Source: Diplonema papillatum (taxonomy: Eukaryota > Euglenozoa > Diplonemea > Diplonemida > Diplonemidae). Taken from it: a stretch of DNA of 64,000 nucleotides. Of the stretch, positions 1 through 64,000 are shown piece after piece; positions within the stretch are counted from its first letter, which is position 1; each line of letters starts with the position of its first letter. Both the position numbers and the translations under genes were made by a program. The notes beneath the pieces were generated by a model. The model did no database searches. It was not told the origin of the DNA and saw only the letters and a program-made list of their open reading frames with translations. Location: NCBI GenBank assembly GCA_030068145.1, contig JAPJBO010000023.1, positions 496,001-560,000 of the forward strand, given 5' to 3'.

Positions 1-2063
1 TAGGAGAAGGAGTCGTGCATGATGCAGCGGTCCTGGGTAATTCGCGCCTCCTGCAACATGACTTGAGACATGCCCTGCGTTTGCGGGAAATGGCGCGACT
101 GGCGACAAGGAGGGGAAATGACTATGGAGGCGTCCAGGGCGGAGTCGATTTCGCAGCAACGAGGCACGTTCTGGAAATGCGGAACTCACCACTCACCGCG
201 TACCAGGCCGGTCTGCTGAGATCGGTAATCGCAGGAGCCACGCCGGTCACGGGACGAACAGGACTAAACGCAAGCGAGTGCCCTTACTGTGACACACAGG
301 TCCCGGAGACGGTGGAACACCTGTTTTGGGAATGCCCCGCCTGGGAGACAATACGCTCAAAGTACGGGGAGCTAAGAACCGTGCAACACAGGTGGCCGCC
401 ATGCTTACGGTTGTGCGGGGTGGCTCCCGCTTTCCACGACCCGAATCTCTTACCCACCGAACAGGGAAAGAGGCTTCAGCTGCTTGAGAAACTGCACTTT
501 TACTTCGTGGAGGTGCTGTCTGCACGTCAAGGGGCAGATGACATGCTGGACAGGTCTACACGGCACCACCGAACGCTTGAGTATCCGCGACGATGGAAAC
601 CAGCAGAACCACACAAACTGGCTGTGCCGGACGTTGCGCCTTCGGCAGTACTCACCCAGTGGAAGTACGGCCCGGAGATGTGGATGGCGTTCACGGATTG
701 GCTGAGGGAATTGAAATGGGCGCCGCCGGGGCACGAACTCGGGGTAAGCTTTGTGGAGTTGGCGGTGGACTTCGAGTTGCGCACCGGACGCCGCCTCCCA
801 ACGCTCAAAAGTAGATACTACACGGCGGTGCCACAACACACGAAGAAGGCCACAACAGCACGACAGACTCTGCCAGAAGACGCCGCAGCTAGTTGCGATG
901 TTGCAATCTACTTTGACGGAGGAGCGAGGGCCAACGGGACTGCCTTTGCCGTGGCGGGCGCAGGAGCGGTACTGTACAAGGAGGGCGTCAAGTACGCACA
1001 AATAGTGCTCCCGCTGCCAAACGTGCGCAGTAACAACGTGGCCGAGTACGAGGGATTTCTCGCGGGGCTGCAGCTCCTGGAGGATGCTGAAGGAACGGAA
1101 GGAGCGCAGTGTGTAATTCGCGGAGACTCGGCGCTGGTAGTCGGGCAAACCACGCGGCAATTGGCGTGTTCAGAAGACTTGAAGCCATTGCTGACGCGAG
1201 CGGTGGCAAAAATAGTGGCCCTGCGACAGCGGCTTTCCCTGCGGGTAGAACACGTGAAGCGCGAGCAAAACACCGATGCGGATGCTCTGAGCAACGCGGC
1301 AATGGACCTCGTGCAAGGCCAACGACCAACGCGGGAGCAGCAGGAAGCGGAGCTGCAGTCCTTCCGTGCCTCCGCACTCGGAAAAGCGATGAGCCTAATT
1401 GAGTTAGGCTCAGCATTCAAGAAGGTAACTGGACGACAGTGGTTCAGTGGCCACGAAGCAACAACAACGATCTTAACTGCCGTCGGAGGATCAGTTGTAA
1501 GGGGAGCGTCGCGGCGGGCGCAACTTTCGGATGAGACGGACGAGGTGATCCTAGGCATACGGGAACATGTGCAGAAGATGGGCACAGCGCAGGCGGAGAC
1601 CAACTTGTACCCGCAGCACCTGACGTGGGCGGCAACCTATCTGCCGGAGAAAGCCTACCCTGCAGGATGGGAACAAGGAAAGACTAACTGGAAACAGAGA
1701 GTGGAGATGGTAGAGAGAGTAACAGGCGCTGGACCTCGCAGAGGGTCACCACCCAAGAAGGCACCGGAAGACGCGGTGAACACATCCCGCCCTGGAGAAA
1801 TATGTGTGCAACACCGGAAACCACGCTGCAAGGACTGTACAAAGAAGCGTTTGCCGGCGGAAACCTGTTGCCGGTTCAAACAGCACCACCGTGAGGGGGA
1901 CGGCCTGCGACCACGAATGCTCTTCTGCCCTGCCCACAGATTGGGACGCTGCGGTGATTGCGCAGCGGGCGGCCTGGAGATCGTGCATTGCTGCCAAAGG
2001 CATCACCCACAGAAAAACACAGACCCCCACGCACAGCCTGGGGGAGCATCTGCAGTAACGTGA
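1..2063 (+). CDS. retroelement polyprotein, C-terminal part with zinc knuckle and RNase H (partial)
   Basis: The frame is open to the left edge, so the start lies outside the window; the stop is at 2061-2063. In order I see a CCHC-like knuckle of the type found after LINE reverse transcriptases (about residues 90-112, CPYC...HLFWEC), then an RNase H type I domain (about 295-435) with the four acidic residues expected for catalysis (YFDGGARANG, NNVAEYEG, RGDSALVV, NTDADALS), and finally a Cys/His-rich tail (about 585-670) with repeated CxxH and CxxC pairs. No reverse transcriptase is visible in this part. RNase H here would remove RNA from the RNA/cDNA hybrid during retrotransposition. The knuckle-before-RNase H order differs from the LINEs at 38.8-42.4 kb, so this is another family. 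It lies antisense in what is probably an intron of the FAD gene at 2.4-5.2 kb. I am confident of the RNase H and less sure of the element class. Confidence 0.8.
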   Translation, partial: GEGVVHDAAVLGNSRLLQHDLRHALRLREMARLATRRGNDYGGVQGGVDFAATRHVLEMRNSPLTAYQAGLLRSVIAGATPVTGRTGLNASECPYCDTQVPETVEHLFWECPAWETIRSKYGELRTVQHRWPPCLRLCGVAPAFHDPNLLPTEQGKRLQLLEKLHFYFVEVLSARQGADDMLDRSTRHHRTLEYPRRWKPAEPHKLAVPDVAPSAVLTQWKYGPEMWMAFTDWLRELKWAPPGHELGVSFVELAVDFELRTGRRLPTLKSRYYTAVPQHTKKATTARQTLPEDAAASCDVAIYFDGGARANGTAFAVAGAGAVLYKEGVKYAQIVLPLPNVRSNNVAEYEGFLAGLQLLEDAEGTEGAQCVIRGDSALVVGQTTRQLACSEDLKPLLTRAVAKIVALRQRLSLRVEHVKREQNTDADALSNAAMDLVQGQRPTREQQEAELQSFRASALGKAMSLIELGSAFKKVTGRQWFSGHEATTTILTAVGGSVVRGASRRAQLSDETDEVILGIREHVQKMGTAQAETNLYPQHLTWAATYLPEKAYPAGWEQGKTNWKQRVEMVERVTGAGPRRGSPPKKAPEDAVNTSRPGEICVQHRKPRCKDCTKKRLPAETCCRFKQHHREGDGLRPRMLFCPAHRLGRCGDCAAGGLEIVHCCQRHHPQKNTDPHAQPGGASAVT

Positions 2064-2399
2064 AACCGGAAGAAGCGTGGACGTCTCTCGAACAGGAAGG
2101 CACCACGTTAAAACGGGTCCGCAACACACACACACACACACACAAACCCACACACCGCTGTTTGTACTCCCCCTTCCCCCTTTCCCGTGTGCCCGCCCAT
2201 GCGGCCCTCTTCTCCTTGTGTTGCCGGCCGGCCGCTTTTCCTCGATAACGGTGCTTTATCCTTTCTCCGCCTTTTAGTCCTGAGTTCTCCCACTGCGAAC
2301 TATGCCACAAGCGGGCCAGAAGCTCGAAAGACCAGAAACGGAAAGAAAGGGACTCCACACAAACAACAAACGCACAAACACACACACACACACACACAC
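2064..2399 (-). other. probable intron start of the FAD-protein gene, with two CA/TG microsatellites
   Basis: No coding sequence is supported here. CA runs lie at 2124-2144 and 2379-2399. Read on the minus strand, the second run is a GT repeat that begins exactly where the coding sequence of the neighbouring gene stops making sense, so the GTGTGT could itself supply the 5' splice site. I could not find a convincing 3' splice site before the left edge of the window. Confidence 0.5.
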
Positions 2400-5207
2400 C
2401 GGTTGGCCGTCCGTTTTGAACACGTCGATCACGAAGGCGCCCTTTTTCGGGTGGGTGCCCGGCCTGAGGACGCGGAACACGCGCACGACTTCGGGGATGA
2501 GGGCGAGGTTCTGGATGACGATGAGGGCCGACGACCCGCCGCCGAACACGGCGACGGTGGCGCCGCCCGGCCTGGGCGGGAGCACGCCCACCGCGAGCAG
2601 GCGGGTCCGGAGGGACGTGAAGTCGAGCGCGTCCTCGACGGCGACCGCCGGCACGCGCAGCGCGGTGTGCACCGCGAGCGAACGAGGGGCCGCGCCGAGC
2701 GCGAGCACGACGCCGTCGGTCACGAAGACCGGCTCCGGCCACGTGCTGATCCGCAGCTTCCACGCGAAGTCCGCCGAAGGCGGCGGGTACCGCACTTTGA
2801 CCAGCGACACCACCCGCCCGGCCACCGACGGGACCGCCGACCGCACCGCGTCCGACACCTCGCGCAGGGCGTCGCCGAAGAGCGACAGCCGGCAATGCCG
2901 GTGGTCTGCCCGCCGGAGGGCGCGCAGCGCTGCACCCCCGGCGCCGGCCGTCTGCCGCGGGAACGAGAACTCGTCGGAGAACGCGGAGAAGTGCCGGCAG
3001 CTCTGGGTGCTGCGGACCGAGCGGTACCGCGCGATGCGGCCGCCGGCGAAGCCGCCGGCGTCGACCCACAGCACCGCCGCCTCGGCGCCGGGCGGCCGCC
3101 GCGCGAGCACGCGCGCGAGGCCGTTGACGCCCGACGGGCCGCCGCCGACGACGGCCCACCGGAACACGAGGCCGCGCCGCTCGAACCCGAACGCGTCGTA
3201 CCCGGCCGCCGGCACGTCCTGGTGCACGAGGACACCCGGATGCACCGGCGGCGCCGCGTCAGCCGGCTCGAAGCAGTCCGGCGCGGCGCCGGGCTCGGCG
3301 GCGAAGCACGCCGCAGACGCGCCGTCCGCCAGCTGCAGCAGCCCCGCGCTGCCGGCGGCCGCCGGCAGCGCGAGCGCCGCGACGAAGTGCCCGTCGCTTG
3401 CCGCGTCGGGGTCGGCCGGCCCGGCCGGCTTCGCGACGTTGATGCGCCAGTGCCGCCGCGGGCCCAGCGTCACCCGCAGCGACGTCGCGTTCAGCACCGC
3501 CACCGCGTCCGGCCGGTCCGCCCCGGGGCGCCCGAAGCACCGGCCGAAGGCCCGGGCCACAGCGCGCTCGAGCGCCGCCGACCCCTGGATGAAGAACGCG
3601 CCGCCGTGCAGTGTCACAACCAGCTCCGCGCCGCCCTTCACCAGAGCCGAGTACCGCAGGACGGTTCCGCCTCCTGCCCCTTCGCCGGCACCCTCTCCCC
3701 CCACGACGCGGACACGTGCCGACGGCGTGACGGTGTCGGCGATGGCGAGCGCCGCCGCGAACCGTAGGGGCTCGTCGCCCGCTGCCGCGTGGGCGGCGTG
3801 GCGGCGAAGGTGCGTCGTGGGCAGCGGGGCGAGCTGCACGACGCGGTCCCCGCGTTGGTTCACCGCCGCGGGCCGCGGCGCGAGGACGACCGTCGCGCAC
3901 GACGGGCAGTCGAAGGAGACGGCGTCCCGCCACGGCGGCGGCGGGGCGCCGAGGGCTTCGGCGAAGATCCGCCGGATATCGACCACCGCCGGGCCGGCCG
4001 CGTCGCCCGCGGGGAAGCTCCAGCCGTCGGTGATGAAGAGCCGCGCGGTAGCGCCGCCGCCGGCGACGATCGAGTCGCTGAGGCCGTCGGCGACGGCGGC
4101 GCCGCCGAGCGCGACGGTCGCCGGCTCGTCGCCCTGCCGCACGGCGAGGAACGTCCGCTTCCAGCCCGGCGGGTGCTCCGCCAGCGGGACGCCGGACACC
4201 TTGTAGCAGGTCACCGGCAGCTCGAGCGGCAGGGCCCAGTACCCCCTCTCGACGGTGCCGCCCCTGCGGGCGAGGTGCCGCACGAGCCCGGGGCGCGGCT
4301 GCGGGAACACGTCGACGGCAGTCCGCTCGTCGGTCTGCGACTGCCGCCACAGGTCTACCGAGTGCGGCGCCGGCGGGCCCAGCTGCTCGTCCAGCATCGC
4401 CTTGAGGTCCCGGTCGCACGCGGTGCGCGGCAGCCCCGCGGCGGCCTGCTCCGTGTAGCTGTCGGTGTCGTCGTACCCGCCGGCGTCGACGGCGAACCGG
4501 AAGCACCCTTCGTCGCCGGAGGCGGCGAAGGTCAGCTGCGCGGTGCCTGCGACGAGCTCCTCGATGGCCGGCGGGCGCCCGTCGCGCGTGCTGACCTCAA
4601 GCTCGTACCCGCCGCGCTCGAGCACCCCGCGGCACCTGTCCGACACCTCGACCGGAACCGCGTACGGCCACCCCGACCCCGGCGCCGTGTCAGCCGACGT
4701 GTGCCTGATCTCGGTCAGGATCCCCCGCGTCGTGTTGTACGCCACGCAAGGCACGTACATCGCCCCGCGGCAGACGGGCAGCCGCGAGAAGGGGTCGACC
4801 CTCAGGGCACGGGCGCGCGGCGCCCTCCGTTTGGGCGGCGGGATGACGGTGTCCAGGTCCGGGGGGCGCTGCGCCCCGCCAGCGGGCCTCGTCGGGCCGC
4901 GGGGCGCCGCCGGCGGGTTGGTGAGCCGGTTCCTAGCGTAGCGGGCGGCGACCTCGCGCTCGCGCTGGACCTTGCGCGCGACGGAGTTGCCCTGCCGCCG
5001 AGCGTGCCGCTGCTCGTGCAGCCGCGCCTGCAGCGCGCCGATGCCTTCGCCGTGCCGGGCGAGCCCCTGCAGCGTCATCGACGCCGCCAGCCCGAGCGCG
5101 AGCGCGAGCACCGCCGCCGACACGACGACCATCCGGAACACCGACCGGCCCCACGCCGCCGGTTTCCGGCCGCGCGACATCGCGTACCCTACAACTAGCC
5201 TCCGCAA
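2400..5207 (-). CDS. membrane-anchored FAD/NAD(P)-binding oxidoreductase, first visible exon
   Basis: The exon encodes about 936 residues from 5207; an internal ATG at 5180 is an alternative start. Near the N-terminus is one membrane segment (about 25-47, MVVVSAAVLALALGLAASM) after a basic stretch, fitting a signal anchor. Residues 130-680 are unrecognised, with scattered cysteines that would suit a lumenal domain. From about 685 a dinucleotide-binding fold begins (VVGGGPSGVNG), followed by a second nucleotide motif near 887 (AVFGGGSSA), the arrangement of flavin monooxygenases and related FAD-dependent enzymes. The exon ends in phase 0 after FKTDGQP at 2400, where a GT repeat starts. The rest of the catalytic domain must lie on exons to the left, outside the window. 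GC content is very high and long antisense frames exist. The oxidoreductase call is firm at fold level; the substrate is unknown. Confidence 0.75.
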
Positions 5208-5249
5208 CGAGGACTAGCTCCCATCTCCCCCCCTGACTGCCCTTGTGTT

Positions 5250-5705
5250 GCCGACGATCAACCGGGTTGATGCACAGTCCTTTTTTTTTTTGTGTATAAG
5301 CACCTGCCTTGTAGGATATACTTTGAGGAGACTGCCAGTTGCGAATCTCGAAAGTGAGGTGAATGTGCTGTAGCAACCAAAAAGCAGCGCACCCGCAAGG
5401 GACGCACCCAGCAGCGCACCTGCGACCGAGGCACCAACAATGGAGGTACCCAGCAACCGAAGCAGGTACCCAGCAACGGGTACCCAACAGCTCGCCAGCC
5501 GCTTTGTAGAAGGTATTGTTTTCTTCCCATCCAGCCTCCGTCGAAATGACGCACACTTTGTGTTTCGGGCGATTACGTCGCTCAGTCGGTTGCTGTGCCG
5601 ACGTTCTTTTGATTGTTGTTTGGAGGTACCCTGTATTTTGGGCTGCCGTTTTGTGGTGCCGACAATCAACTGGGGTTGATGTGCAGTCTGGTGTCTTTTT
5701 TTTTC
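5250..5705. repeat. duplicated hairpin motif followed by T-runs
   Basis: Two related ~43-bp segments, 5250-5292 and 5659-5705, each contain an inverted repeat of ATCAAC / GTTGAT (seven base pairs around one base in the first copy), then a GCACAG- or GTGCAG-type sequence and a run of nine or more T. On the minus strand each reads as an A-run followed by a hairpin. They could be degenerate ends of a retroposed sequence; the function is unknown. Confidence 0.45.
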
Positions 5706-6522
5706 GACGTTTCTTGGTATCCTTCCTTTGGGTGGTGGTTCTGCTTCCAATCCGTTCTCTTTTCCTTTTCCGTTCGCTAATTTTCTTGCTTATTTGATAC
5801 TAATGATGCTGCCCACAAAAAAATAACTATAACGCGCCAGACTCGGATCGACCGTCCCCTGCTCTGCATCTCCTGGGTGGAAGCATGGCTGACCACCGGG
5901 AGGCGTCGGCACGAATCAACTTGAACCAAAACCCGGGCTCACCGGTGCCGCTCAACGCCGAAGACACTTCTCATTTCAAAGAGAGCTGAGCCAGAGCCAT
6001 TTGTACATTCCGTTGTCCAATCCACCATCCCAGTATCGATCCAGCAACATCACATTGCGGTGTCCCAACCCGTCCGCCTCTCATCATTTGGGCGCGTGCC
6101 CGCGAAAAGCGACTTGCGGCGCCCGCCAATTATCTCCAGCTTCAGCTCCAGCTTCCGAGGCTGGTCCCACCGTGCTGGGCCCGCTCCGCATCCCGGCAGA
6201 CAACGATTGGGCCGACGTCGTCCCGAATTCTCCCCAATTGTCACTTCTTTCCTTTCCCCGTTTCGCCCTGGCGAAACCCCCCCGGTCGGGTACCCAATCT
6301 TCCCCCCGGTTACCGGCTGTACATCCGTGCTCCTGTTCCATTGCCCCGAGCTCTGCGATTTTGTCCCCTTGCTTCTCGCCCGCTGCCTCTCGGGTCCCGG
6401 GTGCTGAAAACATAAAAGGAAAGCGGTCGGTCCGTTTCATCGGGACGTGGGTAATTGAAGTGTCGAACAAATGCTTCTAAAACAAAAACAAAAAGCACTC
6501 TCACCAGGGCATTAGCTTCCCA

Positions 6523-6554
6523 TTCCAAATTCCGTCAGCTGACGGAATTTGGAA
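6523..6554. repeat. 32-bp perfect palindrome
   Basis: The 32 bases are their own reverse complement with no spacer (centre 6538/6539, core CCGTCAGCTGACGG). One half-site (GACGGAATTTGGAA) recurs at about 7124-7137. The palindrome lies between A/T-rich stretches in a gene-poor spacer. Confidence 0.85.
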
Positions 6555-7194
6555 ATCCGGGCGGCTCAAAAAATAAATAAAAAAAGTGCAAAAAACGACC
6601 TTCAATGAAAAAAGTCGTGGGGGTCCGGTGGAGGCGTGGGTTAGGCCAGCTGTGCCAGCTGGCTGGCGATCAGGGGCTGGCCATCGGTGGGTCGCCGCTG
6701 GGCATGGTGGGCTGGCTGGCAGAAATTTGGGGCTGCTGTGGGTGCCGAGTGAGAGAGTCGAAGCTCAGAAGCAGCCCGGAATTCTTGACAGATTCTCTCC
6801 GAGTTGACACAAGTGCCTTGTTCCGTGTGATCTCCGGTCTGCATCTACTCATGCCAATGATTTACCAGCACACAGTATCTGAGTGGTGGATGAATTTGAA
6901 ATGGGCTGTTGGCTTCAGGAGTGTGCACCAGGGGCAGGCGAGGGTCACACAGATGGCAAACAGTGCCACCAGTACGTTGGTCGATATGTTTAATTTCTCC
7001 ACCTGAATGTACCGTACCGTTTGCCGGGGGGCGGAGCCCCCCGGACCCCCCCTTTTGGAAGGTTCGGGTGGTCTGGACGGAGGCTTCTCGATTTCAGAGC
7101 GGAAAAAGCAAATTGGCTATTGAGACGGAATTTGGAAAACTGAGGAAAAACGAAGCTAATAGCCTGACTCTCACACACAGGGATTATCCTGTAT

Positions 7195-7300
7195 GGTTAA
7201 AAAATTTTTTTTTCACCAAAAAAAAAAAAAATTCTGAAAACAGGCCGGTGAAAAAAGATTTTTTAACCATGGGGATTTCTGGTGAAAACTTTTTGGCAAG
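7195..7300. repeat. A/T-rich inverted repeat and dispersed repeat copy 1
   Basis: Arms at 7195-7217 and 7246-7267 (GGTTAAAAAAT...CACC against GGTGAAAAAAG...AACC) can pair around a ~28-nt loop. The segment 7236-7300 resembles 20429-20490 at roughly 80 percent by eye, starting AAAACAGGCCGGT and ending in TTTCTGGTGAA plus a T-run. A shorter relative is at 7881-7915. Confidence 0.6.
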
Positions 7301-8724
7301 GGACCCAGGCTACAGGCTCAGATCCTGGAGTCGTAGTTGCTGTTTTGTGTACAGCCTGCCAGCGATGTGGTCCAGAAATATCTCTGGGGCCATGAGGGGC
7401 GTTGGGATTAGCGTGTTGGGGGGCGCCTGTCGTGAGCAGCTTCGCCCTGCCTCGATTCGTTGAAAGGCGTTGAGGCCATCATGCCGTAGTGCCGTAGTGC
7501 CCACTGGGACTGACAAGTGAAGGCTACAACTAAGTGGAGAAGCAGCAGCCAGATTGTGTTTTCCATCACACCCAGTAATCAGTCACTGGAGGATCGTTTG
7601 CTATCCTGAAGCTCACAGGCCTGAAAGGATTTTGAAACTAAAAGAGATGTCGCTCACCGCATTTGGTTTTAGTGGTGGTGCCACTGGCCCTGATGACAAT
7701 ACATTGCAGTACGACTACAGCAACTGGAAGGGACCGAAGTCGGAGAAACAGGCTCTCCTGAGAGGTGTCCAGCAGGGAACCGGGACGAACAGGTTGAAAG
7801 GCGCAGCTCTTTGGGACGCTGCTTGCTTCAGAAATCCCAGCTTTCCCACACGCAGCGTGGGAAAAAATTTTTCTGGCCATATCAAAGATTTTTTAACCGG
7901 GATTTTTCAGAATTTCGGGGATTAGAATAACCCCTGCTCACACAAGAAAAAAAAAACGTGGCGTGGCGAGGCTGCCTCGTTCGAAAGCGTTCCGAAACGC
8001 TGTGGCGCGAAATGCGAGGGGAGGAGGAGTGGAAATACGCTCGGGGCTGGCACGATGCGCCCTCGCCCTCGCCAGTGCTGGTGCCGGCTAGCGGGCCCGC
8101 ATATCACCGGTATGACACACGCAGAGACTTGCTGCTGGTTCGTTTATTCGTTTATACTTCTTTCGTTAGCTAGTGGTTGCATAGGTTGGGGGAGTTGCAG
8201 ACTCAGCGCGGAACTTGAGTGTCTGCAGACAGGACAGCGGTGTGAGTATGGTTTGTCAGGCGGCTACACAGCCAGGCCCCCCCCGCGCTGGAGGGGTGGC
8301 CTGTCTTTCTGCCGGCCTATTTTTAGTGGCCGAACTCGTTTTCGTTTCGTTGCCTTCAAGACTGCTTTGTCGTTTCAGGAGTTGTCGGCCTCCGATTGAC
8401 AGTGGAGGCCAGCCGGGGGGGAGGGCCTTGGCGTCCGGGTGAAGCGGAGCTCAGATGGCATTTCTTCGCCGCCGCTAAAGCACACAGACCTCGATGGGCG
8501 TTTCAGGCATGCGGGATGGATTTTCGCCAGCAGGCTGCCATTCTTCGTGTGGGGGCCTCTATTTCTTACAGTCCCCTCCAAGTGCACACGTCGCTCTTCC
8601 CACGAAGCGCGACCTCAAAACTCGACAGAAGGGCACGTGGATCCCAGCTGCGAAGGGCTGCTTCACGAGCCCGGCAGGACAACCAAGAGAGCGTCTCGAC
8701 AACGATCGTCTCCTGCTCTGATCC

Positions 8725-9691
<967 letters not shown>

Positions 9692-10111
9692 TTCCTCCGG
9701 GTCCCTTGCTCCCAGCTCTACCTCACTTGCTACCCACCTCTTTTTCCGACACGACTAGTATCGAGACTAGCCGACCTGAGAGAGTAGTTTTCGGGGGTTT
9801 CAGATGGCTGCTTAAGGTTCGTCAGCTCTCTTCGTCTTTTCCGAGTTCGACGGGGGCGTCTGGCGCGGTTGCCACCCTTTAATTTCACTCGCGCGCAGCG
9901 ACATGCTCGGGACTCACTGACCGGTTTGATATATTCTCTTCGCGACGTTTCCAGAGGTGGACACTTCATTGAAGGGACAAACCACCAGAATGCACTCGGA
10001 GAAGCCAGGTGGCTTCAGTGCTGCCATCTTCCGTCGCATCACCTTCGCACGACCGGTTGCCGCCTTCACTTTACCTTGCTCGCTTCCATTCGACTACATG
10101 CAGAAATAACG
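9692..10111. other. spacer between small membrane protein gene and ADH array
   Basis: I see no supported gene here. It should hold the 5' untranslated region of the small membrane protein and the 3' flank of the first ADH unit. The tandem ADH unit starts close to 10112. Confidence 0.5.
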
Positions 10112-10546
10112 ACCTTATACAGAAAGGGTGGACAACAAGAACTGTGGTACTACGCCAGGCACACTTTCGGCACGTGTTGGAGGGCTACCCTCGAAACACG
10201 GCACAGTGACCACAGCATCTTTCCTAGGCTAGTAAACGTGAGGCGATGGTCTACCCGCGAAGCCAAGGTGGCGTGTGCAGGCAGACCGAGAGAGGAACAG
10301 GGCAATTTCCCAACTTTTTCAGAGGCAGGGGGGTGGTGGGTATGTTTGAACCCGGTGGGTGTCGACACGACGACCGCCAACAACTTGGCTTTCGCTTAAT
10401 GCACCAACCGTGCAGTAGTCACTGGGATGACCAGTCGTGTGACAAGTTCCACATCCGAATTTGGGACGAGAGGTCTCTAGTCGTCAAAGTTTCCGAAGAC
10501 TCCCTTTGGACAGCTACACCGTTGCCATCCAGGGTATGGGGAAGAC

Positions 10547-10571
10547 CAGGGCCCCTTTTTTGGGGCCCCTG
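10547..10571 (-). other. GC hairpin in ADH 3' flank (copy 1 of 4)
   Basis: GGGCCCC and GGGGCCC (10549-10555 and 10562-10568) pair around a loop of six T (A on the transcript), about 110 nt downstream of the stop. The same hairpin is at about 12713, 14894 and 17058, once per unit. It could be a 3' UTR structure or processing signal. It is not a bacterial terminator, since no T-run follows on the minus strand. Confidence 0.5.
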
Positions 10572-10680
10572 CAGGATGTTGATTGTACTTTTCGTGCTGC
10601 TATGCAGAAACGAGCCCAGTCAGGGCAGGGGCTCTCGCATAATACGTTTCTTCGCGACAGGCAATCAAAAGTCACGACGG

Positions 10681-11736
10681 CTACTGTTCCTTTAGACTTT
10701 GCATGTCGATGACGAAGCGGTAGCGCACATCCGACTTTTGCATGCGGTCAAAGGCAGTGTTGATGTCCTGCATGCGGATCATCTCGCACTCGGGGAGGAT
10801 GTTCTTCTTCGCGCAGAAGTCGAGCAGCTCCTGCGTCTCCGGAATGCCTCCGATCAGCGACCCTGCAATCGACCGTCTCCCCGTCACCATCGGAGCTGTG
10901 TTGATCTCTTCCATCATTCCGATCTGGCCCACCATCACAATCGTGGCATCCACATCGAGCAACGGAAGGTAATCGTTCACGTCGTGCTTCACCGGCACTG
11001 TGTCCACAATCAAGTCAAATGATGACGCCGCCTTCTTCATCGCCTCTTCATCCTTCGAAACAAGGAAGCTGTCGGAACCCAGCGAACCTGCTTCCTTCTT
11101 CTTCGCGTCGGATCTGCTGATTACCGTCACATGAGCTCCCATCGCCGCAGCCAGCTTCACAGCCATGTGCCCAAGACCACCCAGTCCGACGACGCCAACA
11201 CGAGAGCCGGGCCCAACGTTGTACTTCCGAAGAGGCGAGTAAGTGGTCACCCCTGCACAGAGCAGCGGGGCTGCACGCTTGATGTCAAGTCCTTCCGGCA
11301 CGCGCAGGCAGAACTCTTCACGCACGACGTTGTACGTGGAGTAGCCTCCCATCGTCATGTCCCCCGTCTCGCGGTCTGGGCTGTTGTACGTCTGTGTGTT
11401 GCCTTTCCTGCAGCACTGCTCCTGCCCGCGGTGGCACTGGTCGCACGACAGACAACTGTCAACCATGCAGCCCACGGCGACGGTGTCACCCTTTTTGAAC
11501 TTCTTCACGTCCGATCCTACTTTCTCGACGCGACCCACAATCTCGTGTCCGGGTACCACCGGGTACTGTGTCGAGCCCCAGTCGTTCCTCGCCTGGTGCA
11601 AGTCTGTGTGGCATACTCCGCAGTACAATACTTCGAAAGCAACGTCGTTCTTCCTCAACGCGCGGCGCTCGAACTTCAGCTCCTTCAAAGCCTCTTCCGC
11701 GGAATGCGCAGCGTATCCAACCGTGGCGTGCGACAT
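10681..11736 (-). CDS. zinc-dependent alcohol dehydrogenase (cinnamyl-ADH type), copy 1
   Basis: 351 residues from the ATG at 11736, the usual length for the NADP-dependent medium-chain dehydrogenases of the cinnamyl alcohol/YahK group. These interconvert aldehydes and primary alcohols. Visible landmarks: catalytic-zinc residues in CGVCHTDLH and GHEIVG, the structural-zinc cysteines in CLSCDQCHRGQEQCC, and the nucleotide-binding turn VGLGGLGHMAVK. The open frame continues upstream without a stop to 12081, giving a possible 466-residue form. I chose 11736 because family homology begins there and because copy 4 starts at the same place with an unrelated upstream sequence. The leader just before the ATG is A/C-rich. 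No signal peptide is seen, so the protein is probably cytosolic. Confidence 0.93.
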   Translation of the reverse strand: MSHATVGYAAHSAEEALKELKFERRALRKNDVAFEVLYCGVCHTDLHQARNDWGSTQYPVVPGHEIVGRVEKVGSDVKKFKKGDTVAVGCMVDSCLSCDQCHRGQEQCCRKGNTQTYNSPDRETGDMTMGGYSTYNVVREEFCLRVPEGLDIKRAAPLLCAGVTTYSPLRKYNVGPGSRVGVVGLGGLGHMAVKLAAAMGAHVTVISRSDAKKKEAGSLGSDSFLVSKDEEAMKKAASSFDLIVDTVPVKHDVNDYLPLLDVDATIVMVGQIGMMEEINTAPMVTGRRSIAGSLIGGIPETQELLDFCAKKNILPECEMIRMQDINTAFDRMQKSDVRYRFVIDMQSLKEQ

Positions 11737-12081
11737 CGTTGGTGGAGTTGTGGTTGTTATTTTCGTTTGAACCTTTTGAGAAAATATGATGACGATTGCT
11801 GTGCGCAAAGGACTCCTATCGTGCTGAGTATGAAAGTTTCTCCATTTCCAGCTTCTGTCAAAACTGCACTCCGTCACCGACAGTACTAGATGACCCTTGT
11901 CAATCCGTTCCTTTCTTTCGACTCGCCGCAGTTTTGGCCACCGGGTTGAATCGGGGGGTTTCTTCGGATATGCATCAGAAATGAAGTTCCCATTGTTATC
12001 CAACTGATCCCCAAAAGCACCTTCCCCTGCGTAGATCGCCATCGATTTAATCAGCCGGCCGCAGACCCACTGCTGATCCAT
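11737..12081 (-). other. open 115-codon extension upstream of ADH copy 1
   Basis: From an ATG at 12081 the frame runs unbroken into the ADH gene and reads like protein (MDQQWVCGRLIKSMAIYAG...). It is identical in copies 1, 2 (13901-14245) and 3 (16082-16426) and absent from copy 4. It resembles no dehydrogenase domain that I know. It may be a gene fragment carried along by the tandem duplication, or a true alternative N-terminus; a splice-type acceptor (TTTGCGCACAG) lies inside it, which argues for untranslated leader. Confidence 0.4.
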
Positions 12082-12844
12082 TTAGAGTGTAAGTTCGCTT
12101 AGAGATCTCCGAGGCCTTAAGTCTTCGGAAAGATTCCTTTCATTTTCTCAGAGACTTGCATACACAGCTTAATCTGCTGCACGAGGTCTTTGAGCCCTCG
12201 TTGTATCTGAGAAGACATCGACACTTACCTTCCAACGAGACCGGGCCACTTCCACAGCGGCAAATCGAACACAGGAACAATCCGCACAGTCGGGCAGCGG
12301 TATCTCTTACAGAAAGGGTGAACAACAAGAACTGTGGTAGTACGCCAGGCACACTTTCGGCACGTGTTGGAGGGCTACCCTCGAAACACGGCACAGTGAC
12401 CACAGCATCTTTCCTAGGCTAGTAAACGTGAGGCGATGGTCTAGGCAGACCGAGAGAGGAACAGGGCAATTGCCCAACTTTTTCAGAGGCAGGGGGGTGG
12501 TGGGTATGTTTGAACCCGGTGGGTGTCGACACGACGACCGCCAACAACTTGGCTTTCGCTTAATGCGCCAACCGTGCAGTAGTCACTGGGATGACCAGTC
12601 GTGTGACAAGTTCCACATCCGAATTTGGGACGAGAGGTCTCTAGTCGTCAAAGTTTCCGAAGACTCCCTTTGGACAGCTACACCGTCGCCATCCAGGGTA
12701 TGGGGAAGACCAGGGCCCCTTTTTTGGGGCCCCTGCAGGATGTTGATTGTACTTTTCGTGCTGCTATGCAGAAACGAGCCCAGTCAGGGCAGGGGCTCTC
12801 GCATAATACGTTTCTTCGCGACAGGCAATCAAAAGTCACGACGG

Positions 12845-13900
12845 CTACTGTTCCTTTAGACTTTGCATGTCGATGACGAAGCGGTAGCGCACATCCGACT
12901 TTTGCATGCGGTCAAAGGCAGTGTTGATGTCCTGCATGCGGATCATCTCGCACTCGGGGAGGATGTTCTTCTTCGCGCAGAAGTCGAGCAGCTCCTGCGT
13001 CTCCGGAATGCCTCCGATCAGCGACCCTGCAATCGACCGTCTCCCCGTCACCATCGGAGCTGTGTTGATCTCTTCCATCATCCCGATCTGGCCCACCATC
13101 ACAATCGTGGCATCCACATCGAGCAACGGAAGGTAATCGTTCACGTCGTGCTTCACCGGCACTGTGTCCACAATCAAGTCAAATGATGACGCCGCCTTCT
13201 TCATCGCCTCTTCATCCTTCGAAACAAGGAAGCTGTCGGAACCCAGCGAACCTGCTTCCTTCTTCTTCGCGTCGGATCTGCTGATTACCGTCACATGAGC
13301 TCCCATCGCCGCAGCCAGCTTCACAGCCATGTGCCCAAGACCACCCAGTCCGACGACGCCAACACGAGAGCCGGGCCCAACGTTGTACTTCCGAAGAGGC
13401 GAGTAAGTGGTCACCCCTGCACAGAGCAGCGGGGCTGCACGCTTGATGTCAAGTCCTTCCGGCACGCGCAGGCAGAACTCTTCACGCACGACGTTGTACG
13501 TGGAGTAGCCTCCCATCGTCATGTCCCCCGTCTCGCGGTCTGGGCTGTTGTACGTCTGTGTGTTGCCTTTCCTGCAGCACTGCTCCTGCCCGCGGTGGCA
13601 CTGGTCGCACGACAGACAACTGTCAACCATGCAGCCCACGGCGACGGTGTCACCCTTTTTGAACTTCTTCACGTCCGATCCTACTTTCTCGACGCGACCC
13701 ACAATCTCGTGTCCGGGTACCACCGGGTACTGTGTCGAGCCCCAGTCGTTCCTCGCCTGGTGCAAGTCTGTGTGGCATACTCCGCAGTACAATACTTCGA
13801 AAGCAACGTCGTTCTTCCTCAACGCGCGGCGCTCGAACTTCAGCTCCTTCAAAGCCTCTTCCGCGGAATGCGCAGCGTATCCAACCGTGGCGTGCGACAT
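12845..13900 (-). CDS. zinc-dependent alcohol dehydrogenase, copy 2
   Basis: 351 residues with a protein sequence identical by eye to copy 1, including all zinc ligands and the GLGGLG nucleotide-binding motif. Only silent changes were noticed (for example near 13080). The upstream 115-codon open extension and the 3' hairpin are also kept, so the whole unit was duplicated recently or is being homogenised. Expression is probably shared along a polycistronic minus-strand transcript; that is inference from gene direction. Confidence 0.93.
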   Translation of the reverse strand: MSHATVGYAAHSAEEALKELKFERRALRKNDVAFEVLYCGVCHTDLHQARNDWGSTQYPVVPGHEIVGRVEKVGSDVKKFKKGDTVAVGCMVDSCLSCDQCHRGQEQCCRKGNTQTYNSPDRETGDMTMGGYSTYNVVREEFCLRVPEGLDIKRAAPLLCAGVTTYSPLRKYNVGPGSRVGVVGLGGLGHMAVKLAAAMGAHVTVISRSDAKKKEAGSLGSDSFLVSKDEEAMKKAASSFDLIVDTVPVKHDVNDYLPLLDVDATIVMVGQIGMMEEINTAPMVTGRRSIAGSLIGGIPETQELLDFCAKKNILPECEMIRMQDINTAFDRMQKSDVRYRFVIDMQSLKEQ

Positions 13901-15025
13901 CGTTGGTGGAGTTGTGGTTGTTATTTTCGTTTGAACCTTTTGAGAAAATATGATGACGATTGCTGTGCGCAAAGGACTCCTATCGTGCTGAGTATGAAAG
14001 TTTCTCCATTTCCAGCTTCTGTCAAAACTGCACTCCGTCACCGACAGTACTAGATGACCCTTGTCAATCCGTTCCTTTCTTTCGACTCGCCGCAGTTTTG
14101 GCCACCGGGTTGAATCGGGGGGTTTCTTCGGATATGCATCAGAAATGAAGTTCCCATTGTTATCCAACTGATCCCCAAAAGCACCTTCCCCTGCGTAGAT
14201 CGCCATCGATTTAATCAGCCGGCCGCAGACCCACTGCTGATCCATTTAGAGTGTAAGTTCGCTTAGAGATCTCCGAGGCCTTAAGTCTTCGGAAAGATTC
14301 CTTTCATTTTCTCAGAGACTTGCATACACAGCTTAATCTGCTGCACGAGGTCTTTGAGCCCTCGTTGTATCTGAGAAGACATCGACACTTACCTTCCAAC
14401 GAGACCGGGCCACTTCCACAGCGGCAAACCGAACACAGGAACAATCCGCACAGTCGGGCAGCGGTATCTCTTACAGAAAGGGTGAACAACAAGAACTGTG
14501 GTAGTACGCCAGGCTCACTTTCGGCACGTGTTGGAGGGCTACCCTCGAAACACGGCACAGTGACCACAGCATCTTTCCTAGGCTAGTAAACGTGAGGCGA
14601 TGGTCTACCCGCGAAGCCAAGGTAGGCGGACCGAGAGAGGAACAGGGCAATTGCCCAACTTTTTCAGAGGCAGGGGGGTGGTGGGTATGTTTGAACCCGG
14701 TGGGTGTCGACACGACGACCGCCAACAACTTGGCTTTCGCATAATGCGCCAACCGTGCAGTAGTCACTGGGATGACCAGTCGTGTGACAAGTTCCACATC
14801 CGAATTTGGGACGAGAGGTCTCTAGTCGTCAAAGTTTCCGAAGACTTCCTTTGGACAGCTACACCGTCGCCATCCAGGGTATGGGGAAGACCAGGGCCCC
14901 TTTTTTGGGGCCCCTGCAGGATGTTGATTGTACTTTTCGTGCTGCTATGCAGAAACGAGCCCAATCAGGGCATGGGCTCTCGCATAATACGTTTCTTCGC
15001 GACAGGCAATCAAAAGTCACGACGG

Positions 15026-16081
15026 CTACTGTTCCTTTAGACTTTGCATGTCGATGACGAAGCGGTAGCGCACATCCGACTTTTGCATGCGGTCAAAGGC
15101 AGTGTTGATGTCCTGCATGCGGATCATCTCGCACTCGGGGAGGATGTTCTTCTTCGCGCAGAAGTCGAGCAGCTCCTGCGTCTCCGGAATGCCTCCGATC
15201 AGCGACCCTGCAATCGACCGTCTCCCCGTCACCATCGGAGCTGTGTTGATCTCTTCCATCATTCCGATCTGGCCCACCATCACAATCGTGGCATCCACAT
15301 CGAGCAACGGAAGGTAATCGTTCACGTCGTGCTTCACCGGCACTGTGTCCACAATCAAGTCAAATGATGACGCCGCCTTCTTCATCGCCTCTTCATCCTT
15401 CGAAACAAGGAAGCTGTCGGAACCCAGCGAACCTGCTTCCTTCTTCTTCGCGTCGGATCTGCTGATTACCGTCACATGAGCTCCCATCGCCGCAGCCAGC
15501 TTCACAGCCATGTGCCCAAGACCACCCAGTCCGACGACGCCAACACGAGAGCCGGGCCCAACGTTGTACTTCCGAAGAGGCGAGTAAGTGGTCACCCCTG
15601 CACAGAGCAGCGGGGCTGCACGCTTGATGTCAAGTCCTTCCGGCACGCGCAGGCAGAACTCTTCACGCACGACGTTGTACGTGGAGTAGCCTCCCATCGT
15701 CATGTCCCCCGTCTCGCGGTCTGGGCTGTTGTACGTCTGTGTGTTGCCTTTCCTGCAGCACTGCTCCTGCCCGCGGTGGCACTGGTCGCACGACAGACAA
15801 CTGTCAACCATGCAGCCCACGGCGACGGTGTCACCCTTTTTGAACTTCTTCACGTCCGATCCTACTTTCTCGACGCGACCCACAATCTCGTGTCCGGGTA
15901 CCACCGGGTACTGTGTCGAGCCCCAGTCGTTCCTCGCCTGGTGCAAGTCTGTGTGGCATACTCCGCAGTACAATACTTCGAAAGCAACGTCGTTCTTCCT
16001 CAACGCGCGGCGCTCGAACTTCAGCTCCTTCAAAGCCTCTTCCGCGGAATGCGCAGCGTATCCAACCGTGGCGTGCGACAT
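15026..16081 (-). CDS. zinc-dependent alcohol dehydrogenase, copy 3
   Basis: 351 residues, protein identical by eye to copies 1 and 2. The unit carries a 17-bp insertion in its 3' flank relative to units 2 and 4 and a few point changes there (for example around 14853 and 14965-14975), but the coding part is unchanged. This contrast between spacer and coding sequence suggests selection or gene conversion acting on the enzyme. Confidence 0.93.
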   Translation of the reverse strand: MSHATVGYAAHSAEEALKELKFERRALRKNDVAFEVLYCGVCHTDLHQARNDWGSTQYPVVPGHEIVGRVEKVGSDVKKFKKGDTVAVGCMVDSCLSCDQCHRGQEQCCRKGNTQTYNSPDRETGDMTMGGYSTYNVVREEFCLRVPEGLDIKRAAPLLCAGVTTYSPLRKYNVGPGSRVGVVGLGGLGHMAVKLAAAMGAHVTVISRSDAKKKEAGSLGSDSFLVSKDEEAMKKAASSFDLIVDTVPVKHDVNDYLPLLDVDATIVMVGQIGMMEEINTAPMVTGRRSIAGSLIGGIPETQELLDFCAKKNILPECEMIRMQDINTAFDRMQKSDVRYRFVIDMQSLKEQ

Positions 16082-17189
16082 CGTTGGTGGAGTTGTGGTT
16101 GTTATTTTCGTTTGAACCTTTTGAGAAAATATGATGACGATTGCTGTGCGCAAAGGACTCCTATCGTGCTGAGTATGAAAGTTTCTCCATTTCCAGCTTC
16201 TGTCAAAACTGCACTCCGTCACCGACAGTACTAGATGACCCTTGTCAATCCGTTCCTTTCTTTCGACTCGCCGCAGTTTTGGCCACCGGGTTGAATCGGG
16301 GGGTTTCTTCGGATATGCATCAGAAATGAAGTTCCCATTGTTATCCAACTGATCCCCAAAAGCACCTTCCCCTGCGTAGATCGCCATCGATTTAATCAGC
16401 CGGCCGCAGACCCACTGCTGATCCATTTAGAGTGTAAGTTCGCTTAGAGATCTCCGAGGCCTTAAGTCTTCGGAAAGATTCCTTTCATTTTCTCAGAGAC
16501 TTGCATACACAGCTTAATCTGCTGCACGAGGTCTTTGAGCCCTCGTTGTATCTGAGAAGACATCGACACTTACCTTCCAACGAGACCGGGCCACTTCCAC
16601 AGCGGCAAATCGAACACAGGAACAATCCGCACAGTCGGGCAGCGGTATCTCTTACAGAAAGGGTGAACAACAAGAACTGTGGTAGTACGCCAGGCACACT
16701 TTCGGCACGTGTTGGAGGGCTACCCTCGAAACACGGCACAGTGACCACAGCATCTTTCCTAGGCTAGTAAACGTGAGGCGATGGTCTAGGCAGACCGAGA
16801 GAGGAACAGGGCAATTGCCCAACTTTTTCAGAGGCAGGGGGGTGGTGGGTATGTTTGAACCCGGTGGGTGTCGACACGACGACCGCCAACAACTTGGCTT
16901 TCGCTTAATGCGCCAACCGTGCAGTAGTCACTGGGATGACCAGTCGTGTGACAAGTTCCACATCCGAATTTGGGACGAGAGGTCTCTAGTCGTCAAAGTT
17001 TCCGAAGACTCCCTTTGGACAGCTACACCGTCGCCATCCAGGGTATGGGGAAGACCAGGGCCCCTTTTTTGGGGCCCCTGCAGGATGTTGATTGTACTTT
17101 TCGTGCTGCTATGCAGAAACGAGCCCAGTCAGGGCAGGGGCTCTCGCATAATACGTTTCTTCGCGACAGGCAATCAAAAGTCACGACGG

Positions 17190-18245
17190 CTACTGTTCCT
17201 TTAGACTTTGCATGTCGATGACGAAGCGGTAGCGCACATCCGACTTTTGCATGCGGTCAAAGGCAGTGTTGATGTCCTGCATGCGGATCATCTCGCACTC
17301 GGGGAGGATGTTCTTCTTCGCGCAGAAGTCGAGCAGCTCCTGCGTCTCCGGAATGCCTGCGATCGGCGAACCCGCAATCGACCGTCTCCCCATCACCATC
17401 GGAGCTGTGTTGATCTCATTCATCATCCCGATCTGGCCCACCATCACAATCGTGGCATCCACATCGAGCAACGGAAGGTAATCGTTCAAGTCGTGCTTCA
17501 CCGGCACTGTGTCCACAATCAAGTCAAATGATGACGCCGCCTTCTTCATCGCCTCTTCATCCTTCGAAACAAGGAAGCTGTCGGAACCCAGCGAACCTGC
17601 TTCCTTCTTCTTCGCGTCGGATCTGCTGATTACCGTCACATGAGCTCCCATCGCCGCAGCCAGCTTCACAGCCATGTGCCCAAGACCACCCAGTCCGACG
17701 ACGCCAACACGAGAGCCGGGCCCAACGTTGTACTTCCGAAGAGGCGAGTAAGTGGTCACCCCTGCACAGAGCAGCGGGGCTGCACGCTTGATGTCAAGTC
17801 CTTCCGGCACGCGCAGGCAGAACTCTTCACGCACGACGTTGTACGTGGAGTAGCCTCCCATCGTCATGTCCCCCGTCTCGCGGTCTGGGCTGTTGTACGT
17901 CTGTGTGTTGCCTTTCCTGCAGCACTGCTCCTGCCCGCGGTGGCACTGGTCGCACGACAGACAACTGTCAACCATGCAGCCCACGGCGACGGTGTCACCC
18001 TTTTTGAACTTCTTCACGTCCGATCCTACTTTCTCGACGCGACCCACAATCTCGTGTCCGGGTACCACCGGGTACTTAGTCATGCCCCAGTCGTTCCTCG
18101 CCTGGTGCAAGTCTGTGTGGCATACTCCGCAGTACAATACTTCGAAAGCAACGTCGTTCTTCCTCAACGCGCGGCGCTCGAACTTCAGCTCCTTCAAAGC
18201 CTCTTCCGCGGAGTGCGCAGCGTATCCAACCGTGGCGTGCGACAT
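17190..18245 (-). CDS. zinc-dependent alcohol dehydrogenase, copy 4 (slightly divergent)
   Basis: 351 residues. It differs from copies 1-3 in a few clusters: GMTKYPVV instead of GSTQYPVV, HDLNDY instead of HDVNDY, MMNEINTAPMVMG instead of MMEEINTAPMVTG, and SPIAGIPE instead of SLIGGIPE. Zinc ligands and the cofactor motif are unchanged. Its 5' flank is unrelated to the other copies; a pyrimidine-rich stretch and TTGCAG at about 18280-18296 would serve as a (trans-)splice acceptor upstream of the A/C-rich leader. The ATG matches the one chosen for the other copies and settles the start of the whole family. Confidence 0.93.
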   Translation of the reverse strand: MSHATVGYAAHSAEEALKELKFERRALRKNDVAFEVLYCGVCHTDLHQARNDWGMTKYPVVPGHEIVGRVEKVGSDVKKFKKGDTVAVGCMVDSCLSCDQCHRGQEQCCRKGNTQTYNSPDRETGDMTMGGYSTYNVVREEFCLRVPEGLDIKRAAPLLCAGVTTYSPLRKYNVGPGSRVGVVGLGGLGHMAVKLAAAMGAHVTVISRSDAKKKEAGSLGSDSFLVSKDEEAMKKAASSFDLIVDTVPVKHDLNDYLPLLDVDATIVMVGQIGMMNEINTAPMVMGRRSIAGSPIAGIPETQELLDFCAKKNILPECEMIRMQDINTAFDRMQKSDVRYRFVIDMQSLKEQ

Positions 18246-19491
18246 CGTTGTTTTTGTTGTTTATTCGGGCGTGAGGTCTCAAAACCTGCAACGGTAAAAG
18301 GGTGATTCGAAAGGGCGGTCGGATTGAGTCCGATACGATTTTTCTCCTGGGAGCCAGAGCTGAGCCGGTGCTTCTTGCGTCTTCGCTAATGGCGCATGCG
18401 TCCTGTTGTTCCGTTGACTGGCGTCGATATCGTGGTACTGTGCCACACTCGCTGCAGTCACCTAACGGCACCGGTCTACCTTTCCAAGACCAAAAGTATA
18501 TCCTGGACTCCCTGTGCGCGACACTGGAAAGTACCGAGGTTGTAAAGCGCGAACGAGCACCGCTCGAGAATCTGCAGTTCAGACGTCGCATCGTATCCAG
18601 AGTATTCGTCCCCTGCGCGACGAAAGCCTGTACGATGGACACACGCACACAGACCTTGTGGCTTGCGGCAGGCACTGTCCGTGAACACGCTGGGTGTACC
18701 CCGAGTGCTGATGCCATGCGCCGATGATTAGAATCGGTTCCGGTGCATGACAACCGTTCCGTACGCCCGCACTCCCGTTCGCTCGACAAAATCAAAACAA
18801 TCGAACGCGGAAGAAATGAGTGAATGGCGGCTCCTTTTGTGGGGGAGGGCGTCGAAGAGAACGTCGTTCTCCTTTCCGCTCCCGCAACCACCGACGAAAA
18901 TGGCGACGTCTTCATTGGCCGGAGTAAACGACTACTCCCGTGTCGGTTCTTTCTCCTGTTTTCGAGGTGCAAGCGCAAGCCTGCTAGGGCGTGCTATGCG
19001 CGAGGGAAGAATAATGAGGGCGCCAATCGGACTTCCTGGAGGGGGGTCGGAAAGCCCAGTCAGGCAAGCAGGTAAGACGCGCGTGGGGGTTAGGGTTCAC
19101 CACGTACTTGGTACACACTGCAAAAAAAAATGCAGGGCTTCAATTCGTCACTGCACTTGAGTATCGTTGCGCGCTAGTTCCAAGACCGTATCAATGAAGC
19201 ACAGCAGATGGGTGGTTCACAAAACACAGCTATATTTTCGCCAAACTGGATTCATGTGATAATGAGTTGGTGGGCCTTCCAGGATAAACACCAACTTCCG
19301 TTAAAAGTTAATCATCCACACGGACCGTAGTTGTCTTCGAAAATGTGTGTGTATCCATGATGAGAGAGTGACGATGATTTGGTTGCAAGTACGTGGCTCG
19401 TGTGAATTGGAGGGGAGGGGGGACAGTGCTGATACTAAGCCTGAGACCCAAAACGAAGTTGCTAACCCTGGGTGGGGGTGGGTCAAGGAAG

Positions 19492-19552
19492 AGTATTTTA
19501 TTATATTGTATTTTATTGTATTTTATTTTACTGTATTTTATTGTATTTTATG
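19492..19552. repeat. TTTTATTGTA microsatellite
   Basis: Imperfect tandem copies of a 10-bp A/T-rich unit (TATTTTATTG) over about 60 bp. Confidence 0.8.
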
Positions 19553-20290
19553 CATTTTTCAGGCCCGAAAATTTGAAAAATAAAATACACGTGGTATGGT
19601 TCAATTTTGATGGGCTGTTCGGCACTGTCTACCCACAGTTTAAGCAACTTCAACAGGGGAAACTTTTTTTTAGAGTGCAAGTTCACACATTTTTAGGGGT
19701 AAACCCAAAACAAACCGGTAAATTAGCCAGTCTGTACATTCCAGCAGAATATCCAGCAGAACACATAGGAATCATGTTACATTCACGCAAAGTACTTTTT
19801 GCACTTGCGAGCACTGTCCTGTAGGTAAAGCAAAGCGCAAAAAGTCATAACAAGATGCCAAGGAAAAACTTGCTGGACCCAGGTGTGAAACGACGCCTAA
19901 TTTTCCTGAGCATTTTCAACAATTGGGTACGAGTAGAATGCTGTGGCACCCTAAAACCAACAGCAGCAAAGGAAGTCTACAAAACGGTAACAAAATGTAG
20001 CGAGACTTTTGGCCGCCAGCAAGGAAATCTACAAGTCTGCACCGATGCCAGCGCCAAAGATGGCAGCAAAGGCAGCACCAAAGCGTTCTAACAAGTAGCT
20101 CTCAGAGGACCACCTCGCACCGCTCTTTCTCCTTCTCTTTCGTCACCAGCACAGCATTCCTCGTGTGTTCCGACTCACTTTCGGTTGTGCATCAGTCATT
20201 TACTTGGTTGGCGACCATTTTATTCACTTTTGTGTCATTTATGTGCATCACACATCCTCATTTTTTTGTGCTGTCCCATATTTTTGGAGC

Positions 20291-20384
20291 CGTGACATAA
20301 TGAGCGTTTGCGTGACATAATGAGCGTTTGCGTGACATAATGAGCGTTTGCGTGACATAATGAGCGTTTGCGTGACATAATGGA
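20291..20384. repeat. tandem repeat, 20-bp unit, about 4.7 copies
   Basis: Unit CGTGACATAATGAGCGTTTG repeated four times without change, plus a partial fifth copy. There are no spacers, so it is not a CRISPR array. Confidence 0.95.
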
Positions 20385-20428
20385 GTGAAGAAATTTTGTG
20401 ACCCATGCAAAAAAAAAAAAGCTCTCTC

Positions 20429-20490
20429 AAAACAGGCCGGTTAAAAAAGGTTCTTTAACCACAGGAGTTTCTGGTGAACACTTTTTGTGC
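20429..20490. repeat. dispersed repeat copy 2 (relative of 7236-7300)
   Basis: Begins with AAAACAGGCCGGTTAAAAAAG, like the 7.2-kb copy, and shares the later TTTCTGGTGAA segment. It is preceded by an A-run, as the 7.2-kb copy is, so both may be remains of the same mobile sequence. Confidence 0.55.
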
Positions 20491-20689
20491 TTGCAAGGCC
20501 AGTGACACAGAGGCTAGAGGACCAGCAGACAAACGACTGCTTCGGGTTGGCTCCCTCTTTGTCGGTGCCGCAGAAGAACCGCCCCCCCCCCCCGAACGTG
20601 CGTCGTAATTAACTGGCCCTGTGCCAGCCCGTGCTCTCGTTTCTTGGAGTCGTTTTTCAGTAGTTTTTTTTTTTTTTGGAAGTGAAAGG

Positions 20690-20760
20690 GGTTGGCTTGA
20701 AACTGCAGGGGTTTGAAGTCTCCCGGTGACTCTCGTTGTGATGTTTCTTGTGCTGTGCAC
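20690..20760. repeat. dispersed repeat with GCTTGAAACT core
   Basis: Resembles 49650-49735 and, more weakly, 58970-59025. Shared parts are GTGAAAG, GCTTGAAACT, then GGGTTT, AAGTCTC and GGTGAC in the same order. The first two copies are preceded by T-rich DNA. Function unknown. Confidence 0.5.
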
Positions 20761-21046
20761 ATCGTGCGCGGCGCGATGCCGTACGAGCATGGAGTACGAC
20801 TCTGCCAGTTTTTGGCAGCCTGCACGGTGGAGCCCACGCTGGCGAGCATTCAGTTCGAATTCGACGACACCCTCCCGAACAACCGGGACTGGTGAGCAAC
20901 AGCAATGGGACGAGCCCAGGACCTCCGTTCACACAAAAGGTGAGGGAAGACGGAAGAGCAGAAGCAGACCGCTGAAATGGAAAAGAAGGGCGGGGGGAGG
21001 CCGGGCGCTGTATCGGCTAGGTGCATTATGTTTCCCCCTCTTTTTT

Positions 21047-21323
21047 TAGAGTGTTTTTTTTTTTTTTTTTTTTTTTTTTTGCGAGCTGCCCGGATCCCCC
21101 CACTAACTAAAGCATTAAGGCGTGGCGCACCTTGGCGCTCGCGCTGAACATAAGCTCGTCGAGACGGTCAGCCGCAGGGCAGAGCGGACGGGGTTGTAGC
21201 ACTGTGCTGCCTCCGACTCAAGCTTTGCAAGCTGTGTGGTTGACCGTCACGTTCCTGGACCAGGAGCGGCGTTTTTTCTTTTTCTTTTTCTTTCTTTCTT
21301 TTGCGAGCTGCCCGGATCCCCCA
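21047..21323 (-). repeat. two A-tailed retroposon 3' ends sharing a 24-bp sequence
   Basis: On the minus strand two segments end in GGATCCGGGCAGCTCGC followed by an A-rich tail (about 28 A after 21078 downward; a mixed A/G tail at 21270-21298). The shared part is only about 24 bp. They look like 3' ends of SINE-like or truncated LINE copies in the same orientation. Confidence 0.5.
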
Positions 21324-21836
21324 CTTTTCTTGTTGCACCTGGCAGCGGCGCTTTGGCGAAAACGGTCTCGCCGTGTCGACACTTGCCACCTGAATTGTAG
21401 CTGCTTGACTGTGTTGTGACAGTTCGTTGCTCAGGGTAGTCGAAGGCCTGACAAACTCACTAATGCAACAAATATACGACTGTTGGCGAGCTGGGGGTGT
21501 GCGACGTTGGAAACCCCGGGCTTGAGTCCTGTCCCGCCTTCGGGGCTGACGGCCCAGCTTGGGCGATCCGCGGCGGTGTCCGCGGTGCTGCCCACAGCGA
21601 AAAGATTGCATCTCACGAGCCGCGGCGGAGCTCTCCGCAGAATGTCTGTGTTCGGTTTTGATTTTTCCAGCGTTATTCGCGGTTTCGAAGGTCGGCGCAG
21701 TCCCCTCCCCCTGTTGACCGGAGCCCAGGTCTACTTTTTATCGGTTCAACGTTTATGAAGAGGCCCGACGGAGCTTTCAGCAGAATTATTCGGGGGGGTC
21801 GAACCACAATTCCCCGTTGCAGCCAGGTAGTTCACT

Positions 21837-24308
21837 TCACTTTCGTCGAAAGCTGGTAGAACCTCTTGCGGTAAGCTCCGACTTCAAATGGTGTGCCATC
21901 ACTCGATTGACCTGTTGCGTCCACATACCGCTGTGTTTGTTGCTTGCCTCGGTCAATTGCCTGAATACTTCCCCCCCGGCCCCGAACCCCTTGAATACCT
22001 TGAGAGCGTCCTTGATGGCTGCTTCGTCTTTCGCGCAGCATCGGCTGTCTGGGACCTGTTGAATGCCCTGCAGAGCCCGCGGGACTTGCGCCCCGGTGGC
22101 CTTCGTGATTGCGGCGTAAACTTCATTCGGGTCGTACGGCGCGTGCGACGGCACCGTCTTTCCATCGAGCGCCTGCGTTGGTTCGGTGTGGATGACCGAC
22201 TCGTAAGTGTGGCAGAAATACTCGAGGGGCTGCCGTGTGCCTATTTCGGACTGAGGCTGGGGGGGGAAAACTTAGTTTAATGTTTAGGCAGGACACTGCC
22301 TCGGGGGGGGGGGAACGATACAACTACAAAGGGGGCTTGTTGAACGCGTACGCCCGCCACCGAAACCCTGATGCACCTCCTGGTGTTTCGTGTGACTACA
22401 GCACGTTCCTTCTTCTGAGATTTTGCAACTGGCAGCCTCCTGAATTTCCTACACAGCAGGCGCGACTTCGCTGGTCGTCAGCTACTCACTACTAGTCACA
22501 CAAATGAGTGTACAAACAACCACTTATTTGCCGCAGGCTCGTTGCAAGGACTGTGCACTCGGGAAACTGAAAAGGGTGGATACCTCTTTGACGGCATCCG
22601 GAAACTTCGCGAAGCTGGCGGTCGAAGCCAGGAGGATCGGCGCCGCGGTTTCGACAGTTGAGCGGTAGTCCTGCATAACCTTGTACGCGACGGCGGTGTG
22701 GGTGTCCACGAGGTAGCTGTGTTCTTCTTGCACGGACTTGATGGTGGCCAAGCAGTCCGCCTCCGAGCACGAGCCGGCGACGAAGTGCTGCTGCAGCTTT
22801 TCTTTGAGGTTGTCGGGGAGCGTGAAGGTCCGCGTCGTCTCGAGGTCGCGCATCAAATCGGACACCAGCTTCGAGTCGCCGTCAGACAGGAGGAACAAGA
22901 ACCTCTCCACGTTCGAGCTGACCAGGATGTCAATGCTCGGACTTGAGGTCACCTTCAGCGCCCGGTTCGAAATGTCGTACGTGCCGGTCTTGATGAAGTC
23001 GGCGAGCACGTTGTTTTCGTTCGACGCGCACACGAGCGTGCGGATCGGGACGCCGGCCAATTTCGCGCAGTACGCGCTGAGTATGTTGCCGAAGTTGCCT
23101 GTCGGCACGACGACGTCGACCGGCTCCCCGTTGCTCACTTCGCCTTTGGCGACCAGGCGCGTGTAGCCCCAGACGTAGTACACGATTTGCGGGAGCAGCC
23201 TGCCCCAGTTGATCGAGTTCGCGGACGACAGCATCGCGTCCTCCTCCGCCAGCAGCTTCGCTTTGAACGCGCCGTCGTTGAAGATCCGCTTCACAGTCGC
23301 CTGGCAGAAGTCGAAGTCCGCGTCGACGCCCAGCACGCGCACGTGCTCGCACTCGCAGCGGAGCATTTGCGCCTTCTGCACGGCGGAGACGCCGTGCTTA
23401 GGGTACAGAACCATCACCGCAATGTCCCGCTCGTGCATGAACCCGTTGATCGCCGCAACCCCCGTGTCCCCGGAGGTGGCGGCGAGGATGACGTACTGCG
23501 ACGTGTGCGACGCGACGGACTTCGCGAAGAACTGCGGAAACACCTGCAGCGCGAAGTCTTTGAACGCCGCCGTCGGGCCGTGGAAGAGCTCGAGCACGTG
23601 GCACCTGGCCCTCGCCTCCGACTTCGCCCGCAGCGGCACGACGGGGCAGGCTTCCGGCGCTTCCCACCTCTCGGCGGAGTACGCCTTCTTCAGCAGCACG
23701 TGCAGCTCCTGCGGGGTCAGTCCCCGTGTGTACGGCATGAACGGGATAAACTTCTCGAGCACGAACTGCGCGAGCGTGACGTACGACGAGCAGTTTGCGG
23801 CGAGGCCGGCGAGTTCGTTGAGGGAGAACTTCGGCTTTGCCAGGGGAATGAACAGCCCGCCGTCCGGCGCGATGCCGGACCGGACGACCTTCAAGAAGTC
23901 GTAGCCGGCGCCGCCGCAGCCGCGGGTCGACGTGAACCACGGGCACTGCTGCACGCGGTCGCTGACGTTGTTGACGATGTCGCCCGGCTGGTCCCCGTCC
24001 CAGATCAGGACCCGGACGTCGTAAATGGCGGCCCACGGGCACGGCTCCGACGCGGCCGCCGCCTTGCCCAGCACGCACCACACCACAACAGCGCCGTGCG
24101 ACTTCAGCCAGTCGATCGTGTCGATGCACCCCGGCGCGTCCTTCACCTCGAGAACCGCGTTCCGCAGCGCGTTGTTCGGCGCCTGGGTCTCCTCGACGCT
24201 CCAAGGCAGCTCGTCCGGCGTCGGAATCTCGCTCAGGTACTCCTTCCCGAGCTTCTTCGCAACCGCGAGGGCGCTGATCTCATGGCCCACCAAGATCACG
24301 TTCGTCAT
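21837..24308 (-). CDS. thrC: threonine synthase, two exons, with N-terminal extension
   Basis: Exon 1 is 24308-22584 and exon 2 is 22172-21837; the 411-nt intron has GAG|GTATCC and AACGCAG|GCG ends, both in phase 0, giving 686 residues. The enzyme makes threonine from O-phosphohomoserine using pyridoxal phosphate. The family core starts near residue 123 (STRG...APDGGLFIP), contains the PLP lysine in HGPTAAFKDFALQ, and continues with ATSGDTGVAAI and VPTGNFGN. The joint between the exons restores the usual C-terminal stretch (FPDAVKE then ALDGKTVP). Residues 1-120 are an extra domain beginning NVILVGHEISALAVAKKLG, reminiscent of a nucleotide-binding fold but without a P-loop; I do not recognise it. 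A 25-base G run lies just upstream of the ATG. Confidence 0.93.
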
Positions 24309-24341
24309 GGTTCGGCAACACTCTCTTTGGTTTCCGTCCGG

Positions 24342-24366
24342 GGGGGGGGGGGGGGGGGGGGGGGGG
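24342..24366. repeat. G homopolymer run, about 25 bases
   Basis: Lies 34 bp upstream of the threonine synthase ATG (C-run on the transcript strand). Similar G runs occur at about 55628-55644 and 58854-58870. Confidence 0.9.
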
Positions 24367-26174
24367 CAGGAGGAAGGGCTCTTTTTACTATTATTTTGTC
24401 GTTGAGCAAATTTGTGTCTTGTTGTCCAGCGCTAATAAAGGTGTCTGCGGCCAACCTGCTGGCGTCCTTATTAAACGGCTGCCCGCCAAGCATCGAGTCA
24501 ACAGATCGTACGAACGTTTCTATGCACGGCAAACGCCAGGAACGGTGCCTCGAACAGCGGTTGTTATGTAGGTCCGGGTAGAGTGGGATGATGCAGCATC
24601 GGTCCTTGTGCCTACATGACCGTACCGCAAAAAGGTGTTCACTTCTTGTGCCTTGAGAAGTGTTCACTTCGCGGGGCAAATGCTAGTGCCCAGTTCGCCG
24701 CCAGAGACGCCCTTTGGAACTAAAATGAGTGGCATGGGAAGAAAGAGCAGTTCACGACTGGCGTAGTTTCACCGGCAGCCGCTAAGAGATGCTGAAAAGC
24801 ATCTCCCGCACGTGCCATCAATCGGGTCGGGGCTCGACGGAACCAATGCGGCGGGTAGGCTCAGGCGGGCAACAGTGTGAGAACAAATCGTCGTGTTGCA
24901 AAGGCGAAACACGACAGGCCAAGATAGTGAGGATGAAGACCATTTATTCGAGGACATCTCCCGCAAGACGTGGGGGGAACCGAGAAGGAGACTTGGCGAC
25001 CTTGTCAGTTACACCCAGTGCTCGCGCTAAGAAAAAAGCCGGTCATTTATGACTAAAAAATCCATCGCTGAAAACTGATCGGTCATTTATGACCGGCTGA
25101 CCAGTCATATTTGGGTCAAAAGTGACCAGCAGTGTTGTCGTGCCAGAGCAGCCGGGCAGGCCCTGCCTGCCTCCCACCTGGCTGTGTTTTCTTCCTGGTG
25201 TCACAGTGGTGCACCCAATCACTGCACATGTGCCCTAATTACCGTCCGGAGCCGAAACCCAGCGACGACACTGAGCCGGCTAACATGCTGCAGATCCAGC
25301 TGGCACAACGGCCAGTACTAACGTGTGATGAAGTGGACAACGACCAGCCGCACCTTTTTCCTGGGTCACTTTGATGCTTTGATTCATAGAAAGGGCTGTG
25401 CCAGCTGGTGCTTGACCAATAAATCCAGTGAAAACCTGAACAAAAACTCAACATGGGGAGTGAACCGCCCTGACCAGGGGAAGGAAAACCGCCGAAAATA
25501 CTGAAGCAGGCCACTTGGTTGGCATGGACCACGCCCAGTAGCCTCCACAAGTTGCGTGGACGGTGCGAGCCTTCAGCTCAGCCGAGCTCGATGAACTCAA
25601 TGCCAACGTTCACGCACGACATACAGTTGGAGTGTCGACCTCGCACGAGGGCGCTGCACAGCGGCGGGTGAAATTGTCCAGAAATGTCGCGATGTCCAGA
25701 AGGAAAGCCAGCAGCTATCATATAATGATAGCTAACGACTGGAGCAAATCTTTTTGTTCGGGGAAGGATCCTGCAGTCAGAAGCAACCCAGCCACCACAG
25801 ATAGAGCACAAATGCCTCAGCCAGCCGAAGGATAACCGAATAGCTATCGACGGCATTTTGCACGAACCTTGGTCCAGTTAACCCAGATGGGTCATGCCTA
25901 GAACTCTTTCCTTACGCCATTCTGACGAAGCTGACTCAGCGACTGGGGAGGGGGCTCGCGACTCGGCCGTATCCAGGCTGCAGGTAAGCTCCATTGTGTA
26001 CGTGGCTGCCTGCACTAAAACCCCTGGAAGACGAACACTAGTAAAAAAAGCCACACGCCTGAGATGCTTCGAAATAAAAAACTGCCCAGAGGCAGTTTTG
26101 AAAAATGACTGGGCCACCGGTCTTAAAGCGAACACTGGTTACACCTACAAAAAATTGGTATGGCGCTTTCTTTC
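24367..26174. other. spacer without supported genes
   Basis: Nothing recognisable as a gene. Around 25040-25130 the sequence GGTCATTTATGAC occurs twice; the second occurrence is a 14-bp inverted repeat (GGTCATTTATGACC). A fragment of a dispersed repeat begins at 26175. Confidence 0.45.
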
Positions 26175-26274
26175 GTTTGTGCGCACTGGCGGAACTCATC
26201 TGCTTTGGTAAGTTTCATGTAGTACGCTGCCGACTACTAATTTTTAGTACCATCAATGCATTGTTAACACAAAG
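26175..26274. repeat. ~100-bp dispersed repeat, copy 1
   Basis: Matches 49325-49420 at about 90 percent by eye, from TTTGTGCGCACT to TGTTAACACAAA. It contains TGGTAAGTTTCATG and the short palindrome CAATGCATTG. The two copies lie in a spacer and in an intron, in the same orientation. Confidence 0.85.
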
Positions 26275-26302
26275 AAATCGCTGGCGATCGGAGACAAGCC
26301 CG

Positions 26303-28510
26303 TCATATAACGCCGTGTTGCGGATAAGGCACGCCGATTGGCACGTCACGGGCGGACACGGCGCACACCGCGAACACGAATCGCGTCGGCGCGCGTCCTG
26401 TCGCCGGCCGCCTTCGAGCACCCCGGGGCGCGGGTTCCGCTGCGCGGGTTCCGCCGCGCTGGGACCGGTCGACGACGGTCGCCCGCGACACCCGCACGCA
26501 GCGCAGGCGCGGCGGCGGCGCGCCCGGCGGCGCCGGGGCGCCGACCCAAAACAGGTGGTTCCGCTCGTGCTCGACGGGGCCCGGGCAGAAGCGGCACTCC
26601 TTGGCCCACAGGTGGGCCGCCTCCCCACGCGAGAAGCCCGCCTGCGGCCGGGTGGCGTGGCGGCGGCCGGCCCCGGCGGCGGCGGGGCGGGTGCCGGGCA
26701 GCACCGCCGCCGCGTCGGGCGCGAAGATAAACGGGTCGTTCCGCCTCGTGAGCTGCACGCGGATCTTCTGCAGGAACCGGTCCGAGAATCCGACCGCGGC
26801 GTCTTCGTCGCCGGACGAACTGTCCTCGAGGAAGGTCATCACCGGCTCGCGGTCGACGACGCGCTCGCGGCGGATTTTTTCGACTTCCTTCCTGGCCGCG
26901 AACCGCTGCTCCCTCTCCACCTTCCACTGCTCGATCTCCTCGAGCTTCGCTTTCCGCCGGAACACCGACTTCAGGTGGCCCTCTTCAATGGACCAGTAGA
27001 CGAACCGCAAGCGGCCCTCCTCGTGGTACAGGTAGTTGCGCTTGGCGTCCTCCAGCAGCTGCAGGCGCTGCCCCTCGATGCCGTGCCTGAAGTCGACCTC
27101 GGCCGCGGCGATGGCAAGCCGGCCGTCGCCCTCGTTAGCAGCAAGCCACTTCCGGTCCATCGCACACTCGAATTTCTTCTTCGAAGACACAGCTTTCGTC
27201 CTAGTGACAGCGGCGGACCTCATAGCACCCCCGGCGAGACTGGCCGCCTTCCTCCTGTCCACGCGCGTCTTCTCGTCTAGCAGTCTCTCGGCGCGTTGCC
27301 AGAAGAATATCGTGGCTTCGCGACTCTGTGTTGGAAGCAGCCAGACCCTACGGATGGACCGCGTGGTCTTCGTAGCCCGCGACACCACGGTGACCGACAT
27401 CTTCGAAAAATCGAACTGCCCGATGCCCTCCGACGTGACCACCTGGTACACCTGCTGCAACTCCTCGGCCCAAGCCCTGTCGATGTGCAGCGTCTCCTGC
27501 GCCGAGTACGACGCCCATCCTGCCCCTGCCTCGTCGTCGCTAGCTTCGCTCAGCTCGTCGTCATCATCGTCTGGTTTCGTGCTATGCTGCCAGCACAAAC
27601 AGCCTCGCTCGGCTGAGAACCTTGATGCGGTTGGGCAATGCAGGGTGCCGAGGACTATGTTCTGCTGAGGGGGTCTCAAGGTAGTGATCATCGCGTTCAT
27701 CTTCCAGAGGATAATTTCTTGTAAACGCGCTAAGTTTTCGGACGCCTCTTCGCCTACTTTCGCCTCCACAACACGCCCGTCCAGCGTCCAAACCGGGTTA
27801 GCCATAATCATCCCAGAATCGGGGTCTAACACGCTCTCGACGACTTCTGCCTCCACATCCCTAAGGCATTGCAACAGCAGCTTGTTTTCCAAACGCAGCA
27901 GCCCTGCCGAAGGATCCTCGGAGACGGACTCGCCCGCATCCGCCCAGAGCGCGTGCAGCTTCGCGGCGAAGGAGGACGGGGCTCTCGGGTGGGACGGCTC
28001 CGCGACGTCGTCGTCTTCCGCCTCGCGTCGCCGGGCGGCGGTCCACTCCTTTATGACGGCCGGCTTCGTTGCGCGGATGTCGGGGCAATCGAGCTCGCTC
28101 GGGGAGAACGCGGTGACGCCGGTCGTGCGCGGTTTTTTGATCAGCGCCGTCCCGACGATGGCGGCGACCGCCTTGCGGTACTCTTCGGCGTCGTCTTCGA
28201 CCTGCACGCTCACGCACGTGCGCTGCGTCCTGGTCGCGGGGGCCGCGTGCTGCGTCGCGCCTTCGCCGGGCTTCTTGAACTGGCTGAGGACCTCCAGGTC
28301 GGTCTCGCCGCGCACGACGTTCTGCAGCGCTGCGGCTGCAGCCTGCATCTGCTTGAGAATGTCGTTGATCCCGCCGGTCTCAGAACTCGCGCCGCCGCTG
28401 CTCGGCCGGCTGCCTGCCTCATCCGGCTCCATCGAGCTACGATTCCTCATCGACACGCGGTTACATCCCCCGCCCCCGGCCGTGGTTTCTCCCACTCGCC
28501 CTGAAGACAT
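26303..28510 (-). CDS. hypothetical 735-residue charged protein
   Basis: Starts at the ATG at 28510 (MSSGRVGETTAGGGG) and ends at 26303. The N-terminus is low-complexity (Ser, Gly). There is an acidic run near residue 315 (DDDDDELSEASDDEAG). Residues of about 480-600 are rich in Lys, Arg and Glu (KAKLEEIEQWKVEREQRFAA) and likely helical or coiled coil, followed by a Ser/Asp patch (EDSSSGDEDAA). A possible CxxC...H pair is at ECRFCPGPVEHERNH. No signal peptide or membrane segment is seen. The last ~70 residues are Arg/Pro/Ala-rich and might be read-through past a splice site; a further exon is possible. I do not recognise the family. Codon use and length make it a believable gene. Confidence 0.7.
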   Translation of the reverse strand: MSSGRVGETTAGGGGCNRVSMRNRSSMEPDEAGSRPSSGGASSETGGINDILKQMQAAAAALQNVVRGETDLEVLSQFKKPGEGATQHAAPATRTQRTCVSVQVEDDAEEYRKAVAAIVGTALIKKPRTTGVTAFSPSELDCPDIRATKPAVIKEWTAARRREAEDDDVAEPSHPRAPSSFAAKLHALWADAGESVSEDPSAGLLRLENKLLLQCLRDVEAEVVESVLDPDSGMIMANPVWTLDGRVVEAKVGEEASENLARLQEIILWKMNAMITTLRPPQQNIVLGTLHCPTASRFSAERGCLCWQHSTKPDDDDDELSEASDDEAGAGWASYSAQETLHIDRAWAEELQQVYQVVTSEGIGQFDFSKMSVTVVSRATKTTRSIRRVWLLPTQSREATIFFWQRAERLLDEKTRVDRRKAASLAGGAMRSAAVTRTKAVSSKKKFECAMDRKWLAANEGDGRLAIAAAEVDFRHGIEGQRLQLLEDAKRNYLYHEEGRLRFVYWSIEEGHLKSVFRRKAKLEEIEQWKVEREQRFAARKEVEKIRRERVVDREPVMTFLEDSSSGDEDAAVGFSDRFLQKIRVQLTRRNDPFIFAPDAAAVLPGTRPAAAGAGRRHATRPQAGFSRGEAAHLWAKECRFCPGPVEHERNHLFWVGAPAPPGAPPPRLRCVRVSRATVVDRSQRGGTRAAEPAPRGARRRPATGRAPTRFVFAVCAVSARDVPIGVPYPQHGVI

Positions 28511-29617
28511 TTTTTGTGCGGTCGAGGATATACGTCGTTCTGATGTATGACAACTGTTTTTCCCGTGTGGACCTTTAATTTTCTCACACATAACTCTGAC
28601 AAACATCTTTCTCTTTGGGACCCGATAATAAAAATTCGGCCAGGTGGCCCATTCTGACGCTTTGTCATGAGGCTCTTGCTTAAGTACCGTAGACACACAC
28701 TTCTCATTATTTCTCGATCGCATTTGGCGGAGTCGGCTGTACTTGTTGGAGGGTCGGTTCTTCCGTACTCGTGGTGATGGTCGTTGTGTCGTAGAAACTT
28801 CGAAGGCGGTGGTCCGCGCTGCGTGGCAGCAGCTCTTTCTGTACACCCCGGCGTAAGGCAAGGCGCTCTGGCTCTGTCAGGCATGAGGCTCTTCACACAA
28901 CAGCCTGTAGCAAGTCTGTCGCTCTCGGGTACATAGTCAGCCGTTTGAAGCTGTCGATGCAGTTCTGAGACGCATTGATGCGCTTGCGCACCGCTTTCTC
29001 CTCTCCAGTACTCCCAATAAATCGACCTGCTTCTTCCATCTGCGCGACTTCTTCCGTCTTATGCACATGCTCTTGACACCCCGTTTATTTTCGGTCTCTT
29101 TCCTCACAGCGGGCGAGCCAACCGCAGCACAAAGCCTGAGGAGGAGAAATTTATGATCGCTGCCGTCTCTACTCATTGAAAATATGCTGAAGCAGCACGA
29201 CCCGTTCAGGAATACTGAAACTGCCTTCTCAAAGTCTCGATACTTGCCGCTGTTTCTCTTTGCCATGCAGTGTTGCTGTTGGGCAGTTTCCGTCAGGCAC
29301 CTGGCACCTGCACGTTTCTGCACTCGATGCTGCCATCCTTGGATGTACCCATTTCTTCACGCACTTCATGAACCATTGCAAAAAGAGTTGAGACGAGACT
29401 GCTATTTGTAAGCTTTACATGACTTTATGCGATGGGTCTGATCCGCACGCGAGCGGTGACAGAGCTTGCAGAAGTTGGCCGAACACGACGGACGACTGCA
29501 GACCGTGTCTCTCGCACCGCGGAGATCTGTCGACCTTTCTCGTACGCGCATGAGAAGCTGTCGGGAGAAATGGTTGGAGGGAAAGGCACGACGCCGTCAT
29601 TGATCTCACGTGTGCCT
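28511..29617. other. spacer, 5' flank of the 735-residue gene and 3' flank of the TauE gene
   Basis: No supported gene. The open frames present are short and show no family features. Confidence 0.4.
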
Positions 29618-30164
29618 TCAGGAGCACACGCTCTTGAACCCAAGTGACTCGTCGTTCGAAAGTGCGGTTTGGATGCGGATAATGCCCGCCGCAACTGTGC
29701 CGGCCATCGCAAGTATGAAAACCAGCGTAAGCGACCAAATAACGAGGGACTGTCTGTTGTATTTCTTGAGCAACATGCCGACAACCTTGAGGCCGATGAA
29801 GGCTCCAATGGATCCCACGCACGCAAACCACAATCCATAGTCAATCCTCAGAGTACCAACCGCGACGTAAGCGACGGCAGCAACGCCAGTCGTGAAGATG
29901 ATGAGAAAGCTTGATGTTGCCGTACTGACACGCGGAATCATGTTCATTTCGAGCATAAGCGGCCCTGTCACCATTGCTCCACCCACTCCAAGAAGCCCGG
30001 CCAGCACGCCAGCAATGACGACAATTAGGGGATAAAATCTGACACGTTTGTGTGTCCATCGAATGTCACCTTCGTGGAAGAGGAAATGAGTGCTGACTTT
30101 TCGACGGTGCTTGTCGAGCAGATAATTGCCGGCTAAGAACGTAATCAGAAGCAGCATCGGCACC
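29618..30164 (-). CDS. TauE/SafE-family transporter, exon 3 (C-terminal half)
   Basis: Encodes the second TauE/SafE repeat: about four membrane segments, with the glycine-rich AGVLAGLLGVGGAM and the following MIPRVSTATSSFLIIFTT typical of the family. It begins at an acceptor (AAAAACAG|GG at 30165/30164) and the first codon is completed by the two bases at the end of exon 2 (GG|G). The joint rebuilds one continuous hydrophobic helix (FWILWWIG joined to VPMLLLITFL), which is the best evidence that the exon belongs with 44058-46265 despite a 13.9-kb gap. Stop at 29618. Family members export sulfite, sulfonates or related organic anions; the substrate here cannot be told. Confidence 0.85.
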
Positions 30165-31277
30165 CTGTTTTTCGAGTTTTTGTGTCGGAATTCGGGGAAT
30201 AACTCTTGTAATCATCACAATCAAAAATACAATTTTGAGCTTGACGCTTTGAATACAACGGAAAAGTTAAAACAGTTCTAGAATGGGAATTAGCCCGTTT
30301 TTGGGCCGATTTTCGGTCCTCAAAAAAAAAAACACTCTTCGGAGGAATCGAACCAAGTACGGGGGAGAGGATTATTACTATCGCGGAATTTTTTCCCGCA
30401 AACTTGGCTCAGAGGTGGGTAGGTCCCTCCCCCCCCCCCGATTTTGGTGGTGAACCCACTCACACACTGAGAGTAGCTGGGCCCGGCTTTCGACTCCAAA
30501 AGCTTTATCTCATTGTGCCCGGTAGCTCGTAAACCGGGTTTGGGGTTGTGAGCATGTAGGCTGGCCCCGGGGGTTCAGCCCCGAAGAGCCCACACAGTTG
30601 AGAGGCACCGCACCCCTCGCTGCTATCGATGGTTCGTTACTTCCCACACGTTCACGCCCACTGGTACCAGGTGTTGTGTGCTTCCTTACAATGCTGCACT
30701 GTTTTCTATAACTGTCCGTATACCAACTGCAATGGCCCTGAGGTGTCCGACTATGTCCGTCTGGGTCCGCAGCTCCGACTCAGTTTAATAACACGGATTG
30801 CTTCATTGAACCCTGACGTAGAATCCTGGTTCTAAGTGGGCCACTTCTGGTAAGCAGGACTGGCGACGCGGGATGAACCGAGAGAGTGATCGCTCATCAG
30901 ATCCCACAAAGGGTGTCGGTTGCTGAACCAAGAGGGTAAGAAGAAACACGCAAATCCAAGCTCTGCAACTAGCAACTGGCAGAATGATAGAAAGACTAGC
31001 TGGTTAGGGTATCGGAATCCGCCGCAACGACCTCCACCTGGTGCGTGTTCACCCGAATTTCAGCAGAAGAAATAGAGAAACAACCCTACTAGTAGGCCAC
31101 GACAACAAAGGAAAACTGAACCAGCGGTTACACGGTATTCTGGTGAATTGGCGGTCTTGATGTAGAACCCTAGTACTTAAATCACTTGTTTCAGCCAAGG
31201 ACTGGCGGTGCGGAATGAACGGAAAACTGACGAGCATACAGAACACGAAGTTGCAGGAATGGGACTGGAGCCAGGGC

Positions 31278-32699
31278 CTACTCACTTTCTTCGTCCACCT
31301 GCTGGCTACTGGTAGGCACATGGTAGCGGTGAGACTTTCCGGTTTCCACTTCTTCCAGGAGTCCATGAACCCGGTCCCATGCGGCAAGCACAGATGAGAC
31401 GAGGAGCCCCTTTGCCGCACTGGTCGCCGAAGGCAGGGGGACGGGTGGGACTGCCTTGCTTGCGAGCGTCCGCAGCTGGGTTACTGTAAGCAGCTGCACC
31501 CGTGCACTCCTTCCTGCTTGCGAATCCGGGTCTTTCTTCGCCACTTTGACGAGATCTTTCCACGTGACTCTCTTTTTCTCTTCGCTGGCTTCGTGTGTGG
31601 AGAGGGTCTCGTGGTGCAGGCGAAAGTGCCGGTCTCTGTCGCTGGGGTTCAAACACAGAACCTTGCACGTGGGGCACCTCATGTCGCGCCCGGCAGCTCG
31701 CAGAGAAGGACGGTAGAAGTCGGTGGGAACTTCGACGTGCTTTCTGCACAGCAGCTCTTCCAGGCAAAGAAAGTGCCCGGTTTCTTCAGGCCGTTCTTGC
31801 TGAAACGGCTGGGGGTCATCGTCAGCAGAAAGGTCCTCTTGCGAGTCCTGAGATAGGACAGACCCGTGTTCGCTGTCACTTGCCACTTCCGGGCTTTCAC
31901 GGCTTTCTTCGACGGCACTTGCCTGTGACGCGGGAACCTGCTGTTGAAACGGCTCGTCAGGTGTCCCATGTGGAATGGGTGTGTAGAAGAGGCCGGAAGT
32001 TGCCTCCTGCATCTCCCGGTCGAGGAAATGGCGGGCACGGAGTGCCGGGAGGTTCTTGCAGTGCCCGCAAGAAGACGGCTTCGAGCAGCGTCGGAAGACA
32101 ACCATGTTCTTCCGCCGATCCATGTGTCGGCTCATCTCCAGGAGCTCTGTATGCAGTTCCTGAAGTTTGGGATCACCACGGATCCGTTTCTTCGACGAGG
32201 AAAGAAGCAGGCGGATGTCGTCGTAGTCGTTGTAGACAATCCCCTTTCTTTGCCACGTCTGCAGACTCCAAACGCACACGGTCAGAGCAGCGGAAATGCA
32301 AGCCGTGGTGTGGGGAAGAAGCGGCGTGTGCACTGCGGCCGTCCATGAGGTTATGACAAGGACGGCGGACACCAACGCATCAAGCGTCGCAGGGTTTACC
32401 GGCTTTCTTTTTTTCGGCCGTTTTGGAAGGATCGCACCACTGAGCATCCGTGCACTCGCCAGATCCACGGGCACGCTGTGGAAGCGCAGGGCCCCTGACG
32501 CTGTGTTGAACGTCAGTTTCTCCGCCATCGCCTGCATCGCATCCACATGCATCTTCCGATCCTCTTCCGGATTCCTTTTCTCCGCCGTCCCGAACTTGCA
32601 GCCCGACATCGCCTTCGACATCCACGACATCGCTCTCTCTACCGGGTTGAATGCGCTGTGTCCGGCGGCGTAGGTCACGCACACCACGGCCGCTATTTC
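31278..32699 (-). pseudogene. C-terminal part of a DDE-type transposase-like protein, 5' end lost at a satellite
   Basis: The frame of about 470 codons opens with EIAAVVCVTYAAGHSAFNPV then ERAMS; the Tyr/Pro-rich lead followed by NPVER is the pattern around the last catalytic glutamate of several eukaryotic DDE transposase groups. Two aspartates expected earlier are missing because the frame runs upstream into the 31-bp satellite. Further on are a hydrophobic stretch, a CxxC pair (SCGHCKN), a Ser/Asp-rich part and one C2H2-like finger (CPTCKVLCL...RHFRLHH). It has no usable ATG before the NPVE motif except GTG codons. I read it as a 5'-truncated element gene; a domesticated zinc-finger protein is the alternative. 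Confidence 0.5.
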
Positions 32700-33005
32700 G
32701 GAAACTGCATCCGCAATCGTCCGCTAGCTCGGAAACTGCGTCCGCTATCGTCCGCTAGCTCGGGAACTGCGTCCGCTATCGTCCGCTAGCTCGGGAACTG
32801 CGTCCGCAATCGTCCGCTAGCTCGGAAACTGCGTCCGCTATCGTCCGCTAGCTCGGAAACTGCGTCCGCTATCGTCCGCTAGCTCGGGAACTGCGTCCGC
32901 TATCGTCCGCTAGCTCGGGAACTGCGTCCGCTATCGTCCGCTAGCTCGGAAACTGCATCCGCAATCGTCCGCTAGCTCGGGAACTGCGTCCGCTATCGTC
33001 CGCTA
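32690..33005. repeat. 31-bp satellite, left block (~10 copies)
   Basis: Tandem 31-bp units containing GGAAACTGCGTCCG and TCGTCCGCTAGCTC, with common variants (GGGAACTG; CAATCG for CTATCG). It ends in CGTCCGCTA, where the TA-flanked element begins, and its register continues after that element, so both blocks were once one array. Confidence 0.95.
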
Positions 33006-33208
33006 CTGGGGGGGGCTAATTACTATTGAACCGTATATTACAATTGAACTGTATATTACAATTGAACTTTTTTTTTGGGAAATCGGCGCACTCCAACCGT
33101 ATATTACAATTGAACTGTTTGTGTGGTCACTGTTACACTACGATTGTGCACAAGGCCTGGCATTTCTGCTGGCTTTTTTTCTGTTTTGACTCATGAATCA
33201 TCAATGGC

Positions 33209-33606
33209 ATGATAGACCACTGCAGTGAAAAGAATTATTTGAGGAACAATACGAAATTTGTAACAAGCATGGGGCTGCCAAAAGTTTTGGGCATGATCGT
33301 TTCGCTGTTTCCGTTGCTGTTGGCGTGGCCCGCACGCGCAAATTATGCCGCTATGTCGGCCGACGGTTGGGACGAGAATGCCTGGTTATCCACCAGGTCG
33401 TTCCGCAGTGCGGTTGTGGCGCTTTCTTCTGTCGGCGGCCCGAAAGCGAGTGGTTTTGTGACAGGAAGGGGTGTCAGTGGCATGAAGACCAAAAAGTTGG
33501 TCAGGATGCTGCTGCAGGTGAGCGGTCCTGGTTTTGCAAGGACTGCGACTTCGACTACTGTGACGAATGCCTCCCGGAGTCAGTAAGATGGGGGCAGCCT
33601 CAGTAA
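33209..33606 (+). pseudogene. gene fragment with leader-like and Cys-rich segments inside the TA element
   Basis: Two overlapping plus-strand frames look protein-like. One (from ATG 33269 on) reads as a signal peptide, MGLPKVLGMIVSLFPLLLAW. The other (33325-33606) encodes a cysteine-rich end (CDRKGCQWHED ... WFCKDCDFDYCDECLP) similar to ZZ/C1-type zinc fingers. A frameshift or a small intron would be needed to join them. A relative of the leader part is at 34603-34660. It may be a captured host gene piece. Confidence 0.4.
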
Positions 33607-33839
33607 AACCACGATGCTCTAAGACAAATCTCAATGCTCCTTTTGAACAAGCCATCAGATTTCAGCCCTTTTGTTTTCTTCTTTAGCATAGCCAGCCTCA
33701 AGTCAAGAGGCACCTCATCAGTGGCATCACCGAGCGCTTTTGTCCATCCCTTTTTCCGTTTGCGTCCGCCGACAGCCCTAAGTTGAGAGCGACCGACGAC
33801 ATTTACACGAAAGACGTGCCCAGTGGTCGGAGGAGACAT
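33600..33839 (-). other. short basic reading frame inside the TA element
   Basis: A 79-codon minus-strand frame (ending ...KRSIEICLRASWFY) contains a basic patch, GGRKRKKGWTKAL. It has an ATG at 33839 but no recognisable domain. It could be an exon remnant of a transposase or of captured DNA; the support is weak. Confidence 0.2.
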
Positions 33840-34041
33840 CGCGATGTAATCCGGAGGCCGCGGGTTCCTTACCTGGCACCAGGCCGGACCAAGACAACCA
33901 AGTTACCAGCCAATTTCTACCAGGCAAACTGCACTTCAATTGTAATATACTAGTGTTTTTGGGGGGGGTCTGAGACCCCCCAATTCCACGCCGTGTATCG
34001 TTATATTACAATTGAACTCAATTGTAATTGGCCCCCCCCTG

Positions 34042-34491
34042 TAGCTCGGGAACTGCGTCCGATATCGTCCGCTACCTCGGAAACTGCGTCCGCTATCGTC
34101 CGCTAGCTCGGGAACTGCGTCCGCTATCGTCCGCTAGCTCGGGAACTGCGTCCGCTATCGTCCGCTAGCTCGGGAACTGCGTCCGCAATCGTCCGCTAGC
34201 TCGGGAACTGCGTCCGCTATCGTCCGCTAGCTCGGGAACTGCGTCCGATATCGTCCGCTACCTCGGAAACTGCGTCCGATATCGTCCGCTACGTCGGAAA
34301 CTGCGTCCGCTATCGTCCGCTAGCTCGGAAACTGCGTCCGCTATCGTCCGCTAGCTCGGGAACTGCGTCCGCTATCGTCCGCTAGCTCGGGAACTGCGTC
34401 CGATATCGGACGCCAGGTCGGGAACTGCGTCCGCTATCGTCCGCTAGCTCGGGAACTGCGTCCGCAATCGTCCGCTAGCTCGGGAACCAGT
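34042..34491. repeat. 31-bp satellite, right block (~14 copies)
   Basis: Same unit as 32690-33005, starting with the duplicated TA. More diverged units occur in its middle (GATATCG, TACCTCGG, TACGTCGG variants). Confidence 0.95.
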
Positions 34492-35171
34492 CAGTGAGGC
34501 GGTTTCAGGGCCGTTTTCGTTTCGGCTTTTTTTTGGAAAAGTCATGTTGGACCTCCAAAGCGGAGAAGAAATCTTAAAACGAGGTTTTGGTGTGCATTCC
34601 GAACCCGGGTCTTCCAAAGGTTTTGAGCATGATCATGATGATGTCGCTGATGCCGGTGCTCGTGCCAAAGTCTTGGAGCTGGCTGTGTGCGGGGATCATG
34701 AAGCGGCAATCGCAGTGTGGCGGTGGCTCCGGAGCTGCTGAGCCAGCTCCGGAGTTGAGCTTCGGAGCCAGCCGGAGACACTGCCAATCGTGACCGTGGC
34801 CCGGCATGGGGGCGATGGCCCATCGGATGGGACATCTTGTTATCCCCAGATTTATCGGTGGTGCCCGTCTGCCGCCAGCGCTCTCTGTCAAAAAGAGAAA
34901 GCAGTAAGTTCGTCGGACTGCGGTCGCCATGTTGTTGGAAACTTTGATACTGAGCCGCCCCAGAAAAAGTGAACCTTAGGCCCAAGTTAGGGCACTCTCT
35001 TGCCAAGAGTCTTAGCAGGAGCCTCGCCAGGTGTTGGTGGAAACACCCACGGCCTGCGGTATTTCCGACCCGGTGCACGAAATCAGGGCTCGGAGTCCGA
35101 ACTGCAGGCTCGAACCTTTCGCTTGTTGCGTGAAGGTTTTCCCTTCAGTTTTTGCTCGGAGTTGCGTCACT
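34492..35171. other. degenerate internal part of a second TA element
   Basis: No gene is supported. At 34603-34660 the sequence resembles the leader-like part at 33265-33320 of the intact TA element. Its left inverted end was not found. Confidence 0.35.
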
Positions 35172-35599
35172 AGTGTTTTTTGGGGGGGGTCTGAGACCCC
35201 CCAATTCCACGTCGTGTATCGTTATATTACAATTGAACGGGGCAAATACCATTCTCACACAAAAAAACAAATTTTTACCATTCTCACACAAGTTTCAACA
35301 AACCTTACCATTCTCACACGGTCGCAACAAATTTTACCATTCTCACACAAGCTCCAACAAATGTTACCATTCTCACACAGTCGCAACAAATGCTACCATT
35401 CTCACACAGTCGCAACAAATACCAAAGACCAGAGAGGCGGGTTTGAACCGACGCCACTCAAATCCTAAGATTATAAGACCCCAAACTTTCCAAAGGGCCA
35501 AAGTGACTTGAATTGCAATGTGTCAAGTTTGGGCATTCTCACCCGGGGAATACGCGTAAAGTAGTCGGGGTTGATTCGTGCTGAGCGGCGTGCTCTTCC

Positions 35600-35875
35600 C
35601 GGGAGTCCCGCCTGCCGGAAGCGTGCTGCCCGTCGAAAGCGCGCGCCAGGTCGAAGGCGAGCAGCATGTGAATCGGCCTTTTTTCCGGTTGATTGCCGCC
35701 GTCACGGTGGAGCTGCTTCTCTGTGCCTCTCCCTACCCGGAAGCCTCCGGACTGAGGAATGGTCTCCACTATCTTCCAAAGGGTGGGTGAGTGCGTTCTT
35801 GTGGCGAATCCCCAGGAGGCCCCGAGAGGCTTTTTGGGGGGCCCCGTCCGACGGGGAGTGACTGGTCTAAACGGT
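35600..35875 (-). pseudogene. LINE reverse transcriptase fragment
   Basis: On the minus strand I can read, with at least one frame change, a motif resembling the RT block FRPVT, then GGFRVGRGTEKQLH, then LLAFDLARAFDG, which carries the first catalytic aspartate of motif A in non-LTR reverse transcriptases. Later RT motifs (YxDD) are absent. It lies inside the 3.4-kb element, and could belong to the same ingi-like group as the LINEs at 38.8-42.4 kb, whose RT parts are missing. Confidence 0.55.
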
Positions 35876-36448
35876 GGCTTCGGCAGTCCACACTGCAGCA
35901 TCTGCCCAAGTGTTGGTAAGTGGTGGTACCGGCCAAATACCTGACTCAGACCGGGGCTCTGGAGTGCAATGAGAGCTCCAGCCGGGGCTCCGGGCCCACA
36001 CTGTCTCGAGCGCTCTTCGCTCTGCGGTTGGGGTCCTGATTGGCTTCGCTTCATGGAACCGTCGTGACTCTGGCGCCCCAGGCTTCCCTGCTGCATCACC
36101 CTCGCCGCCTGCGTGGTTGCAGCCTCACCGACCCTCACTGAGGCTCGGTAGGCTGCAGCGGGCCCGGCAGTGAGGCCTCAGTGAACAGGGCAAGCAGGTG
36201 CCAGGAAACACGCCAAAATATGCCCAGAAAACTTCGAAACTGAAGAACTTTGGGGCGAAAAGTATCCTGAATGGGCTGGGAACCCCCCCCAAAAAAAGAG
36301 CTACAAAAGGCTACAAAAGGCTACAAAAGCTACGCTGTAGCTAGCTATAGCTTCTTGTAGCTAAACCTCACACTGCCCTGTAGCTTTCTAATCATTTTGT
36401 GTGTACACGCGACTGTGTGAGAATGGTAGCATTTGTTGCGACTGTGTG

Positions 36449-38368
36449 CAGGGCTGGTTAGCCACAACTTGCCACAATGTGGCCCATTGGGCCACAACTT
36501 TAGCCACAATGTTGTGGCTAAATTGTGGCTAAATGTGCAAATTTTTTGATCGAAAAAAAGACCGCCCAAAACACGCTAAACACCGTTTTTCGGGTAGATT
36601 TTCGTGTTTTTTGGATGGTTTTGGGTATTCTGGGCCTCATACCCCCCCAACAGACCTCGAGTTCGCCTTTCGTGGATTCGAGTGGTTTTTGCCAACTTGC
36701 AGCCAAGTGCTGCCAGTTTCTGGGGTGACTCAGCCAGAATTCGCTATTATTTTGCGAAATCCGCGGCGTGTGGGGGTTTTCCCGGTTGGTACTGGACCCT
36801 TTCGACAATTTCAGGTGGATTCTGTGCGAATAAACGGGGGAAATGCTTGCCAGGCTCCCCGGTCCCGTGCGCTGCGCAACACGGGATGGGTATCTTCGTG
36901 TCACGTGCACGTTCCAAACATGGTTCATGCTACCGCGGTCCCGGTTTATTGCCACTGCCACTCCCAACAGCTCGAGAGTCGACTGGGACTCACCTTTCCT
37001 CTCAGCAGTCCTGATTCAGGCTGCGAAAGCTTGACATCCTTCAATTCATGCCACTGACATTCTGAATTGAAGTTGTTCCAGCCGCGGAACTGCATGCAAC
37101 GACGTTCACTCATCCACTCATCCGCTTTTTCGTTCTTCTTCGTCACGGCTTAGTTCAGTGCGAATCGCACCGAGCCTGGTCACCAGGTTGGTGCTGCTCG
37201 GAGCCGCACCCGAGGGAGATGCAGAACAGGTTGTATCACAACCGGTGCGCATCAGCTCTGCATCGCCGTGCACTGCACGGTGTAGCACTGCCCAGGCGCG
37301 GCGAGACCAGTGACCGTCATCCTGCTCGGTGTTCAGGAGGAGGTGACCCGCTTGGCAGGCAGCACCGCTGCGCAGTGTACTCTTCCGTACTCTGCACCGT
37401 GCAAGCGCCAGTCATGTGCTTACCAGACTCTCGGTTTCGCGTTCTCATCATGGCATCAAATTTGACGGTGAAATCAGCCCCCAGCCTGAGTCCAGGATAG
37501 GTTGCTTGCAATGCAACAGTTGCAACAAGTAATCGATGAACGGAAACTTTTTACAGTAGCAAGGAACCGACAGCAAACTGGTGCACGGGTCGGTGCAAAT
37601 CCTGTGCAACGGGTTTGCGGACATGATCGTGTCGCATTCGTAGTGAACTGTTGAAGTCATTATCCGCGATGACAGCCTACCCCGGGACTTGGACCGAGTC
37701 CTGCTGTCGAAAATACCACAGTGTTCAAAATCGCCGGCGATTGAATCGGTCTGGACAGCAGGCTGGTCGCCACACGGTTCTTTTTTTGAAGTGTACGGAG
37801 CCTGGGCCTTAGCCGGAAACATGGGAACATGAATGTACCTGGCCATCCTTTAGCTCCGTTAGGTCGGGAGAGGAACGGTTTCCGGTGTGCCTTGTTGTCG
37901 GCTCCGGTTAGAAGTCCGGTTGGGGAGCTTCGTCACGTGTGGCCACCGTGTGGAACGAGGAGCCTGGCAAGGATTTCCCCCGTTTATTCGCACAGAATCC
38001 ACCTGAAATTGTCGAAAGGGTCCAGTACCATCCGGGAAAACCCCCACAAGCCGCGGATTTCGCAAAATAATAGCGAATTCTGGCTGAGTCACCCCAGAAA
38101 TTGGCAGCACTTGGCTGCAAGTTGGCAAAAACCACTCGAATCCACGAGAAGCGAACTCGAGGTCTGTTGGGGGGGTATGAGGCCCAGAATACCCAAAACC
38201 ATCCAAAAAACACGAAAATCCACACAAAAAACGGTGTTTAGCGTGTTTTGGGTGGTCTTTTTTCCGATCAAAATTTTTGCACATTTAGCCACAATTTAGC
38301 CACAACATTGTGGCTAAAGTTGTGGCTAAATGGGCCACAATGTGGCAAGTTGTGGCTAACCAGCCCTG
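36449..38368. mobile_element. 1.9-kb foldback element with ~410-bp inverted arms (hAT-like ends)
   Basis: Left arm 36449-36858 and right arm 37959-38368 are inverted copies, more than 90 percent alike by eye. Ends read CAGGGCTGGTTAGCC / GGCTAACCAGCCCTG. The 7-bp CTGTGTG flanks both sides (36442-36448, 38369-38375); deleting the element restores a normal unit of the 29-bp subterminal array. CAGGG ends and a 7-8 bp duplication fit hAT-type elements. The 1.1-kb centre has no credible gene. Confidence 0.8.
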
Positions 38369-38665
38369 CTGTGTGAGAATGGTAGCATTTTGTTGCGACT
38401 GTGTGAGAATGGTAAGAAATTGTTTGGACTGTGTGAGAATGGTAGCATTTGTTGCGACTGTGTGAGAATGGTAAGAAATTGTTTGGACTGTGTGAGAATG
38501 GTAGCATTTGTTGCGACTGTGTGAGAATGGTAGCATTTGTTGCGACTGTGTGAGAATGGTAGCATTTGTTGCGACTGTGTGAGAATGGTAGCATTTGTTG
38601 CAACCGTGTGAGAATGGTAAGAATTGTTGAAAAAGTGTGAGAATGGTGTTTACCCCCAATTGAAC

Positions 38666-38760
38666 TCAATTGTAATTGGCCCCCCCCAGTAGCCCAGTCT
38701 ACCATAGAAAATGGGGTACCCTGAGACGTTTACCCCCCCAAAAAGGCCTTTTTTTTTGGC
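38666..38760. other. right end of the second TA element and short junction
   Basis: TCAATTGTAATTGG and C8 AG then TA (to 38691) form the right end of the left-damaged TA element. The remainder is unassigned DNA ending in a T-run and TTTGGC just before the first LINE. Confidence 0.5.
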
Positions 38761-39708
38761 GTCCTCAAGCGCCTGCTCCCTCTGACCACCACGCCCCTCA
38801 ACATCCTCATCATCAGTGATTCGCAGTCGCTCCTGCAAACGCTGAGCCACGGCCCGCTCTGCCAGACGCAACCCGGGCCAATCCACATCTGGCAATCGCT
38901 GGCCGAACTCGAAGCGCGGGGCTACACCATCACCCTGCAGTTCGTTTTTGGCCATTGCGGTCTTGCCGGCAACGAGAGGGCTGACGGAATCGCCAGACGG
39001 GCCGCTGAGACATACATGCGGGAAGCGGTTGCGGCTATGGCGAGGAACCTCCCCCTCCCTTATGCGCCTAAAGTCTGCACCACGACCGTTAACGCCCGCC
39101 ACCGTGCCGTCCTGTGGATGGAGAGCAGCGAAGCTGGAGCTCGGGAAGCCGTGAGTAGAGCCGCCCGCCTACAAAACCCGTCGTCTTTCTCGAGGTTGGT
39201 TTTCGGCCGCCGCATCCCACGACCCAAGCACCTCACACCGCGGGCCGAAAGGGAAGTGCGGCAAATTCGCACCGGCCACCACCACCTCGTGATGACGATG
39301 TATGCTACCAACTGGCCAACCCTCACGAGAGCAGACCGCAGGGAACCGCACCTCCCCTGTCCCATGTGCGGCACGAGGTCGCTGGCCCCGCTCGTTCACC
39401 TCTTCATCGGCTGTGACGCCCCCGCTGCTCAGACCTCTCGGCTAGAAATGAAGAACGGCCTCGAGGTCAGGAATCGTCTCGGTAGGAGGTCGCCGCCCGT
39501 GGACGCCATGGAGTTCCTCTGGGCCGTCCTGTTCGTGTTCCCGGAGCTCGCTCTCGCCTATCTGCAGGGGAGCGGCGCTCTCCCGAAGTACACCATCCTC
39601 GCCGATGAGACGGCCAGTTCGCATCCCGCCACTGCAGCCGTCGACCACCCACGCACCTCCGAAGTCTCCTCGCGGTCCGCCGACTCAGAGGATGCCGTAC
39701 CTCTATAA
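38761..39708 (+). CDS. LINE A polyprotein C-terminus: RNase H remnant and zinc knuckle (5' truncated)
   Basis: About 315 codons in one open frame. The N-terminal part is the second half of an RNase H domain (IISDSQSLLQTLSHGP, then FGHCGLAGNERADGIA with the final catalytic aspartate); the first catalytic residues are lost by truncation. Then follows a ~90-residue linker and a C-terminal knuckle (CPMCGTRSLAPLVHLFIGC). This RNase H-then-knuckle order matches ingi/L1Tc-type LINEs. There is no reverse transcriptase, so the copy is dead, but the frame is intact, so the insertion is fairly recent. Confidence 0.85.
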   Translation, partial: VLKRLLPLTTTPLNILIISDSQSLLQTLSHGPLCQTQPGPIHIWQSLAELEARGYTITLQFVFGHCGLAGNERADGIARRAAETYMREAVAAMARNLPLPYAPKVCTTTVNARHRAVLWMESSEAGAREAVSRAARLQNPSSFSRLVFGRRIPRPKHLTPRAEREVRQIRTGHHHLVMTMYATNWPTLTRADRREPHLPCPMCGTRSLAPLVHLFIGCDAPAAQTSRLEMKNGLEVRNRLGRRSPPVDAMEFLWAVLFVFPELALAYLQGSGALPKYTILADETASSHPATAAVDHPRTSEVSSRSADSEDAVPL

Positions 39709-40502
39709 GCGATCGTACGGAGATTCGAAGCAGGGGTCGCCCCCCTTCCAAGAAGTCCTCGACGCTGCTGTTAGCATCGCGCTCGGCCCTCGGCCACCGC
39801 TAACGTAACTTGGCTAGATCTTCGAGAAGAGGAAACAGAACCCCGATACTTTGCAGTGTAGTTGTGTTTCGGCACCCGGTCTTTACTTCGGTAAAGCCCT
39901 ACGGGAATAAGCCTGATCATCCACATTGTGAACCACAAGAAGTACTGCTACGGAGCCGGACCCGTCCCCTATTTTGAACTGTATTTGAGCACCGTCGCGA
40001 CATCATTGAACATACGTTATTGTACCATAACCGTGCTTACTGCACGAGCTCCCAACGTCATGTGGCCCGCGAAACTGCGGCCTCACTTCGGGTCTTCCCC
40101 CTTGCGGGCATGCGGAAGGTTCATGCCCAAGTCCAACCCTCTCGGAGTTGGACCATTATACGAGCCAACGTCGCGATGCTTCCCGGCCGACAAATAGGCC
40201 AGAAGGGGCGAAGTCACGCCTTATGTGTCACCCAACGTCTCGAGGCCTTGCGCCCGCAACGGGTCTTCCACCAGGCCTCACTCGATCGCCACCTGGCAGA
40301 TCGAGTGAAAGGCCCAAAAACTGGACACCCACTCACTTATCCTTGTTCCATAGTCCATCCCTATCTCTCTTACCTGTGTCTTGTGTCTCTGTGGCCTGCC
40401 TTCCGGCGCGAATAGGCCTGTACCGCCTAACCCGAAAACTCGACGTGCTCTCCCGAGCGCGTAAAGAAAGTGGTGCCTCTTGCAAAAAAAAAAAAAAAAA
40501 AA
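38761..40502 (+). mobile_element. 5'-truncated ingi-like LINE A, with 3' UTR and A19 tail
   Basis: Homology to LINE B starts at 38761 with no upstream element sequence, as in a 5'-truncated insertion. Coding part to 39708, 3' UTR 39709-40483 (closely related to that of LINE B, ending GTGGTGCCTCTTGC), then A19 at 40484-40502. The next bases are TTTGGCATTCGGG. The DNA before the 5' junction ends TTTTTTTTTGGC, so a duplication of TTTGGC is possible. Confidence 0.85.
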
Positions 40503-40620
40503 TTTGGCATTCGGGTTTTTGGGCTCCCGCTCCGGAAGCAACCGGATACCGGCAGCCCCGCTGTACTAACATGTCGAGTACAGTGTCCCGCGCTCCAAAA
40601 AAAAAAAATTTGGCATTCGG
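40503..40620 (+). mobile_element. short A-tailed retroposed piece between two copies of the target sequence
   Basis: Between TTGGCATTCGGG (40504-40515) and TTGGCATTCGG (40610-40620) lies an ~81-bp unique sequence ending in A12 (40597-40608). It has no visible relation to the LINE 3' ends. It may be a tiny SINE or a retroposed RNA copied by the LINE machinery. Confidence 0.65.
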
Positions 40621-42429
40621 TATTGATCTTGGGCCGTCGGTCACCATCAAGCCGGACCACGGCCTGCCCGTCAAGCCCACCGGCGACCGACGCACGTTCG
40701 ATGCCTCTTTGCCCGCCGGCAAACACCCGCACAGCTACCGCGCCGAGGAGTTCGCGCTCTACAGCTGCCTGAAGTTCCTCCTGCGCCTCCTCCCGCCAAC
40801 CCCGACGCCGCTCAACATCCTCGTCCTCAGTGACTCTCAGTCACTCCTGATGACGCTGAGCCACGGCCCCCATTGCCAGACGCAGCCGTACCCAATCGCG
40901 ATCTGGCTGCACCTGGCCGAGTTGGAGTCGCTGGGCTACACCGTGACGCTGCAGTTCGTCTTCGGCCACTGCGGCCTCGAAGGCAACGAGAGGGCGGACA
41001 AGACCGCAAAACGTGGTGCACTCGCGTTCATGCGGGCGGCCACCGACGCCGCGGCCAAGAATCTACCCCCTCCGCTCTCGGCACGCCTCTGCGCCACGGC
41101 CGCTAACAGCCGCTATCGTTCCGTCCTCTGGCTGGAGAGCAGTGAAGCTGGAGCACGAGACGCCTTGGACAGGGCCACCCTCCTCAGGAACCCGTCGTCG
41201 TTCGCCAGGTTGGTCTCTGGCCGCCGCATCCCCCGCCCCAAGCACTTGGCACCACGGGCGGAAAGAGAGGTGCGGCAGCTCCGCACTGGCCACCACCACC
41301 TGGTGATGACCATGTACGCCACCGAATGGCGCGACCTCTCGAGGGCGGATCGCAGACAGGCGTTTCTCCCGTGCCCTATTTGCGGCACCCGGTCGTTGGC
41401 CCCGCTACTCCACCTCTTCGTCGGATGTGACGCCCCCGCTGCAGCGCTGTCCAGGCTGACGATGGACGCCGACCTCGACGCGAAGAGCCGCCTCCATGCG
41501 AAGCCGCCGCCCGTCGATGCCATGGAGCGCCTCTGGGCAATCCTCTTCGTTTTTCCGGAACTCGCTCTGGCGTACCTGCAGAGGTGCGGCACTCTGCCGA
41601 GCTACGCCATCCTCGCCGGTCAGGCGTCCGGCGAGCCCGTGGGTGGCGGCGCCAATCGCTCGATCACGCCTGACGCCGCCTCCTCGCGCTCCGCCGACTC
41701 GGAAGACGCGATCTCGCGCTGAGGGCGCTCGCCACCTGCTTGCGCGCTGCTGGCTGAACGGCGAGCTCGGGGCTGTTGCCCATTTGAACATGCAATGTAG
41801 ATAGCCTCTATTCGAGCCAACCCGGCTTCTCCTGCAACAATTCTGAAACTGTATTGTTTTTGGGACTAGATAATGGCGCTGAGCAAGCTATATTTTTCCC
41901 TGGCGAAATGCATAGCCGGGGCAGAGACAGCGGGCGCCGGCCTACGGACCGTGCCCAGTCACGGGCCAGTACACAGCCATAGTCAGTCCCCAACGTCCCG
42001 CCGGTGCCTCGATACCCGGCCGTCAAGGCCCTACGGGGAGAGGCACCGCAATCAAACAAGCAACCGTGTGCTCCGCCACACCACACCATCCTTTCATTCC
42101 ACCATGCTTCCCACATTCCAACACTCTCCCCCCCTCCGAGTTCCAGTGGCAGAGAAAGAAAGAAAGAAGCCAGAGGTCTCCCGGGTCTTCCACCTGGCCT
42201 CACTCAACCGCCACCTGGCTGGTTAGTGTGAAAGGCTCAGATACTGGACACCCACGCACTGTTAACCCCCCTGTACCATAGCCCATCCCCATCACTCTTG
42301 CATGTGTCTTGTGTCTCTCTGGCATGCCTTCCGGCCCGAAGAGGCCCGTAAAGCCTGCCCGAAAACTGGAACGCGGCTCTCCGGAGCTGCCAAAAGAATG
42401 TGGTGCCTCTTGCAAAAAAAAAAAAAAAA
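40621..42429 (+). mobile_element. 5'-truncated ingi-like LINE B, with 3' UTR and A16 tail
   Basis: Flanked by an 11-bp direct repeat, TTGGCATTCGG, at 40610-40620 and 42430-42440; this is the target-site duplication. Coding part to 41722, 3' UTR 41723-42413 similar to LINE A, tail A16 at 42414-42429. It is truncated in the RNase H region, slightly further upstream than LINE A. Confidence 0.9.
40622..41722 (+). CDS. LINE B polyprotein C-terminus: RNase H and zinc knuckle (5' truncated)
   Basis: About 366 codons. The RNase H domain is nearly whole: FDASLPAGKHP with the first aspartate, YRAEEFALY with the glutamate, LSDSQSLLMTL with the second aspartate, and FGHCGLEGNERADKTAK with the last His and Asp. 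The knuckle CPICGTRSLAPLLHLFVGC follows near residue 250. It ends with a Ser/Asp-rich tail (SRSADSEDAIS) shared with LINE A. No reverse transcriptase. The open frame happens to extend upstream through the short retroposed piece, but that part is not element sequence. Confidence 0.88.
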   Translation: MDLGPSVTIKPDHGLPVKPTGDRRTFDASLPAGKHPHSYRAEEFALYSCLKFLLRLLPPTPTPLNILVLSDSQSLLMTLSHGPHCQTQPYPIAIWLHLAELESLGYTVTLQFVFGHCGLEGNERADKTAKRGALAFMRAATDAAAKNLPPPLSARLCATAANSRYRSVLWLESSEAGARDALDRATLLRNPSSFARLVSGRRIPRPKHLAPRAEREVRQLRTGHHHLVMTMYATEWRDLSRADRRQAFLPCPICGTRSLAPLLHLFVGCDAPAAALSRLTMDADLDAKSRLHAKPPPVDAMERLWAILFVFPELALAYLQRCGTLPSYAILAGQASGEPVGGGANRSITPDAASSRSADSEDAISR

Positions 42430-42440
42430 TTGGCATTCGG
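42430..42440 (+). other. insertion target sequence abutting the tRNA gene
   Basis: TTGGCATTCGG lies directly before base 1 of tRNA-Val and directly after the A-tail of LINE B. Copies follow each of the other two A-tails (40504-40514, 40610-40620). I take this as the original tRNA 5' flank, duplicated by each insertion. Confidence 0.88.
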
Positions 42441-42514
42441 GTTCCCGTGGTCTAGTTGGTTATGACGTCGCCTTAACACGGCGAAGGTCTCCGGTTCGAG
42501 CCCGGACGGGAATA
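42441..42514 (+). tRNA. tRNA-Val(AAC)
   Basis: 74 nt, no intron. Acceptor stem GTTCCCG pairs with CGGGAAT (first pair G-U), discriminator A at 42514. Anticodon stem TCGCC/GGCGA closes the loop TTAACAC, anticodon AAC. T-arm TCCGG-TTCGAGC-CCGGA is perfect and gives a good internal B box (GGTTCGAGCC); the A box is TGGTCTAGTTGG. A pol III terminator follows two bases later. It lies inside the large intron of the TauE gene, on the opposite strand. Confidence 0.95.
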
Positions 42515-42515
42515 C

Positions 42516-42520
42516 TTTTT
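42516..42520 (+). terminator. RNA polymerase III terminator
   Basis: A run of five T beginning two bases after the tRNA discriminator base. Confidence 0.8.
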
Positions 42521-42525
42521 ACAAT

Positions 42526-43850
42526 CCGAGAATCGGAACCCGAGAATCGGAACCCGAGAATCGGAACCCGAGAATCGGAACCCGAGAATCGGAACCCGAG
42601 AATCGGAACCCGAGAATCGGAACCCGAGAATCGGAACCCGAGAATCGGAACCCGAGAATCGGAACCCGAGAATCGGAACCCGAGAATCGGAACCCGAGAA
42701 TCGGAACCCGAGAATCGGAACCCGAGAATCGGAACCCGAGAATCGGAACCCGAGAATCGGAACCCGAGAATCGGAACCCGAGAATCGGAACCCGAGAATC
42801 GGAACCCGAGAATCGGAACCCGAGAATCGGAACCCGAGAATCGGAACCCGAGAATCGGAACCCGAGAATCGGAACCCGAGAATCGGAACCCGAGAATCGG
42901 AACCCGAGAATCGGAACCCGAGAATCGGAACCCGAGAATCGGAACCCGAGAATCGGAACCCGAGAATCGGAACCCGAGAATCGGAACCCGAGAATCGGAA
43001 CCCGAGAATCGGAACCCGAGAATCGGAACCCGAGAATCGGAACCCGAGAATCGGAACCCGAGAATCGGAACCCGAGAATCGGAACCCGAGAATCGGAACC
43101 CGAGAATCGGAACCCGAGAATCGGAACCCGAGAATCGGAACCCGAGAATCGGAACCCGAGAATCGGAACCCGAGAATCGGAACCCGAGAATCGGAACCCG
43201 AGAATCGGAACCCGAGAATCGGAACCCGAGAATCGGAACCCGAGAATCGGAACCCGAGAATCGGAACCCGAGAATCGGAACCCGAGAATCGGAACCCGAG
43301 AATCGGAACCCGAGAATCGGAACCCGAGAATCGGAACCCGAGAATCGGAACCCGAGAATCGGAACCCGAGAATCGGAACCCGAGAATCGGAACCCGAGAA
43401 TCGGAACCCGAGAATCGGAACCCGAGAATCGGAACCCGAGAATCGGAACCCGAGAATCGGAACCCGAGAATCGGAACCCGAGAATCGGAACCCGAGAATC
43501 GGAACCCGAGAATCGGAACCCGAGAATCGGAACCCGAGAATCGGAACCCGAGAATCGGAACCCGAGAATCGGAACCCGAGAATCGGAACCCGAGAATCGG
43601 AACCCGAGAATCGGAACCCGAGAATCGGAACCCGAGAATCGGAACCCGAGAATCGGAACCCGAGAATCGGAACCCGAGAATCGGAACCCGAGAATCGGAA
43701 CCCGAGAATCGGAACCCGAGAATCGGAACCCGAGAATCGGAACCCGAGAATCGGACCCAAGAAACGGGAATCGGGACCCAAGAATCGGGACCCAAGAATT
43801 GCGGGACCCAAGAATCGGGACCCAAGGGACCCAAGAATCGGGACCCAAGC
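42526..43850. repeat. 14-bp satellite, ~88 copies plus degenerate tail
   Basis: Unit CCCGAGAATCGGAA repeated almost without change from 42526 to about 43755; then a variant unit (AATCGGGACCCAAG, with length changes) to about 43850. Each unit contains CCGA-GAA-TCGG, a small inverted repeat. The unit has no stop codon in several frames, so it yields long fake proteins on both strands. It starts six bases after the tRNA terminator. Confidence 0.97.
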
Positions 43851-44057
43851 GAGTTCGCTTTCCGCTGCACAGTACACTGAGTACCGGTGCACCTCAGGCT
43901 TACCAACGCCGCTTAGGCATTAGCAGCTGATCTTGAGCAAAAGATCATCCGAAAAGGTCTGCAACGCGGACCAGCGAGAAACACCAAAAGGCGACAACCC
44001 AGTGCATCGAACCAGCGCACGACATACGACTCGTACTACGAGTACAGGAAAGCATAC

Positions 44058-46265
44058 CCAATCCACCACAGGATCCAAAATGTCGCTGAACCGCAAAAGT
44101 CTTCTTGCTCCTTGCCCTGCCATGTTGCCACCGGCGACGCGCCGCCAGATTTTCCCCCGCCTTTCATGATACTAAGCACCAGAAGCACCAGCCAAGCCGA
44201 GAAGAGAACGAGGAGGTTCGTGGAGAACGGGATGCTCTTCTCGGAGTCTACAATGCGCCGGTGCTCGACCCGCAGGTCGTCAAGCTCGCGGATTCTGTCG
44301 AGAAGGGCGAGGCGGGGACCAAGCTGCGGGACACCCAGCGCCTTCACGTCTTCGGCGGTAAGGGACAGCAACGCCCGGCCGTCAATGTCCTGCCTCTTGA
44401 CCTCGGATTTGAGCGTGTAGTTGAAGTCCGAAATCTTCGAGATCCATCGCAGGACCGCAGCGGTGTCCCACTTGTGAACCGTAGTGTAGGATTGGCTGGA
44501 CACGAAGGTGGCCTTATTCCACTGTGATGCGTTGATTGTCGTATGTATCTAGCTGCAGAAGCTCTCTAGCGAGCCACCCCTCTATAGATACTGGGGAAAA
44601 CACAGGGTAAGAGTTTGAACTCTGGGAACGCACAGTTGGACGTCTTGACGAAACAGCAGTGTCTCGTGGCCGCACGGTGGCAAAAGGGAAGCTGAAGGTG
44701 CCACTGCCCAGGCAGTTCGGCGCCGCAGGCTTCTTGGTGACTCAGCCTTAGCGCCAAATGGTTAGAATTTTTTTCGAAAGGGGGCGCACCTTCGGGTGGT
44801 TCGGATCATCCTCGCGCCATCCATCACCGTCCAAGTCTTGCAGCTGCTCTTCTTCGTTAATCCATTCAGAGCTGCGGTTCCAACTTCCCCAAGGGACTTC
44901 CTCCGAGGTGTAGACGAGAAGCATGTAGTCCTGATCTTCGAGCTGGCGCATGTGCGCTATGATGAGCTCTCTGTCTGTTTCTTGCTGCACGCCGAGGGCA
45001 GTGAGTTCCTGTTCACCGAGGGCCGAGTCTCCGCTGATAACAAGCAGGTCTGACCCGGTCATCATGCGCTGGTAAATCTTGTAGCACGCCGCATCGTATC
45101 CAGTCGTGATGGACTGGAACCATGACAGGACCTGCTCCGTGGTCCATGTCTCTTGCGGCTGGCCTTGACCGAGGAACTTATGCGAAGCCTCAGTAGACGA
45201 AAGGACTCGCAGCTTCTGAAAGTCCTCAGCCGTCGGCTCGGTTTCGAACTTCGTCAGAAATGAGTAGTCGACCCCATCGGCGCGCTTGGCGTCACCGGCG
45301 GTCACGTAGTACGTTTCGCCGGCATCAACGTCGCCGTAGGTGAGCATCACGTCGTCTCCCCGTGCGTCCTTGACTTGGAGGTGCACGTTTTTGTCGAGGG
45401 ACAAGGCGCCTGCAGCATTCCGGCGGGTTTCGTCGTCGTCTACGCCGTTGATTACTTCCATCTCGATCTGCTGCTCCTCTTCACCGGCCACGTTTTCACT
45501 GGCGAGCACGATCTTCTTCGCAGCACCGGAAATGGCCAACCTCGCTTCATTCCGCCTCTGCACCTTTCGGCGCTCCACGTTCTCCTTGTCCCACGTAGCC
45601 TTCCCCTTGCCATACGTCCTCCACGTCGTGAACACGAGCAGGATGAACAAGCACGCAAGGGTCAGCCACTGTGGGAAAATCAGATTCAGCAAAACACCGA
45701 CGAGAGATCCGCATAGCTCCATCGGGATTAAGATAAGAGCTAAATCGAAGTCGACGAGAGGGCGGTCGGCCGTCGGGTGCCGCAAAGGGAAATTGATGAA
45801 GATGTTGGTCACCGCGTTCCCGAAGATGGTGGCGTTCGATAGCGGAACGGCAACGGTAGTTGGCCACCCCATGACGATGAGGTAGATGGGCACAAGCAGA
45901 CCTCCCCCCCCAATCCCCGCTCCGGCCGCGCTTATCGTGGCGAGCATCGCCAGGAGCGACACGATGATGTCCAGCATGGCCCGCGACGTAAGCAGTGGGT
46001 CCACGTCAGTGTCCGTGAATGTATCGAAATCCTCGTGCGGTGCACGTGCAGCCCCGTGGTCAAACCCCTGCCGGAATTCCCTCAGGATCTCGAGCCCGTT
46101 CGCGCCGCCAGGTCTCCCGGCGCCACCTCTACTCACGGCCCGCAGCACGCGCCGCCCCACATCGACGCCCTTCTGCGTGCCCAACAGTGCCGCCGGTCTT
46201 TCCGCGTCCCAGGCAAGCCCCGACCCAACGAGCCCCACCAGCAGCAACGTGCGGAACACGCACAT
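44058..46265 (-). CDS. TauE/SafE-family transporter with two SAM domains, exons 1 and 2
   Basis: Exon 1 is 46265-44790, exon 2 is 44521-44058, with a 268-nt intron (AAG|GTGCGC ... CACAG|TGG, phase 0). With exon 3 (30164-29618) the protein has 828 residues. Order: signal peptide (MCVFRTLLLVGLVGSGLA), ~80 polar residues, first TauE/SafE repeat (AAGAGIGGGGLLVPIYLIVM to TLACLFILLVFTTW), a long cytosolic-type loop with SAM domain 1 (WTTEQVLSWFQSI ... LTALGVQ) and, in exon 2, SAM domain 2 (WDTAAVLRWISKI ... GRALLSLTAEDVKALGV), then two membrane segments leading into the second repeat. The family exports sulfur-containing or other organic anions; SAM domains usually mediate protein oligomerisation. 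An alternative in-frame ATG is at 46339. I chose 46265 because it begins the signal peptide. Confidence 0.88.
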
Positions 46266-47276
46266 CACTGATCCCGGCTGCGGCTGGTATCGTTCTTGCT
46301 CTCGCGGGCCTGCTTCTTTTATGATTCCTTGAAGTTCCATTTTTTTTTTCTGAACACGAGTGCAAAAGGGCTTTGCACATGGCAATGCACTGCACTGTGC
46401 CATGTACTTGTAGACTCTCGAACTGGCGGAGCAGAAAACGCGAAGGATTGCTGCTGTCAAAGACGTGTGCATTCCTCGCGGTGCCTTTTCGATCGCTTTC
46501 TTGGAACCCCGACTCGAGAAGAGGTAGAAACACCGGAAAGACAGCGGGCGCATTTTTGTACACTGCGATGTTAGTAATGCCATTCGGAATCCGGTGGGAA
46601 AGGTGGTGGGCTGGCGGCAGTAAGTGCTGAAAAGGAGCAGAGAGGCAACTTTTCGTTTGGGGGAGGCGGGCAGTGATGGGCAAGCGCGGGTGCTGGCAGA
46701 CGCCCCAATTCGGTTTCTCTGGATTTGCGCGTGGTTCCGCAGTTTGCACCTCGTCTTGCATATGCCCATCACTGCGGGATGGGGGGAGGCAAAAACCGGA
46801 ATAGAGGAACAGAGAAAAAATGGGTCAAGCAGAGTGTCCCCTGGGGTACAACCGCACGTAATATGGCTACGATGTTCCGCACCGCACCTGGCGCGACCGG
46901 CCAGACGACGCTATCCTGAGAGGTTAGAACTTTCGCGCGTTTTCACTTCTGGCTGCTTTACTCTTTGATGGTTGGTTCCAGTCTTTAAGATACCGAGTCC
47001 CGTGTTTGGGCGCCTGTCGTGATCGTGGTCGGGCCCACAGATCCCGCGAAGTACTAGCCATCACTTACGCCTCGCAACGCCAGACGCATCAGCGAAAGGT
47101 GGCGCAGGCCAGGTAGGAGAGGGGGGCGAGAGGCATTTCTCTCCACTCCTTACGCATGCTACTGGAGCCGCATTTTCGCTTCTTTCGCTCGAGCCTCGAG
47201 AACCGGAGGTGACTGCTCGAAGGGCTGGGAGATTTCGCTTAGTGGTTCCGGAACCGGGGGACTAATGTGTCCATGT
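46266..47276. other. 5' flank of the TauE gene
   Basis: No supported gene. An in-frame region continues upstream of the chosen TauE start on the minus strand (to 46772), but it lacks conserved features and contains other ATG codons. Confidence 0.4.
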
Positions 47277-47285
47277 TTTTTTTAC

Positions 47286-47834
47286 GGGTAAGGTGCCTTA
47301 GGGACTAGTCCCAATGTGAAATGTGCCCTTAGGGGACTAGTCCCACTTGGAAATTGCTGCCTTGACTTTTGTCAGGGAAGTGCACTTAGTAAATTTTCAT
47401 TTTTTCCAGATTCTTGCCAATTTTGCCCATTTCTGCCGATTTTTCCAGATTTTGGCCATTTTCGGCCATTTGCCGATTTTCCAGATTTTTGGCCATTTTT
47501 GCCGATTTTCCAGATTTTGGTCAAGATGGCCAAAAAAGGCCAATTTCTGGAAAGATCGGCAAAAATGGCCAAAATCTGGCAATATCGGCCAAAATCCGAA
47601 AAATCCAAAATTTCCGAAAATTTGCTAAAAATTTGCCAATACACACTTCCCTGGCAAAAAGTCCAATGAAATTGTTTGCCCTCAGGGGACTAGTCCCCTA
47701 AGGGCACATTTTCATTAAGTATTGGGAAATGCACTTAGCAACTTTTTTGCAAATTCTTACCAGGAATTGTAATGCAAAATAGGGACTAGTCCCCTAAGGG
47801 CACATTTCACATTGTCCCCTAAGGCACTTATCCC
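47286..47834. mobile_element. 549-bp inverted-repeat element (MITE) with 9-bp target duplication
   Basis: The ends start GGGTAAGGTGCCTTAGGG on the left and, as reverse complement, GGGATAAGTGCCTTAGGG on the right; similarity continues for about 60 bp through AATGTGAAATGTGCCC and the palindrome GGGACTAGTCCC. TTTTTTTAC flanks both sides (47277-47285, 47835-47843). The inside is itself largely an inverted repeat of CCAGATTTTGGCCATTT-type words, so the whole element can fold on itself. The 9-bp duplication again suggests the Mutator-like superfamily. No coding capacity. Confidence 0.85.
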
Positions 47835-47843
47835 TTTTTTTAC

Positions 47844-49096
47844 AGACTGGGGTCTCCCTTCTCGACGAGTACCGCGATGACAGAACGTGGCTGCTTACGC
47901 AAGTCGACTTCATTTCGGTGCTGGGGGCCCAAGTTGGCAATTTAACAAGTGGTCAGGACACCGCTGTGGACAGGTCGACGACACGGATGAAGGGCAAGCA
48001 GAAACGAAGTTGATAGACGGACGGACTTGAGTTCGAGTGGGGAAATATTAGTTTGTTAGTTGGGGAACTCAGTCTGGCACATGCAAGAAAATGGACCCGC
48101 CTCTATTTTTTCACCGCGATGCGCACCTACTTGTCCTCGGGGTTCGCTTCTCATCTCGTACTCGAATTGCCCAACGGTGGTCCCAATTTTTTAGCTTTCT
48201 TTTGGCTCGTTTGAATTGTTTCGTCCGTTCCGAAAAGAAGGGGGCGGAGGGGGTTGGTGAGGAGATAAAACCACCGCTCTTCGGGCGACACACGAACAAA
48301 AAGATGGAAAAAAATACTACTTCCCCAATGATCGTAATCGTTACTAACTAGAGAGGTCGAAGATCGACCCATCTACCTCCGAGACCTGGTTCTGACCATA
48401 CCCAGTGCTATTCGGCCAGGTCCGTCAAAACCGTACCCTGATGGCGGGTTTGCCTCGCATCACTGGGGGAGGAACACTTTCCTTCTATTTTATGATTTTA
48501 TGACACAAAACGCCACTTGCTAGCCCAGCAGCGGTTTTTTCTTTGACGGAGTAGGAGGGGGAATGGGAGAGGTAAGAACAAGTATGCACACGCAGGATAC
48601 TCGTAAGGGGGAGTTTATCGAACAAGGAGACATCTCGTCTTAGGGAGCAACGGATGCCGCGTGGGTGGGTGGGCGTCTTTCGACCAATTTCGGAATTATC
48701 TCTCTTTTTAAAGATCGTAGACGCGCGCTTTTCGCACGCGCAACAGGGAGCAGGAGGCCTTCAGTTCAGAAAAAAACTCGTGCTTCGCTCCGCTCATCCA
48801 CAGCCAGCAGCGCGGCGTCGTTTTTTGCCAGCACGGCGCTGACATCGTTAGAAAACATCGCCTCGAAACATTTTCGATGGAATCGTTGAAGTAGAAGAAA
48901 GGTGTTGCCGGCAGACTCTATCCGCCGCCTTCGTGTATGGTAGCGTTTATTTTAGCAGGTTTATCGTCAGCTGCGTCGTCGGGGGCCGGCATCATTCTCT
49001 ACTAAAAGTGTCGCAAACCGAGAAGTAATTCCAGGGGACATTTCGCCTCCACGAGCGAAGAAGTTCGTTGTTTGCTGGGATGCGCATCTCTCTCCC
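47844..49096. other. spacer without supported genes
   Basis: Nothing recognisable as a gene on either strand. It should include the 3' flank of the TLC-like gene. Confidence 0.4.
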
Positions 49097-51216
49097 TCAG
49101 TCTTCCTTCTCTGCAGCGATCTCAGCCGCTGTCGGCGGCTTCGACAGTCTGTTGAAGTTGAACAGCAGCCACCTGTGTGTCAAGAGGAAAGTCAAACAGG
49201 AAAATGCTCGAGGGACCGCTTTGTGCTCATTTTGACGGAGGCTAGAGGAGGAGAAAACAATGCAGTCACCGACCATAGTTGGCAAGCAAAGCGAGTTAAG
49301 CAAAGTTGGTGACCCCCCAAATTTGTTTGTGCGCACTAGCGGAACTCACCTGCTTTGGTAAGTTTCATGTAGTACGCTGCCAACTAGTTTTTAGTACCAA
49401 CAATGCATTGTTAACACAAAAAAGTCGTTTTGCTTCAGATCCGCGTCAAATTCGCTTAAATTTGCTTTTCTTTGCTCGTAATCTGAAGCAAATCTTCTGA
49501 GAAAACTTAAGCAAAGTCGTCTTTGCTTGCCAACTATGTTTGATGCAAGGTAAAGGAGAGAAATGAAGAAACTGAGATTTTTTTTGAAGGGGGGAGAAGG
49601 AAGATCTCGGGGTTTAAAAAACTTAATTGGGATGTTGATATTTTAGAGTGAAAGTTTGCTTGAAACTCCGGGGTTTTAAAGTCTCTGGGTGACCTTCGTC
49701 GTTATGGGAAGATATCCTTGTGTTCTGCGCTAGAGATCCGTCTTTCGGTTTGCCTTAAATATGATGATTCAACCATTCATTCCATTCCATTCAAATTGAC
49801 CAACATCGAGAGACTCTGGGTGGATTCATCACTTTTTTCCAAATTCACATCCGGGTTTCTCCTGATCCAACCCCACTCTTTCGAGTGAGTGTCGTAAGAG
49901 TGGTGGTTACACGAGGTAAGAGGATCGGTGGGTACCTTAGTTGTTGGTCACTGGTGGTTTCGGCCATTCTCCACATACCTTACTTACGGCCCTCCTCAGT
50001 ATGGTGCCGCAGTAGTAGGTGATTGTCTGTCTTCTTAGTACCGTCTGACCGTCTCTTTTCGTGAAATTGTGGTGCTGCTTATAGTTTGCGCAGGATACCC
50101 CTCTAGCTCGCTGGGTCAGGCGCGCCAGGTAGGTGCTGGGCTAATTCCTGTCTGGGCTCGGAATGTGAAGTCCTCTTGGGTTTCCGTCGCAAGTTCTCTC
50201 GTGTATGCCTACACCGAGCCTGTTTGCGAACGGGTTTCCGGACCTTGTTGTCGTTACGCCAAAGAAGAAGAAAGAAATGCGTAGTTTTGTTTTGTTCTTT
50301 TACTTGTTTGTTGTCGACAACATATATGAAAAATGAGAGGGAATGTGAGAAGGCAATACCTGTTGAGATACAGGTCGTCGTAGACAATAGGGACGATGGC
50401 AGATGCGTAAGCGATGAGGGTCCAGTCCCAGGGCGTGCGGTTCCAGAGGAAGATCCAGTAGTACACTTGCCATGACCAGTTGATGGCGCAGCAGCTGACG
50501 TAGATAACAAGCGCCACGCCAGAGAGGTACCGCGATACCTGCCGCGCGAAGCCGAGGAAGCGCGAAGCGAGCAGCATATTAACGCTGTACGCAAACACTG
50601 AGAAAATTGCGTACACGACGATGAGGCGGCACGCGTTAACGTTCGCGTAATCGTTGTTCACGTTGGCGTAATTGAACAAGCACACGCAAATATGGTGGAA
50701 GATGGTTGTCCACTGCATGCGGCGGACGACCAATAGCGACACGAAGTCCGGGATCGCGTATAGACACCCGAGGTTGCGGATCTTGATGGTCTCCCAGTTA
50801 TCGGCGACAATAATCTTTATCAACCCTTGGATCGAGAACGGCGTGATGGCTGCGAGCATGCCCGTTTTGATCAGGTTCGAGATCGTGTAGAAGCGCTTGT
50901 CCGTCGCTACAGAGCGAAACGACGACGAGTACTTGTCGAGGAAGTAATAGATCACGAAGTAGCTGCTGAAGACGACGTAGCTGCCAATGATGAAAACAGC
51001 TCGGTGGTCAATCGCGGAAAGCACGTGCTCATTTAATACGAATGACGCCACCAGGGTAACAACGGCCATGCTCCCAATTACCGCAGTAGACGGCGTCGGG
51101 TTGATCCTGCCAGCCAGCATGTCCAGCTCCCTACAGCTCGCCATGAACCCGTCTCGCTTCGGCGGTACATCGGCCGTTGCTGGGGCCGCGGCGACTGGCT
51201 TAGTCGTGTCAGTCAT
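49097..51216 (-). CDS. TLC-like multispanning membrane protein, two exons
   Basis: Exon 1 is 51216-50360 and exon 2 is 49172-49097, with a 1,187-nt intron (AACAG|GTATTG ... ACACAG|GTGG). The split codon AG|G restores Arg and the joined product has 310 residues. About seven hydrophobic segments fill residues 45-290 (for example VIGSMAVVTLVASFVL and LIKTGMLAAITPF). The pair FHH in TTIFHHICVC, in the middle of a helix, is the hallmark histidine pair of TLC-domain proteins (the ceramide-synthase/TRAM/CLN8 group). The tail is charged (ADIAAEKED-like, ending KED). It probably resides in the ER or an endomembrane, with a role in lipid handling by family analogy; the lipid synthase motif is not complete, so TLCD-like is safer than ceramide synthase. 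A pyrimidine/CAG sequence just upstream of the ATG could be a splice acceptor. Confidence 0.8.
49325..49420. repeat. ~100-bp dispersed repeat, copy 2
   Basis: Same repeat as 26175-26274, here inside the intron of the TLC-like gene and antisense to it in the same plus-strand orientation. Small gaps relative to copy 1 occur around ACTAGTTTTTAGTACC. Confidence 0.85.
49650..49735. repeat. dispersed repeat with GCTTGAAACT core, copy 2
   Basis: Related to 20690-20760. Reads GTGAAAGTTTGCTTGAAACT, then GGGGTTTTAAAGTCTC and GGGTGACC. Also intronic. Confidence 0.5.
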
Positions 51217-53094
51217 TTTTCTTCTGCCGCAGAGGTGGCGCACTTCGGGTTTCTGGTTGGTGGACTCGGGAGTTTGTGTAAAGCAGGGGGTGGTACTCCT
51301 TGTGATGTTGACGGCGTGTGTGGTGGGACTCGAGTGAGAGCGCTCTTGGGCTCTTTGCTGAACACCAGTCTTGCCAAGAGGAGTCTTTTTTGCAGCGGTC
51401 CAGACTCAGTGGCTCAGCACGGCTGGAAATAAACGTGGGAGTCGGTAGAGCTAAAATTGGCAATTTCTGAAGCTCCATCCTTAAGGGAAATTGTTCATCG
51501 TTCACTCCGCGAAGGGGCAAGCCCCCCCCTGTGAAAAAAGTGCGCCGAACCCATTTTGTTTGTGTCTTGGCGAGGGCAGGACGCTCCCTTTCGATGATGG
51601 CGACCCGGGAACGTGGAAAACGAGAAGCTGAACGGTGAAAAGGATTCGCACGGGGCCTGCTGATCGAGATTACAATCTTGCGTAGAAGCATCGAGCTCAC
51701 CGGTCGGAAGAGGCCCGGCATCGACACCACTTCGGCTCGCCTTCGAATTAAAAACGCATGAAGGGGACGGATCTTGAACAGGAAAGAAGTCCCGTGTTCA
51801 GATTTGCCATATTCTGACAACTGTGTAGTACACGAGCACAGAATAGGTGGGGCTACTCTTGTCATCGAGTGCAATTCTGTAGGGGCGGACATGACGCAGC
51901 CGTTTTAAAGGTGAGACGCGTGGCGCCGGCACACTTCTGCAAAAGGGCAGCACACAACTGCAACTCCGGGTGAAGTCATGTGCTACCGTGCTATCCGTGC
52001 TGTGACGGAGCGGCGGTTCCTTGCAGGAGTCACGCTGGGATGAACACCGTGAGTTACTTCCTTGCAGATGCTTCATCACATTCCACTAAGATGAGGCGTT
52101 GAGAATTACCGAACACTTGGGCTCGTTGCAGATCCGAACGATCAACTCGAGCCCCAACTGTGTTGAGTGCATCAGCAGGCACAGTCCATGACGGACCTGG
52201 GATCGTCCTCACCTATCGTAGTGCATGAACAAGACGTTTCCTTCAGAAGCGTGCAGCGTCAAGGAACGGACCGGCCCGATCACTTCCATTTCGAGCGAAA
52301 GACGAGCATGCCCATACAAAAAACGAAGAACGCAACACTTTTGCGAGGGAGCTGCCCAAGGCGACCCGCCATCCCACTCACTTCTTTCCTTAGTTTTTCG
52401 TGTTTTAAGAAGTCGGTATTTGTGCTGTGTTCCGAGGGGTCCTGCGTCTGCGGAATCAGCGACCGGAGCATTTAGATCGTGAGGAAATACCAGAAAGTGA
52501 AGTTTCGGCTGAGGACGAGCGCTTCCTCATATCGGGAGGGAAGGGTCACGTAGGGCCTGCCTAACCGTTTCAACTTCGTTGTCGAATTCAAACACAGCAT
52601 TTCGTATCGGAAACTCGTCGAACGGCGAAGGAAGCGAACGGGTGAGAAACATGCAAGGTTCCGTCGTGTAATGTTCGAGAGACGAGGGGCGAGAGAAGGC
52701 AAGAGCCTGCTTTGCCAAGTTGGGCAATTTTCTTGATTGATTGAACCCAGGGCACCAACGCCTGCCGGGAGAACGCGCCACGATCGCCACCAGCGTGTCA
52801 CGTTAGAGACCTTTTTGACTTGTGGTGCAGTGCAGGACCTGGATTCGGTCCTAAAACCCCACCACCAAAAATTCGGGCTCACCTTGTTCTCGGAGTACTA
52901 GCCTGAAACATACATGAAAAAGTGAGGCTCGATGCCACGATCGCTGCTCCGCTGCGAAAGTCGATATGTTGCTATGGGTCTGACCAGCGCAAAGCTGCCA
53001 GCCCAAACTTGCGAGGCCACCGGCAGGTCAAAGCTAGTGTGGTTCGGATGGCCTTCCAGAAGGTGCACAAGCTCTCTGCTGTGAACAAGGCCCG
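51217..53094. other. spacer without a firmly supported gene
   Basis: A minus-strand open stretch at 52472-52882 could be an exon (it ends LSRNFTFWYFLTI) but no splice partner or family was found. Otherwise nothing recognisable. Confidence 0.35.
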
Positions 53095-55367
53095 TCAAGC
53101 GCGTTCGTTGGCAACACCCCTCTGGCAGATAATGACAGACTCGTTGAAGAAAGCGGTGATGTACGGGGCGAGTGTGACTTTCCCTTTAGCCCAGCCGCCT
53201 TCTTTTTCACCGAGCTTCATGTTGTGCTTCGATTGCGTGCTACGGTGCGACTCGAAGAGCGACGAAGCGGAGCTACTCAGGTGCACCGCCGTCACAGTGC
53301 GCGTCGCGTCGAATACGGTCACCCCGGGGCTGGTCAGCGCCTTTTGTAAGAACCAGTTGTCAAAGGCGGTTCCCCCGACAACCATCGGCGGGAGATCTAG
53401 CCACTTGAAGAGCCCCCGCGACACCACGAAGTAGTCAATAGCATCCTCCTGCCACTGTTCGCCCTTCATCGCCTCTACGCCGGCGTCCCACATGTCGGGC
53501 CCGTCGTCGCCTGTCACCTCGTCTTCATCGGGATCGAAATCGTGGTTAAACCGTCTCCCGACGATCAGGAACCGCTGGTTGCCCGCCGCCGCCATCCACT
53601 TCTGCACAGCGCAGACCGTCGCCGCTAGTGACCGAGTGAACAAAATGTCGCCGTTGGCGTACATGAGCAGGCCGCCCGCATCCGCCGACAAGGTCTCCGC
53701 CCTCGCGAAAAGGCTGCGGTAGGTCGGCGCCGGGAACCCCGGCAGCAGTTCCACTTCGCCGTCGGCCCGCAACCCGGCGCGCTTCGCCTCGCTCCGCGTG
53801 GCGGCGTCCTCGGAGAAGACGTACTGCGCGACCCCGCCGCCCAGCTGCTTCCAGTTGGCGTACACCCGGGCGGACACCTGTTTGTCGGCCGGTCCACGCA
53901 GCCCGACAGGCTTCACGGTCGTGAACAACGCCACCGCACAACCCCGGTCGACGTGTGCCCACCCTCGTCCCACGGGCCGATCCGCCAGCCGTTTCCTCGC
54001 TGCGGCGTCGCACCAGGCGCCGCACCCGCCGTCTGCTGCATAAAAACGGACGCGCACTGCCTGGTTCCGGTTGTCGGCCGCGGTCACCAGCCCCGAGTCT
54101 TCGTCGTAGGCCAGCCAACGTTCAGTAACTTTCGGACACACTGGAGGCGCGCATCTGTAGTGCGTTTCCGTCGTTTCGCGCGGCTGGCGACGCAGAATGT
54201 GCGGGCCTTCGTCCAAAACGGTGTGGGCAATTTTTACCCCAGCGGTAGTCCAAAACGGTGTGGTCACCGAAGTTCTTGTCCAAACTGGAAAAATATGCTT
54301 CCCCCAAAAAGTAGCACGGCTCGCTAAATTTGAAAAATTGTTCAGACTCGGAAAATCCCAATGAAGAGGAGAAAGCACAACTTTGAGTACAGCAGGACGC
54401 CTTCGGACGTCTCGTCGACCACCGCAAAGTTCTCGAACGACTTCGCCGCCGCGCGGTCGACCGACGTCGTGCCGTCGAGGCCGGCAGCTAGGTACAGCCC
54501 GCTCGCGCTTCGAAAGGCGAGCCACGTCCGCGAGGCCTTCACCGTCCTGCGCACCTCGAAGACGCGCCACCCGTCGCCCCGCCCGGCTGCCCCCGTTAGC
54601 CACACGGGCCCGACGCGGGCCGCCAAAAAGCAAGCCGCCGGCTCCTTGTCCGCCCCCTGCAAGCTCCCGCCGCACGCGTCGCGGAGCGACACTCGGCTGA
54701 ACCGCAGCTCCCGCTTCGCGTCCCGCGGCAACGGTAAGTTCCCCAGCCGCCTCCCCGAGTGCCGCGCGTGTGCACCCGCCGGGGGTTCGCCCCCCTCAGT
54801 ACCGTCGAACCCGCGAGAGCTTTGCGCCTTGTTGTCGTTGTTGCTGTTGTCGGTATCCGGTGAGTCGTCCCCGTTTGAACCGCGGTTTCTCCGGGCGGTG
54901 CTGTCGCCGCTGTCGGGGCGCGCCCGCGAGTACTTTTCCTCGGAGCTGTCGAGCCTGTGGGGCTTCAGCGCAAAGGCCTCGACCTTCTCGAGGAGCGGCC
55001 CGGGGAGCCACAGGACGCGCTCGCCCAGGACGACTTCGTACGTGTCGTCGCTCCACGAAACCTTCGCAACGACGCCCTTCTGCCCCGCCAGCCCCCGATA
55101 CCGCTCGGTGGACCAGACGAGCCTCCGGTCGCCGGCGAGCTCGCGGATAAGCGAGCGGTCACGCGTCACGCGGACCCTGTCCCCGGTGCGCAAGTCACTG
55201 AGCCCGTGCGCAGGGACGGCTCGCTCTTCCGTTGCCACTGCTCCCGTTCGCGGAACGCGAAGCGGGCCGTGCCCCGCCGACAGGTCGAGCAAGCAGAGCG
55301 CTCCGACCACGCCGCCGAGCACCGTCCACCAGCCCGCTCGATACTTCTTCGCATAGTAGCGTAGCAT
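53095..55367 (-). CDS. type II membrane protein with glycosyltransferase-like domain, two exons
   Basis: Exon 1 is 55367-54382, exon 2 is 54154-53095; the 227-nt intron has TCAAA|GTTGTG and CACTACAG|ATG ends, and the split codon AA|A gives Lys. The protein has 681 residues. A signal anchor is near the N-terminus (WWTVLGGVVGALCLLDLSAG). Residues 60-130 look like a small beta-barrel (GQKGVVAKVSWSDDTYEVVL), as in SH3/KOW-type folds. A low-complexity Asn/Asp part follows. The C-terminal third carries LLMYANGDILFTRSL, FLIVGRRFNHDFDPDE, and AIDYFVVSRGLF...VVGGTAFDNWF, a pattern of nucleotide-diphospho-sugar transferases of the type seen in plants, algae and protists; NGD would be the metal-binding DxD-like site. 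A Golgi location is likely. The sugar donor and acceptor are unknown. The intron donor is not a strong match, so the junction may be off by a few bases. Confidence 0.78.
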
Positions 55368-55905
55368 GCGACGGAACCCCCTGATTGTTCAGAATGGGCC
55401 AGGTCCCGCGGTGTGATACGTTCGGCTCGCCCAAGTTATACCAATGATGTTTCGGGTTCTTGTTTTTTTAGAGAAACGGGCAGTGCCCCCGCTAACCTCA
55501 CTTTTGGTGAGGAATTCAAAAACCTGTTTGGGGCTTGTTTTTTGTGTTTCCGACGATCCCGTGGGACGTACAGATTGGTGTCTTTCGACCTTTTGTTTGT
55601 TTTGTGAGGTTCAGCTTGGTTTGTGGGCGGGGGGGGGGGGGGTTGGATAGGAAGCTCTACTGTATCGGGCTAGACTTCAATTCATGCTTGAGCCTGGGCT
55701 CTTGGTAGCTGATCCGCTCGCATACACTTTTCATTACAGTGGCGTTGCGCGCTGCGAAGTCGTCCATGATTTGCCAGTACGTCACGTTGCGTCAGGGCCT
55801 TTCCCCACCTACCTGAAGGCGTTCTCGTGGTCACCGCTACCGCGTTGAACATTCCCCCGAGAGAGAAAACACATTTTTCAAGTCAAAGGGTGTGGGCCTC
55901 CACCG
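55368..55905. other. spacer
   Basis: No gene seen. A G-run of about 17 bases lies at 55628-55644. Confidence 0.45.
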
Positions 55906-56889
55906 TCAGGTGGGCAGGCTAGTTTCGGGGTGACTTGGCTCGATCCTCGCAAAGTATACTGACAGCTGCCATTCCACCAGGGCGGCAGCCCTAGGAAAAA
56001 GGCGCGCCAGCCGTCGACGCTCCTTCATCAGCTGCATCATGATGGGTACTTGATCGCGCCGAAGGGGTACGCCTGTCACAGATTGGGTACTTGGTTCGAT
56101 CAGCAAGTGCGGACGAAAACGAGCAAAGAGCCGGAAGCAACGCAGGCCGCGGGAGAGCAAGGGATCCCACTCATGCCTTGCGACGAAAGCAGAGCAAAGG
56201 GCGAGAGAGGCGCCTCTGTAGGTTGTCTCACAGCGCACGCAAGCATATCGTCGCTCCTCGAAGGGCTAATGTGCTGAACACATGGAGAGCTAGAGAGGTC
56301 TCTCTTTTCTCTTGAGGAGCTCTTCACTGCAAGGTGCTGTGCGAGGTGTAAACGTCAAGCCAGGGAAACCCTGGACTTCTTCCATAGATAGGTCGGTCCC
56401 CAGGACCGACATGGACGACGAAAGCGGCCATTCATGCAGCCAGTCTCTCTATGAAGCTGACAGCCAGCTTCACAGGCACTCAAGACTCTTGTGTGAATCG
56501 GTTGATCGACTCCTCTTTTTATCTGCGTCAGACCCGTTTCTTCAGTGGAGTCCCCCACCTGCCTGTCGTGCCGCTTACGCCACGCAACGTTGGTTTGTAG
56601 AGCCGACAGAGAGTCTCGCTCGCCGCGTATTCGCATCGACTGACAGTTACTCGTCACGTTACGTACAAATACGCGCCATCCGATTGACATCGCGTATAAT
56701 ATTATAGCAGGCCATTTCAAAGGGATCCCGCAAAGGTCGTTTCGTAGCCAGTGGAAAGGGGCGCGTCGAGGAATCTGGGACAACGCCAAAACGGTCACCC
56801 AGCGGACAAAAAAATGAGCCCAATTCGGGAGCTTCGCCCGCAGCGATCACGCCGGGCCACTTGGTCAGTCGGTGGTGCAACGTTTGCAT
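55906..56889 (-). CDS. small hypothetical protein of 129 residues, two exons
   Basis: Exon 1 is 56889-56667 and exon 2 is 56072-55906. The 594-nt intron starts with the strong donor GTACGTAA and ends GTGACAG; the split codon T|GC gives Cys and total length is a multiple of three. Exon 1 begins MQTLHHRLTKWPG and ends NRMARI; exon 2 reads VPLRRDQVPIMMQLMKERRR and ends SHPETSLPT. The C-terminal half is amphipathic and basic. There is no membrane segment or signal peptide; the Arg/Lys-rich start could be a mitochondrial target signal. I do not recognise the family. The evidence is the matching splice sites, phase and protein-like sequence; transcript data would decide. Confidence 0.5.
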
Positions 56890-57401
56890 GGAGGAATTTC
56901 TCTTGCCGTTCCGGCGTCTGTTGTTTGTTCGCGCAGAGTCCAAACCATCCGAGCCCCCCCTCCCGCTACTTCGAGATTCTCTTTTTCTTTCCTCGTTGGC
57001 TATACCTTGTTGGGCCCAAGTTGGAGGCGGCAGGGAAGTAGCCAGGCACTTACACTGGTGCCAATATCGCTGTGGACAGAGGCTGAACAGGCAGGGTTCG
57101 GGACGGTGGATCCACGTAGAAATGGAAATGTGGAACTACACGTGGAGCTATGGAACTTCCACGTTCCAGTCCCTGTCAAACCACGACCAAAACTGATGGA
57201 AAGAACGACGCATCAGAAGTGACCAAGTTATGAATGCTATGAAATGCGCTGTATTTGGACCGTAGCGTGCAAAAGACTTGACCGCGCGGTAGCTGCACGT
57301 TTTCTCGTCCCACCCTGCTGCTCAACTCGAGGTACCGGCCCTGAGCCCTGCTGGGGCGCTTCTTAGCCTCACGACAAACGAATAAGAGTAAAACAAGTCG
57401 A
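56890..57401. other. spacer
   Basis: No gene seen; should hold 5' leader of the 129-residue gene and 3' flank of the J-domain gene. Confidence 0.45.
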
Positions 57402-58253
57402 TTAGAAGGCCTCTCGTTGGGACGCGACACGGTCGCGCAGCCGCACAAGCTCTGACTCGAGCTCGTCGATACGGGTCTGGTCCCGCTCGCGCTGCACCAT
57501 CTCCGAGACGGGGGGCCGCACTGCAGGGGTGCCCAGCCGAGCTCCTGCCCTGGTGTTATTACTGTTGACAGCATCCCACGACTTCCACTCGGCAACAGGC
57601 GGCGGCGTGCCTTCCCTCTCGAGTTCCTTCGAGTACTCTAACGAGCGGCGGACTTCGTTGGCCTGGTAGTCGAACCACCCGATGCCCGGGAGCTGCAGGC
57701 CGTACCCCTTTTTGAACCGCGCCTCCCACTTCGCCCCGGACTTCACGATCGCAATCTCCAACTGCTTCTTCTGCGAAGTAGACAGCTTCGGACTGCACTG
57801 CGTGGCAATAACAGCCGGGTGAGGCCGGTCGAGCCACGACAACCCATCCTCGTCTACGTCTCGCTGCATCCCGAACACGACCACCGACCCAAAGGCTCCG
57901 GTCACGCACAGACGGAGGAACAGGAAGGTCCACGCCGATCTCTTGTCTTCGTGGACGACATCTTCTACCTTGACGCCGGGCTCTTCCCACACCTTTTGCT
58001 TGCGGCGGTAATAGAAGGACTCGACGTCTTCCGGACTAACCGACGCTGTTGACCCATGGGTGTCCATGAGGTGGTTGAACGCCTGCCGAATCTCATCAAA
58101 CTTGGCCCTGTCCCCTCCCTGCACGTCTGGGTGGTGCTGCTTTGCCAGACCATTGAACGCGAGCTTGATCTCGCCTTTCGTTGCACTCACGGGCACGCCG
58201 AGCACCGCGTGCGCATTTCCCGCGTAACACAATAGAGAATGAGTTCTTCGCAT
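57402..58253 (-). CDS. J-domain (DnaJ-like) membrane protein
   Basis: 283 residues from the ATG at 58253. The J domain starts almost at once (NAHAVLGVPVSATKGEIKLAFNGLAKQHHPDVQGG) and contains the HPD tripeptide needed to stimulate Hsp70 ATPase. It is followed by a possible membrane segment near residue 110-130 (AWTFLFLRLCVTGAFGSVVV), a WFDYQANEVRRSLEYSKE-type region, and a C-terminal coiled coil (RIDELESELVRLRDRVASQ). The open frame extends 108 codons further upstream, but these are Pro/Arg-rich, lack conserved features and overlap a CT-rich tract; the short start places the J domain directly after a basic leader, as in mitochondrial J proteins. Location in the mitochondrial inner membrane is plausible but inferred. 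Confidence 0.85.
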   Translation of the reverse strand: MRRTHSLLCYAGNAHAVLGVPVSATKGEIKLAFNGLAKQHHPDVQGGDRAKFDEIRQAFNHLMDTHGSTASVSPEDVESFYYRRKQKVWEEPGVKVEDVVHEDKRSAWTFLFLRLCVTGAFGSVVVFGMQRDVDEDGLSWLDRPHPAVIATQCSPKLSTSQKKQLEIAIVKSGAKWEARFKKGYGLQLPGIGWFDYQANEVRRSLEYSKELEREGTPPPVAEWKSWDAVNSNNTRAGARLGTPAVRPPVSEMVQRERDQTRIDELESELVRLRDRVASQREAF

Positions 58254-60403
58254 GAGTCCCCCGCGATTGAAGGCTACGCGGGTGGAATCGCCTCGGCACC
58301 GGCGGCGTGGGGGGCGAGTAACGATTCGGAGTTGGACTTTGTCTTGCTGAGGGAGGAGGAGAGCGGTGGGGGGGAGATGGGTGTTTTCTAGAGAATGTTC
58401 GCTGGTTTGTGCTCCCCTGCCAACCGCATGCATTTCCCCTGAGGCTGCAGGTTTCCAACCTTGCGCGGGAGGCCGCGCTTTGACATTGTATTCACAACCT
58501 TCCGTGCCGGAGGGGGGCGAGTGTTGGGCAAGTGCACGAGCCGCTGCATCATAAGATATATTTACAGTCACGGGCACATCGCAACTCTTCTACTGTGCCT
58601 GCGGTGCGCAGCATCGCCTTGGTCTCAAAGCGTCCGGCACAATGATTCGCTCGTCGGGCTCGGCGAACAAGTTTGACAGTGCATCGATCATGTGTGTGCC
58701 GCCGCGACTCTTCCTGCCTTCCAGTTGTGACGGTGGCGGGCCCTGTCGAGCCCGCCGGCTTTAGCACGCACCAGAATACAAGTGAACGCGAAAGGCGAAG
58801 TCGCTTTTTGCGTTTTGCTTTCTCCTGCTGTGCACCGCTTGAATTTCTTTGTCGGGGGGGGGGGGGGGGTTCGTCTGGTTAAGCGGGGGGGTTACACTAC
58901 TAGAAAGGGGGGTGACAAGGGGGTAAAACTTCAAAGGTGCGACCGAGAAGAACAATAAAGACTTTGCTCACGTGAAAGTTCGCTTGCAACGCTGGGATCT
59001 TAATCTCCGTGGTGATCAGCCGGTTGGCACGAGCACTCGTTCGTCATGCAACAAGGCGAAACAGACACACGAAGGTGCAGCACTTCAACAGAGAAGAAAA
59101 ATGAATTGAAGGCAGAACGTGCCGTTATCTACAAGAGCAGGGAAGTAGATTGTGGGTTCAATGTGGGAAAGGCAACAGGAATCTGCATCTTTCGGGCGAT
59201 CTACGGGCTTTTTTTTGGAATTACGAGTGGGGATAACAAGGTGCGGGAACAGATGCAAATAAATGTGTGGTGTTGAAAACAAGGAGAACTCTGCAGAAAC
59301 CAGTGGTGAGTCTCGGATGTCGACTCACGTAGCCACGAAACGGCTTCGCCCAAGGGCCACACCGTATCTAGCGCCTTCTTGAACTGACTGAGCGAGCTGT
59401 GTGTTTAAGTTCCGTGGTTCGATGGACGATCGGGTTGTGCGCGTCTGTCGTCTGTGGACTTTACAAGGACGGTGTATGTTGTGGGGAAAATCTGGCGGTC
59501 TGGCAGGAACCCGTAAAACACCCAACAACGCGTGCGGAGCGTGCACCGCTCGGGTTCTTTGCGTGCCGGTGCGCGACGCGAGCTCGATCCGCAACCGAAA
59601 TACCACTCCCCCCGCGTTTGGCGTGGCGCGGCGCGCGCCAAGCGCGCCACGCCTGGCGCGTTTGGCGCACCCTGTAGCCCCAAGGAAATTTAGGCTCCTT
59701 CGTTGCATGCAGCGTGGGCAAAGTGTGCCTAGTTGTGGTGACATTTTCCCGCTGGTCCGTGCTGATCTTTTTTGACGACGTCTTGCTCGCCCTCAGCTCC
59801 GATGAAACGGTTCAAAATAGACTCGGGGACCCGACCCATACGTATGTGTGTGGATAGTGACTCCTTAGAAGATGCAGAGCACCGGGCGGCAGGTTCACCA
59901 TGGGGACAGGAATCGATCCCCAGGTAGGTGAAAATTTCCCGCTGGTCCACGTAGCAAATCTTTCCGACGACTTGTTGCTCGCTTTTTCTAGCTCGGACGA
60001 AGAGAACGGTGCAAAATAGTCCAGGAAACGAAAGATCTTGTGGTTCGTCGGCCTTTCATTACCGCAGGGTACCTGTATTACCATGGCGCACACGTCCGGT
60101 CCCAAAAGGCTGGTTGCAGGGGATCGACCCCTGTTTTTCAGTGGCTCTGGAAGGACAGGGGGTGTGGGAAGGCACCAGAATAGGTTGACACCCTCTGAGA
60201 ACAGGATTTCTGGAAGATTTTGTCATCGATCTTCTCATCGGACAAAAAACTTGTCGGAATGCACGCCAGGATCGCCGAGAAAATGGACGAACGATGGTCC
60301 CAAAATGAAAAAGTAGTCAATTCCTGGTAAAAACACCAAAGGCGAGGCCTGGCGCGCCTGGCGCGCCTGGCGCGCCTGGTGTTGTAGGCTTGAAAACGCA
60401 CAC
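58254..60403. other. spacer and probable intron/3' part of the ubiquitin-like gene, no exon recognised
   Basis: No coding sequence could be supported. It contains a G-run (58854-58870), a weak third copy of the GCTTGAAACT repeat (58970-59025), two diverged direct copies of a ~90-bp segment (59738-59826 and 59931-60027, sharing CCCGCTGGTCC and CTTGCTCG-type words), and GGCGCGCC-rich short repeats at 59625-59665 and 60344-60383. The missing 3' exons of the ubiquitin-like gene may lie here. Confidence 0.4.
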
Positions 60404-62120
60404 CTGCGCCCCTTCCGCGGCCGCCTTGAGCCGGCCCGGCGCGACTCCGGTTGAAGAACGCGTCGGCGATGGCGGCTGCAGCCCGCTGCGTGCCGGCCGG
60501 TGCCGGCGTCGTGCGCGTGCGGTTGCGCTGCGCCTGCGACGCGAGCGTCGGCGGCAGCGGCGCGCCCCGCCCGCGGCCGGCGGGCGCGAGGCCGAAAGCG
60601 AGGCCGCCGTCTGGCCGCCCCCGTAGCAGCAGGCCGGCGGGCGCAGCGCTCCCGTCGCGGCCTGTCGCCGCCCGGCTCGAAGGCGTCAACGGCACACCCC
60701 CTTGCCCCTGCCGGGTCTGCTGCTGCTGCTGCTGGCGCTGGCGCTGGAGCGAGGCCGGGGAGAGTGGGCGGGCGGCGTCTGCCAAGTCGCCGACGACGAC
60801 GCGGAGGTTGGTCAGCCGGATCCACACCGCCTCGTCGCCTTCCGATAGGCGGAAGGCGACGAGGGCGACCGGGATTTCGGGCTGCCCCGAGCCCGACTTG
60901 GTGTGGTTGAGCTCGAGGACTCTGCCGAACCCGAGGGCGAGGACGTGCCGGTGCTTGCTGGGGACGCCGTCCGTTGGCTCGACGACGGACTGCCGGCCGA
61001 CCCGCCGCCACGGGCGCCTGCCGTCCCAGCACTTCGGCGAGAGCTCGCAGAACCCTTGGTACGCGTTGACCTCCCGCTCCAGCTGGCTCCACCCGACGGG
61101 CGCCGCCTCAAACAGCGCCGCCAGCGTCCGCCGGACCTCGTCGTCCGTCGGCACCCGGTCCTGCAGCGACAGGGCCACCGCCGCGTCCGGCAGGTCGCGC
61201 AGCGCGCGGCCCACCGCCCGCCGGGTCACGGCGCCGTCCGCCGACCGAGCCGCGACCGCGTCGAAGATGTCGCGCAGCCTCCGCTTCGCCAGCGACGGGC
61301 CCTGCGGCGGCGGCGGGACGTGGCCGGCGGGCCCCGCCGCCGCCGCCGCAACGGGCGACTGTCGGCCGGGGACGACGGACTCGACGGTGTACACGCTGCC
61401 GACCTGCACCTCGTCGAAGGCGAGGCGGACGCGGCCGTTGGTGGCGCTGGACGTGACGACGACGTCGGCGGCCGGGGGCAGGCCGAGCTTCAGCTTTGCG
61501 GCCTCGAGCAGCTCACCCTCGGAGCGGTCTCGCGAGACGAGGAGGTCGACCAGGCTGCTGTTCCTCGTCCGGATCCAGATCGACTTGACCGCCTTCGCCA
61601 AGTTTGCCGCGGCAGGCGAGTACGGCACGCGGCCCGCGTCACTCGGCCGGTATTCGGTCGGGCGGACGGTGAGGGAGTCGGAGTCCCTGAGGAGGAGCTG
61701 CAGCGTGCTGCGCGTGTCGACCCCGTAGTCACAGAGCCGGAGGGAATCCTCGAGCTCGACGCCGTCGTGGAAGAGCCGCTGCCGATCGACGGCGAGCGCC
61801 GGGCGCTGCTCCTGGATGCCGGCCTTCGTCGCGGCGGCCGTGTCGCTGGGCCGCGCGCGCACGAACAGCCGCGGGCGCGCCTCGCTGTCCGCCGCCACCG
61901 GCAGCAGGAACTCGTCCGGCGCCCGCGCCCGCTGCGGCGAGCGCACCCCGCGCTGTGGCGACCCGGCGATGGAGCCGGTCGGAGACGCCGACCGATCCCT
62001 CGGCGTGCCGACGCCGCCCGGCGCTGCTGCCGTGTGGTCGCCCGCAGACGGGAACAGCACCGGCAGCCGCTTCGAAGGCGCGTCGTGGTCCGCGATCTGT
62101 TGCTGTGGAATGATCATCAA
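60404..62120 (-). CDS. ubiquitin-like-domain protein, 5' exon
   Basis: About 572 codons before a donor (GGCGCAG|GTGTGC at 60404/60403). Residues of about 85-150 form a ubiquitin-like fold: the stretch VDRQRLFHDGVELEDSLRL, then DYGVDTRSTLQLLLR, aligns with the second half of ubiquitin. A second beta-rich segment (VRLAFDEVQVGSVYTVESV) may be another ubiquitin-like domain. Next is a helix-rich part (RRAVGRALRDLPDAAVALSL ... DDEVRRTLAALFEA), a conserved-looking centre (AYQGFCELSPKCWDGRRPW), and a Gln/Pro/Arg/Gly-rich tail. No processing Gly-Gly is seen after the ubiquitin fold, so it is probably a built-in domain rather than a modifier. If the donor is real, the open frame to 60138 is intronic. 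The function is unknown. Confidence 0.7.
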
Positions 62121-62899
62121 TCTAGGCTTGACACGAGACGAGGGTCGGTCAAAAAAATTATCCGACCAGGTATTCGGAAAGCCCTGTCCTCAATGGATTC
62201 AATCGTGTCCTCAGAATCTCGACCGGCCATTTTCGGACCTGCAGATGGAAATTTTCGGCAGAAGTCCGAAAAAGGCCGAAATATGTGACATTTTTTTCGT
62301 GGAATGAGTGATATGTCAACTGCAGGATATTCGCTGGATTCTTCAACTTTCCTTTTAAGAGGACAGCACACCTGAAGCGGGGGCATTGGCGACCTCAGTC
62401 CATTCTGTGCAGGATACAGGTCGTGGTCGTCGATACTTTCGCTGTTTGGTTTGACACACTACCTCATCACATAAGCTCTGTGCACACCCATGACGCGGGC
62501 CAAGTACGGACAAGGTGCGGCGACGTGAAATGCGCCTCACCGAGAGGTATGGGCACTCAAAAATCGACGACATCGACGTCTGGCTGTACCAGTGTGGTAC
62601 AAGAGAAGATGCAACAATACGATATGCGGGTTTAATACGAGATGTTGTTCCCCAGTGTCGCCTCCGTTTCTCCCTTGTCAGTGTCGCCTTTTGTCCTGGA
62701 GACGAGGCGAAATACTTTCTAGAGGATTAAGCTTATCGGAAGCACTTAAGTCGGGAAAATATATTTCGGAACTGCTTCCGTTGTATATTTTTCTGCTTCC
62801 GTTATATATTTTCCCAGCGGGACGACGTTTTTGGAATACCGACGGACAATGTCCCACCCTGGGGCCGTGGCCGGGGTGGGTGGGTACCCCCCCCCTAAT
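62121..62899. other. spacer
   Basis: Nothing recognisable as a gene. Two CTTCCGTTRTATATTTT copies lie side by side near 62775-62812. Confidence 0.4.
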
Positions 62900-63033
62900 A
62901 CTGGTCCAATACTGGTCCATTTTTGGTCCAATTTTGGTCCAATTTTGGTCCAATTTTGGTCCAATTTTGGTCCAATTTTGGTCCAATTTTGGTCCAATTT
63001 TGGTCCAATTTTGGTCCAATTTTGGTCCAACTT
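62900..63033. repeat. tandem repeat, 11-bp unit, about 11 copies
   Basis: Unit GGTCCAATTTT, with the first copies slightly different (CTGGTCCAATA). Confidence 0.95.
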
Positions 63034-63065
63034 TCGTCCCCGAAAACCATGCGCAAGTACGGAAC

Positions 63066-63170
63066 AACCCAAACAACTATGCGCAACTATGCGCAACTAT
63101 GCGGAAAAGCCCAAACAACTATGCGCAACTATGCGCAACTATGCGGAAAAGCCCAAACAACTATGCGGAA
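63066..63170. repeat. tandem repeat, 42-bp unit (~2.4 copies) built from ACTATGCGCA words
   Basis: Each unit has two ACTATGCGCA words and one ACTATGCGGAAAAGCCCAAACA. It interrupts the end of the RT/RNase H fragment to its right. Confidence 0.9.
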
Positions 63171-64000
63171 TGCTTTGTGCGCTTCACTCGGTGACAATGA
63201 ACCCGTGACGGAAGATCCGCAGGATTCCCGGCGCTTTTTACCAGATAAGGAAATGTTCATGTGGCGCAGGCGTGTGAGCCCGTTCACCACGGCATCGTTC
63301 AAAGTCTGCGATCGCAGACATGCCCCTTTCCGAGCAACACCCTGCACCGTCGTGTTGTCGACCACGACGGTGACCGTGCCGCCCGCGTACTTGTCAGGCA
63401 CTGCCGACACACAAAGTTCAAATGCAAGGGCCTCCAGCTCGTTGATGTGAAGGCCCTTTTCTTTCCTGGACCACCGCGAGCCCAGAACTTCGATCGCGTT
63501 GGTGGCGACGTCAACCAGCACGCCGCCCCATCCCTCGAGACTTGCGTCCACAAACACGGTGAGCGACGGCACCCGGGCCGCCACTGGCATTCTTCGCTTC
63601 TCCAACACCGCGCGAACCCAGCCGTCGAGTAGCCGCTGCACACTACCCGAGAGGCGAACCGTCTGGTCGACGGCCTTCTCGCCCCGGTTCAGCGCATTCG
63701 TCAACCGGCGAAGAAACTTCAAGGCGAAGTAGAACTCGCCGACGAAAACACCCACGATGGCCGACGCGTGCAGCAACCGACCACCCAGCGTCTCCAGACC
63801 GGACGCGGACATCGCACCCTTGCGCACCTCTACCAGATCCCGTGCCAATTTCTTCGACAACCTTGCCGAAATGCCGACCTTCCCGCTCTGGTGGTCCCAG
63901 TCCACCCCGATAAACTCGTACCGGGTGCTGGCGGTTCTCGTGTCGGCGTCCTTCCACGTTACCTTCGAACGAGCTGCCAATTCGTCGACCTTGCGGGACG
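63129..64000 (-). CDS. DIRS/Ngaro-like RT-RNase H polyprotein fragment (partial at both ends)
   Basis: The frame is open to the right edge, so the N-terminal reverse transcriptase is outside the window. Seen are the end of an RT connection domain (YEFIGVDWDHQSGKVGIS ... LGGRLLHASAIVG), then an RNase H core with VFVDASLEGWGG, HINELEALAFE and VVVDNTTVQGVA carrying the catalytic Asp, Glu and Asp, followed by KGACLRSQTLNDAV. GWGG and DNTT are typical of the DIRS/Ngaro group of tyrosine-recombinase retrotransposons. The C-terminus runs into the 42-bp repeat and stops at 63129, so the element is truncated there and no recombinase is visible. Confidence 0.7.
   Translation of the reverse strand, partial: SRKVDELAARSKVTWKDADTRTASTRYEFIGVDWDHQSGKVGISARLSKKLARDLVEVRKGAMSASGLETLGGRLLHASAIVGVFVGEFYFALKFLRRLTNALNRGEKAVDQTVRLSGSVQRLLDGWVRAVLEKRRMPVAARVPSLTVFVDASLEGWGGVLVDVATNAIEVLGSRWSRKEKGLHINELEALAFELCVSAVPDKYAGGTVTVVVDNTTVQGVARKGACLRSQTLNDAVVNGLTRLRHMNISLSGKKRRESCGSSVTGSLSPSEAHKAFRIVVWAFPHSCA

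Follow-up and report, generated by a model that had tools for sequence, protein, structure and literature searches.

Probable stacking of non-LTR retrotransposons in front of a tRNA-Val gene in Diplonema papillatum

The tRNA-Val(AAC) gene and the elements upstream of it

The window, i.e., the whole stretch of 64,000 nucleotides of Diplonema papillatum DNA that was analysed, holds a tRNA-Val(AAC) gene preceded by several retroelements (Table 1). The gene called by ARAGORN scored 59.1 bits against RF00005 (42441-42514) in a short Rfam search and 81.8 bits with a tRNA model that has the gene itself among its nine sequences; the whole-window Rfam search at the gathering threshold gave no match, in spite of the first of these scores. 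As the first-pass annotation had described, the 11-mer TTGGCATTCGG directly follows each of three A-tails, and its last copy touches base 1 of the tRNA.

Table 1. Features of the tRNA-Val(AAC) locus, in window coordinates
Feature	Position	Strand	Basis
Possible fourth, oldest storey, 3′ end ..GACGTTTACCC then A's, here A5 only	38699..38744	+	by eye
TTTGGC ending a T9 run; may be a short target-site copy to the left of LINE A, weak alone	38755..38760	+	sequence
LINE A, divergent LINE-AB relative, 5′-truncated; tail A19 at 40484-40502	~38762..40502	+	partial alignment to L022
First TTGGCATTCGG, between LINE A (as its right flank) and the LINE-C stub (as its left target-site copy)	40504..40514	+	exact 11-mer
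LINE-C 3′-terminal stub, the "passenger" of the first-pass annotation; tail A12 at 40597-40608	40516..40608	+	100% match to the LINE-C end in L011
Second TTGGCATTCGG, between the LINE-C stub (as its right target-site copy) and LINE B (as its left copy)	40610..40620	+	exact 11-mer
LINE B, 5′-truncated LINE-AB copy (APE, RT, weak RNase H); tail A16 at 42414-42429	40621..42429	+	identity to L022, family ORF2 domains
Third TTGGCATTCGG: native 5′ flank of tRNA-Val and right target-site copy of LINE B	42430..42440	+	exact 11-mer, abuts tRNA base 1
tRNA-Val(AAC) gene, landmark beside the insertions	42441..42515	+	ARAGORN

LINE B is 99.9% identical over 1809 bp to a copy in locus L022, and since the alignment starts exactly at 40621, right after the second 11-mer, the element is flanked by two copies of TTGGCATTCGG, as had been proposed. 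LINE A aligned to L022 with 74% identity in 38762-39615 and 83% in 40260-40502, with a stretch between them that did not align, and its left flank repeats only TTTGGC. The short element between the two LINEs had been taken for a small non-autonomous passenger; positions 40516-40611, however, match at 100% the 3′ end of a LINE of about 6.4 kb in locus L011 (LINE-C), which identifies the passenger as the 5′-truncated tail, the last ~93 bp, of a second LINE. A 3′ end like that of the possible fourth storey recurs in L094, where it follows a tRNA-like unit, and in L024.

Outside its three sites TTGGCATTCGG does not occur in the window, even with one mismatch. When one mismatch was allowed, shuffled sequences gave a mean of 1.69 matches, with at least three in 27 of 100 shuffles; the weight therefore lies on the three exact copies, each after an A-tail and one abutting the tRNA, and chance was rejected as the origin of this arrangement. 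The first-pass annotation had named as a possible refutation that the 11 nt might be part of the LINE 3′ end. This was discarded by inspecting the other 98 listed LINE-AB 3′ ends, 97 of which have sequence past the tail, none with TTGGCATTCGG. The 11-mer is the tRNA 5′ flank, duplicated as a target site.

Two LINE families and their occurrence before tRNA genes

A genome search with a query that contains the tRNA is biased, and our counts for LINE-AB rest instead on a list of its 201 3′ ends in the 271-Mb genome, of which the first 100 in contig order were sampled (apparent duplicates L064/L068, L066/L067, L070/L071 and L039/L043 included). The copy in L016 encodes Exo_endo_phos (residues 77-285, 53.2 bits) and RVT_1 (578-902, 103.6 bits) in one ORF, and LINE-1 ORF2 is the best PDB relative. 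After the RT, the RNase H profile PF00075 scored 18.6 bits in L016 and 20.7 bits in the LINE B frame, both below the cut-off of 25.8, and 26.1 bits in a different LINE in L014. Tails range from A10, the search minimum, to A36, and an 11-bp duplication surrounds LINE B. The original label "ingi-type" fits in APE, RT and poly-A, with RNase H sub-threshold, and LINE-AB is a candidate member of the ingi clade.

LINE-C, with 659 exact 3′ ends genome-wide, is probably a LINE of the restriction-like-endonuclease (RLE) type, to judge from its sequence. Its RT found three PDB sequences at E ≤ 0.001, all of them R2 (best 3.9e-10), and RVT_1 at 29.5 bits, just below the cut-off of 29.6. A zinc knuckle, R..HN and RPD-X12-D are visible at the C-terminus; they are in register with R2 chain 9nl2, but with an E of 0.63, and AlphaFold modelled this C-terminus with a pLDDT of 34. 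In Rfam, nothing near a gathering score was found for the LINE-C 5′ end. There is no single fixed target sequence, the flanks differing among the 14 LINE-C sites at tRNA genes.

Counted from the LINE ends, 11 of the 100 sampled LINE-AB 3′ ends lie 5-29 bp before ARAGORN tRNA genes with nine anticodons, on the same strand. In 26 of the 100, the start of a B-box core is 30-90 bp beyond the tail, compared with a single case elsewhere up to 270 bp. Of the other classes of end, 43 were unclassified, 26 faced a T-run and 4 preceded a LINE 5′ end. Genome-wide, with a pattern that lacks four 5′ bases of the one used for the 3′-end list, GGTTCGA follows LINE-AB in 32 copies at a gap of 55-85 vs 0 at 255-285. 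For LINE-C, a B box was found at the tRNA gap in 48 of the 659 copies and at the displaced gap in 8. On the assumption of 211 tRNA genes, the excess of LINE-AB at tRNAs is about 10,000-fold; it is nearly 200-fold even if all 10,815 first-look tRNA candidates are counted. The window and 20 loci picked for their LINE ends, together 238 kb, contain three tRNAs that score at least 50 bits, and each of these directly follows a LINE 3′ end. Most LINE-AB copies do lie away from tRNA genes (11/100 are at a tRNA gene and 26/100 at a tRNA or tRNA-like unit), an outcome which the first-pass annotation had set against targeting, yet the excess is large: LINE-AB has a strong preference for tRNA genes, which are not its exclusive target. 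The excess of tRNA 5′ ends behind LINE ends strongly supports the proposal that repeated insertion at one tRNA 5′ flank came about through targeting.

Counted from the tRNA genes, a forward retroelement 3′ tail lies 4-27 bp upstream of 31 of 54 top-scoring genes (54 matches from the 63 candidates scored, highest first, of the 10,815). Among 34 tails found, 31 were at 4-27 bp and 21 at 10-14 bp; for these 54 genes, no reversed matches of the tail signatures occurred upstream and no signatures within ~80 bp downstream. The families defined from the window, LINE-AB (5) and LINE-C (14), account for 19 of the 31, where chance would place about 0.0006 and 0.002, respectively, before 51 tRNAs. Seven tail signatures share this placement, namely LINE-AB, LINE-C and five further types, SINE1 being among the seven; those other than LINE-AB and LINE-C were picked after viewing the same flanks. 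With seven signatures and a 5S gene involved, the placement is therefore not peculiar to a single ingi-type LINE. The tail orientation is not absolute, since 6 of 51 flanks adjoin parts of repeats that are reversed, internal or unassigned, and a run of at least nine T in 5 of 12 element-free flanks means that DNA composition may contribute.

The 5S gene is that of L189, where a (CATT)n-tailed element ends 7-12 bp before it. Elements were present at no more than 2 of 16 5S flanks (14 mainly outside the C1335 array and two array copies after unusual gaps), and the positive array copy had been chosen for the unusual gap preceding it; for U6, 4 of 21 matches were examined and none had an element in its flank. 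Further towers were seen in L009, with pieces of one flank between storeys (by eye), and in L053, where GAAA precedes SINE1 and GAAAGAATCAC separates SINE1 from a tRNA, and a second tail lies at 133-137 bp in L154, L165 and L167. Duplication lengths vary (11-12, perhaps 6, and 4 bp) and were seen at few loci.

Pol III promoters as candidate landing sites

We consider it probable that non-LTR retrotransposons inserted repeatedly on one tRNA 5′ flank and so built a tower, through position-specific delivery to Pol III-type promoters. Elements from several families would be delivered to genes with tRNA-type promoters; their 3′ ends are oriented like the tRNA and lie 4-29 bp, most commonly 10-14 bp, ahead of its mature 5′ end. 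The element endonuclease would nick the tRNA 5′ flank, reverse transcription would be primed at the nick from the 3′ tail and often end early, and a second cut, closer to the tRNA by a few bases (for LINE B, at base -1), would give duplications of ~4-12 bp. The same tRNA gene could be hit repeatedly because its body and internal promoter stay intact and a copy of the flank remains adjacent, with the newest element nearest the tRNA. By analogy with Ty3 and TRE5-A, the elements may be attracted by TFIIIB or TFIIIC of the Pol III initiation machinery.

An unlikely alternative is that elements insert wherever chromatin is accessible and that copies before tRNAs are kept as harmless. The tRNA 5′ flanks are nucleosome-poor in other eukaryotes, and 74 of the 100 sampled LINE-AB ends lie away from tRNAs and tRNA-like units. 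Open chromatin predicts, however, a broad spread over both flanks, against which stand the narrow upstream placement of the tails and the lack of their signatures in the ~80 bp downstream. Moreover, repeats make up about half of the 271-Mb genome (PMC10161547), so safe sites should not be scarce.

It is distinctly improbable that the endonucleases favour the starts of T-runs, that tRNA flanks of this genome often carry such runs, and that the tRNA link is a by-product of this. The T-run ends of LINE-AB and the T-runs in element-free flanks speak for such a preference; 18 of the 26 T-run sites (duplicates L097/L098 included) continue with one of five repeated 3′-end signatures, reversed, 7 of them LINE-AB or LINE-C. 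Against it, many tRNA-adjacent sites have no T-run (TTGGCATTCGG, GGCCGTTCGG, GAAATTGAA, GGGCCTTGGC, TGGAG and TTGCGTCCGTC), and the same position is chosen by families whose tails are not poly-A and whose endonucleases are probably of two types. That LINE-tRNA pairs multiplied through segmental duplication, or that template jumping inserted tRNA and LINE together, is hardly credible: clear duplicate loci exist (L133/L134/L136 and L141/L143) and LINE-AB before LINE-C 5′ ends, with 1-9 bp between, makes template jumps possible, but anticodons, flank sequences, tail lengths and families vary among loci, and co-insertion of the tRNA was rejected on the flank repeats around LINE B and the LINE-C stub, which, like the pieces in L009, template jumping onto a tRNA would not give.

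We put at an even chance the wider reading that retroelements with two unrelated endonucleases, APE and RLE, and their SINEs commonly dock at tRNA 5′ flanks and at one or more 5S flanks, in which a shared Pol III-promoter host factor, not DNA recognition by the element, sets the position, more than half of the sampled tRNA genes are occupied at the Pol III start, and towers stand in arrival order. The targeting found here, if true, would suggest that Pol III promoters are landing sites which elements have come to use recurrently or through the host, and would make towers a natural time series of insertions per gene; it also raises the question whether tRNA expression in D. papillatum tolerates or uses the inserted tails.

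Comparison with known systems

Position-specific tRNA targeting by LINEs is known from dictyostelids, where it has been interpreted as an adaptation to genome compactness (PMC5006619). Among the papers listed by our literature search, which covered sources outside subscription journals, there was no earlier report of it in a diplonemid; it would now appear in Euglenozoa, in a 271-Mb genome, for an APE and probably an RLE lineage and at Ty3's position.

Among trypanosomatid elements, ingi/L1Tc share APE, RT and poly-A with LINE-AB (PMC12278014, in part), and tRNA targeting by ingi was not found among the literature passages listed. CRE (SLACS/CZAR) resembles LINE-C in RT, RLE motif, zinc-finger-like motifs and poly-A (PMC12278014), and resides in spliced-leader genes, unlike LINE-C before tRNA genes. 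The RLE LINEs NeSL-1_TV, LIN15_SM and LIN25_SM do have a tRNA-gene target (PMC4640811), but each is described for a single tRNA (Pro, Arg and Glu), whereas LINE-C precedes several different tRNAs.

TRE5-A of Dictyostelium discoideum is an APE-type LINE that targets Pol III genes, including 5S, by position and not by sequence, and its ORF1 protein interacts with TFIIIB (PMC5911963, in part). It inserts ~44-54 bp upstream in the opposite transcriptional orientation and has a zinc finger after the RT, while the diplonemid elements lie 4-29 bp upstream in the same orientation as the tRNA. Their position is that of yeast Ty3, which inserts 1-4 bp ahead of the Pol III start, at a distance of ~12-15 bp from the mature tRNA (PMC5006619); Ty3, however, is an LTR element with an integrase, and the diplonemid elements have the 3′ tails and 5′ truncation that TPRT gives.

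The mark of the tRNA-5′-targeted non-LTR class is found here, since different tRNA genes have copies at much the same distance. Dp_NLTR-A of Dictyostelium purpureum and Pp_NLTR-B of Polysphondylium pallidum are non-LTR elements that insert upstream of various tRNA genes and encode an RNase H after the RT (PMC5006619, PMC5911963), where LINE-AB has its weak, sub-threshold RNase H stretch; NLTR-A lies 2-6 bp and NLTR-B ~50 bp upstream, whereas the diplonemid elements are mostly at 10-14 bp. Their hosts are dictyostelids and the present one is a diplonemid with a large genome, and the likeness is one of placement and domains.

Stacked insertions ahead of tRNA-Val(AAC)

Three successive elements (LINE A, a short "passenger" and LINE B) precede tRNA-Val(AAC) in the window. 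TTGGCATTCGG occurs there in three exact copies, one each after A19, A12 and A16, and the last copy directly adjoins base 1 of the tRNA gene, which confirms the three tails with a common 11-mer described in the first-pass annotation. LINE B begins directly past the middle copy and shares 99.9% identity across 1809 bp with a copy on another contig (L022); on these sequence grounds we take it to be a young insertion, 5′-truncated and flanked by an 11-bp target duplication. As had been proposed, the passenger is indeed a separate element; it is not, however, a short non-autonomous one, but consists of the final ~93 bp of another LINE (LINE-C). LINE A shows 74-83% identity to the family of LINE B (LINE-AB), and TTTGGC is the only part of the flank repeated on its left. 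Since another tail-like end, ..GTTTACCCCCCC A5, similar to the 3′ end in two other loci (L094, L024), lies leftward of LINE A, this tower of insertions may comprise four storeys.

A tower was also read by eye at a second tRNA-Val on the window's contig (L009), where an end with A13 (candidate family only), TCCGG, a (CATT)n stub, CCGGCC, a LINE-AB-like element with A15, GGCC, LINE-AB with A19 and GGCCGTTCGG follow one another up to the tRNA. By eye, the pieces between the storeys overlap as parts of a single flank, which is what serial insertion with short duplications predicts. Two further loci include SINE1, a short unit with a tRNA-like 5′ end: the order is LINE-AB, GAAA, SINE1, GAAAGAATCAC and a tRNA of 57.7 bits in L053, and LINE-AB, SINE1, T-run and a tRNA cut by the locus end in L060.

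Other features of the window and of the comparison loci (G000, the window's own genome; C, contig; L, locus)
Locus	Positions	Feature
Window	15-2063	Further retroelement remains with RNase H-like domain
Window	63129-63980	Additional retroelement remnant; RNase H-like domain slightly below cut-off
Window	10278-18245	Four units in tandem at intervals of ~2.17 kb, 98-100% alike over 300-nt sections; alcohol dehydrogenase-like frame in each (Pfam: one of four)
Window	36448-36865 / 37952-38369	418-bp inverted repeat, 96% complementary, spacing 1086 bp; probable DNA transposon or foldback element
Window	35247-35420, 38369-38647	Related 29-bp satellite arrays on either side of the inverted repeat
Window	42526-43767	14-bp satellite CCGAGAATCGGAAC, 89 copies, starting directly past the tRNA-Val gene; similar short satellites start in several other tRNA downstream flanks
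L031	172-208	Spliced-leader exon sequence, putative retrocopy
L170	G000:C245:167810-168088	U6 gene ~100 bp ahead of tRNA-Ile, same strand

Sequences following the LINE 3′ ends

The genome searched, in which the window occupies C23:496001-560000, comprises 271 Mb in 2910 contigs. In it, the LINE-AB 3′ end GTGGTGCCTCTTGC plus A10 was found at 201 places, and the reversed-pattern control gave 0. The downstream contexts were classified for the first 100 places. Eleven of them are followed, after 5-29 bp, by a tRNA gene of the same strand, with nine anticodons represented (Val AAC three times, Val CAC, Glu TTC, Glu CTC, Ala TGC, Ala CGC, Asp GTC, Gln CTG and Ser CGA). The others are followed by SINE units with tRNA-like 5′ ends (five SINE1, three SINE2), further tRNA-like units that contain a B box (7), LINE 5′ ends (4), T-runs (26), "other" sequence (43) or the contig end (1). 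Beyond the T-run, 18 of the 26 sites carry a reversed 3′-end signature, one of five that are repeated.

The B-box core starts 30-90 bp past the tail in 26/100 cases and elsewhere within 270 bp only once. Genome-wide, GGTTCGA lies at a gap of 55-85 past the LINE-AB tail in 32 copies and at 255-285 in none, bearing out the downstream tRNA excess for which a search of LINE 3′ ends had been suggested; for LINE-C, the counts are 48/659 at the tRNA gap and 8/659 at a displaced gap.

LINE-AB tails stand 1-9 bp ahead of another LINE's 5′ end (CGTTGAGAA) in L079, L089, L105, L118 and L020, and could represent either tower storeys or template jumping. In L097/L098 and L037, LINE-AB lies tail to tail with LINE-AB, A-run and T-run being separated by one or a few bases. 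The LINE-AB tail of L031 ends 5 bp ahead of a spliced-leader exon sequence. In L031 as in L082, where the exon is the 39-nt form given as "Euglenozoa 14" in PMC3795323, it runs into an identical stretch containing an ATG, and the arrangement resembles a retrocopied trans-spliced mRNA. The occurrence of this exon makes Diplonema papillatum very probable as the host.

Retroelement tails upstream of tRNA, 5S and U6 genes

The published D. papillatum assembly measures ~280 Mb, of which repeats make up 52%, and 211 high-scoring tRNA genes are described in it (PMC10161547). Seven tail signatures were counted in the flanks of 54 tRNA genes, the best-scoring candidates of an RF00005 search; for three of the 54, the upstream flank covered was 39-46 bp only. 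A forward tail stands 4-27 bp upstream in 31/54 genes (30/51 without the duplicates L134, L136 and L143), namely LINE-C in 14, LINE-AB in 5, (AACAG)n in 4, (CATT)n in 3, GAAATT in 3 (2 without L143) and two further families in one each, while the chance expectation before 51 tRNAs is ~0.002 for LINE-C and ~0.0006 for LINE-AB ends. Among 34 tails, 21 are at 10-14 bp and three, at 133-137 bp, are second storeys (L154, L165, L167). None of the seven signatures was found reversed upstream or within ~80 bp downstream of the 54 genes. The other 21/51 flanks were classed by reading and repeat comparison: six adjoin reversed, internal or unassigned repeat parts (L127, L130, L145, L148, L156, L161), three have putative A-tails (L149, L155, L158), and 12 have no element end within 30 bp upstream.

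For 5S, 16 flanks out of 47 genes were sampled, and 14 have no element, a rate that is not unbiased because L189 was chosen for a 6-kb gap ahead of its gene in the C1335 array; there, a (CATT)n element ends 7-12 bp before the gene. An A20 run of putative element origin directly precedes the 5S gene of L187. None of the four U6 flanks examined (21 matches, six above cut-off) has an element.

Coding regions, mechanism and known systems

The 1455-codon stop-free frame of the LINE-AB copy in L016 contains an APE-type endonuclease and a reverse transcriptase, together with an RNase H stretch that scores below its curated threshold; the best PDB relative of LINE-AB is LINE-1 ORF2. LINE-C in L011 has a single 2098-codon frame between stops, whose reverse transcriptase matches R2 proteins only in the PDB at E ≤ 0.001. 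At its C-terminus, a PD-X12-D motif and a zinc knuckle line up with the R2 restriction-like endonuclease in a weak alignment (E 0.63).

Insertion position, orientation, serial reuse, the participation of several families and the intact tRNA structure are established. Insertion would proceed from a nick at −10 to −14 upstream of the tRNA by target-primed reverse transcription, with TFIIIB or TFIIIC as the presumed tether. As no common motif was seen by eye among the flanks of LINE-AB sites, the recognised feature seems to be position, not sequence; T-runs possibly contribute to site choice.

No report of tRNA targeting in diplonemids was among the matches listed in searches of openly accessible papers. 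Targeting upstream of tRNA genes is documented for the dictyostelid LINEs TRE5, NLTR-A and NLTR-B (PMC5006619, PMC5911963), and single-tRNA specificity for NeSL-type elements (PMC4640811). LINE-AB differs from TRE5 in distance and orientation, and is therefore not TRE5, and from NLTR-A in distance. R2, NeSL and CRE have a fixed target sequence, whereas LINE-C does not. The insertion position of Ty3 (PMC5006619) matches the nick at −10 to −14 that we infer here.
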